Program-made: the position numbers and the translations under genes
Source: Parelaphostrongylus tenuis
Lineage: Eukaryota > Nematoda > Chromadorea > Rhabditida > Metastrongylidae
Direction of reading: 5' to 3'
DNA: 64,000 bases
NCBI GenBank assembly: GCA_019055375.1
Contig: JAHQIW010007224.1
Span: 62,001 to 126,000, forward strand
Notes under the pieces: model-generated
Seen by the model: the letters and a program-made list of their open reading frames with translations, nothing else
Told to the model about the DNA's origin: nothing
The model's database searches: none
Part shown: one piece after another, positions 1 to 64,000 of the stretch
How positions within the stretch are numbered: position 1 is the first letter of the stretch
Layout: the number at the start of each line of letters is the position of its first letter

Positions 1-1480
1 GCCTAATACAAAAATCCCCACTTCTTAGGCTATTGATTGATCACTATTAGTCTAGTGAAAATTTCTTTTAGGTAAAAAGGCAGGGAAACGAGAGCACATT
101 TCACAGAATGTAACTGCAGTTCGCACAAATCATAATCAGAAATAAAAATTTTTCGGAGAATAGGTGCTCTATCTCTTAAAAACAATTTCATAAAGATTTC
201 TCCCAGTAGTATTTAAAACTTTATGGTGATAAATTTTCCCCAGAATCAAAAATTCTGTATAAAAAACCAGTAAAAGGTAGTCTTTCTTTTACTTAGTAGG
301 ATCTGCTATGAAATTTCTTTCACGAAGCCAACTCAGCATAAAATTCGATATTTCTCAGAATATTGAATGACTACAAAAATGTAAATAAAAAAGAAGAAAC
401 GAATGTGATATTACAGCGAAATTACGTTTCCTTTCACGGGAATGTGGCTTTCTCTTTGGAACATAGGAGATATTTCGATACATGGGAGTTCTCTTTACTA
501 TAAGACTATTCATAAAAGAATCTACGTTATAATCCCAAAAATTTGCTGTAAAGTTGGAACAGCTTACTGCGAAAGGAAAATGTGATTCCCTTTTGAGTTA
601 TCACTTCGTACTTTCAGAAACTAAGCTCATTTTAAAGTCTCTAGTTCTCATGCTACTGAATAATTACTGATAATCTGAGGAAGAAGCTCTTTTGAAAGAG
701 GAAGGAAATCCGAGCACTTTCCACATAAATGCGACCTCATCCACGCCATTCTTGATAAAAAATGTGGACTGTCAACACAATACAGTATCCTTTCTACTAA
801 AAATATGTTTATAGAAGGCCATGCAATGACAGTCTGATTTTTTATCACGAGAAATTCTACTTAACATTGAAATTCTATTGCATAATACCAGAAAATCCAC
901 TATGGAACTGTAAAAACGCATTTCGGGAGCTAAACTTTATCTTTTTTTTCGTTAGGAGAATGTAATATAGAAGTCCTTTAACAAATTAAGCTTAGTGTAG
1001 GTCGGCATCTTTCAAGCCATCAAGGATAACAAAAATATAGATTAAAAAGAAAGAATAAAGTGTGATATGACAAGTGGAAGTAAGTTTGCTTCCAAAAGAT
1101 GTGCTTCTTTCGTTAGGTCATAGAATGTATTTCCGGCAAATGGACGTTTTCTTCGCCAAAAAACCCTTTATAGAAGTCTTTTTTGTGGTCCTTCATCACT
1201 TAATGCTGATAATGTGCCCTCAAGACCTTAGTCAACAAGTAAATTTATAGTTCCCTGGAAGCGCGTCATTATACGAACCCGCGCAGCCCTCCGTGGACGC
1301 CACGAGCGTGGCGTACGCTATGTACCGAAAACGGCACATGTGGTCGTCAAGGAGTTAAGTGTAAACAATAGCTTTACAAGAGCCACACGTGACAGAACAT
1401 TCATATTTGTCGAACCATTGATACGATAAAAATAAGACTGTAAAAATCCCTCATTCACTAAAATTCCGTAGATAAGAGTG
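1..1480. other. AT-rich stretch without recognisable gene
   Basis: No exon with nematode-like coding composition or conserved protein was found on either strand. Phrases such as short runs around TTTATAGAAGTC recur and look like decayed copies of the AT-rich dispersed repeat seen more clearly at 6405-6630 and 58735-58915, but I cannot set boundaries. A short GC-richer patch near 1260-1350 has no recognised content. Confidence 0.5.
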
Positions 1481-2044
1481 GTTCATCTTTGAGAGTGGTC
1501 TGTGCTGGAAAATGGGCATTCGTGTACATTTTTTTCCCCGGAATCATATTTTTCCTTACTTTTTTTTCCTTCTTCCACTTCAGTCAAATACTTTTTCCTC
1601 TAGAAATCATGAAACGCCGAAAAAGGCGCATGTTTGTCTGTCCTTTTTTGCAGAAATTTAATAGCTATTATCTATGGAATTTTGGAGTAAACCATTTTAT
1701 TGATGAACTAGAACAAGGATTGCTGAAAATCTTCTTATGGCTATCGTCTCGGTTGCTTTTGTCTTCATCCGAGCCACGATGATTCGAGTCCAGTGTCCAC
1801 AGTAGTGGATCTTCTCACGATGATAATCTTCGTGCCGGAAATTGGCATCCAAACGAATCGAATAGAGTGGACAACATCTCCATAGCGGAAATGGCATTGA
1901 GAGACGACGAATCGAGTGGGGTGGATCCATCGTACAAACGGATAAGCATCCTTAGCGTTGTCTTTTTATACAGCACTCCTGCCACACTGAGGTGACTTGT
2001 CCTCTCATCCGACACAAAGCCCATATGGACCTCAACAGATGTGC

Positions 2045-4850
2045 ACACATTCAGTACACGTGGTCCGGTATCACCTATCGGATGGTCAAGTGTTTCGAAC
2101 GGGTACCAGCAACACTTTCATTTTTCACCAATCGCTTGCAAGAGTAACCCAGTGGGAGATCCTCCTCGCTCTAAGGATTCGCTGAGCATCATATCTTTTT
2201 GCTCCGCTTTTCGTGAAGAAATCGGACCATCGGGTCGGTGTCCGGCTACCTGTCACCTGTCGTCCCGTTGACCGTCGAGTGACTCGAGCGGGTACCAGCA
2301 ACACTTCCGCTTTTCCCTATCGCTTGCGTGGTTCTACTAGTGACCCAGTGGGTCCTACTAGCTCTAGGGATTTTCTGAGCATCATATCTTTCTTCTATAG
2401 CTTTCGTGAGGAAATCGAACCATCTGGTCGGTGGTCTTCCTGTAGAGCGCTTCATGTCCCGAGGAATCCAGTCGGTAACGGCCCTCGTCCATCGATTGTC
2501 GTTAAAGCGCATCACGTGTCCGGCCCACCTTATTTTCGATATCCTGGCGTGTAGAACGGCGTCTCTAACTATCGCTCGTTGACGTAGGTCGGAACTTCGG
2601 ATCCTTTCTCCCATTTGCGAGATACGGGATATTCCTAGCATTGACCTTTCGGCACGCCAAGTGATCTTTCATCCTGCTTAGGTAGCGACCAGGTTTCTGC
2701 TGCAACGTTAGGGCAGGGATAATCGTCGAGTCGAAAAGGTGGGCACGGAGTCGGATGTTCTTTGTCCTCTTCACTACATCTCCGATGCTCTTGAACGTTC
2801 CCCAAGCCGCTCGTTTCCTCCTGCTCAACCTCTGGAGCTAGGTCGATCATCATGTTGATTTCACGACCTAGATAGACGTGAGTGGAGCATTCGGAGATTG
2901 TCGTTCCGTTGAGCGTCAATGGGGCGTTCAGAACACATCCGTTCCTTATGATCATCGTTTTCGTTAGATTCAGTTGAAGACCGATCTTTCCACAGGCGTT
3001 ATCGAAATCAGTCAACATTCGTTCCGCTTGGCTGATGTTTGGTGTTATGAGAATGATATCGTCAGCAAAGCGAAGATGGATTAATTGGGACCGTCAATTT
3101 TCACTCCCACATCGTCCCATCCTAATGTTCGCATGACGTTTTGTAGGGTGGCAGTGAATAGTTTTGGCGATATTGTATCGCCTTGTCGAACCCCTCTTCT
3201 TACGTCAATAGTGATATTGTTGTAGAATGGAGATATTCTGGTCGTGAAATCTGTATAAAGCTCACGAAGGATCATTATGTACCGAGTAGGGACGCCCTAG
3301 TTATCCAGAGCCTCTATAACCGCTTCTGTTTCCCTAAGTCAAAACTTTCTTCAGATCGATGAAAGTGAGACGAAGTGGTTGTTTGTATTGTTGTGAAACT
3401 TCAGTGAGTCTTGTGATCGTGTGGATGTGGTCTATGGTACTAAATCTTTTTCGGAACCCTGCTTGTTCGCATGGCTGTCCTTCGTCCAGTGTGCTGTCAA
3501 TCCTGTTTAGGATGACTCGAGTAAAGAATTTATAGACAACGGACAGCAAGCAGATTGGGCGATAGTTGCCTGTGTTGTGAAAGTCTCCCTTTTTGAAGAA
3601 CATTACGGTCTTGCTGGTTTCCATTGAATAGGGACCTCGCATTCTGACAGGTAGCGAGTGAAGAGCCGAGCCAGGGTGTCGATGAGAACTCGCGGTAGGT
3701 TCTTCAGGTATTCTGTTCTAATCCTGTGTGGACTGGGTGTTGTTCTGTTCTTCACCGACAATATAGCATGTCGGATTTCGGAAGGGAGGACCGGTGCAAC
3801 GACATATTCGTCCTCTTTCAATTTATATGGTGGTAGGAGGACATGGCTAGCGAAGAGATCCGAGTAATATTGGTGGATGATTTTCTCCTTAGCCCTTCTC
3901 GAAGCTGTAAGTGTCCCGTCAGGGTATCGGAGTGCAATCATCTTGGTCTTATAGTTGGCGAAGCCTCGCTGGGCTTTGCGAATGCTCTTCCCAGCTTCTG
4001 CCATAACTGCTGCTCTTCACTCTTTGAGGTCTTCTTTTATCGCTTTTCTGCAGCGTTTCGCAAGTTCGGACGTAAGGTTTCGGTTGCCTGTAGCTCGTGC
4101 GATTCCGCGTTGACGTATCAGCTCGAGTGTCTGCGGAGACAAGCGTCTCTTCGTGACCTTAGGGTTCTCGGCTTTTATAGGGCTAACGTGAAGATATTCA
4201 ACGAGTCGATCGTATTCTTCGTCAATGTTGTCGACAACGGTATCTTCCCAAGAGCCGACTAATGATTTGAATACATCCCAGTTTATGGTAGTTCTGGGAC
4301 TTCGTTGTTTGAATTTAGCTGCTTTCTCTCCTCTCTTCGAAAATCGGAATGTTGCGCGAAGAAGGCGATGGTCTGATCCTGTGTAGAACCTAGGAACAAC
4401 AGCGACATCGGTCAAGTAAAATCTTCGATTTACTATGATGTGATCTATTTCGTTATGGTACTCTCCATTGGGAGACTCCCACGTCCATCGCTGAGAAAGA
4501 GGCTTTTGGAATTGCGAGTTACCATGGATGGTTTGGGTCGTCGTGATAAAGTCGGATAGCCTCTCACGCTGTTCATTCCGTTCTAGTCCGTGGGTCCCTA
4601 TATGACGTTCTTCAGACGTTCTTCTAGGTCCAATTTTTGCATTAAAATCTCGCACAATTGGTTCGGTATGTGTTGGAAATGTGAACATCCGTCGAATGGT
4701 AGTCCATTGGATGCGGTGATTTTGGAACGGGTCCCGTATCCTAATTGTATTATCGATTCTGGCGTTTGTTGGTGTAAAGTATCGCCCGAACGCTATGGGA
4801 CTGGTCATTTTCTATCGACTCGACCTTCTAAGAGCAATTGCGCTGCAGAA
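2045..4850 (-). mobile_element. RTE-type non-LTR retrotransposon, degenerate, 5'-truncated
   Basis: Read on the minus strand this is the second half of an APE endonuclease followed by a reverse transcriptase. Visible landmarks are a DFNAKIG box near 4625-4650 (preceded by R where the family has G), SDHRLLRATF near 4370, NYRPICLLSV near 3540-3570, GVRQGDTISPKLF near 3165-3210, and the catalytic FADD box near 3058-3073. The protein then runs to a C-terminal region with TRWFDFLTKAIEERYDA near 2400. The reading frame is broken several times between 3018 and 4004, and the start of the endonuclease is missing, so the copy is dead. Family RTE is inferred from motif order and the APE-RT layout; other APE-RT clades are possible but less likely. 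Confidence 0.9.
2101..2440 (-). repeat. Tandem duplication of the RTE 3' end
   Basis: Two units of about 190 bases (about 2101-2250 and 2291-2440) share GGTACCAGCAACACTT, the following CGCTTGC, the TGAGCATCATATCTTT stretch and the segment CGTGA(A/G)GAAATCG. On the minus strand this is the last part of the RTE reading frame and its 3' region, so the element carries a duplicated tail. Confidence 0.75.
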
Positions 4851-5169
4851 TTCTTCGTGTGTGGTTTATTGATTTGTTATTGACTTTGCCAGATTCATCG
4901 ATCGTTTTTGGTTCTTCGTTCGAGGTCGGAAATTTTGAATTATGTTACTTGTTTTGCTGAAAATGCGAAATGATCACGGACGACTTTCGATGGAGCCAGC
5001 CACATTTGGTGAATGCTTCGGAGATCGTTCTCATCCGAACGCCCTTGCCCTTCACAATCACTGTCTCTGAGTGGAATCCACCTTCTAACATTCAGAAGTG
5101 TTTGCCTTTTCACGTCTAGGAAGTATGGGTCAAATCCTGAAGTCATTGAACACAAAAAAAAGGATAAAA

Positions 5170-5470
5170 GGATTAAGGATAAAGCTTGCGGCGTCGATCA
5201 ATCCCTGAGGGATGCGTCATGCATTTGACTTCAATTTCTAACTTCGTTTGAGGTGATTGAATGCATATGTGGCCTTTACAATGACTCGCGGTGGCCTCCC
5301 GCTGAACCGAGTCAGTGCTGCTTATCCTCCTAGAGAAGTCTGAGACCAGTCTGGTACCAATTTACCGACCCCGGAGGGATGGATGGCTTGGTGAGCCATG
5401 AGCGCGAGATCGAACCATTGACCTCGTGTGCGACGCAGAGCACCTCTAACCATTGCGCCACATGCGCTCT
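5170..5470 (-). mobile_element. SINE-A, tRNA-derived
   Basis: First of about ten copies of one SINE. On the minus strand it begins GAGCGCATGTGGCGC with an A-box-like AATGGTTAGAGG, then a B-box-like GGTTCGATCTC, and ends in a short tandem tail made of CTTTATCC units (read on the plus strand as repeated GGATAAA). The head is tRNA-derived by box spacing; no intact tRNA is present. Confidence 0.85.
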
Positions 5471-5734
5471 GAACATTCAAATCTTTGAATCTTTGAACAC
5501 AAAAAAAGCCACAATGAAATTTTTAAAACCCGGAAGCGCCAACTTATGGTGTATTTTAGCAACGGCTCTTACTATGGTGTTCGATTGAGAGTCATTGGCT
5601 TCATTCAATGTTCTCATTCAATCATTTACGATCGCTAATTCAAATGTCCTTTTCGTAGCCCTGACAATTCATCAATGGGGATGATGTCCGTCTCATCGAC
5701 TGTTTTCGAACCTCCTTTCAAGCATTAAAAAGGT

Positions 5735-6060
5735 TTTTTTATGCTAGACGGCGACAAATTTAGAACCGATCTCATTCGTTGGACAGGAACTTTTCATACG
5801 AGTATTGGTAGTCATTCGAAAGCTTGAATCAGTGGCTAAAACCCTAGGTAGTCGGTTTTTCAAGACAGCCTTTTATAGCGCTGTAAAATCGAAAAAAGAT
5901 TGTGTTTCACACGATTACGTGTTTTCTTTTGCGTATCTCGCTTATAATTCGTAGGACAAAGCTCCTTCCTCGGAGTGTCACTACTCATTTGATGGCACAA
6001 GTTTCGAAGAATTCAAAAATATGTTCTTAATTTGGGAAAGCTCTTTGATAGCGCTGTAGG
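5735..6060. repeat. AT-rich dispersed repeat (family R2)
   Basis: Shares GACGGCGACAAATTTA, CTCATTCG(T/C)TGGACAGGAAC and the CTTTTATAGCGCTGTAAAAT stretch with copies at 6405-6630, 14985-15180, 15480-15650, 58115-58360 and 58735-58915. No coding capacity. Boundaries are approximate. Confidence 0.6.
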
Positions 6061-6404
6061 AGAAAGAAAACATTTGTGCTTCCAATCTCGCTGGACAGAG
6101 ATCTTTTCTTGGATTTTAGTAATCATTCAATGTCGCCTGTTCCCGTGATTCCAACGTTGTGCTTATTTTGTGGAAATACCGTTTAGGCAGGGGAAATCAA
6201 TCGATTTCTACATTTTCGACGACCTTGTTTACCAGCTAATTCACGGGGCGGGGCAGAGGCGATCGATCAATCGCGTTTGAAATATTATTATTCAATTGAG
6301 TATTTTTTCACCGCATCGGCACAAACTTCAAATAAAAACCTATCAGTCTAAACTACGAAAAATTTTCTAAAATCTGATATGCTTTTCATGCTTCCACTGA
6401 TTTA

Positions 6405-6630
6405 TTCGCGCTAATAAAAATGAAGGCGAAAGGCGAGTGTGAAACAGAATCTTATTTTGGGTTTTACGGCGTTATAAAAGGACGTTTCGAAAAACGGGCT
6501 ACGTGGAGCTCTAGCGAAGGATTTAAGCTTTCGAATCATTACAAACATTCCTGTGAAAGGTTCCTGTCCAGCGAATGAGATTGGTTTATAAATTTGTCGC
6601 CGTCTAACATATAAGCTCTCAATAAACTTC
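6405..6630. repeat. AT-rich dispersed repeat (family R2), opposite orientation
   Basis: Inverted relative to the 5735 copy, with the same sequence blocks (AAGCTTTCGAAT, GTCCAGCGAATGAGAT, TTTGTCGCCGTCTA). Together the two form a wide imperfect inverted pair around 5735-6630. Confidence 0.6.
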
Positions 6631-6654
6631 AAACATTAGATTTAGCCTGCGAGA

Positions 6655-6925
6655 ATGTTTAGAGGTACGTTTTGGCGGCGACGCCCGCTTCATCAGTGGC
6701 CCACGACCCACGCTGGACCCTTCAGTCGATGGATAACGGGTGGTGGTAAATCTACAGAATTCCATCTCCAAAAAAATGATGATATTACAGGATCACGTGT
6801 CATCAGCATAAATAACGTCTCCTCACCCCTGCCATAAAATGAGAGAGGGGGGGGGGGTTCAGTGTGGGGCGTGGGCCACTGATGAAGCGGTCAACACCAC
6901 GGAAACGTCAACAATCTCGAAAAGG
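6655..6925. mobile_element. Foldback/MITE with long terminal inverted repeats
   Basis: GCTTCATCAGTGGCCCACG near 6685 is mirrored by CGTGGGCCACTGATGAAGC near 6870-6892. The interior is about 150 bases with a G-run (about 6847-6857). No reading frame. Confidence 0.75.
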
Positions 6926-7249
6926 CTCTAAACATTGTGGCAGACTTCGAGTAAGCTCATCTCTGCTCCATCTTTGATGATATTTCAAATAGGCGCTACC
7001 TCATGAACATCAAAGTTTGGATTCGAAACTTGAAGCCAAACAATGCAATTTCATGTTTCGAAATCTTCGAAGATTGAACAAACCTCAAACATTCATATAG
7101 TGAGAATGCAAGGAAATTCAAGCCATGAATATTTACTATAGAATGCCCATGTAATTCTCACGAATGACGACGAATTCCTCCATTGGTTTCGTGTGAGATC
7201 CTCTTGAAAGTTTGATCATCCCAATCTGGCGAGAGTTTCATCATTTCTT

Positions 7250-7258
7250 CTATTTCAG
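7250..7258 (+). promoter_or_regulatory. Likely spliced-leader acceptor of the first TMEM86-like gene
   Basis: CTATTTCAG sits 7 bases before the start codon at 7266 with no in-frame exon upstream. This matches the nematode 3' splice consensus and is best read as a trans-splice acceptor (inference). Confidence 0.6.
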
Positions 7259-7265
7259 TAGTGGA

Positions 7266-10200
7266 ATGAATACGTCGAGTCCGGCTCGGCTGCTTGCCAT
7301 CTATGGTGGCACGACATTCCTTGTCTACATCGAGACAAACGGTTTTGTCAAGGTACTATTGTTCTTATTATATATTAGATTGTGTGAAAAGTTCGTGCCG
7401 TTTTGGTTTTTTTGATATGATTTTTACAAGGGAATATGCATGATTTTGATATCGTTCGAATGCGCATTTTCTTGCGAACATTTCGGTTACCAAATTGCCT
7501 ATACTTGCTTCGAGATGGATCTTTCTTGGGAACAAATTCGCTTGCTACTTCCGCACGAACGGCGCGTAGGGGAAAATGTCTGTGAAGCGGCGCGCAAGAT
7601 GAACGGAGCTTGGGGCGATGATAAGGTTGCAGAAAGGACGGCCAGGAAGTGGTTGGCGAAGTTCTGAGCTGGAGAGAACAGTCTGGACGATCAGTCGCAC
7701 TCGGGCCATCCATAGGAAGTCGATCGTCAGTGTGACCTTGAGATGGCGGAAGAGAATCCCGCTCTGACTAGCCAAATGTTAGCCGAATAGTTCGATTATT
7801 GCTTCAAGACCATAGCTAACATTCTGCATGAAGTGAGTAAGGTCTTAAAGAAGTCAAAGTGGCTGCCACATGAATTGGCGGAAGTCTAGAAGCCGTTGCT
7901 TTCTGCAGCCGGATCATCGCCCCCAAGCTCCATTAATCTTGCGCCCCGCTTCACGAGAATTCTCCCCTACACCCCATTTCGTGCACGAGTAGCAAGCGAA
8001 TTTCTTCGCGAGACAGCTTCATCCTGAAAAAAGCATAGGCAAATTGTATACCAAAATGTTCGAAAAGAAATTTGCAGTTAACGACACCAAAATTATGCAA
8101 TTTCACTGCAAAATCACGTTAAAATGAAAACGGACGGCGCGAACTTCTTGCGCAACCTACTAGATGCTTCAGCTGTGAATAACAGAATAGGCGATATCTT
8201 GATCATTGATGTTTCAGTTCGTAGAGGATCTAGATGAATGATTTTACATGTTGTCAACACAGTGTGTCCTGTAATGATAACTCCACATTCAGAGTTCACC
8301 TCCATTTCTGCTGAGTGTACCGATACTCGGACTTTCATTGCTTACGCTCACAACAAACATGGCTGCAGAGCCAAGGTTCAAAACCTCGGCATCATTTGCT
8401 GTATTGGGTTAGTTTTTCTTCTTGAATTTAATCTCTCAGTAAAATTCCTCATTTTCTTATTTAAGCAAAACACGAGGTGTTACAATAAACTTTAATCGAC
8501 AGCTGACGTTTCGGCAGTTCGCCTTTTTCAGAGCCCGGAAAGGTTAAAATGTCCGCAATCCAATCAGTAAATAAGCAATTAAAACTGATTGGATTGCGGA
8601 CAATTTGACCTTACCAGGCTCTGAAGAAGGCGAACTGCTGAAACCTCGGCTCTCGGATAAAGTTTATTGTAACACCTCGTGTTTGGGTTAAAGAAGAAAA
8701 TCAGGAATTATATTGAAGCATGCCGAGGTTTAGTCACTCAGTTTAGAAGAGATTAAGCTGTAGTTGGTGTTTACCAATTCTTGAAGAGATCGCCACGCAT
8801 TCGGCTTCATAAGGCGTTGTAGAGGTATCATGCCATTCGTTTCGAATGTTTCCTTAAGATCACGCTCAAATTTCAACATGTCCTATAGTTATTTTCGAGC
8901 CAAGCATGTCGCCTGTCTTGGGCACTAATGCAGTGCAATATTTGTGTTTCGGCCTTGCAACCTCGTCAGTTGCACGGTGCCTTTCGTCTTGAGCCAAACC
9001 TCTCGGGAGAACCCTTTACATAGAGTGACCCAAATTCATGGCTCAAAAATGATTATCAGGCATATTGAAATTTGAGCGTCGTCGTAAGCAAACACTCAAA
9101 ATGATAGTATGATATTTCACGAACACCAGCCAAGAGCATCCAGTGTACAAGACTGCCCGTATAGCGATTTCTATCACTTGAAGGCGCGTGTAATTATTAC
9201 GTCTGTGGTTCCTCTATGTGAGTGGGTTTTCCCCCAAGAGGGATTGGCTCAGACCAAGGGCATCGTGCAACTGACGAGACTGCAAGTCCGAAACACGTGT
9301 AATGCACTGCATCAGTGCCCATAAACCACATACATGGCTCAAAAATGATTATCAGGCACGTTGCAGTGGGCATATCTCCAACCTGCCCGACACTTTGCAT
9401 CGACTTACCGATGAATGAATTGGTAGTGCCTCTCACCCAGACAAGTTCGGTAACGGTTTTTCGACCCTTGAGAGATTCACCAAGTTCCATTGCTCTGGCT
9501 TTTCATCGTGGCTGGGTGGCCTCCTTGGGTGTCGACCCTCATATAATCTACACTATGGGCTAAATCTTTACCAGAGTCGGCAAATGTGAAATGGCTGGAT
9601 AATCTCTGTCTCTTAACGATGGCTGTGAGTAAATCTATGCCCGGGCAGGGTTTTGAAATCCCCGTAGGATGTTTCTTGGGCGACTTTGTGTCGCGACGGA
9701 GGTGGATGGAGTTTAGTGATGCTTTCTCATCTAGCTGGATATGAGCACGATTATAAGTGACACATACGATGTTTTGCAGCCTTTTCACGATATTTGCTCA
9801 CCCAGTCTTCCTGGTCATACGCGTTCATGGGCTATCTGTTGGTGTCTCTCGCAAATATCATCTACTGTTACTCGTTCAGGTACTCTATGAGATCTTTCGT
9901 TGAATACGTCCTATTACTTGGCTGTCATTTTCTTTAGAGGCTTTTTTACGGTTTTTCAAAAGCCTTTTATAGCTCTCAAATTCGTTCATGGTCAAAAGAA
10001 TTGACGGTAGTTTCAACTGGATATCTTTTACTGCTTTTCTACTATTGCTTCGCTGACTTACTGATGTCAATACCATCGTTGGTTTTGCTACTGATGGCTG
10101 CAATGGCGACGTCTTGTGTTAATATCGTAGGTGCAGGATCAGTGTGTCAGTATGGTCATGTCAGTGACTATGATGCTGGTCAGGTACGCTGAGGTTTCTA

Positions 10201-11606
10201 TGTACAGTTCCGTCATCTCAATCCTTTTTTCAACCTAGGACAAAGTATTTTTCTCTTTTCTTCCGACTTTCACTAGCCACTAGCTTGAATCTTGGCGACC
10301 TTAATGCTCTGATAACATATTTTGAGCATCTCATGAGGTCTTCTGTGGCACTCATATAGCACAAGACACGTGTTTCGATTACAGCCTCGTCAGTTGGTAC
10401 GGCGACTTTCGGTTCAGTTAGTTCCACTGGGAGATTTCCCCTACATAGAGGAACCGACGCTGCGACGCTGAAATATTTACACGCTCCGTTAAGTGAAGAA
10501 ACCACCCAATAGGTAGTGTTGTACACTCGATTGTTCGAGGCTGGTAAAACATGATTGCCATACCTTTCTTTTCGAGTGTTTTTGATGCATCGCTGGAAAC
10601 AGTTTAATCCCTCCTCTGTGCAGTGGAGATCTCCCGCGGAACTGACTTAAGCGAAAGACAGTAGGCAACTGATGAGGCTGTAATGCCGAAACACGTGTCT
10701 TGCATTGTATAAAAGCCATAAAAGACGTCAGAAAAGTCTCAAAATATCTTATCAGATTATGTTGTCTTGAGCAAAGTCTCAAAAAAGTCAAAAGGAAAGA
10801 TTCCAGAACTACGTTTATTTCCTTGAAAGGCTATCTTAGTGCACTATAGCAGCGAAAAGAGATTGAGTTTCACTTGGCGCGCATGATCGCGCTTATTTTC
10901 GTTATTTATTCAAAGTTTTTTTCTCCTTCTCATCGAAATTTCTGGGTTTTCCGTATCAGAATTGTCGAAGGAACTTTGTTATATCGTTCTATAAACTTAG
11001 ACTTTTATTTTCATTCTATATTGCCAAATAAACCTTATATGAAGCTCAAGCCCAATCCTAGGAGTGCGAAATGTAGCATTTTTCGCTCTTCCAGCGCTCT
11101 ATGAAGACCTTCTGAGAAAAAGAGTTTAGCTTCAGAATTACTCAAGGTTATGCCATCAAATAACTATTAAAGTTCTCTTAAAAGACAATCCACAAACTCT
11201 ACTGAGCAAAAAATTTGCTCGAGTGTTAAAAGAGTTCTTATATTCGCTGCTACTGCACTCTCAGAAGGCCTTTTTGGAAACCAAGTAAACTATCAAATGT
11301 GCCGCGATTTGAGCTATCAATGCTATCGATAGTCTGGAGGAAAAGCGAAAAAGAAAGTGAAAAAAGACTCGGGGTTACGAAAAATACCGATTCCTTTCAC
11401 AAATGTTCTCAGAAAGAATGCCGTTAATTCGCGAAATTTAGGCATCCTACATTCGGCTCGTTGGCACATTAGTGCATACTGCTGCCAGTTCTTTGGTGGT
11501 ATTGAATTTGTTCGGTGAAAGAACCGAGACTCTCTTGTTTGCGTCAAGGATTCTGTTCTACGTTGCACAAGGTCTTCTGTTTCTCGCCAATGAAAGGACT
11601 TTTTGA
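7266..11606 (+). CDS. TMEM86/YhhN-like multi-pass membrane protein, copy A
   Basis: Five exons: 7266-7352, 8293-8407, 9780-9879, 9973-10183, 11442-11606 (678 nt, 225 aa), all with GT/AG borders and consistent phases. The protein is almost all hydrophobic segments (about 7-8): one in exon 1 (LLAIYGGTTFLVY), one in exon 2, one in exon 3 (FMGYLLVSLANIIYCY), two in exon 4 and two in exon 5. It ends SRILFYVAQGLLFLANERTF. The layout, the GY...N..Y segment and the terminal SR...YVAQ motif resemble TMEM86/YhhN lysoplasmalogenases, ER-membrane enzymes that cleave lysoplasmalogen vinyl-ether bonds. Family residues are changed: the GD pair of the third segment reads RY, and the H of the H..Y motif is N, so catalysis is doubtful. 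Copy B at 12843 has the same exon phases and nearly the same exon lengths. Introns hold a foldback mariner, a MITE and two hammerhead-bearing foldbacks. Gene structure is firm; family assignment is tentative. Confidence 0.8.
7378..8165. mobile_element. Foldback mariner relic in intron 1 of copy A
   Basis: The left arm encodes a mariner transposase N-terminus on the plus strand (about 7515-7665: DLSWEQIRLLLPHE, then AARKMNGAWGDDKVAERTAR and WLAKF). The right arm (about 7910-8050) carries the same 5' segment on the minus strand. Outer ends are inverted: AAAAGTTCGTGCCGTTTTG near 7387 against CGGACGGCGCGAACTTCTTG near 8130. No catalytic domain is present, so it is non-autonomous. Confidence 0.8.
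8430..8735. mobile_element. MITE family F1, copy 1, with hairpin core
   Basis: Long terminal inverted repeats of about 100 bases: AACACGAGGTGTTACAATAA at about 8467 is mirrored at about 8663-8683, and the arms meet at ATCCAATCAG. Each arm has the GGCTCTGAAGAAGGCG...GCCGAAACGTC core (8500-8536 minus, 8617-8650 plus). It lies in intron 2 of copy A, starting about 25 bases past the donor. A second copy is at 47345-47815. Confidence 0.85.
8933..8975 (-). ncRNA. Hammerhead ribozyme core, E1 left arm
   Basis: Minus-strand order: helix I GTGCAA, box CTGACGA, helix II GGTT-GCAA-GGCC, GAA, helix III region ACACAAAT, cleavage-site A, helix I partner TTGCAC. Helix I pairs 6 of 6. Helix III has lost its palindrome here, so activity may be weak. 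Prediction from consensus only. Confidence 0.6.
9265..9307 (+). ncRNA. Hammerhead ribozyme core, E1 right arm
   Basis: Order: GTGCA, CTGACGA, helix II GACT-GCA-AGTC plus an extra C, GAA, palindromic ACACGTGT, A, then TGCAC. Helix I pairs GTGCA/TGCAC after one A-A mismatch next to the core. Sense-oriented in the intron of the host gene. Confidence 0.6.
10362..10396 (-). ncRNA. Hammerhead ribozyme core, E2 left arm
   Basis: Minus strand: CAA, CTGACGA, degraded helix II (GGCTGTAATC), GAA, ACACGTGT, C, TTG. Helix I is only 3 bp and helix II pairs poorly, so this arm is probably decayed. Confidence 0.5.
10665..10703 (+). ncRNA. Hammerhead ribozyme core, E2 right arm (complete)
   Basis: Helix I GCAA, box CTGATGA, helix II GGC-TGTAAT-GCC, GAA, palindromic ACACGTGT, cleavage-site C (GUC triplet), helix I partner TTGC. 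All invariant core positions are present. It is in the sense strand of the TMEM86-like copy A intron 4. Confidence 0.7.
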
Positions 11607-12239
11607 GTTTGGCTCTGAGCTTGCGTCTCTACTGCTTCGTTTTATTCGTATCTTATGTATCAACGAGTAAACCCCACTATTTTGATACTTTTTTTGAGGG
11701 AATGCGATAAGTTGACAAGTTCCCCACTTCTCATGTCCTGCCTGTAGGTTTTATTTGTAGTACCTACCATCCAACTCAACCGTGTGGAGAAGTCCACGCA
11801 TCTGAGAGAATTAAGAATGATTGACAGTTAATAGTAAATTTCTTGCTCAGCTTAACTCAATTGTAAAGTTGAAAAAATTTGTCTCACGTTTGAAAGTTTG
11901 GAATTTATTTGTTCATATAATTGATTTAACTCGATGCTGGTATAAAGAACTTTTTCCATTTGAGTTCGTTCAGTGATATGCAAATCTTTGGATCTCAGCT
12001 GGGATTTGAACTAACGTCTCATCAATACCGAGTGTGCTTGTTGACCGATGCACCACCGGGGCCATCGCTCTGCTAACACCACTATCTTATTTACTTGCAC
12101 ATTTGGGCGGTTCGTCTTCACGAACTGTGCGGACCCCAGCACATGAAAATCTATTGGTTTAGCTGTTTTCTTCCTTGGAGTGGCGGGATTAACCTAGTTG
12201 TGGCTTCCTCCGGTCGTAACCAGAAAGATCAGTCGATGG

Positions 12240-12480
12240 CTCTTGTGGATCAGCGGGAGATTACCATGTTGCAACTAGTAGCTACCAAAACGGTGGTCAT
12301 TAATAATACGCTTAACTCCTAGGTGGCTTTCCGAGCGGCAATTTCAGACTTCTCTGGCTAGGTGGCCTTGCTGAGTGGTTGAACCAACCGCTCAGTACTT
12401 TGTAGCCGACACCCAGGAACACTTCCCAGTAATGATGAGGCGGTAAACCATTTGAGAGGACCACTTCTTCCGTGGTCTAA
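12240..12480. repeat. Dispersed repeat R1, copy 1
   Basis: Shares TGCAACTAGTAGCTACCAA, the ACTTTGTAGCC block and GAGGCGGTAAAC with 26190-26430. No protein recognised. It lies between the two TMEM86-like genes. Confidence 0.6.
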
Positions 12481-12842
12481 ATAAATTCGCATGCCTAACG
12501 TCTTGGCGCCTTTACCTTCTTCCGAGCCGCATTGATATCCGAGTCAATGGACCACAGCTTTTCGTCGTTAGGATGTGGGTGTTAGTTGTGGTATTGAGTG
12601 TTCTATGACGACAGCACCGCTCGACTAAATAGTTCCAATTTAAAATTTCTTCACCAAAACGTCTCAAGCATCTCAACTGGCAGCATCATTATACTTGTAT
12701 AACCTCCTACAGCGGTGAATTTGGTGGTTATATCACCACGAAAATAGAGGCTGATATCATACTAGAGGCATAAACATAGTGTGGATCATTTTACTAGCGC
12801 ATCTCTCAGCTGACGGCTAACATCAACTAACCGCTCCCCGGC

Positions 12843-15800
12843 ATGGAAGATCAAGCAACAGCACGTATGCTTGCTATCTATGGTGGTGTCACCCTCCTTG
12901 TCTATGTAGAGACTAACGGCTTTAGCAAGGTAAGAGAAATCTCTCCACAAATATGTCACATAGGGAGCAACGTGGCCGAGTGGTTGTGGTGCTAGTCGCA
13001 GTGCGCGCGGGGCCCAGCTTCATCCCTCAACACTCTTCGGCAGTCAACCATGAACGCTCTACGGAATGCCTCAGCCTGGCTATCCTCACGATTATGAGGA
13101 GACGTGCTCAACCAGTATTCCAAGACGTTCAAGAAGAAGAAGACGATGAAACCACCGATGCTGAAAGTATTGGGATCCGCTCAGTGAAAACAGAACACTG
13201 AGAAGACGGATAATAAAGTGCCTAAGGCCTTGATCATGGCACTTCTTGAGTTCGGTTCGTTTCCTCGCATTCATCGTTCAGAAAGTAGTGTTTTAACTGC
13301 TCATAAGCTACTGCTTGAGAATATTCCTTTCGTCATAAATGTCGTAGAATGCTGGTCGAGTCGATTATCCCTGGAGTCCTGAGATAGCTCACATAGCCAA
13401 AGCATTCCCCATGGGGAGACAGTTTCTCAGAAAAACTTGTACGTCGCGCTACTTACGTACCTTAGGCCAGTCCATACCAGTTACGTTTCAATAGGCACCG
13501 ATGCTAAGAAATTGCATTTTCCCCTATTGCCACGGCCGACAAAATCCAAGATATGGTCTCTAGGACAAAAACAATTTACGAAGCAGTAATTTTTACGAGT
13601 ACTTTTATTTCGTAGTCTGATGATCATTCATTTATTTGCTTCCTATCATGCGGGTAGGAATGGTTCAGAATTGAGACTACATGAAAGATGGGGGTTAGCA
13701 GAGGGAAAGCCTCGCTGTGAATTACTATAGGGCTGTTTTGCATCAGGTCTCCAACGATGAGGTGAATGAATCGAGTTTCAGGTAGCATCACCATTGATGT
13801 ATTCTCTGCCGCTTCTAGCCCTATCTTTCCTTTCACTTACGTCTCCAATGCTACCACGAGCCAGGTTCTCTACTGCTGCCTCATTTGCTACACTCGGTAG
13901 GGTTTTAGTCAAACTAAATAAACAAGATCTTACCAAATCCCAGATTTCTAGCACTTTCTCGATACATGATCCTCTCGAAAATCTCATGGGAGCTTACGAT
14001 GATCGGTTACACGCTGGTAATCGTGGCAAACTTGCTGTATATATACTCAGTTCTGTGAGTAACTATAAAAATGCTTAGGGTTTTGGTGACTTTTAACTTC
14101 CTCAAATTAAGGATTTGTTTGCGATCATTTCTCTGGTACGATAAAGTAAGATAAATCGTCGCTGAGAATGTGTTAAGCCTTTTCGGGGTTGATACGTCAG
14201 CGGCTTACGTACGTTTGGGCCGGCGATAGCCCTAATAATCGGAGCTACACCCCCACTAGTCAACCCTACTGTTAGCAGGGGTGGGGGATGCGTTTGGTGA
14301 TAGCACGTGACTGTGATTATTCCATTGTTATCAGTCGATGGCTTTTTATATCATGATTCACTAAACTTTTGCATAGATCTACTGAGCGTATGAGAGTTTA
14401 TGAAACAAGCAATCGTTATGGTATCGAAGAGTTCTACGTTTGTAGTACTTTCATTTCTCTGGGTCCCCAGTAACTAACTATCTACTAACAATCATGCAGG
14501 ACCGTCTTCATTCGTTTCTCATGTTTCAGGCCTCTAATAGAAGAGTGGTCGATTGCACTCTCGATGTTCGGCATGATGTTCTTCTGTACATTTTCATATT
14601 ATTGTTTTGCTGATCTATACAGTTCCATTCCGTTCCTCGTTATTCTACACATCGGTGCATTCGCCACATCATGTCTTCTAGTGGTCGCATCTAGTTCTAT
14701 TTGCTTGAATACTATGGAAACGGAATATGAATTATACCAGGTGATTTTCTAAAGAAGTCCTATTCTAAACATTCAGTGGAGTCAAGCTGTCTCGTGTAAT
14801 TAACTGGGCTCCAATGACGATTACCATCCGGAAATTCATTAAAAATATATAACAATTCTTCCTCACCGCCTAATAAGGATAAATCAGAAAGAATGGAGAG
14901 GGATATGAGAAAAAGTCGAATATAAAGAAGTAAACGAGTGCGGATAAGCGTGGTGATGACCGACCGCCCGCCATTTCTAAATGGGTTATTTTCCGTTAAG
15001 CAGCACAGATTTCTAAACCTATCTCCTACGCTGGACAAGAAGTTTCCATAAAGAGTTTAGTAATCTTTCGGAAGCTCAAATCTCAAACTAGCGCTGTACG
15101 TGGCCGGTTTTGAAAAGACTCTTTTATGACGCTATAAAATTCAAAATAAAATTATGTTTGATATCGGCCACGCAATTCAACTATTACTTTGCTGGAAGCA
15201 TGAAAAGCATATGGACGCGCAGAGAAAATCTTATAGTATCAGAGTCAGACGTTTCTAAAATTTCTTCCGAAGCGGAGTAGCAATTCCTAGTCAACTTCAC
15301 TTGGAGCCATCGATCGATGTTTACGTCGGCTCCCTTACCCCACAGTCCGTGAACTGGCCATAGAACACCTGCTTGCGTATGTGAATCAATCTTATTCTCA
15401 TCCTTACGTTCCAGAGAATCGGTCTTTTCATAATACAAGCACAGCTCTGGAATCGGTAGATCCTACGCTATCGCAGGATTATTAATAGTCTAAAGAAAGA
15501 GCTCTGTACTGCGAGAAATGTGTGCGTGTGAAACACAAAAGTTTCCCTGTCACTGAAACGTTATAAAAGGTCTTTCAAAAAAATCACGCACGTAGAGGCT
15601 GTGAGATTTACGCTTTCTAATGATTATTAACACTCCTTATGAAAACTCAAGCAGTGTAGGGGATAGACTCAAAAATCTGTATTACCAAATGGAAAAAACC
15701 CTAAGATGTTTACGATTGAGTTGCATTTATATTTTTCCATGCTAATTTGATCAAGAGGAATCAGGAAGCTAGTTTTACTGTTTCTTAAAGGATATGAGAT

Positions 15801-18094
15801 AGAATTGTTTGTTTCATTAGATTTCCTTGATAAGCAGGCGCACGATTGTTAACAGTAGTACATAAAGGATAAAACGATAAAGCTCTCGGCGTCGATCAAT
15901 CCCTGAGGGATGCGCCATGCATTCGACTTCAATTTCTAACTTCGCTTGAGGTGATTGAATGCACATCTGGCCTTTACAATGACTCGCGGTGACCTCCCGC
16001 TGAACCGAGTCAGTGCTGCTTATCCTCCCAGACAAGTCTGAGACCTGTCTGGTACCAATTTACTGACCCCGGAGGGATGGATGGCTTGGTGAGCCATGAA
16101 CACGATATCGCACCAGTGACCTCGTGTGCGACACAGGGCACCTCTAACCACTGCGCCACATGCGCTCGTCACTAATACATATTGATTATAATGATGGAAT
16201 ACAATAGTGTTCAGTTGTCCCATAATTTCTTTCGCACTACTGTTCCATTCAGTTTCTTCTACTTCAAGTAAATTCATTGCAAAAACACTGTGGTATGTTG
16301 GAGAATGTTTCAGTAGCTCTAGCCAAGAATTAGATATTAGCATACTAGCAGCCAGACCCGCCATCACAACGAAAGTCCAAGTTCCATGCTCGGAAATATA
16401 AGCCTTCGGCTTTCTCGGATTGGCAGGGCATGTTGTTTTGGAAAGTGCTCAACAACAAGCAGACGTGCCATGCCGATATCCACAGAGAACATTCCGAACG
16501 TTGTCCACAGTAGTGCGAGAGAGACGTCCAAAACGACTCATTGTCGCCCTTATCCAGGATACGCTCGACCCTGCACCGCTTTGCAAAGTCGACTAGCCAC
16601 GTTTTGGAGAAACTGGGCTGGACCACGACACCACATTCACCGTACAGCCCTGATATTGCTCTATCAGATTACCATCTCTTCTGCGCCCTGAGTTGACATA
16701 TGTGGGAGAAAAAGCTCAAAAACTACAACCAGCTCAAAAGTGATCTAATTCTTTGTGGGAAGAAGACATCCACTCTTTGCTCAGCAGATAGTTGCATTTC
16801 ATTGATTACGATGGTGATCATATTTTTGATTGATTCATTTTTTTGACCAAATAACCACTGAATTATCAGAAGTGTCGTAATGCGGAAGGAGTTATGAGAT
16901 AACCCAGTTACGAAATGGCTAGAGTTTTGGGAATTTCGTACTCTTCAGATCCTCGGAACGTCAATTTGATTCGCAATCAACTCGATCAGATAGTTCCGTA
17001 TTTCCGGCAGAAAAACGTCAAATACAAATTCTTAGACAGGATACTAAATTTTTGGACACTATCCAAAAATGTGTTTATTGCGTCTTCTGCCGGGGATATG
17101 GAAGTGTTTGATTGAGTGAATTTGGCTCTTCTAGGCTCTGAAGAAAGCGGTATAGCTGCAACGTCAGCCACTGTATTGATATAGTAGTGTTTTCTTGAGC
17201 TGAGGAGTCCGATATCTCCACCCGAAAAGCCCAGCTAAGAGTAAATTGCACAAGAATGACTGCCGTCTTGGTAGATACTAGTCACAAAGTGGTAATCCCC
17301 TCTGATCCACAAGAGCCGACGACTGCTCTAATGTGAAGACGAAATGGGGAAGCCCCGGCTACGCTTACGTCGGGATTACAGGGAATATAATAGCTAACTA
17401 CCAGAGTTTCATTTGCTGCGGTCCGCATGATTGTGAAGACGGACAGTTCAAGCTCCCAAGTAAAAGTGTTATTGTACTCACTAAACACTACTCTTAACCA
17501 TTTCGGGACCGTGGACCCACAGTAGCTGCATCTTCAAAGAGCAACTTTGGATGATGTGCCCCGCCTCCTCTGCATCTCTAACCACCAACGCACTGCGTCT
17601 AACAAATGGCACATTGCTGCGCTTAACACTGGCACGCTAGGGGTTAGAGAAGCAGAGGAGGTGGAGCAGACCGTCCAGAGTTGCCAGCCAGAGATGCAGA
17701 GGCCGTGTGTCCACGATCTCGGAAAGGTTAAGCACCTTGCATCTGCTTTTCGAGGAAATATTGGATTAGTGAATCTATGCCAAGGATAGTCGTTACTGGG
17801 AGTTTTTTTGGGTTTTATGGTCTTCATATTTTGTGCGGAATATGTGTTTTTTTGATTTTATGCGTTACTATGAGTATTTTTATATGGGCGATAAATGTAA
17901 CTATGCAATAGATTTTGGTCTATTTACAGGCCTCCTACATGCGTGTTATCGGAGCACTAGCAATTATGGGAAGCAACACGATGTTCCTGTTTAGTCTGTA
18001 CGAAAGAAGAGTTGAAACCCTACAGAACATGTCCCGAGTCATCTTCTACGCAGCCCAGGGTCTCCTATATCTCGCCAACGAACGAACGTTTTGA
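12843..18094 (+). CDS. TMEM86/YhhN-like multi-pass membrane protein, copy B
   Basis: Five exons: 12843-12929, 13782-13896, 13952-14054, 14530-14740, 17930-18094 (681 nt, 226 aa). Exon lengths equal copy A except exon 3, which is one codon longer; intron phases are identical (0,1,2,0). It starts MEDQATARMLAIYGG and ends SRVIFYAAQGLLYLANERTF. Segment 3 reads ELTMIGYTLVIVANLLYIYS, and exon 4 keeps the YYCFADL...SIP block of copy A. As in copy A, the GD and H..Y residues expected of TMEM86 enzymes are absent (RY and N). The start is supported by homology with copy A; a possible trans-splice acceptor ATCTCTCAG ends at 12809. The 3.2-kb last intron holds a SINE and a mariner fragment. The gene begins 1.24 kb after copy A ends, so it is a tandem duplicate and could share an operon (not shown). 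Family name tentative. Confidence 0.8.
12958..13222 (+). mobile_element. SINE-B, tRNA-Leu/Ser-like head
   Basis: Starts with a tRNA-type A-box region (GTGGCCGAGTGGTTGTGGTG) and continues to a shared 3' body (CTCAACCAGTATTC, GTACTGGGATCCGC-like, then AATAAAGTG). Related copies are at 36246, 57455 and, diverged, 21150. It sits in intron 1 of copy B. Confidence 0.75.
13223..13781. other. Intron 1 of TMEM86-like copy B, remainder
   Basis: No repeat family or exon recognised between the SINE-B tail and the acceptor at 13780-13781. Confidence 0.5.
14985..15180. repeat. AT-rich dispersed repeat (family R2)
   Basis: Shares GCTGGACAAGAA.TTTCCATA, CTTTTATGACGCTATAAAAT and ATTATGTTTGATATCGGCC with the copy at 58115-58360. 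It lies in the last intron of copy B. A further copy in opposite orientation is at about 15480-15650. Confidence 0.6.
15868..16169 (-). mobile_element. SINE-A copy, near full length
   Basis: Full match in layout to the 5170 copy: minus-strand head GAGCGCATGTGGCGC, A and B boxes, and tail units GGATAAA on the plus strand near 15866-15880. Antisense within the last intron of copy B. Confidence 0.9.
16385..16870 (+). mobile_element. Mariner transposase C-terminal fragment
   Basis: Translated pieces include LEKLGWTTTPHSPYSPDIAL then SDYHLFCALS, the hallmark HPPYSPDLAPSDYHLF region of mariner transposases, followed by KKLKNYNQLKSDL. Frameshifts and stops surround it. It lies in the last intron of copy B. 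Confidence 0.85.
17290..17790 (+). mobile_element. Possible RTE fragments
   Basis: GTCCGCATGATTGTGAAG and ACGGACAGTTCAAG near 17415-17450 match the 3' tail of the RTE copy ending near 52290 (GTCCGCACAATTAGTGAAG, ACGGACAGTTCAAG). The following stretch with WHIAALNTGTL (about 17605-17640) loosely resembles the start of RTE endonucleases. Weak. Confidence 0.35.
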
Positions 18095-18132
18095 GATTCA
18101 CGAAAAGATATACTTAAGAACAGCTACACAGA

Positions 18133-18138
18133 AATAAA
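18133..18138 (+). terminator. Polyadenylation signal of copy B
   Basis: AATAAA, 39 bases after the stop codon at 18094. Confidence 0.6.
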
Positions 18139-18289
18139 AATAATTGTAATACTACGATCTTATTGAAGCGCAACGACTATACAGATCTTATCTGGGTGCT
18201 TACCAGACGAGGAATCCATTGACGCGTTTATTTCCTGACATTTTCAAAATCTTATATCGCAAAAAGAGTGGTAGTTGAGGAAGAGCCTC

Positions 18290-18420
18290 GGTAGTGCAGT
18301 GGTTAGCAAGCGTCCCGGAAATGGTGGGGCGCGAGTTCAACTCCTACCATCTGGGGTCCAGGCGTGGGAGTTTTACATATCGCCAGGCGTTCATGAATAC
18401 ATATTTATAACCCTTTGAGG
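18290..18420 (+). mobile_element. tRNA-derived SINE-like copy (family C)
   Basis: GGTAGTGCAGTGGTTAGCAA (A box) and GCGAGTTCAACTCC (B-box-like) are spaced as in a tRNA gene, followed by a non-tRNA tail. Only copy of this type seen here. Confidence 0.55.
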
Positions 18421-18648
18421 GTCATGAGAGTCATTTTGATGCTCACAGCGCGACGTCAAACGTCACTCAGCCGCTGCGACGGCGGTGTCGCGTACTCGTG
18501 GGAAAGCAGGCGGACTGTCAATCAAGCATACACAGACGTGCAGAGCCGCTTGTTTACCGCCGCGTAAGTGAACACGACGCCGCCCGCTTATCAACGCTGC
18601 TTCTTAGAGGGATAACATGGCAACACTCCTACTAGAGTAGTGAGAACG

Positions 18649-18922
18649 ATAAAGCTCTCGGGGTTAATCGATCCCTGAGCGATGCGCCGTGCATTCAACT
18701 CTATCAAGCATCGTTCGAAGTGACTTAGTTGAATACCCGGCTTTTACAATGACTCCCGGGAGCCCAGTGATAAGTCTAGTCAGTGCAGACTGATTCCCAG
18801 ACAAGTCTGACACGAATACACCAATCTCAAAGAGGTGGACTCTGGAACCCTTGGGCATGAGATTGAACATCCAACCACGTGTCGCCCACAGAGCGCCTTT
18901 AACGACTGCGCCACACGCGCTG
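18649..18922 (-). mobile_element. SINE-A copy, diverged
   Basis: Keeps ATAAAGCTCTCGG at the tail side and ACTGCGCCACACGCGC at the head side; the middle has several changes relative to 15868-16169. Confidence 0.75.
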
Positions 18923-19295
18923 AAGGCGATCTGAGACGTAATGACGGCGTGTGGGACGTGATTACAGAATGCTTAGATGTGCACGAGAGAATGGCTCTTG
19001 CTACAGTAACCAGCAAGTGGTGCTTTTATGGAATGTTTCTTGAGGTCCTATTTCTTCCATTTTCGTTTTCTTTTTGGTTGATCCATAGGTTTCTGTCGGT
19101 TATTTCACAGTAAGCGCTTTTCGCTGGTTTTGTTTGCAGATTTTGTTACTAACTTACTTTTTGTACTGTTTGTTTTGAACTTTTGCAACGTAGAGATGTT
19201 TCTTTGGGTTAATTGGCTGTCGTGTTTTTCTTCTTATGGGTGATTTTACGTTCGGAGCGATATCACTTACCATCTGGATAGTAATGTTTCTCTTA

Positions 19296-19590
19296 GAGCG
19301 CGTGTGGCGCAGTGGTTAGAAGCGCTTTGGCGCCTTGGGACGCACCCACGTGGTCGATCAGTCGATGGTTTGATCCCGCTCCCAAGACGCATTAGGCCGT
19401 CTATCTCGTCAGAATCTGTGGCCAGACTTGTCTGGGAGGATAGCAGCGCCGGCTATATACGTCGGTGGCTCACCGTGAGTCATTCGAAAGGCCAGATATG
19501 GATCCATTCAACTCGATGGATTCTCGATGAAATGGTATGCATGGTGCATCCCTGAATGGGTCGATCAACGCCGAGAATTCTATCTTTTAT
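19296..19590 (+). mobile_element. SINE-A copy, plus orientation
   Basis: Begins GAGCGCGTGTGGCGCAGTGG, has GGTTTGATCCCGCTC as B-box region and ends with GATCAACGCCGAGA. The only copy of the family in this window in plus orientation. Confidence 0.8.
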
Positions 19591-19640
19591 GCTTTTAGTC
19601 CATAAGATCGACTCTTTTTAGAACCTCGCAGTAAACATTC

Positions 19641-19966
19641 AAAATAATTCCAACAAAAAGAATGTCTAAAGCCTAAACGAGGTTGGTACGCCAGGGCCAT
19701 ACACCGGTGTTTCGGAGGTATCGGCCCCGTCGTCAGACACCCATGCCCCATATTAAGCCCTGCATTGTAGCAAGGAGGGTAGATCAAAATTGATCCATAA
19801 GATCAACTATTTTTAGAACCTTGCAGTAAACATTCAAAATAATTCCAAAAAAAAAGAATGTCCAAAGCCTAAAAGCTGTCTAAGCCGAAACCTTCGAAAC
19901 ACCGGTGTATGGCCCTGGCGTACCAACCTCGTTTAGGCTTTGGACATTCTTTTTTTTTGGAATTAT
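19641..19966. mobile_element. Foldback/MITE with hammerhead-like arm
   Basis: Inverted repeats of about 80 bases: AAAGCCTAAACGAGGTTGG then TACGCCAGGGCCATACACCG on the left, mirrored near 19890-19966. A direct repeat of AACATTCAAAATAATTCC occurs at about 19634 and 19830. On the minus strand the left arm (19695-19742) contains CTGACGA, a GC-rich hairpin, GAA and the palindrome ACACCGGTGT. Confidence 0.8.
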
Positions 19967-20084
19967 GCTTTTAGTGTTTTTTTTTCTCGGTGTTTTTTTG
20001 ACTATTTCGTAGTTCCAATATGCCTGATAATCATTATTTGAGCCACGCATGTCAGTGGTCTGTCAATGAGGGCTGACTTATAGA

Positions 20085-20127
20085 GCCCGATACACGTGTT
20101 TCGATCTTGCGATCTCGTTAGTCGGGC
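20085..20127 (-). ncRNA. Hammerhead ribozyme core, E3 left arm
   Basis: Minus strand: GCCCGA, CTAACGA (G5 changed to A), helix II GATC-GCAA-GATC, GAA, ACACGTGT, A, TCGGGC. Helix I pairs 6 of 6. The G5 change should inactivate it. Confidence 0.6.
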
Positions 20128-20641
20128 AGTTACCCTTTCTCGTCATTCTAGTTGATAGCCACGCGTCGCCCAACAAACTCCTCAAAGGTTTAACGAATTG
20201 GACTACAAAGTTTTGCTTAAACCTCCATATTTGCTGGACCTCGCGACCACCTTCTACCACTTTTTCAAACATTTTGATAGCTTCTTGCAGGTACAACGCT
20301 TCCACAACTAGGAGGATACGAAAACATCTTAATGCTACAGCAATAACCAAACTTATTCCTCGTTGACGAGAATGTGTTGACTATAATGGTTTCTATTTTA
20401 GTTATTAGAGATTTCTTTTTCACCAGGCATATTGAAACTTGAGCTGTGGTCTCAAGAAAACATTCGAAACGAAAGATATGATATATGAAATATACTAGCC
20501 AAGAACAATCGAGTGTACAACACTCTGTGTTCGGTGATAATTTCACTAGACATGGATTTTAAACGTTCGCCGTCGCTAACTCTTAGTGTGGGGACTGGAG
20601 CACCGACACAGGATTGGCAAAAGACGAGAAAGGGTAGCTGC

Positions 20642-20680
20642 CCGACTGACGAGATCGCAAGATCGAAACACGTGTATCGG
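20642..20680 (+). ncRNA. Hammerhead ribozyme core, E3 right arm (complete)
   Basis: CCGA, CTGACGA, helix II GATC-GCAA-GATC (4 bp closed by a GCAA tetraloop), GAA, palindromic ACACGTGT, A (GUA triplet), TCGG. All invariant core residues are present and helix I pairs 4 of 4. Cleavage is predicted after the A at about 20676. Confidence 0.75.
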
Positions 20681-20957
20681 ACTTTATAAGTCAGCCCTCA
20701 TTGACAGACCACTGACATGCGTGGCTCAAATAATGATTATCAGGCATATTGAAATTTGAGCTGTGGTCTTAAGAAAACACTCGAAATGAAAGATATTTCG
20801 TAGTTGTTGTTGTGTGAGTTGGTGGCCAATCACTGTGCTCGAGTGTTCACAGTTCTGTAGGCATTCTGCCGTATTGTTATGATGTGTTTTGTTAGTGATT
20901 TCTGCTCTACTCGTTGTTTTACTCTTATTGTTATTCGTCAAAATTGTTCTTCAAGGT

Positions 20958-20967
20958 GTTTTCCCAG
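20958..20967 (+). promoter_or_regulatory. Likely spliced-leader acceptor of rpl-33
   Basis: GTTTTCCCAG six bases before the start codon at 20974, a canonical nematode acceptor with no upstream coding exon. Confidence 0.7.
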
Positions 20968-20973
20968 GTAGAA

Positions 20974-23900
20974 ATGGCCGAGCAGTCTGGAAGAAAAGCT
21001 GCTCCACCTGCTGGAAGGTGAGCTTACGTCATTTTATAGTTCATTTTACGCATTTTTGCAGACTGCACTCACCGTTTCGTTGAGAAGTATTGGCAAATTA
21101 ATCCAATGTATATCTTTGTATTGTATCCCTTCTTGACTCTTTGTGAGGGGAGGGAGGGGGTGGTCAAGTGGTTAGTGATGTTTGTCGCGGGGTTGGTCCC
21201 TCCCAGCACTCACCTTTGGAAGTCAGGCGGCGTACATTCTGAGGAATGCCCCATCTTAGTCATCCTTAAGACTCGAGATCTGGCTGACCAATTTTCTACG
21301 ACATTAGTTGAGAAGACGACGTCTCCAGAGAAGCGATGAATGCGAGGAAACGTATCGTTTGCCAAGAGTATAGGGATGCGCATAGTATGATTGTGATGCG
21401 GGTCACGTGAAATAAGAAAATAAGATTTATTCGTCATGCCCTGTCCTGTTCGAACCTGATTCTATGATAGCGGCGTCCTTGTTGAGCAGTTTACTACCTG
21501 GGAATGTATTCTTTTCCGGCATAGTTTTTACGTGGCAGAATTTCTTATTATATATACTCAGTGTTATAGAGTGATGTGCAAAACTTTAGCGCCAGGCGGG
21601 ACTACAACCCGCACCTCACTCTTTCTTTCTTCTAGCGTAGAAAGAGCGATGTGCAAAATAAGCGCCAGTAGTGTAACGGATAGAGCACGCATTCTCGGAA
21701 AGAGTGAGGTGCGGGTTCTAGTCCCGCCTAGCGCGAAACTTTTACACATCACTCTACATCAATGGGTATATATTTGTAACATCATACCACCGCAAAAAGC
21801 GGCTAAATTCATTTGATCTAGAATTTCTTAGTGTTTAGGCTTTATGTAAGAGCTGTGTTCACCGGATATAAGCGTGGTCTCCGTACACAATCTGAGCACA
21901 CTGCTCTACTGAAGCTCGAAGGTGTGTATAACAAGAAAGATGCGCAGTTCTACGTTGGAAAACGGGCAGTGTACCTATACAAAGCTCACAACAAAACCAC
22001 AGTGAGTCTTACCTCTAACGCATTCTCAATGAGATTTGTTCTTGAAACTAGAGCAAAATCATGTCTTTTTTCTTTGCAAACCAAACGTGAGATGTTGTTA
22101 TGCGATTTATTTGAGCAGCTGATATTTTGGTCGTTTTTTCCTTCTTCACGACCTACTGAGATCAGGATATCTACAATGCTGAGCTTAATAGGTAACCAAT
22201 CTTGGGAATAAATACAACGTGTATGAGAAAGAGATTTGCGGCTTTCGTAAATTGTTTGGGTCGAAGGTAACCTGACCTTTTGAGCTTCCGGGGAAGGCGA
22301 TACTGCCGAAACGTTAGTTATGCGCTCAAGTTCTACGATAACAACCTCATATTAGGCTTATAAAGAGAAAACTTGAATCATTGAACTGTCCGTGAGGTTT
22401 ATAGATTGTCGCTCTTAAGAATCACTTGAGTGTAATGTTCACTTGTACATAATTCTAGGACTTGCTAATTTCGAAATATGGAGAGTAATCGGTGTTTAAT
22501 AATTATCATTTGAGCCAGAACGTTATGTGGTCTGTTGGTGGACTCTTGTATAGCGCGATACACGTGTATTGACCTTGATAGCTGGATAGCTGCGTCAGTC
22601 TGGCAGGCCCTTCGTTTTTAGCCAATCCTCTCGGTGTGCTCCAGGGCCTCTACTTAGAGTAGGCGACGACGAACGATTTGCACTGCCGTCAAGTGAAATA
22701 AATCACGAGATCGGCAGTGTTGTTCGTCGTCGTTGGTTCGTTATTCTTGCGACACAGACAAGGTTGATGGCTGGATCCCGCGACTCATACTCGACAAGGT
22801 TTCCATTTCTCCGTCTAGTCGGTGGTAGCTGTCTTCATTGAGAGACTAAAACGCTGTCTTGACGCAACGGTAGGCCATTGCGAGATAGTGTAGACCAGGT
22901 ATGCACTTAATCGCCTCTAACGAAGCTTAATATCAGATGCATGGTTTACGCCTCGGGGATTGATGCATGCTGAGAGCTTTATTCTTCATCCTCCAACGTG
23001 GACAAAATCATTGTGTTGACCAAAGCAGGTAGTAGTTTACCCACATATTCATGGATAGTCGTCCTACAACCCAGCAATGTGCATATGCTCTTGTTATTAC
23101 TTGTGTTCATTTATGAAAGCTGATGGCGGTGTAGAACGTGACTGTAGATGATGTCGAAGAAGTTGTTGGCAGTCTTCTATATGCTGGTTAATCCATTGCT
23201 GTTTGTAGCCCATTTCCAACTAGTGTTGCTTGTGTTCATATGGTCTCTTCAATCTTTGCGTGAATCTTCAAGATCATTCGCATGTTGGTAGTATTGAAAT
23301 GCCTGAACCGCTGCTTCGTGTGCAACTATATATCTGTTAATTAATTTTAAACGTTCAATTTGGTTCTTTGGAAAACATGTTGACTAAACCGGCCCTGTTA
23401 TTATTGTGTCATCGATTGCGCTATCTTCTCAGAAACCTGTTAAGAGTTTTTCGGATGCTCAGTTTTCATTTTGAGCCTTATCTTTTAACTTTTGTGGCTT
23501 TTAATTGCTAAAACTTTATGGAAGACGAAGCGATGGGTCTGTCCCATCTAGGACTATGAGACTACATAGTCATCTTTTAGTAGAACCTTCGTTTAGAGAT
23601 TGTTTGATTTGAGCTTTTGTTTAAGTTTAGATTTTTTTTTTTTTTTGAGAAGTCAGAAAGCTGTACCAGCTTAGGAATCCCTGGTGTCTTCATTATTTTT
23701 ATTTTGATCACGACTCAATTCTTTTCGTAGCAGACGTCATAGAACTTGTTATTTGACAAATCTCGCACAGAATAGTAATTGCGTTATTTTACTGATGTAC
23801 AATATCTATCTTTTTACCTTGACATCTAAACTAGAACCGTTTCGAACCATAATTGAAGTTTTTTTTGTTCACTGAGCATCTCTCAAAGTGTTGACTGAAT

Positions 23901-24250
23901 TGAGGTTGAGTTCACATTTGTAGCACGGTGGACTAGATCTGTACACTTTGCTTTCATAAGTTTTTTGAAATTTATTTTTAAATCCTATCTGTGGGATATG
24001 TTGTATTACATTGAAGCACTTCTTGCAGAAGCCCGGTCATACCGTTCCTACGAGGACCAGAGCAATATGGGGAAGGATAACGAGAGTACACGGGAATGCT
24101 GGAGTCGTTCGTGCTAAGTTCCATCATAATCTACCCCCTAATGCCATGGGCAATAGAATTCGTGTGGTAAGAATATTTTGCTCCAGTCTTCGATGTTTTG
24201 TTCCAGCCTCAACTATGGCTTTTCAGATGCTGTACCCATCCAACATATAG
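20974..24250 (+). CDS. rpl-33: Ribosomal protein eL33 (L35A)
   Basis: Cytosolic large-subunit protein. Exons 20974-21017, 21839-22001, 24029-24166 and 24227-24250 (369 nt, 122 aa) join in frame. Recognised from [56 protein letters not shown] and [17 protein letters not shown], ending MLYPSNI, all hallmarks of the family. Length matches the roughly 110-125 residues usual for it. The N-terminal extension [15 protein letters not shown] is nematode-like. Intron 1 contains a diverged SINE-B and a tRNA-like foldback; intron 2 (2 kb) holds a fragment of the hammerhead foldback family. Ribosomal protein genes are usually highly and constitutively expressed, so an intron load this heavy is notable. 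The last intron is only 60 bases. Fully intact. Confidence 0.97.
21150..21370 (+). mobile_element. SINE-B-like copy, diverged
   Basis: GGTGGTCAAGTGGTTAGTGA head, CTCCCAGCACTC in the body as in the 57455 copy, and AGGGATGCGCATAGT near the 3' end (compare GGGGATGCGCACAGT at about 57663). In rpl-33 intron 1. Confidence 0.55.
21564..21757. mobile_element. Foldback element with tRNA-like core, copy 1
   Basis: Outer ends AGAGTGATGTGCAAAACTTT and AAACTTTTACACATCACTCT are inverted. The left arm carries an inverted copy of the tRNA-like 3' half (AGGCGGGACTACAACCCGCA). The right side contains the complete tRNA-like sequence at 21662-21734. In rpl-33 intron 1. Confidence 0.8.
21662..21734 (+). tRNA. 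tRNA-like sequence (pseudo-tRNA) inside a foldback element
   Basis: 73 bases fold as a cloverleaf. Acceptor GCGCCAG/CTAGCGC has one C-A mismatch; the D stem is GTGT/GCAC; anticodon stem CATTC/GAGTG; T stem GCGGG/CCCGC with loop TTCTAGT. The anticodon loop TCGGAAA lacks U33 and would give GGA. A-box-like AGTGTAACGG and B-box-like GGTTCTAGTCC are present. Probably transposon-borne, not a functional tRNA. Confidence 0.6.
22490..22720. mobile_element. Hammerhead foldback family, fragment E4
   Basis: AATTATCATTTGAGCC, then GCGATACACGTGTATTGACC and TCGTTTTTAGCCAATCCTCT follow the left-arm order of E3, but the core box region is degraded. In rpl-33 intron 2. Confidence 0.6.
22721..24028. other. Remainder of rpl-33 intron 2
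   Basis: AT-rich, with a 16-base T run at about 23632-23647. I found no exon, snoRNA boxes in convincing arrangement or known repeat. Confidence 0.5.
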
Positions 24251-24288
24251 ACTAGAATTACACGATATTGTTACATAATCCAATTGTT

Positions 24289-24294
24289 ATTAAA
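24289..24294 (+). terminator. Polyadenylation signal of rpl-33
   Basis: ATTAAA variant, 39 bases after the stop codon. Confidence 0.5.
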
Positions 24295-24805
24295 TATCTG
24301 GTTTCAAGTTCATTGTACAACACTGTTCTCAACCCGGAAACAGAAATGAGAAAAAAGAAAAACAGAAAGAAGATAAAGTTATGAAGCTCTATAAGCATCT
24401 AGACAGATCTGCTTAAGGTAATTTCATAATCTCCAATGCAGTAAAGGTATTTTTCCATTAGAAATTCATTCTTCAAACCGTTGGGGACAGAGCCTTTTGC
24501 GCTCTTTCTACTGACTTTCAATAGTCACTGGATTATTTAAATCTCGGCGATTCCATTGCTGTATTGTTTTCTGATAAAATCTATTGTTCTTAGCATGAAA
24601 CTCAATCTTAATCCTGCTGGTGCAGCACACTGAAAAGTCATTTTCAAGAAATAAGCACAAATCACCGAGGTTTAAGTTATCGAATGGCTACTTAAAGTTT
24701 GTAAGGCTAGAAAGTTCTGTCTCTGAAGAGTTAGAAATAGACTGCGATAACGGAATTGATCTGCATTGACTAGCAATGACTGCGATGATGGAGGTGGAGG
24801 TCGTC

Positions 24806-25392
24806 TTATGGTAACTCCTGTGTAACAGGTTCCGCATGGTGGTACTGTTTACGGTCTTGATAATCCGAACTTGATTCGTTGAGTTGCTCGGTGAGCATCT
24901 CCTTTGAAGGTGCTTCCTAAAATTAGAATTATATAAGAAGTGTGACGGGACGTAGCAAGACTATTTCGTTACCTTTGTTAGCACACAAGGCCCTCTGTTG
25001 AAAACACCAATGGTATCGAGTGATGAGAATGCGGTGCAGAACATATGCGGTATGGAGAATGTCGAGATACCTGAAATCTTTGAGTAATTATAGAATGTAG
25101 CAATTTTTTTTTGTGAAAGCAAGTCACCTGGTGAGCAGGCAGGACAAACTCGCCCAATGTAGTAGTACAGGATTATCATGGCAGCAAAATGTGCGGCAGC
25201 GAACCAGAAGTGAATAAGGAAAATAATCATAAGGTTGACCATGAACTGCAAATGATGATGTAGTATGTCAATTTCATTAGTCTATGCACCAACAAGTTTT
25301 TTAATAACAGAGCCTAGTTATAATTCTGGAGTCAAAGAAAGTGTGGGAATGATGAGGCTTTTCTTGTACTGAAGATAATACTGTGTTTCAAA

Positions 25393-25441
<49 letters not shown>

Positions 25442-28400
25442 GTGGCACTGCAGAACACTAATCTTTCATGCGAGAAAGATCATCGTCTGGTAAGCCTTTT
25501 TATTGCAACTTTGAGAAGTATATAATGGCCTTTTGCAGTTTAACTTGAAAATCTAACGATCAGTGTCACTTATTCAGAACTATATTAAAGGATTTGAAGG
25601 TTTGAAGGATGTTGGAGATTAGAATTATGGATTTAGGTGGCTATTGTACGACACAGTTCTTTTTTCTCTTAGGTATCGTAACGTAGGGATGCAGTGTACG
25701 GGATCTAGGCTGTGTGGAAGATTTTGCCCAGTTACTTTGGCTAGCCAGTTCTGACAGTCCATGATCGCTGCACGAACTCACCCCTACAAAAGCAATATAG
25801 CGGTTGCTGAACATAGAGTACCATGTGGCTGGCTGACTAGAAATACCGTTCATATCGACCGCAGCGACGAATTGCTGCTGACGCTCGGGAAACAGCTCAT
25901 CCAAATCGCCAAGTTTGTGCATTGAGCCATATTTTGATCCGTCTTCTCTGAAATGTTAAGATTAGTTCATATGAGTTAGCTTGATAGCTTTCTTGAGGTT
26001 TCTGTCTCCAAATACCTGGATCGAATTCATGTGGATCCTACCCCATACCATCCTCTAAAGGGCATACTTCGATTTTTGACAAATGTCGTGTAATACCTGG
26101 TTCTTGATACCTGAGCAGCTCGTCTCCACATATAGGTCGAGCTCCAGCACAGGGAGACTTTGCAGGATTTGCTTAGGTCGTCACCACAGAGCAGTCACCT
26201 GCTCTTGTGAACTAGAGGGACAGTAACACCTTGCGACTAGTAGCTACCAAGACGGCTGTTATTCCTGGTATGGTTTTCGCTTGGCTGGACTTTCCGGGTG
26301 CAAACGTCGGACTTCTCACCTTGGGTTTACTTGCTGAGGGTTTAACCTCCTGCTGTATTTTGTAGTCCGTCGCCTGGGAACACCACATAGTCGAGGCGGT
26401 AAACAATTTGGGAGGGATTCCATGTAATAAAATTAGCAAGAAGATAAATATGCGGTTGGTGGCTATGGATAGTTCTCTTCTGATAAATACTCCACTCATT
26501 CGTTTTTGTAAATATATTCAGTACGTTGAAAGGTTTCGTAATTTGGGATGGTATGCATTCATGGAGAATAGGTTATCAACGCAAAGGAGACACTGGTTTT
26601 AATGATTATAAAAGAGAAAGATGTATAAAATTCAAAAGATGGTAACGAACGCTGTATGACTGATACTTGCTAGATCATAAGTCATTGCCAGTGATACGTA
26701 TGCGTAGTTGACAAAGGCGTAGGTAATGAGGAACGGCATTGTGGAGAGAATAGCCAGTTGATTGAGGTCGCCAAGCAGCACGAATACCGACGCTACACCC
26801 ATCAGCACGACGCCGGCCATCACCGGGTTCTTGTTCGGACCGGACTGTAGAGGATAAATTCATCATATGTCTGAACTTGGTTACAACCATAGAAGTTTAA
26901 ATCTTGATACAAGAAATATAGAAACAGTCATAGCATTGAACGGTGAAAATTACTGTTTTCTAGGAAGATTACCTTCGGAAAACATTTTAAAAATGAAATT
27001 CTGTTCCTCATTCTGTTCTTTCGAATTAACTTTAATGCTACTAAATTGACATAGTTTGTATGAGTGAATGTGACGAAATATCGTAGTAAACAAAAGATTT
27101 TTCGACTTCTATAAAATAACGTTATGGATCAATGTGGATTAACACGTTCCAGACGACGTGGACGCGAATGTCTATGCATAATTGAACAGTCCATGAAAAC
27201 ATGCTTTTTTCTGACTTGTATATTTTTCTATCCTCTCTGGAAACCGAGCAATAGCGCGACTGTGTTAAGAACCTGTTTTACCGCACCACCGGGTTCTATG
27301 AAAAATGTATATGTACAATGAAACGAGAGCGCATGAATATCGCACCTCACTCGAACTGAAAGCGTTGCTTCAGGATTGTATCAATGGTAGCTTCAATTAA
27401 AGAAGAAAAGCAGATTATCATAACTTCTTACTCAGTTTTCTTTTCAAAATCGTGATAGGATCATTGTAAGTTACGAGTTTTTGTAATATCTAATTGTAAC
27501 GTACTCCTTGCGCCAAAGGATTGAGTATTGGTATAATGCCTTCGGCGGCAATTCCTTGCAGTACACGTGGAGTGCCGAGTAACGAGCCGATTGTTGACGA
27601 TAACGAACAGATGTACAGACCGACCATGAACAGCACACCAGTCAACGCCACCTTAAATTTGCATTTTACACTCTCAGCAATCACCAGAGAAATTCATTAC
27701 TTTGGTTAAATCTGTGGATTTTCCTAATATACCAAATAAGCAGTATCTAACACGTCCTTTTTGCGCTTACCGATTAAGCAGCTGTTTTTGAAAATAGTTT
27801 TCGAAGTCTTGAAAGAGACCTATTCTGGAGCTCGCAGATTTCCGGTCCAATAATGTAGTAACTTAGCAGAGTTACTTTGATAAGTTTAAAACGTAACACT
27901 AATCAATTTGAAGCTGTACCTATATGTGTACCAGGTGTCTATTACTATACAGTAAATCAGAGAGAGATATAAGTAAATTCCAGAATCATGTTGCGAGTGG
28001 AATGGATTTAGCAAGCTTTTAGTTGATTCAATGAGTATACCGATCCCCAAATCTCACTGCTAGTGTGATTTTTTTGTCGCTCAAAAGTTTACATGACTCA
28101 TAAAAACAAAGCGATTCTATCATTTAACAAAGTACTGATTGTTGTAGTTGATTTTCATGGCTATTAGCTCATAGAATGGCATTACCTTCTCCGAAATCAA
28201 ATTATCGCAAATGAGGCTCAGTCGATCACCAGTTGCGCCGAGAATCATGATGAAGAGAAAACAGATCGATGAGCTGAAATCTGAGTGTAAAAGAATAGTA
28301 GATATTCTTAAAGGTTACGATGTATAGCCATACTATAATGGACGAATCTTTTGCAATCTTTAACGCTCATCTTATGGAAATAGCCCAGTGACGATTCATT

Positions 28401-31400
28401 GAAACACATCAGATATCTCCAGGCATTAATAGTTTTTTTTTTGAAAATTTGGTTTTTCCGTTATGCGCACCCTGTTGTATCCCCTTGGTATAAACGCGTT
28501 TCACGGTCTTATTCTCAGGGTTTTAGTGGTGATTTTATAAATTAAATCTCGACGATTTCAATGACATATGTAGTTCTTAGAAAGTCCTTCTAGTTAGCCA
28601 GAAGAAGATTGGATTTTGCAAGTGGCACTTTTATTGCAAATAGCGCGTATAGCGCGAATAGCGGTAGCTTTGTGCCAATTTTGCGAAATCCCATTCACAT
28701 ACCGGAGCAGAGAGTGCGCGCCGAGTGCCAAAACCAATCTTATTTGGCTGCTACGGCGCATTCAAAAGCCTTTTAGAAAAACCCAGTACAACGTCGAGAT
28801 CGTCGAGTTTTAAGCTATCGAATGACTGCTAAAAGCCTAGGAGAATAGTCTTGTTCAGAAAGTGCCCGAGTGTGAAACATAATCTTATTTTTACTTTTAT
28901 AGTGCATTGAAAGGACCTTTGAGAAATAAAATACACCATCAAAATTTCGTGATTCTAGCTATCGAATTACTTCTGAAACTTTAAAAAATCAGAAAAAATT
29001 TTTCCCTAAGGACTCGAAACAGGGTGCGATAACGGATAAGTATCCAAAATTCAATCTAAGTTATATACCTGACGCCAATTGCTGACAGTTCGCCAAGCGG
29101 AATGCTCTTATGGGGATCTTTTAAATCACCACTCATGTTCACACCTAAACAAGAACATCATAGAGGCTATATCAAAGCATTGTCAAAAGTCTCTAGTGCG
29201 CGACGTACGGTGAGTACATTATTAAGTACACCATGACAGACCATAGTTCTTTACCTGCTAGTACACCCAGGAAGTTGGCAAAGAAGACACCGAAGACAGT
29301 GAAGAAGGACTGGTGGGAAATGATACGGTTGAAGCCGATCGGTGTGCAGTTCACCATTGCGTACATCGGGACGGCGTTCTCGCGAAGACGTGAGAACGAG
29401 AAGCGCGAGATGCCGTGACCTGCCAGCATAACATTAAACGTGGTGATGAACACAATGGCTTTTCTGACCCCACTTTCTTTCTCTTTCACTGCACTTCAAA
29501 TCCTTTTTTTTTAATTAATTTTACATCTAGGAGATGTTTTCATGTTAAATCACTGGCAGCGCACGCGATTCCTGTCGGATTTTCTAAATGCGGAGAACTA
29601 TTTCCATTAGTTTCTGAATTGTAGTAGTAACGAGACAATTTAGCATTTATATCAACAATTTACACTCTATCACTAATATTGAAATTAGTGCTATTATATA
29701 TGGCAGCCATAACAATATGAGAGGTTACATTACTGCAACTGCTGACTACTCCTTTTCATAGCAATGTATGATGTGGAAAACGACCACAGCGATACTGAAA
29801 TATGTGCATAACTTGGAATTTGTGAGAGGCTTTGAACTCCTTTGAACGCCTTTGTGTGGTCTCACGTCTACAAACGACACCAACCAAAGGCCTTGCTTTG
29901 CTTTTATCGGAACCAGCTGTTTCTCTCTACCTTAGCTCAGGATCTTTGTGATCGTATTTACATCAAATCTTACCATGAAAAAGAATAAACTGTAAGCTGA
30001 AATCAAATTGCGCTTCCGATTGTTCACTTTCATTTCAATTGGGTTTAATGCTTATTTGAGTTCTTCAGATCGTTCTCGTCTATGAATAATTGCTGATTGA
30101 ACGGAGGGAGTTAAAAATGACTGAGCGAATTCGAAGCAGAGGCGTCAGTTGGTGAAGTCTTTCCACGTAAGTACCCTATAAAAGATAAACACGAGTTCGA
30201 AGCTATCATGTTCTGAGTTTCCTGATAATCCAGCATTCTTGTGATTGTTCTCTTTCGGGGTTTCAATCTCTGCTTGTGACTATTACTTTATCCTCAGATG
30301 AAGAAATTACAAGAATTTTTGATGTTCTGACAGTCAGTCTATCAACAACGGTCTAATCTCTTTCGAAACATTTCTAGTATAATTAAGAATTCAGTTTGTT
30401 TGGAGAGTGCATGAGATTTATACCTAATTGTAGCAACTGTTTGAGATCCTAAAGCACTTTTCAATTTTTCTCAAGAAGTGTTGATAATTTACTTGGATCT
30501 GAAGTAAAGAGAGCTCCTAGAAGGAAGTCCAGAACGGCTAAAGCAAGAAAGGCAAGCAGAAGCAGCTGCAGTCGAACCACCCATGACACGCCAGCCGTAT
30601 TGATTCCTGAAAAATAAGAACTCGAGGAACCAGCAAAAACCGTGCCAGCGCTCGCTCATACAAGGTGACCATGGTGCATTGTACAGTAATTTCTAACTCT
30701 AAGCTGATGCGGCTTCAAAAAGAACGAAATCACTTTCAAATCTCTGCATCGCTCGCAATGCATCTATGACTGGAAGATAAACAACAAAGGATAAAGCTCT
30801 CGGCGTTGATCAATTCCTGAGGAATGCGCCATGCACTTGTCTTCAATTTTTAACTTCGTTTGAGATGTTGAATGCATATCTGACTTTTACAATGAATCGC
30901 AGTTGCCTCCCGCTGTACCGAGTCAGTGCTGCTTATCCTCCCAAACCAGACTGGCATCAATTTACCGACCCCGTAGGGATAGATGGCTTGGTGAGCCACC
31001 AACGCGACATCGAACGGTTGACTTCGTATGCGACGCAGAGCACCTCTAACCACTGCCCCACGCACGCTCATCGGCTGGAACATATGAAAAGAAAATCAAA
31101 AAAGCTTGACATACCAGTAAGAACGACGAGAGTGAGAATGGCGATCACTTTGATGAAAAGTCGGCTTTCAGAGTCGAAAAAATGGGCTAAGGATTCGGCA
31201 AATCCGACTGCAACCAAGCCGGTAGCCACTGCCTAAAGAGCGGGTGATACGGTAAATCAAGATCAGTTCCGATAGCTATTTAAATCTAAAATTTGATGTT
31301 ACATTCAGTTTTATTGCAAAATTCACACATGCAATTCCATCGGTTTACATGAGAAGTTCAACAGCTAAATTATAGTACAGACAGTAAAATGTTCGTATGT

Positions 31401-34400
31401 ACACTAATTTTGGCCATTTGGAACCTTTTTCCAACTCTCTAGGCCCCTCTTGAAAGGTTACTCTCATATTTAGAACCAAGTAATAAAGCATTGATCCAAA
31501 AACTAGTTTGCTGATTCTTTGCTTGTCAAAGGATTTAAGGATAAAGCTCTCGGCGTTGATCAATCCTTAAGGGATGCGCCATGCATTCGACTTCAATTTT
31601 TAACTTCGTTTGAGGTGATTGAATGCATATCTGGCCTTTACAATGGCTCGCTTACAGTCTGAGACCTGTCTGGTACCAATTTACCGACCCCGGAGGGATG
31701 GATAGCTTGGTGAGCAATGAGCGCGAGATCGAACTATTGACCCCATGTGCGACGCAGAACACCTCTAACCACTGCGCCACATGCGCTCTTATCTTGCTTG
31801 TTACTGATTATTAAATAAATACTGATTTTAATCCGACGCTTGGATTGGTCTGTACGTTAGGTGTTGAACAGCAAACCGATAGCTGTTGATTATAGAGGAA
31901 GTTCGCTATTAACAAAATCACTGATTTGGCGGCCTTTGAACAGGTGCGTGGTCTTGTGATTTGAACGAACTTCTAAGAAGGAAGGAAGCGAGCTATAAGA
32001 TTGTGTTTTAATTTGGCTGAATTGCTGCTTCCTGGAATGTACGCACGAACGAACTTCGTTGGCGCTTAGGTGATGTTAGATGATGTTCTTTGAGTCCAAT
32101 ATGGTCATCGTTGTAAAAGATCCGTCAGACGATAAGGTGCGGAGAAGATGAAGAGCAGAGGAAGCACGTCTTCATCCTGTTTATCGACGTTCAGCAAGTC
32201 AAAGTTGGTGCATTTCCTCTCTCGCTCTAATTTTTTTTACTATCATTTCGAGTAATTCTTCCTTTTATTTCTGATGTTCGCTGTGTTTTCCATTAAAAAG
32301 CCACTGCAGCAGGTTTTTAACTTGTCCAATATATCACGCTCGAATCTCGGTCTGATAATCCTAGTAAAAACCAGAATTCCGCTTCGTTCATATTTTAAGT
32401 TGAGCATGAAGATTCTGGCGCTACGCACTTGAGTATTTCTACGATATCAACTAAATTTTATTGTATTTTAAAAAACAGACATAAGCTCTTTCTTTTTTTA
32501 CTTTCCTTCGTTTCTTTGCTCCTTTGTTTGCATCAAAATTTGATTATTTTCGATCATATCGCTAGCTATTCAGTTGCATTTAATGTTCGTTGAGTAGTTC
32601 AACGGATAGAAAAATTCTGGCTATGTAAACGTCAAATTCGCTTTATTATGCGTTTGACATCCCTGAGGAATCCTTGAGAGGCGCCATGCATTTGGCCTCA
32701 TCCGTAGTATTTTAGGGCCCCTTATTTCTGTAGTTAAGAGGATACGAGGTTACTAACAAAACGATCCAATCACTACATTGACGTTTCGGCAATTTCGCTT
32801 CATTCAAAGTCTGGAGGTGTCAAATTGACGTGCACTCTACTCAGCCAAACACTTTCATAACCATACTAGACGAGAGTTATCACATAAATGCTCAATCGTT
32901 TAGTAAACAGTAAACATTTTGTACTAAACTCCTTCATCTTTGACCATAAAAGTGTTTCGCTGAGCAGTGCGCGTTGGTTTGAGTCTTCCAGGCTACGAAG
33001 GTGTAACGGGAGACGTTAGCCATCGCTAATGTCCTTTCAACAAGAAAAATATGGAATTATTTGAAAAAGCTGAAGTGAAGGGATGGTCGGTCCTGAGCAA
33101 GAAACAGTTGGCTGTGTTTGTACAATGACTTGCCGTGCTTAGTAAATCTTTTTATCATCCAGATAAGTCTTGCACCAATTTTGACGATCCAAAAAGATGT
33201 AAGCTTTGTGTGGTTTTAAGCGCTTAATCGGACCAAAGCTCCTTGCAGCCTATCTCCACCCACTGCTTTACGCGCCCAACATTGATTCACGTTGATATGT
33301 TATAATTGCCAACAGTGCTGTTAAAATAGAATGAGGAGATCACTCTATAGGTTTTGAGCATATATCCTTTAAACTGAGCTGGTCGACACCACTGAAATTT
33401 TGACTCACCTGTCCCAGAGCGTAAATCAGTCCAACAGCGCCGCCCACACGGCCACCCAGCACGTGGGAAACGAGAGAGTAAATTCCTCCACTCTAGAAAA
33501 ATTGGATTTGCAACTCAATGAAATCCAATGTTTCAACAAAAAATTGAAAATTATTGGCAGTACATATCACTCATAGAATTTAGACTGGATTGTGACTACA
33601 GAAGCGCTAAATATTACGCATCTGCGACAGCTCGTTAGCGAGCAATGCATGATTGATGTGCGATCATAGAGGATCCACATCTACCGAAACATTTCAATTT
33701 CAGAAAGGAAATGGACGTAGTTACGGTCGTAATGTGAGGAAAGGACCCCCCAATAGATTGAAGTCTGCATAAATACAATTCTAACAAAAAGAAAATTGAG
33801 GTAATCTAATGTGTTACCAATTTATGTGAGAAACTAACTGAAAAATTGTGGGTCCCCTGCCTCTGTTTTCCCTGATGAAATTCTCATCATAATAGCACAC
33901 TGATGAATTATAATAATTGAATAGGGACCACTAAGGAATTACCTGAATTTGGCAGCGCTCGACAATTCCAATGGCTGAGAACACCGTGATTAGTGCCAAT
34001 GTCGTACAGAAGCCAAGAAGGAGTATTGCATTAGCGACACCGGCTGTTCCCTTTGAGAAAATTTGTAGCATTAGTTTAATAAGTTCTAGTTTTTTCTCCA
34101 GCGTTAAAGTCGTCAAGTGGAGATTTTAGAATATCATTTAATGATCAATACGGATAGGGTAGTGCTTGAGATAGAAGACATAAGCAGCGAAAAGCTCAAC
34201 GTTACATTCCATACTATTACTTGTTTTAACCCAAACTGATTAATTATGAATCTCAGAGTTTCTCGTATGGGCCTAAGGTGCCGGCTTAATCGAGTTCACA
34301 AATATTTGACACCCGTGACCGTAAAGAATGCTTTCGAGGAGCCCATGAAGCATCCTCAAAGCATGTTTGCACGGGCTGTTCGCTTCGATAAGCGGAACTG

Positions 34401-37400
34401 TGACAAGTGAAGAGAAATTGTCCTTCATATTTCGTACTTATGTAGCAACCACAGTAAAGGGACAAATAATCACACTCTTCAACTTTGTTTACTGCCTAAT
34501 TTTTATTGAACGGCAGAGCAAGATGTGATATATTAGGTGTACAAATATGACTCCGCCGTTTTTTTTTGCTGTAATAATAGCAAAAATAAAGACACGCAAA
34601 TTATATACAAAATATTTCATATGATGGTTCTTCTAGGACTTTGAAGACGACGATTTTTGTACCCAAAAAACGCCATTCCCGGAAACTTTGCAGATTTATT
34701 AACCAAAACTGATTGGAACTGTTTGAGTTTAGTATCGTTATATTGCGAATTTTGTTGCGAACGTTATGGAATACATTTTGCCTATACTTGTTCTAAGATG
34801 GGAGCTGTCATGAGAACAAATTCGCTTGCGACCCATGTACGAGTGGTTGGGAGGGGAAAATGCCAGCTAGGCGGCGCACATGATTAATGGAACTTGGAAA
34901 GAGCTTTTAACAAGAGTAAGTACCGGGAACTTGTACACCAAAACTATCATAAGAGAATGTGCAATTGAACGATAGTACATGCAATGTTACTGCAAAAATC
35001 ATATTAAAGAACCAAAACGGCACGAACTTTGCAGTCTTGTTACATGGTGAAGGTTGACTTCATGTTGCAGAACCGATCGAAAATATCATTAAAGAGCTGA
35101 GGTGAGATTTTAGGTTCCACCTTACCCGCCTTACTCTCCCGAAAGTGTTACGTCAGAGTATCACTTGAATCTACCAAAGTCAAATCACAAATTAGCCAAG
35201 TTAATTAAATGAAGTTTTTCGGGTAAATAGTCGTCATTTTCATGGTCATTTGAAAACCATCATATGAAGTATTTTAAACATAAAAACTACACATAAATAG
35301 CGTTTCCAACGCACTTTCAGAAAGAAAAATTTGCGCATCTTTGTTCTCACTATTATTAGAGAAAAGACGGATGAGTCATTTTTGTACCCCTAATATAACA
35401 ACAACAGTGCCGAGATGCCAATAGATCATGGAATATGGAATGATTTCGAACTTGCGATAACCATTTTCAGGTGCTCCTAAGTTTTTCACAGTGCCATCGA
35501 GTCCTTCGACTTGCCCTTCCCTAAGTCCTGCTACGACCTAATCGCTGAATGTCAGCAATTACACGTCAGCGGGATTGATTTAGGGAACACATTCCAGATC
35601 GTGTATCAACGCATATATATGTATATATATATATATATATATATAAGCATAAATATATGCATACATATGTAGATATAGATGTAAGTGTAGACTTAGATAA
35701 AACATTAGCTCTCAGGATATTCCATAGCGTATCCTGCCGATAGTATAAAATTCGGTAGGAAATAGACTTGAGAATTGTATATTTCAATTGAGGTGTCAGT
35801 GAAGCCAGGGATTTGCCGACTTGTGTTCCCTATATGATATCATTTACGGGTGACTGCTGGTACCTCATCGACTAATACTGCTGACGAAACGCAGACCGAT
35901 AGCTTCGATGGTAAAGCGGAAAGTGAGTGACCCTCACAAAGGGTAAAAGCTGGTTCAGAGTCACATCAGTTTCCAAATTTTGCTCGAATCTCTCAGCACT
36001 CTTGTGGTTACATTTTGAATAACTAGTCGTTAATTGTGTTCAGAGTCCTGATTTCTTTCCACGCACGTTAGTAGAAATTGCTTAAATGTGTGGAAATTTG
36101 ATAAAGGTGCCGGAAAAATCAAGATACGAAAAGAAATTTGAAATCGTCTCATTAAAATTCCGACTAAGATTCCCAAAACAATGAATTCAATAGAATCTTT
36201 CGTTTATGTGCTTTATGAATTTTAAATCTACTGAATTTCTGTTTTGGAGGCGCCGTGGCCGAGTGGTTGTGATGCTCGTCGCGGCGCGCCTGGAGTGGAG
36301 CTCCCACCCCCCCCCCCCCCCCCCAACCCTCTCCGGCAGTCAATAACAACGCCTAATGGAACGTCATAGCCACGTTATCCTCGAGACTGCAAGGAGACTC
36401 GCTCAACCAGTATTCTACGCCGTTCAAGATGAAGACGAAAAAATAATTAAGTGTTAAAAGTACTGGGATCCGCAGAATGAAAAAGAAAAATTTTATTTCC
36501 TTACATAAGTTTTGATACGGATCGTCGTTAGTTAGCGTATCCTCAACTGTATTTAATGGCTGGCGAACTTTTAGAGCCTGTTTTTCTTTGAGAGGTATTT
36601 CAGATACGAAGGTAGTTGTCTCAAATTAGTAAGTTTAGATGGTTTAAATACTCTTCATGTGATTACTCCACTCACTAACCACAATCCATCCCATTCGTAG
36701 GAAGACGATGATACCGAAGATGTTCACCATGACCGTTGTGAAAACGCCGTCCCAAGTGCCGAACAATACGGGCTTATTTAGCAAGAAGTTCCTGAATGAA
36801 TTTCCATTTACAATTAGTGGTGCTCTAAGATTAGTGAAATGGAAGAACTGAGAACGGTCCGGACTGTTTACATATTTGTTCTGGGACCACTCTCAACCAA
36901 TGAACTCATAGATTATTGACGTGGAGTTTCCATGGCTGACTTCCTATTCAAGTTCGCTAAGGACTATATCGTTTGTCATGGCCCGTTACAACATTGATAT
37001 TTTCGTTTAAGCAAGATTAATCGATGAGATGATAATCTTTCCCATTTTTCATTGTAATTCAGTAATTATAATTCTAAGACCTAATCATCGCAACTTAGTC
37101 ATCTCCAACATTTAAGCTTTCTTGAATCTTTCAGGATTGGATGGATGTGAAATAAGTCATTAAATTTGCTCCTCCTCATGGAGTATTTCGTATAATGAGC
37201 AGTGATTGTTTGAGGGACATGAAAAGCGACGCATTATTTTCTCAGTGTCCTCATGAAAAGTTCTACTTCGTTGCTGTACTTTTGATATTCCGTGGATTTT
37301 TGTCGTTAACAGATCTCGTCCATCGATTTTCACAATCGTTACCCAGCCAGTTGACCTAACTTCTCACACTTCGACGTATGCAATAGCATTCATGGTTCTG

Positions 37401-38400
37401 AATAGCGGTCGGAACTTCCAAACCATAACATGGGCTACTTCTAGCATAAAGCTCCCAGCAAAATAATTTTTCACCTAGTTTTCCGAGGTACAGACGCAAG
37501 TCAAGGTGAAAAAAAATTGTGGAGATCCTAGAAACAAAACGGAGTCGGATGTGCTTTATCCTGTGCACTACACTCTTTCAACCTTGTGCAATCCGTTTTG
37601 AAGCTAAGACGCTTATCATATTGACTTGCCTACACAAATTTGCACATATGTGTAGCTGGAGCATCCGGAGATATTCACACTAATAGACGTGAGTGAGGCA
37701 GTGAATATGAATATAATAACGAGACGAATGAATAGAAGCCTAGAATCTTCAATAATATGGTAGGTTTTTAATCAAGATGTCATCTTCGAAAAATTATTAT
37801 TGGTAATTCGATTGGTGAAGAGTGCAGCTGTATCGATTAGATAGAAAAAATTAATGAATATAAGGATACTTCAGCCTTTTTATGGCCCTGCGTATCGGAT
37901 TTTGCCTGTATGTGACTGAAGTCAATCATACTTCGCCTTTCAAAAGCTGTTCTTCCTGGTTTATAAATTCTTTTTTCTCAACTTTCATTTCTAGGAACGG
38001 AACAATAGAACGAATGCTTAAGAAAAACCACTGAACCCTACGAATTTTCGGATCGCACGGATAGTATGGGCTGAATTCAGTGCATATAGATATCCATTTC
38101 CTTAGATTCATCCATTGACAAACTCCTTCAAGATAATCGTGGAAAGATTAATTACTAGGAAGGTGCGCTTCAAATAAGGCGACAATTTATCACTGTAAAA
38201 CGAAGATTTCGATGCAGGTCTTCCGTTTTTTTTTTTTTTTGGAATCTTATATTCTTGTTATAGTTCTATCCGACACAGTCCAGATAGGCTAGTACAGTTT
38301 GAGATGGTGGTTCGACATACCTTTGCCACCATGGCATGTCCTCCTCCCTCGTTTCGTGGGCGTAGAGCGAGTCGGGCTCCGGATCTCCGCTCGAACTCAT
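24806..38400 (-). CDS. SLC12A8: SLC12A8-like transporter (cation-chloride cotransporter family)
   Basis: Fifteen exons, 5' to 3' on the minus strand: 38400-38321, 36791-36680, 34050-33943, 33492-33409, 31232-31115, 30606-30493, 29419-29255, 29144-29069, 28273-28186, 27651-27505, 26844-26667, 25945-25782, 25245-25128, 25070-24973, 24916-24806. All phases agree; predicted 586 aa. Key blocks: [20 protein letters not shown] in TM1, [69 protein letters not shown]...[10 protein letters not shown], and a C-terminal YYYIGR segment, ending ...[15 protein letters not shown]. These match the SLC12A8 (CCC9) branch, membrane proteins whose human member has been tied to polyamine or nicotinamide-mononucleotide transport; substrate here is unknown. 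The acceptor of exon 12 is uncertain by a few bases (AG repeats in CAGAGAAG). Human SLC12A8 is about 714 aa; the difference falls mostly in the long intracellular loop. Introns contain SINEs, MITEs and mariner relics. Confidence 0.93.
25395..25437. repeat. (TA)n microsatellite
   Basis: About 43 bases of alternating T and A in an intron of the SLC12A8-like gene. Confidence 0.95.
26190..26430. repeat. Dispersed repeat R1, copy 2
   Basis: Shares CTAGTAGCTACCAA, TATTTTGTAGTCCG and GAGGCGGTAAACAATTTG-like blocks with 12240-12480. In an SLC12A8-like intron. Confidence 0.6.
30783..31073 (-). mobile_element. SINE-A copy
   Basis: Tail side AAAGGATAAAGCTCTCGG, head side CTGCCCCACGCACGCTC. Sense to the SLC12A8-like gene, ending about 40 bases from the donor of the 31232-31115 exon. 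Confidence 0.85.
31538..31791 (-). mobile_element. SINE-A copy with internal deletion
   Basis: Tail AAGGATTTAAGGATAAAGC and head CTGCGCCACATGCGCTC retained; about 40 bases around the GAACCGAGTCAGTGCTG block are missing after ACAATGGCTCGC. Confidence 0.85.
32645..32703 (-). mobile_element. SINE-A tail-side fragment
   Basis: ATCCCTGAGGAATCC...GCGCCATGCATTTG matches the block next to the tail of full copies. Too short for more. Confidence 0.5.
32760..33035. mobile_element. Foldback/MITE with degraded hairpin core
   Basis: CACTCTACTCAGCCAAACAC near 32826-32850 mirrors GTGTTTCGCTGAGCAGTGCG near 32950. Outer parts contain GACGTTTCGGCA and AGACGTTAGCC, remnants of the core described for family F1. 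Confidence 0.6.
34538..35398. mobile_element. Tc1/mariner-type element with inner mariner relic
   Basis: Ends TATTAGGTGTACAAATATGA and TCATTTTTGTACCCCTAATA are inverted repeats beside TA dinucleotides. Inside, 34700-35040 carries mariner 5' sequence and a mariner-type end (AAACGGCACGAACTTTGC). No intact transposase. In an intron of the SLC12A8-like gene. Confidence 0.75.
35612..35645. repeat. (TA)n microsatellite
   Basis: Alternating TA tract with one interrupting G, followed by imperfect ATATG-rich sequence to about 35690. Confidence 0.9.
36246..36492 (+). mobile_element. SINE-B copy with poly-C insertion
   Basis: Head GCCGTGGCCGAGTGGTTGTG and body CTCAACCAGTATTCTACGCC match 12958 and 57455 copies. 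A run of 18 C at 36307-36324 interrupts it. Antisense in intron 1 of the SLC12A8-like gene. Confidence 0.8.
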
Positions 38401-38976
38401 CCTCAAAACAAACATTTCCATTCGAGACCGTCATTAAAACGAATATCCGTGCCTCGTATCATTTCAGGTACTCGAGTAATAGTAACAGTAACAAAAGTTC
38501 TTTGCTAGATATTTTTCAAATTATCAATAGAAGTGTAGTAAAACTGCACAATGCGGTATGTGCTTTTGCGTAAGTCTTATGAAAATCTGAAAGAGTAGAT
38601 TTATAACTTTTTAATGGAAATTAGATTTCAGAAAAATCGCACATCACAGGAAACGTTTTACTACTGAAACTGAGCACTTGGCGGATTGGATTTCCTAGCT
38701 GCGATTAGAGCATGTAGAGTCTTCCGGATGAATGAATAAGATATGAGAAGGCGAATTAGCACAATGGTGGCAATGCCTCGCATTCAATAATCGACTACTG
38801 TAGGAAGAGGGCTTGCCTGAGATCATTTTCTTGGAATCTTGGTTTCATCACAAAGCTCTAAAATCCAGATTTAGCTCAGTATTTATAAGAAAGGACTTTT
38901 GCTAACATTGAATATGGGGCATAGCAGCAGAACATCAACGATTCATTCTATATCATCGAGTCATGCTGGCCGCAAT

Positions 38977-39195
38977 TTATTTTCCAAGCACTTGTGGTTG
39001 GCCCGAAATAGAAGCCACCGCAAGAATGCAAGCAGAGAAAGCGCCATATAAATTTTCTAAACCTATAATTTCGTCCTGATGGATTGAGTTGGAAGGTGTC
39101 CCATTAGAAAAAAAAATTCGGAGATCGAAATTCTTTCCATTAATACAGTTCACAATAAGCTGAGATATCGCTGCTTGGAAATGTGTCGCAATCAC
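38977..39195 (-). other. Coding-like open stretch, unassigned
   Basis: An open minus-strand frame of about 70 codons ending LYGAFSACILAVASISGQPQ VLGK then a stop has balanced codon use and an unremarkable protein composition. A possible acceptor (GTTAGTAAG) precedes it. I do not recognise the protein. It could be the last exon of an unannotated minus-strand gene or chance. Confidence 0.25.
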
Positions 39196-39457
39196 TTACT
39201 AACTTGAGACGAGTTTCAAAAAAATGTGTAACATTCATATCTAAGTTCAGACACCCTATCAATTGGATTTCTTCAACGCCGAAAGTCATTAATTCCGCTC
39301 CTTTCATAATTACTAGTTTAACGTAAAACGTTTTGAGTAGAACGATGAGGGAAGTAATGATAAATTTGTTTCTAACATTACTGATGGTCGCATCATGCTT
39401 ATCAAACGCTTAACGCTTTCATTTACTGTTGAAGCGATGATGAAGAACAACATGGAG

Positions 39458-39843
39458 CTAAAGCGACAATGAGAGATGAAGTGGTGTGCGACACTTGGAG
39501 TCATGGAGAATCGTGTGTGTCAAGTTGCAGACGTCGACACAGTCGGTAATTAAGCACTGGCCTCCTCGCTGAGCAGAATCGATATGGTCGCTAACCGGAG
39601 CTGCCATAGCTGCATTGAAGCCGTCTGAGTTGCAAGCTTGGACTCGACCACAGAGATCATCGCCTCGAGGAAGAATGAACACCAGAAAGTCCAAATGCGA
39701 GCGAGAAGTAATGTGAATCCCTCATGTTCCTTTATTAGTGCAATATACCTGCCAACCAAGCTTTGTCTGCGCTTTATTTTGATGAAAAAAGATAAAGTAA
39801 AATCCTTTCGGTGTTGGTCATTTCCTGGGGACGCGTCATGCAT
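39458..39843 (-). other. GC-richer coding-like segment, unassigned
   Basis: Two overlapping minus-strand frames are both open. One is Cys-rich (DDLCGRVQACNSDGF..., then GGQCLITDCVDVCNLTHTIL) and stops at 39458; the other is hydrophobic (ARIWTFWCSFFLEAMISVVE) and stops at 39550. Composition stands out from its AT-rich surroundings. Only one frame can be the real one, and neither is recognised. Confidence 0.25.
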
Positions 39844-40065
39844 TCGATTTTAATGAATATTATAGTGCTGCTTAGGTGCTCATCTAGCCTACAATGGGCC
39901 ACAAACCCACCAATAGATTGTTATGTTTATCATTTTAGGCAAATGTGATGCAAATTTGGTGACCTTTTAGAGAAGGTAGTTTCGTGAACACATACCTCGG
40001 AGCCGAGCAGACATCCTGTGTGTGTTGCAGTGCATCTCTAACCACTGCGGTCACGAGTATACATG
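39785..40065 (-). mobile_element. SINE-A copy, strongly diverged
   Basis: AAGTAAAATCCTTTCGGTGT, CGCGTCATGCATTCGA and CATCTCTAACCACTGCGG keep the order tail, body, head of SINE-A. Confidence 0.55.
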
Positions 40066-40600
40066 GTAAAACAACGGCTTCTAACATGGTAAAACAATGG
40101 CTTCAACGAATAGAACTTTAAAGTGCGAGGTCTTTCTTTGAATATTACAAGATAAAGAGACCATTTATTTGTACTATTTTTCTTGCATGCGTTCAAGTTA
40201 GTATTTTTGTTTGAACCTTATCAGCCATTGAATCCACTAAATCCTCAGCTATACGAGGAGTTTCGCAGTAAATCATGCCCCTGAATTTCAGGTTTATAAT
40301 GGAAAAATTTCAAATGGATTTGCGACTAAGATGCTCGCCTTTACTTGCTCATTGCGCCAAAAGTTCCCTGCTACAATTGAGATCGTTAGCGGAGGTAGGA
40401 TTTTACGTTGGTTACTCCCGAGTAGTTGGCGCGTTTCAATGTAAAGAAGAAGGGGTCGAAAACGGTTTGAAACAAGCCAGTAATTTTCATACCTTTCGTT
40501 TCGAGTGTTTTCTTAAGATCACGCTCAAATTTCAATGTGCCAAATAATCGTTTTTCGAGCCACGCATGTGGTTTGCTATTTAAGGGCTGACTTATAGAGC

Positions 40601-40640
40601 TCAATACGCCTGTTTCAACCTTGAAGGTCTTATCAGTAGG
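40601..40640 (-). ncRNA. Hammerhead-like core, E5 left arm (decayed)
   Basis: Minus strand CTGATAA (G8 lost), hairpin ACCTTCAAGGT, GAA, then ACAGGCGTA in place of the palindrome; helix I no longer pairs. Confidence 0.4.
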
Positions 40641-40742
40641 GCGGTGTCCTTTTTCACTGGACTTAGAGTGTAAAATGCTCGTCTTCTTTTTTATAGGGGA
40701 CTGAGCGCCCCGAGAGGATTGGCTGAAGACGAAAAGGTTACC

Positions 40743-40781
40743 GCCCGACTGATGGTCATGGTTGAAACACGTGTATTGGGC
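40743..40781 (+). ncRNA. Hammerhead-like core, E5 right arm
   Basis: GCCCGA, CTGATGG (A9 lost), shortened helix II, GAA, ACACGTGT, A, TTGGGC. Helix I still pairs 6 of 6 including one G-U. Helix II region has lost bases, so cleavage is unlikely. Confidence 0.5.
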
Positions 40782-41135
40782 TCTATAAGTCAGCCCTTAT
40801 ATAGCAGACCACATGCGTGGCTCAAAAAATTATTTGGCCAATAATTTTCGTTGGCCGCATGTGTACTATATGGATTTGCACTTGACTTTGTTGTGTCGAA
40901 TCAAATTTGAAATGCATTGGCGTGTCTCCACATAAGACGATTGGTATTCATATCCATTTCGCGAAGATTTTGTAACGATCTAACTAAAATGCATTTGGGA
41001 GAAATTTCAGATGTAGGCTCATTCCTCAAAGTCAATACAAAATTAGGCCAGAGGTAGAAGTAAACAAATATATGACCTAGGAATTGGAAACATATCGAAC
41101 GCAATGTATTCGAGATCTAGATCAGCAGAAAAATA

Positions 41136-41405
41136 AACGCATAAGGCGCTTGGCGCTGATTATTCACTGAGGGAGGCGCCAAGGATTTTACTTTAGTAAG
41201 CAAAGTTAGAGGTAAAGCAGTACATATCTGGCCATTACAATGACCTGCTCACAGTAGGTCAGTGATAGAATTATAGCGATTAAGTCATGGTAGTTTGTAC
41301 ACCTTAGAGAGATAAAGAGAATAATCAGCTCAAAGAGTGGGGCTTGATCTAGAGGCTATGTGCATGTTGTGGGGCAACCCATATCCAACGCGCTACACGC
41401 GAGAT
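41136..41405 (-). mobile_element. SINE-A copy, strongly diverged
   Basis: GCATAAGGCGCTTGGCGCTG, TCACTGAGGGAGGCGCCAAG and CTGGCCATTACAATGACCTG keep the order of SINE-A blocks. Confidence 0.55.
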
Positions 41406-42949
41406 TCGAGTAATGGTGAATAAATCATTATATGGCTATAGTGTCAACAATTTTTTACGACTGATTATGAATGAAGCTCAGCCTGTCATTATTTTGGACC
41501 GCTGTTCTACTTTCACTGGAAATGAACTCAATTCTTAGATTTTTTCAAAAAGTGAACTTTGCTGAAAAAGGTAATGTAGAAAATAGGTCTGGGATATGAA
41601 ATGAGGTAATAGGGTAAAGATGAATAATGAAGTTCATCAGGTGTCGATTGAACCGATTAACGCGACTCTAGGTATTAGTCTTTGAGAGATCGGTGAGCTT
41701 TTGTGCATCATCTGTAATTTAATAGTGAGCCTCAATATCACTTTGAGGAATCATTTGTGTAAATCAAATTTATCATGTATGTTATCGAAAATAACAAAAC
41801 GAGAAGAGATTGAAAGTTTCGCATAGAGGCGACAAAGTTATTACTCTTGGAACACTAGCTACAATACGAACACTGGCATATTTGGACAACTAACAACCCA
41901 AAATGGACATTTTTTGGTTCACTAAGCAGACCAAAGTCGGCTTTGACAATTTTTGACGTCAACGATCTGACGTGAATTTGAAACGAAGACAAGATGGATT
42001 GAGGCTACGAACTTTGAGAATTACACAGAGAGCTTTCTGACTTACCATCAGAGACTTTATCGCGGAGGTTGCTACCAAACTAACTACTGGAGAGCTTCAT
42101 AAGGTCTGATGGTTCAAAATGGGCCAGAATTGTCTATTTGAGAATTGTCATAACACTCAGAATCACCTCAGATGAAATCGTGAGCTCCTGTTTGTTTAGA
42201 TAAATTATTCATTTTCTACAAAGGCACCGAAATTCAGGCTTATCTATAAATATCACCGGAAAAATCTTTCTCAAAAATTATGCAGGTTGCTGAGTCAAAG
42301 TTAAATAAGTGTCAGCTTATGTTCAAACATGTGAAAAAGTATAAATATCTTGATGAGAAAAGGGAACAGTTTTGAGGAAGTTGGAAGAGTCTCTTAGGAA
42401 TTAGCCACTATAAGGCATGTACAAGTCTTCCGACGTCCAGATGAAAAATTATCACATCCTGATTCTCCACGCGTGCTACTCCAAATCTCACTCGACAATC
42501 ACATTTCCTCACTCGAAATTGAGTCAAGTAGGAGGGCTGTATCATATTAGTGGTAGCTGTTTCAAACTCAAAGATACTATCTTGCCGATTGAAGAACTTG
42601 CAGCACTTAATCTGGGCAAGATTTTTTTCAGGCATCAGTAAAATGGCAGCCACTGCATATCACCATACATTATTTTCAGAGTAAAAGGCCCCAAATTGAT
42701 TGAGAACAAGCATGAATTTTGCAGAAAAAAAAAGTCTGACCTACTTGACATCAGTGTGTACCACACCGTCTACCTATTGCTTGTCGTCTACGAGCTCTTC
42801 ACTCGAGCTATTCTAATAACATTGTTATAAGTAGGAGTTTTTATAAGTCTAACGTTTCAGAGCTCCAATCGTTAGCTAAAAAAAATTTATTTTTACCAAA
42901 TTCGTTCTAGCTACTCAGTAAACAAGTGAATATATGGTTGATTATTTGT

Positions 42950-43115
42950 GTTCGGTGAAAATCTCACCGGACATAAAGTGTAAAATATGCGTCGTCGCCT
43001 ACTCTTAGTATTCTATACTATTAGAGGACTTTGCGCCCCGAGAGGATTGCAAAAGACGAGAAGGGTACCGACCACACATGCGTGGCTCGAAAAATGATTA
43101 TCTGGCATATGATCA
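42950..43115. mobile_element. Hammerhead foldback family, fragment E6
   Basis: AGTGTAAAATATGCGTCGTC, GCCCCGAGAGGATTG, AAAAGACGAGAAGGGTACCG and CATGCGTGGCTCGAAAAATG match the right half of E3/E5, but the segment holding the ribozyme core is deleted. Confidence 0.65.
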
Positions 43116-44399
43116 ATTAGTTATGTCAAAGCCAAAGGAAAGTCCATTTCCATAGTCTTGTTGGAATTTGATTTGATCAGATGATATTAATGCGATAAAA
43201 CTTGTTACGAGATGCGCCTAATAACATAGATGCACCTTTACAAGAGTGAAACTCACTGAAGTATCGCCAGAACAAAAGAGACAATCTTACAGAATTTTCA
43301 TCAGTGTGAAAAAGATTTTTCTTCTTGGCTGAGGAAGTTGCGGCAAGTCTCGTAAAGTCCTGTGCACTCGGGGTTCCATCTAGATAAATAATAAAATATT
43401 AAGTTTCATTAGCTCTGATGTAACTCTGTAGCTGCAGCATTGTCATTACTCAAGGATATTGACATTGGCGTACAAAGTGTACAGTAACCATTCGCTCAGT
43501 TATGCTACCTCGGAAAAACAGTTCACCGTTGGCAACAAAATGCGTGCTTTCACTGTAAACCAACATGAATTGTTTAATAGAGTTCACTAAGAGCACCCAT
43601 TCTTTCCAGATTTTTCCTCTCAAATTTTATTTAGCTTTATCCTTTGCAAGATCTGCTGCAAGGACTTGTCTGAGAATTTGTTTATGCTTGTCTTTCAACT
43701 CATTTCTCCAATCCACTCATCAGTCTTCACCACTCAGGTTTTGCTTCGCAATTATTTGGAAGAGGCTTGTAATCTTATAACATGTCGACACCTGCAAACC
43801 ATAAAAACATTCACTTAAAAGTGGTTAAGCTCATTGCAGAAACTTAAAGCCCTTTAGTCGGTATCCTAAGGTCATCAGCAACTAAGGCATTTAATCTTTC
43901 TTTTCTTACTTAAATCTCTGTGATAAGCACTCATATCTTGCATGAACGATTCGTTGAAGTCCTATACAGTTAAAATATTTGCATTCGTTTCGTAAAGCTC
44001 TTGTCTATAATTTTTACTGAATTGCGATTTTCGTACCAGTGCAACATGAAATTCTGTTTGTTGGAAATTTGTAGCAGTCAATATTCAAAGTCATTCTTCT
44101 CGAACATTAGTACCAATGGTTTGCTTGTTTTTTGAGCAATTCCAGAACCGAGAGCATGGTTTCCTTGCATGGAACTTAGGCATTGATTGAGCTGGTGGGT
44201 CCGGCTGCTGTTATTCTGGCCTAGTTTCTAGGTATCGCGTTGGTATACGAGTATCCTGTCTCTGGCTAAAGCCACTAAAGCATTCTTCAGCATACCAAAG
44301 CCTTTTGGCAATAGCCGACTTGAAATAGAAGAACTGAATAATACTGTGGTGCAGAAAAAATATTATGACTGCCCATTAAATTTAGCTTGTAATACTAGG

Positions 44400-44940
44400 T
44401 CGTCTCTTAAGTTTTGGGGCTTAGGAAATAAACAGCGAATTTTTTATTTAGAAGTGCTTGAAACTGAACAATTTTAGCAACGTTCAATTGCGCGCGTTCC
44501 TGCGAACATTATGGACGTATAACTTGCCTATAATTGCTTGAAGATAGAGCTGTCTTGGGATGAATTTTGCTGTCTACTCATTCACGGATAGAGCGCAGGG
44601 GAAATGCTAGTGAAGCGGCGCGGAAGAATAATGCAGCTTGGTGCGATGATACAGTTGCAGAAAGGATGGTTAAAAGTGGTTAGCGAAAATCAAAGCTGGA
44701 GAGAACAGTTTCGGAGATCACTCGCGCTTGGGCCGTCCACAGAAAACCGCCATTGATCTTGCAAGCCACTTCACTGATATGATATTTTCCTAAGGCGCCT
44801 TTCGTCTTTGTGTAGCAGCGACTGGTTGCCACGACAGCTCTATCTCAAAGTAATCATAGGCAAGGTGCATATCAAAATGTTCACAAGAAAATGCGCAATT
44901 GAATGATACTAAAATCATGCAGTTTTAATCACTTCTGGTT
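44400..44940. mobile_element. Foldback mariner relic
   Basis: The left arm (plus) encodes the mariner 5' end, with the AGTGAAGCGGCGCGGAAG...GCAGCTTGG block of the 7378 element and LGPSTE-like GRPS region. The right arm repeats GATAGAGCTGTC, TTGCCTATGATTACTTT and TTGCGCATTTTCTTGTG inverted. No catalytic domain. Confidence 0.7.
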
Positions 44941-45967
44941 AATAAATTTGATGTTTATTGCTGTAATGCCAAAGCTTATGGAACGATCTATTAATTCGAA
45001 GACCAACTTCCATTCCACCTTGGCATTGAAGTCAACAAATCCAAGGGTCAAAACTTGTCTCATTTAGCTGACATGGTGTTCGTAGTTGCTGCTGGATTAG
45101 CACAGATAGCAGTACAAATTGTAAGTTGATATTTCGGTGACACTGTCATCTTCAGAGCAAACGTAAGTAAGGCCCTAAGCCTTGTTTCATAATGACATGT
45201 TTGTTCTTACGGCTAAATATTAGGTTTTTGGTGTGTAACAAGACGCTTCAAGCGTTTTGCGCGTTGCTCTTGACTACTGCGCCAGGATTTTGGTAGCTAC
45301 TTCAAAACCATTACCGCTATTACTTTTAACCCTATGCATATCTAGAAGAGTCTCAGTTTTTTTTATTTACTCAAGCTTAGAAAGTTACTTTTGGAGAAAA
45401 AATTAACATTACCCGACGTTCCTTTTTGAGTAAGCTTATGTGCCCGATCTATCACTCTAATTACGAGTGGAACCTACAGATGTCATAATGAAGCTGCAAA
45501 AGTGGCCGTCAGACACCTATAGGTGCCGTTCTCTCTCTAATAGCTTTTTTTTCGGTGCCTAAAATATTTTCCTGGACTGGCAACTAAGTGATCGACGGCC
45601 TTTTCCAAGGCAAATGTTGTGGTGTACGTTGCTTTTCAAAGAATGGTTATTCATAGTTTGTCACGATTAATTACGAAGAATTCTTTTTTGAACGAATTGA
45701 TTTCGTAGTGCGCAGCATAGAGGCTGTGAACCATGGTAACGCAAAAACGTCTCTACTCGATCACAGTGGGATTGAACACCTGAGGAAAAGCTTTTCAGTA
45801 GGATATGATGATAGAACATTTGAAAGTCTTCATTAGAATGGGGCTGTGTCTGCAGAGTATGAATTTATAGAAGTTCATCAACAAATTTCGTCTTTATGAG
45901 TAACTATGAAAACTTCAACTCATCTGTTAAAATTTGTTTTCAACACCATCCATTGTGCAGCAGTTTA

Positions 45968-46060
45968 ATATATATCATCTATATGTTTATCTTTATGTAT
46001 AACTTTATCTGTATCTGAGTCTATATCTATATCCATATCTATATCTATCTACATATATGC
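45968..46060. repeat. Imperfect TATCTA microsatellite
   Basis: Stretches of TATCTATATC units with interruptions. Confidence 0.85.
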
Positions 46061-47344
46061 AGTTTTGACATTCTGCATACAGATATCATTCTGAGCATAC
46101 AAACTTCAATACTCTTAATGGATGCCGTCCTCCATTTTGAACGGCAGTCACGTCAAGGGAAACTCTTCAATTAGCGGATTCTTCGATTTCCTTCCTGTAA
46201 TCAACAACTCCGACAATAATTATGAAGTAGTTCTATAAAAGCTATCAAAGTTACTATTGTTCCCCGGGAATCCATTGTGGTGTCGAAGTGAATAGTTATT
46301 ACAGATATCAAGGAGTGTCTATGAATTATGAACGCTTCAATGACGCTCGCCCAAATTTCCTTTGTGAAATGTCACAATTTTCGTTTTATTCTTAACATCT
46401 TCGGATTTTGATAAACTTCTCAATCTATAGAAAACAGGCTGTTTGCAGTAATTTCATGAAACGTTAAATCTCAATCCATAGATTACCAAGAATACCGAGC
46501 TTTTGCGTTTGCTTTACTTCATCCACGCTTTCGCTCTGCTTTTCTTCTCGTATGTGTTTTAGCTCTAAACGTTGTCGGTCAGCAATTATCCGTGAACAAG
46601 ACTGATCTAGAGAGCACATGTCAGTATTAGACCCAGATCATTTGAAGACGTGGTTGAAACTACAGTCTCAATGTTGTTTATTGCCTAAATCGTTTCTCAG
46701 CGGCAGGTCAGATGACACATATTATCATAAAAATGTTGAGATATGAATGTATGTCGCGGGTGGTTGCTGAGACCGACTGCTCACGATTGTAGTACGGTCG
46801 AGTGAGAGGTAGGACGAGGGCCTCAATAATGCTATGTGAACGCGCGTGCCCTACAAGCGGCAGATGAAATTCAAATCTTTTTTCCATGTATCAGCTTCAA
46901 GTTTTATTCGTATCTCAGCATCTTTGAGGGTAAGTCAGGTGCTAGACTTCGTCTCGAAGAATGACAATACTGAATAAGCTTTATAATCATTTTTAAATGA
47001 ACAACGAAATTATATGTTCGATATAGATTTTTTTATGCGCCTAATTTCGCACACTCCTTCACAACAAAGAAAACAAGAAAGATGATTCACTGAATAACAA
47101 TAACTGTAAGGAAAATCATAAAGATTTATATTCCAAGAAAGCGCAGTGGTAAAAACAAGAACTTTGGAAAAACACATTGAAGAAAACAATTCAAGTACTT
47201 GAAGTCATAGTCATTGCGAAACAATAATAATAAATTTAAAAAAACATGCAAACAAGGAAACGATTTCAGAATGATGTAGTAATGAGGAAAATACGAATGA
47301 GTAAAACAACTCAGTCAATCAAAGATTATTATGCAATACTATAT

Positions 47345-47815
47345 AATAACTCCTAATTGTCTTTAGGCCAAACACGAGGTGTCACATTAATCTTTATTTA
47401 ACAGCTGAGGCTTCGGCAGTTCGTCTTCTTCAAAGCCTGGAAAGGTCAAATTGTCTGCAATCCAATTAGTCAAACACCTCCATTGCTCTTGTTTTGATGT
47501 GTAGAGTGCATTACGAGTCTATGTGATGTCGTTCTGGTGACCTCCACTTAAATTATTCAATGGTGCACATAAAAAAGCGGTGAGTATGTTGAGAGTTGAT
47601 TTTGTGCTTGTTGCGATTGAAATCTAGGTCTGATGATTTTTTCTAAAGGAGTAATGGAGGTGTTTGACTGATTGAATTGCAGACAATTTGACCTTTCCAG
47701 GCTCTAAGGAAGACGAACTGCCGAAACGTCAGGTCAGCCGTTAAATAAAGATTAATGTGACACCTCGTGTTTGGCTTAAAGAAGAAAATAAGGAGTTATA
47801 TTGAAGCATGCCGAG
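47345..47815. mobile_element. MITE family F1, copy 2
   Basis: CCAAACACGAGGTGTCACAT near 47370 mirrors ATGTGACACCTCGTGTTTGG near 47754. Arms extend inward through AATTGTCTGCAATCCAAT to AAACACCTCCATTGCTC. Core hairpins at 47402-47440 (minus) and 47692-47735 (plus). Longer centre than copy 1. Confidence 0.85.
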
Positions 47816-48557
47816 GTTAATAGACAGTCGGTCATGGGAACTACATAATAAGTAAGTAGAAATGCAAATGAGGAAAAGAGCGGATCAAAATCACCGAATC
47901 AAAGCGACAATCAACAAATTTCAATCCACATAGCATCAATAAGGCCCCTGATTCCTGTTTATTATTACTTTGATCTCATTCGGAAGCATTCCGCTGATTT
48001 TGTGTACCATAGCGAGTTTACTAATGCTATCGGTAATGTTCACACATAACGAGAGCAAAATAATGAGTTCGACGCTTTAGAACCACAAAACTATGAAATT
48101 CTTCCTCTACTCTTATGACAGATTATAAGTAGCAATGAATAGACCAGATTTGTCTTATTTCCTTGTTCTTTCTGCTTCTTTTTTCAACTATCGCATACAC
48201 CAAATCCGCTTGCACAAGAACAGAAAAATTAGGGGAAACATTGGTTAAAGCAATGTTAAACACCATCGATCGACAAAGCATAGAACAAAAATAAAAATGA
48301 AATGAATTAGAATTGAAAGACAGTGACCACGGTAGATTCGATAATTGAACATTAGTAGTCTATATGAATTGTCTTCATGGATACATAAATGAGCTCTCAA
48401 CCTACAGCATCTATCAGATGTAATGTGCTATTCTTTCATAGACAATGGAATAAGTTCTCAGGATTAGGCGCAAAACATATGTTTGAGACATGGAATGTGT
48501 GGTGAGGAAAACGAAAGTGATGGGACTCAGGTTTTGAATGAACCGGCTTGCCCAATT

Positions 48558-60089
<11,532 letters not shown>

Positions 60090-60322
60090 CTAGAAAATGT
60101 TACAGTATTTATAATAGAATGGACACTTACGTGTTAACCTAATGAAAGAATGAACACACGATTGCGTACAAACTGATATGAGTTTAATGATGCTTCTCTT
60201 TATAAGCTCATCCTGTTTTTCACATCAGTGTCTCCATACCTGATATAAATTTTTTCTAATTCATACCCAGTGGCCATATATCACTCCTGTTGGTTTTACA
60301 CTCATCGTAGAATTTCTCACGA

Positions 60323-60560
60323 ACAGTCCTTTTCCTTATTTGAAATTTGCATAAGGTTGGTACTTTTTTTTCCCTCAAAATTTTATGGCTAACTAGAAAA
60401 CGTTTTTTCAAATTGTGTCCCACAAAACCGGTGGACCACTCTCATATTACTCTAAATAAGGCTCTGACGAAGGCGTTGTCACCGAAATGTTAGCCATCAA
60501 ATTCTAGAGGGAAAGGAAGTACCAACCTCATGCAAGTTGCAAATAAGAAGAGGACTCATC
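60323..60560. mobile_element. MITE with hairpin core
   Basis: AAATTTGCATAAGGTTGGTA with TTTATGGCTAAC on the left mirrors GTTAGCCATCAAATTCTAGA then GTACCAACCTCATGCAAGTT on the right. The core GGCTCTGACGAAGGCG...GAAATGTTAGCC is at 60460-60495. Confidence 0.8.
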
Positions 60561-60770
60561 GTAGAGTTTTGAAAATCAAGCTGCCATGTAAATCGGTTGT
60601 TAACGTCCGGGAAACGCGACAGCTGTCATTGTATGTAGATTATGATGTATACTGAAGTGATAACGTAGTGCAGGAGTTTTTGTTAGATTTTTATAAGAGT
60701 TTTTTTTTGTTTTGATGCTATGACGTTTGCAACATTAATTAGTTGTGAATACGGATACGATTAGGATAAA

Positions 60771-60972
60771 GGACTAAGAGTAAAGCGTTCAGCGTCCTGA
60801 GTGGCATATGTGACCTATCTGTATCAAGTCAGTACTGCTACCGTCTCAGAATCTGGCATCGATTACTGGCTACAGAGACATAAACGGTTTGACCTGCATA
60901 TGAGACGAGATCGAAATCAACTGCTAAGCTAGTGTGCATTGCACGGCGCCCCTAACCACTACGCTATACATA
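60771..60972 (-). mobile_element. SINE-A copy, strongly diverged and shortened
   Basis: GGATAAAGGACTAAGAGTAA tail, GTCAGTACTGCTACCG middle and GCCCCTAACCACTACGC head remain in SINE-A order. Confidence 0.5.
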
Positions 60973-62239
60973 TTCTTGTGATTACAAGTAGAGATAATGG
61001 AATGCTTGAAAAGACACATTATAGCGCCAGAAGGCTTATCAACAAGCTGAAATTTCGCAAGCACAGTAGAGAATGTGCAAAAAATGAAGCCATTGGTTTT
61101 CATTAATTCTTCAAGTATGCGTGATCCAAAAGAAAATCAAAGAACTGTAGGGAGAATGTGATGACAAAAAAAGCAATGCAGCTGGGAAAGGATATACTCA
61201 TTTTTGCATCAACAAGTATTGTTTGATAAGATACCCCATTTAAACGCTTACTTACATCATAGAAATAATACAGCAGCAATTACTATCATCTTGAAAATGG
61301 TCTTGATCTGTCACTAAAGTCATTTGTGAGCGCGTCGACTTAAGTCTTGTGCAGTTTCGATTTGTTGGAATTATTTATCATTTCCGAAAAGCCCAAATAT
61401 TTTTGAAAAAAGTAACAATTCAATTCTTCTAAAAGGTATAGTGTGGTGATAAAAATAGCCGGGATGATTCCTGCTTATTTCTAATCTATAATGGTTTGAT
61501 TTCGAAATAAAACGCTGGCGCAAAGCATTTCTTTCCACTGAAAAACATCACGACGTCAACGAATACATGGCAAAAATGTGTACAGGTGTTCGGCATGTTC
61601 TAAAAATCACTGAAAGTGAAAGGTGTAACCTGAAGATAAGATTAGCTAATCGTGACACTTCTCATAATTTACAGAAATGATTACAGCAAATTTTTGGAGA
61701 TAAGAGATCTGATGACACTTGTAGGTTGAAGTTATTGAAAAAAGTTAGTTATACAAGAGAATTCAAACATAAAACAGTTGTTGAGTAACTTATGCTCAAT
61801 TTCAATCATGTTTCACAACTCAAAATTGAACACTGAGCTTGACAATGGAGATCCCTTGATGATGAGAAAGAAAAAGAATACACATCGCCTAGTTGCACAT
61901 TTCAATCTCAAATTCAAAAAGATCTTGAACTGATTATTCGGAAAAAATAAATAAGGTCAAGTTGTGAAGAATTCCAAAACGATAACTTAACACATTCATG
62001 TCGCTGGTAACGACAAAAGTGTACGATAGTGTGCAAAATGTAATGGAACTGAAATGAGTAATATACAATGTCTAGGCGTTATAACACACAGATGAGCATG
62101 CATAAATAAGTACACCAAATATAGGCAAAAGTTACCAAGCGCTTATTCCAGGGAATAGCGGAGGGACTAAATCTCACATTTCTACGTCTTTCTTTACTAA
62201 TTTCCTCCTTTCTATGCACCCACGCATTCTCCATGGAAT

Positions 62240-62700
62240 TATTGGGTTGGCAAGAAATTTTCTCGACTTTGCCGTTTTTCTAGAATATTTTTCATCTGTT
62301 TGGATTTTTGTTCTTGCTATCGTTTAGAGTAGCTTATTGCGCTTATTTTGATATATAACACTTATGCATTTGCTCTAAGATGGATTATTCTCAATTGCAG
62401 TATAACTACACTCAAAATCGGCGGCCAGCATGAGAGCCGTCAATGACGGAAAGTCTCAGTTGCATTCAGAACAGCTCGCCGGTTAATTTTTGAAGGACGC
62501 CAGCTTCTTGCTTGTGCGTCAAATCTCCATTTCCAGAATTGAAGCCATTGGAACTATCAAAAATGAAATTTCTGCAAGTGTTCCGTCACCCCAGACCTTG
62601 TTAATCCGACGAAATGTCTCAGCAGCACTTGAGCTGAAATGATACTCAGTCGCATCGACAATCGTTTTTGCTCTCGGGGCGATTCCATCTTAAAACACAT
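62240..62700 (+). mobile_element. Possible mariner-like relic
   Basis: ATTGGGTTGGCAAGAAATTT resembles the start of mariner terminal repeats. It is followed by a short AT-rich leader and ATGGATTATTCTCAATTGCA, the position where a transposase start is expected. The predicted protein is not recognisable for long. Confidence 0.35.
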
Positions 62701-64000
62701 ATCTAAGTTCTATATATCAAAATAACCGCATGAAGCTGCTCTAAACAATAGTGGAAACAAAAACATAATTGCAAGAAATTTGACGAAAAGCCGAAAACTC
62801 TGTAAAGCTTCTTATCAACCCTATACTTATCCAATATTTCAAATTCTGAAAGATTCTCAACTGTGGATCATGATGTTGAAGCCTTGTCCGCCCTTCGTCC
62901 ATGAAGCTATCAAAATCTAGTGCTCAGATCCATAAAAACGTTAATAATGATTTAGTTTTCCATATAGCTCCTAATCCCAGTTGAGAATAAGATGGTAATT
63001 AGTTGTGTTCAAGGATACAATGTGTAACGGCGCATTAACACATGCCGATTGTCGTAAAGTAACTTATCACTGAAGGGCCATATCTGTGTGCAGCGAACTC
63101 ACTCTATATTTTCCACGAGACTCGGGAAGCACAGGGCTATTCGAGATTATCATCCTATTGCTCGGTCCCCAGAAAGAAAGAAAAAAAATCACAGACTAGA
63201 AGAGTCAGCCTCTGAAAAGCGGAACTCAAAGGACTATCCAATAGTGTATCGCACTCGAAATACGCTCGTCCAAAAAACGGTTTTTTCTTAAGCTATTAAG
63301 TTAGGAAAATTTTTCACTTACTATCACTCTTGGCATATTATTATCGTTGTAAAAGCTCTGTTGGAAAAAACCGATAAGAAGAGAAGTGCAGTAAAAGAGC
63401 TCTTTGAATAAAATTTCACGATTACTGCGAAGGCTCATTCATATTGAAGTTGTCGCAAAGTTGATACGAAAATGAGGAAGCGATTATCCACACCTTGCTT
63501 AAAAAAAGCCGAACTAACATTGTTAGATTTTTGTAGCGACACAAAAGAGGCATGAAACAACAGTCGAGCCACATTTTGAGCTAAAAATGCATTCACAAAA
63601 CTCAGTATTACAAAACGCTATGCGATTTCTACACGCTTCAAAGTTAAAGCTTTGTGTTTAATATTTCGTAGAATTTAGAAAGAGTCATGCTGAAGAAAGC
63701 CTTGCATAGATTTATAATGCTGCGATTTCGTATTAGTGATGAGATGGTCCATCTGCACTACTTGTTTGTAATGTAACCACCTTTGTCGTTCAAATATGCT
63801 AGTCATATTTGGACTCTCCAAGGAGGCGATTCAATGTGCTAAAGAGCTTAAACAAATTTACATTTTCTGAATTAGAACTTTGAAAATTCATACATTGCAG
63901 TGATGATGAATTCACTTCCATTCCTGATTGAACGGTTCATTCTTTTAGGTCAGTGGCCATGTAGACATCAAAACAGATATAAGGTTTGCCGCGAGTCATT

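Follow-up and report, generated by a model that had tools for sequence, protein, structure and literature searches.

The element E3, at positions 20015-20793 of the window (the whole 64,000-nucleotide stretch of DNA analyzed here, with a G+C content of 41%), is interpreted as a single insertion of a non-autonomous retroelement of Penelope type that lacks an ORF and was moved in trans, with both nicked strands of the target serving as primers. We put the probability of this reading at about 0.7, on the basis of the architecture, end classes, target duplications, variable junctions and hammerhead conservation shown in the sampled copies. The first-pass annotation described a foldback element at 20010-20750. 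That element is real, but the insertion spans 20015-20793 and is flanked by TATTTCGTAGTT, its right end lies about 40 nt beyond the inverted repeat, and 20148-20423 is a mariner remnant. E3 is probably a single insertion with a 12-bp target duplication rather than a foldback transposon, and consists of the following features:

20003-20014, no strand: left target-site duplication TATTTCGTAGTT, an exact 12-nt repeat
20015-20147, minus strand: unit copy in inverted orientation, truncated at its 5' end, with the short outer end and no tail
20085-20127, minus strand: left-arm hammerhead with full layout and a G5-to-A change in the core
20148-20423, plus strand: mariner remnant, a C-terminal transposase fragment with stops and a frameshift, fused to the unit
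20424-20793, plus strand: 1.17 direct copies of the 317-nt unit
20424-20479 and 20741-20796: 56-nt direct repeat, 317 nt apart
20640-20682, plus strand: right-arm hammerhead with all invariant residues
20755-20793, plus strand: tail portion outside the inverted repeat, the long outer end
20794-20805, no strand: right target-site duplication TATTTCGTAGTT, the same exact repeat

The arms (20013-20147 and 20620-20754) are 135 nt long and 96% complementary. A match as good as that of the target duplication was found in 1 of 2985 random pairs, with the borders having been chosen after the repeat was noticed, and the duplication was also recovered with automatic boundaries (locus L001, which is E3). 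The peptide of the mariner remnant that spans the frameshift matched the SETMAR transposase in a search of PDB sequences (E = 1.7e-9), and a Pfam scan of two shorter mariner peptides gave no match. At locus L002, the same mariner piece meets the unit at the corresponding position, with 94% identity and without an inverted arm. Given this shared mariner-unit junction, the long cDNA of E3 was probably copied from a linear RNA that started upstream of the unit and was uncut at the ribozyme. Upstream of the transposase remnant of L002, positions 1440-1515 appear to resemble a mariner terminal repeat, and an internally deleted mariner may have been the 5' partner of the fusion. E3 has no frame of at least 110 aa and no RT or GIY-YIG ORF, so that it is at most a non-autonomous Penelope derivative. 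Ten long frames from the family loci contained no Penelope ORF; for these frames, Pfam gave RVT_1 in L040 (outside the element), a weak sub-cutoff receptor match in L019 and no match for the other eight; the open frames that overlap units in L028 and L029 match no Pfam family.

The window contains three further elements (E1, E2 and E5) that have a common layout with E3, two lone decayed copies (E4 and E6), and a separate element of like architecture, F0:

8826-9363, no strand: E1, relative with hammerheads at 8925-8978 (minus strand) and 9262-9315 (plus strand), a direct repeat at 9030/9326, a tail at the left end only and no convincing target duplication
10298-10801 (outer limits approximate), no strand: E2, relative with hammerheads at 10351-10402 (minus strand) and 10660-10713 (plus strand), a tail at the right end and no convincing target duplication
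19587-19599 and 19963-19975: target duplication of F0, TTATGCTTTTAGT, exact over 13 bp
19600-19962, minus strand: F0, with a 195-bp direct repeat, an inverted arm and the palindrome ACACCGGTGT
22499-22699, minus strand: E4, lone decayed copy with a hammerhead remnant at 22545-22607 (E = 0.011)
40489-40836, no strand: E5, relative with decayed hammerheads at 40591-40645 (minus strand) and 40740-40789 (plus strand), a left-end tail and a near-perfect target duplication (40476-40488 and 40837-40849)
42947-43110, plus strand: E6, lone decayed copy without the hammerhead part

Judged by eye, E1, E2 and E5 each have a tail at one end only; the arm with the tail is the shorter one in E1 and E2, contrary to the trend in the family. 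F0 adjoins E3 on the left, its palindrome differs from that of E3 and its hammerhead looks decayed. Other repeats in the window include tRNA matches at 21662-21735 and 52911-52984 inside an inverted repeat pair (21645-21753 and 52893-53001, 87% complementary), which suggests a tRNA-derived SINE; a dispersed family at 5153-5452, 15851-16150 and 54441-54740, with partial copies at 30778-31070 and 31528-31789; and a further inverted-repeat family with close arms at 8436-8716 and 47341-47818 (87% and 90% complementary). The proteins closest to an RT ORF at 50977-51552 are from Angiostrongylus cantonensis (71%) and Necator americanus (64%), which makes a strongylid-like nematode the likely source.

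As had been noted from the letters of the DNA, the right arm of E3 carries every invariant hammerhead residue in order (20640-20682), and the left arm (20085-20127, minus strand) has the same layout with a 6-bp helix I and a change of G5 to A. With the type I invariant core CUGANGA/GAA/UH and helices I-III as the standard, the right arm passes and the left one fails at G5; cleavage of the right-arm hammerhead is predicted between 20676 and 20677. In the covariance-model check that had been suggested, Rfam Hammerhead_1 (RF00163) found the right arm with 29.7 bits and an E-value of 4.6e-5, which refers to a 1-kb search, but this score is below the gathering score of 34. The left arm had no Rfam hammerhead match even at E-values up to 10, the right-arm hammerhead was absent from both whole-window Rfam searches (at gathering scores and at E-values up to 2), and no Rfam hammerhead match was found in E1, E2 or E5. 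Among other loci, Hammerhead_1 scored 27.7-30.3 bits in L006 and L020, also under 34, and had no match in L017, L022 and L036. Rfam matches to miRNA, CRISPR and snoRNA families fell below their gathering scores and were put down to chance or palindromes. A pattern scan of the window with one core mismatch allowed found three loci (both arms of E3 and one arm of E2), and the same scan of 200 first-order simulated 64-kb windows found 10 loci in total; thus, hammerhead patterns are more frequent in the window than expected by chance. Looser hammerhead matches are present in both arms of E1, E2 and E5.

A model made from the eight arms of E1, E2, E3 and E5 found these arms again, necessarily, and also the decayed copy at 22545-22607. 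The expectation that the helices are kept as pairs was borne out in these arms, in which 85.7% of the pair cells are paired. Both sides are altered in 6 of 13 pairs, including 4 of 6 in helix I, whose sequence varies between subfamilies while pairing is mostly kept; the doubly changed pairs are found mainly between subfamilies. In shuffle controls, the covariation score and the number of cells paired were each reached in 0 of 500, doubly changed pairs in 14 of 500 and further pair types in 323 of 500, and sliding the pair partners removed most of the covariation signal from these eight arms of four related elements. Helix III of E3 is the 8-nt palindrome ACACGTGT. The minimum-energy structure of a single strand is not the hammerhead, and that of an unconstrained dimer is a double hammerhead. 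The dimer energy itself was reached in 20 of 500 shuffles, and the energy gain over two monomers is ordinary, being at least as large as observed in 268 of 500. The short palindromic helix III matches published Penelope-like elements, and the dimer fold agrees with the earlier suggestion that such hammerheads can act as dimers, although the energy gain is not unusual. The hammerheads of E3 are supported by sequence, covariation and conservation in the family, and their self-cutting is predicted.

A search of the genome (481.5 Mb in 5105 contigs) with E3, as had been recommended, found many relatives, with 5895 first-look candidates. The family sample is the best 40 of these 5895 loci, E3 included (212 matches), from which three apparent duplicates were dropped to give 37 distinct loci; since the sample holds the top-scoring candidates, its frequencies are not unbiased. 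The 317-nt unit was mapped onto the best 40 loci and numbered from the predicted cleavage site. In these loci, units share one orientation, form tandems or stand head to head, and their inner ends vary; 26 of the 37 distinct loci from the best 40 of 5895 are head to head and 11 have a single orientation. The outer ends in the best 40 loci fall into two classes about 50 nt apart: among 69 chains longer than 60 nt (best 40 of 5895, with duplicate loci counted), the end lies 60-89 nt beyond the cleavage site in 28, 110-139 nt beyond it in 34 and elsewhere in 7. The 5' starts of the units in the best 40 loci are spread out, with a peak 40-59 nt past the cleavage site that could stem from the choice of loci and carries no weight in the argument.

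The two end classes are mostly paired within the sampled insertions. Among the 26 head-to-head loci from the best 40 of 5895, 21 have one short end and one tail end, one has two tail ends (L013), one has two short ends (L018) and three are unclassified (L007, L011 and L024). The 21 of 23 classifiable loci correspond to a binomial p of 6.6e-5 in this sample from the best 40 of 5895, and show the Penelope trait of an inverted terminal copy with a tail on one. The tail arm is the longer one in 19 of these 21 loci, with a median of 392 nt against 145 nt (best 40 of 5895). Target duplications, another Penelope trait, score at least 9 in 25 of the best 40 loci and in 16 of 4000 random pairs; the counted ones include low-complexity (L010 and L031) and element-overlapping (L036) cases, and some reach into the element. 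Their length is 12 nt in 14 of 24 non-duplicate loci from the best 40 of 5895, other lengths also occur, and 13 of the 37 distinct loci in the same sample have no convincing duplication. L031, L037 and L039 have distinct target duplications and nearly the same inner junction, with unit starts near 46 and at 9-13, hinting at preferred end points of the cDNA. Arms within a locus mostly do not share variants (2 of 25 loci above the 95th percentile), and comparison of arm likeness within and between loci for 36 pairs gave a mean rank of 0.45, with 4 of 36 at or below 0.05. The arms of one locus are thus mostly no closer to each other than to copies at other loci, so that their sequences do not show a common origin.

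The hammerhead is among the least variable parts of the unit. Of 62 copies that span the motif (37 loci, best 40 of 5895), 31 are identical with a perfect 6-bp helix I, and 46 of the 62 have an intact core and helices by our criteria; the G5-to-A change in the left arm of E3 is found in 1 of the 62. Divergence per site in the best 40 loci is 0.027 for the hammerhead and 0.063 for the rest of the unit. Only 5 of 317 windows along the unit diverge less than the hammerhead, and the lowest of them sits 4 nt away and overlaps it. This low divergence makes constraint on the hammerhead likely, though not proven.

Based on these features, we propose a mechanism whose enzyme, order of priming, template form and ribozyme activity are inferred. 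The 317-nt unit carries a minimal type I hammerhead; the two outer ends, read as start sites of reverse transcription, lie approximately 70-80 nt and 115-137 nt downstream of its predicted cleavage site. A linear read-through or multi-unit RNA would be bound in trans by a Penelope-like RT/endonuclease, and the target would be nicked on both strands approximately 12 nt apart. On one strand, reverse transcription would start at the distal site and give the tail end; on the other strand, it would start some 50 nt from there, at the proximal site. The cDNAs would halt at variable points and their inner ends would be joined head to head, so that the hammerheads face outward; the long cDNA of E3 would have been copied from the mariner-unit fusion RNA. 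Hairpin self-priming, proposed by Arkhipova et al. (excerpts of PMC3846280), was also considered and rejected. It predicts symmetric inner ends, and these lie within 15 nt of each other in only 3 of the 26 head-to-head loci (L025, L026 and L027; best 40 of 5895) and more than 15 nt apart in the other 23. This spacing fits two separately primed and joined cDNAs better than hairpin self-priming.

Other routes to such insertions appear less probable. In an animal-type retrozyme, tandem transcripts would be cut to 317-nt monomers, circularized and reverse transcribed from the circular RNA. Direct arrays with three hammerheads in a row are found at L016, L020 and L034 (3 of the 37 distinct loci from the best 40 of 5895) and arrays with two at L026 and L040 (L009 has two per strand, but from separate pieces), and the unit size is inside the 170-400 nt given in excerpts of PMC7229834. 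The non-unit mariner sequence 5' of the unit in E3 and L002, however, points to a linear template that had not been cut at the ribozyme, and rod-like folding was not found in the two units tested (z = -1.54 and -0.40), which are not markedly self-paired. Moreover, retrozyme hammerheads are described as canonical and minimal ones as Penelope-type or dispersed in the portions of the literature consulted, and the word "inverted" is absent from PMC7229834. We regard this route as improbable. A SINE mobilized by a LINE such as RTE, with the inverted arm formed by ordinary twin priming, is slightly less probable still. LINE twin priming yields head-to-head inversions, RTE-like RT sequence is common here and RVT_1 is found in L040; however, the two outer-end classes, one of each in most head-to-head insertions, are a Penelope feature in the literature, as are tandem units and minimal hammerheads.

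A DNA transposon of the classical foldback or MITE type, with inverted repeats as its defining part, is very improbable: the 135-nt, 96% complementary arms with a 12-bp duplication alongside are in its favor, but 11 of the 37 distinct loci (best 40 of 5895) lack the inverted arm, L004, L020 and L028 with target duplications among them, arm extents differ, inner ends vary and an extra tail is usually present at one end. Constant inverted termini in all copies were thus rejected, as the outer ends also differ. The foldback element of the first-pass annotation is not supported, and its inverted arms more likely arose when the element inserted. Nor can the outward-facing inverted hammerhead arms be called undescribed, as had been suggested; Penelope elements are known to have inverted terminal repeats on which a tail is optional (excerpts of PMC3846280), so that there is nothing new in the arrangement itself.

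Returning to the Penelope-type insertion, we extend it tentatively, with somewhat less than even confidence, to an ORF-less hammerhead family of probably thousands of copies that may be moved in trans by Penelope machinery with ordered dual priming, in which the distal site would be used first for a long cDNA and the proximal site second for a shorter one. The single-tail inverted repeats of Penelope would then be a signature of two-strand priming and not of self-priming on an antisense template. In the E3 family, many small insertions can be read together for the outer and inner ends on both sides and for the duplicated target, so that the competing models can be compared by counts. The family also connects small hammerhead units structurally with integration of the Penelope type; Penelope-type machinery is a likely helper according to a review on retrozymes (excerpts of PMC7761336). 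The biochemistry of 2024 accounts for the tail by two RT start sites (PMC11167929).

Inverted pLTRs, the tail, hammerheads in pLTRs and dispersed minimal hammerheads are already known from the published work, as far as its excerpts go. Penelope has direct and inverted pLTRs with an optional tail on one inverted pLTR, target duplications of 8-10 bp and captured unrelated sequence, and the origin of its inverted repeats was left open in 2013 (excerpts of PMC3846280). In work with a purified Penelope protein, both strands were cleaved and extended, two RT start sites marked the limits of the tail, and hammerhead mutants still gave RNA insertion; counted from the start of the ORF, the hammerhead is cut at 26 bp and RT mainly starts at 111-118 bp, and the main text offers no explanation of inversions (PMC11167929). 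Among the open-licence papers listed, no title or opening of an abstract dealt with ORF-less head-to-head hammerhead elements in nematodes, and the two papers that join twin priming, Penelope and inverted have other subjects, judging by how their abstracts begin.

Among known systems, the non-LTR retrozymes of animals (excerpts of PMC7229834) resemble the E3 family in their small, non-coding units, some of which are in tandem, and in their type I hammerheads; the E3 family differs in its minimal palindromic hammerhead, its head-to-head insertions with a tail and, for E3, the suggested linear template. Minimal type I hammerheads are found in Penelope elements and at dispersed non-coding loci (Cervera and de la Pena 2014; Luense et al. 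2017, both via excerpts of PMC7761336), and many animal genomes have thousands of them, mostly dispersed in non-coding DNA (PMC7761336, same excerpts), so that the E3 family may be one such set. In these excerpts they share the very short helix III. What sets the dispersed copies of the E3 family apart is that their unit is defined, their ends are Penelope-like and target duplications flank them; their cleavage is predicted. The Penelope-like elements compared are Pen2a of Adineta vaga (excerpts of PMC3846280) and Poseidon PAc of Anolis (PMC11167929). The E3-family copies examined differ from them in having no recognized RT or GIY-YIG ORF, a unit of only about 300 nt and duplications that are most often 12 nt rather than 8-10. 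Like the E3 family, however, Penelope-like elements have head-to-head inverted and direct terminal copies with a tail on one, target duplications and captured foreign sequence. In PAc the hammerhead lies shortly upstream of the RT start sites, as it does of the putative ones in the E3 family, and the spacing from cut site to RT start in the Penelope element of PMC11167929 resembles that of the E3 family.
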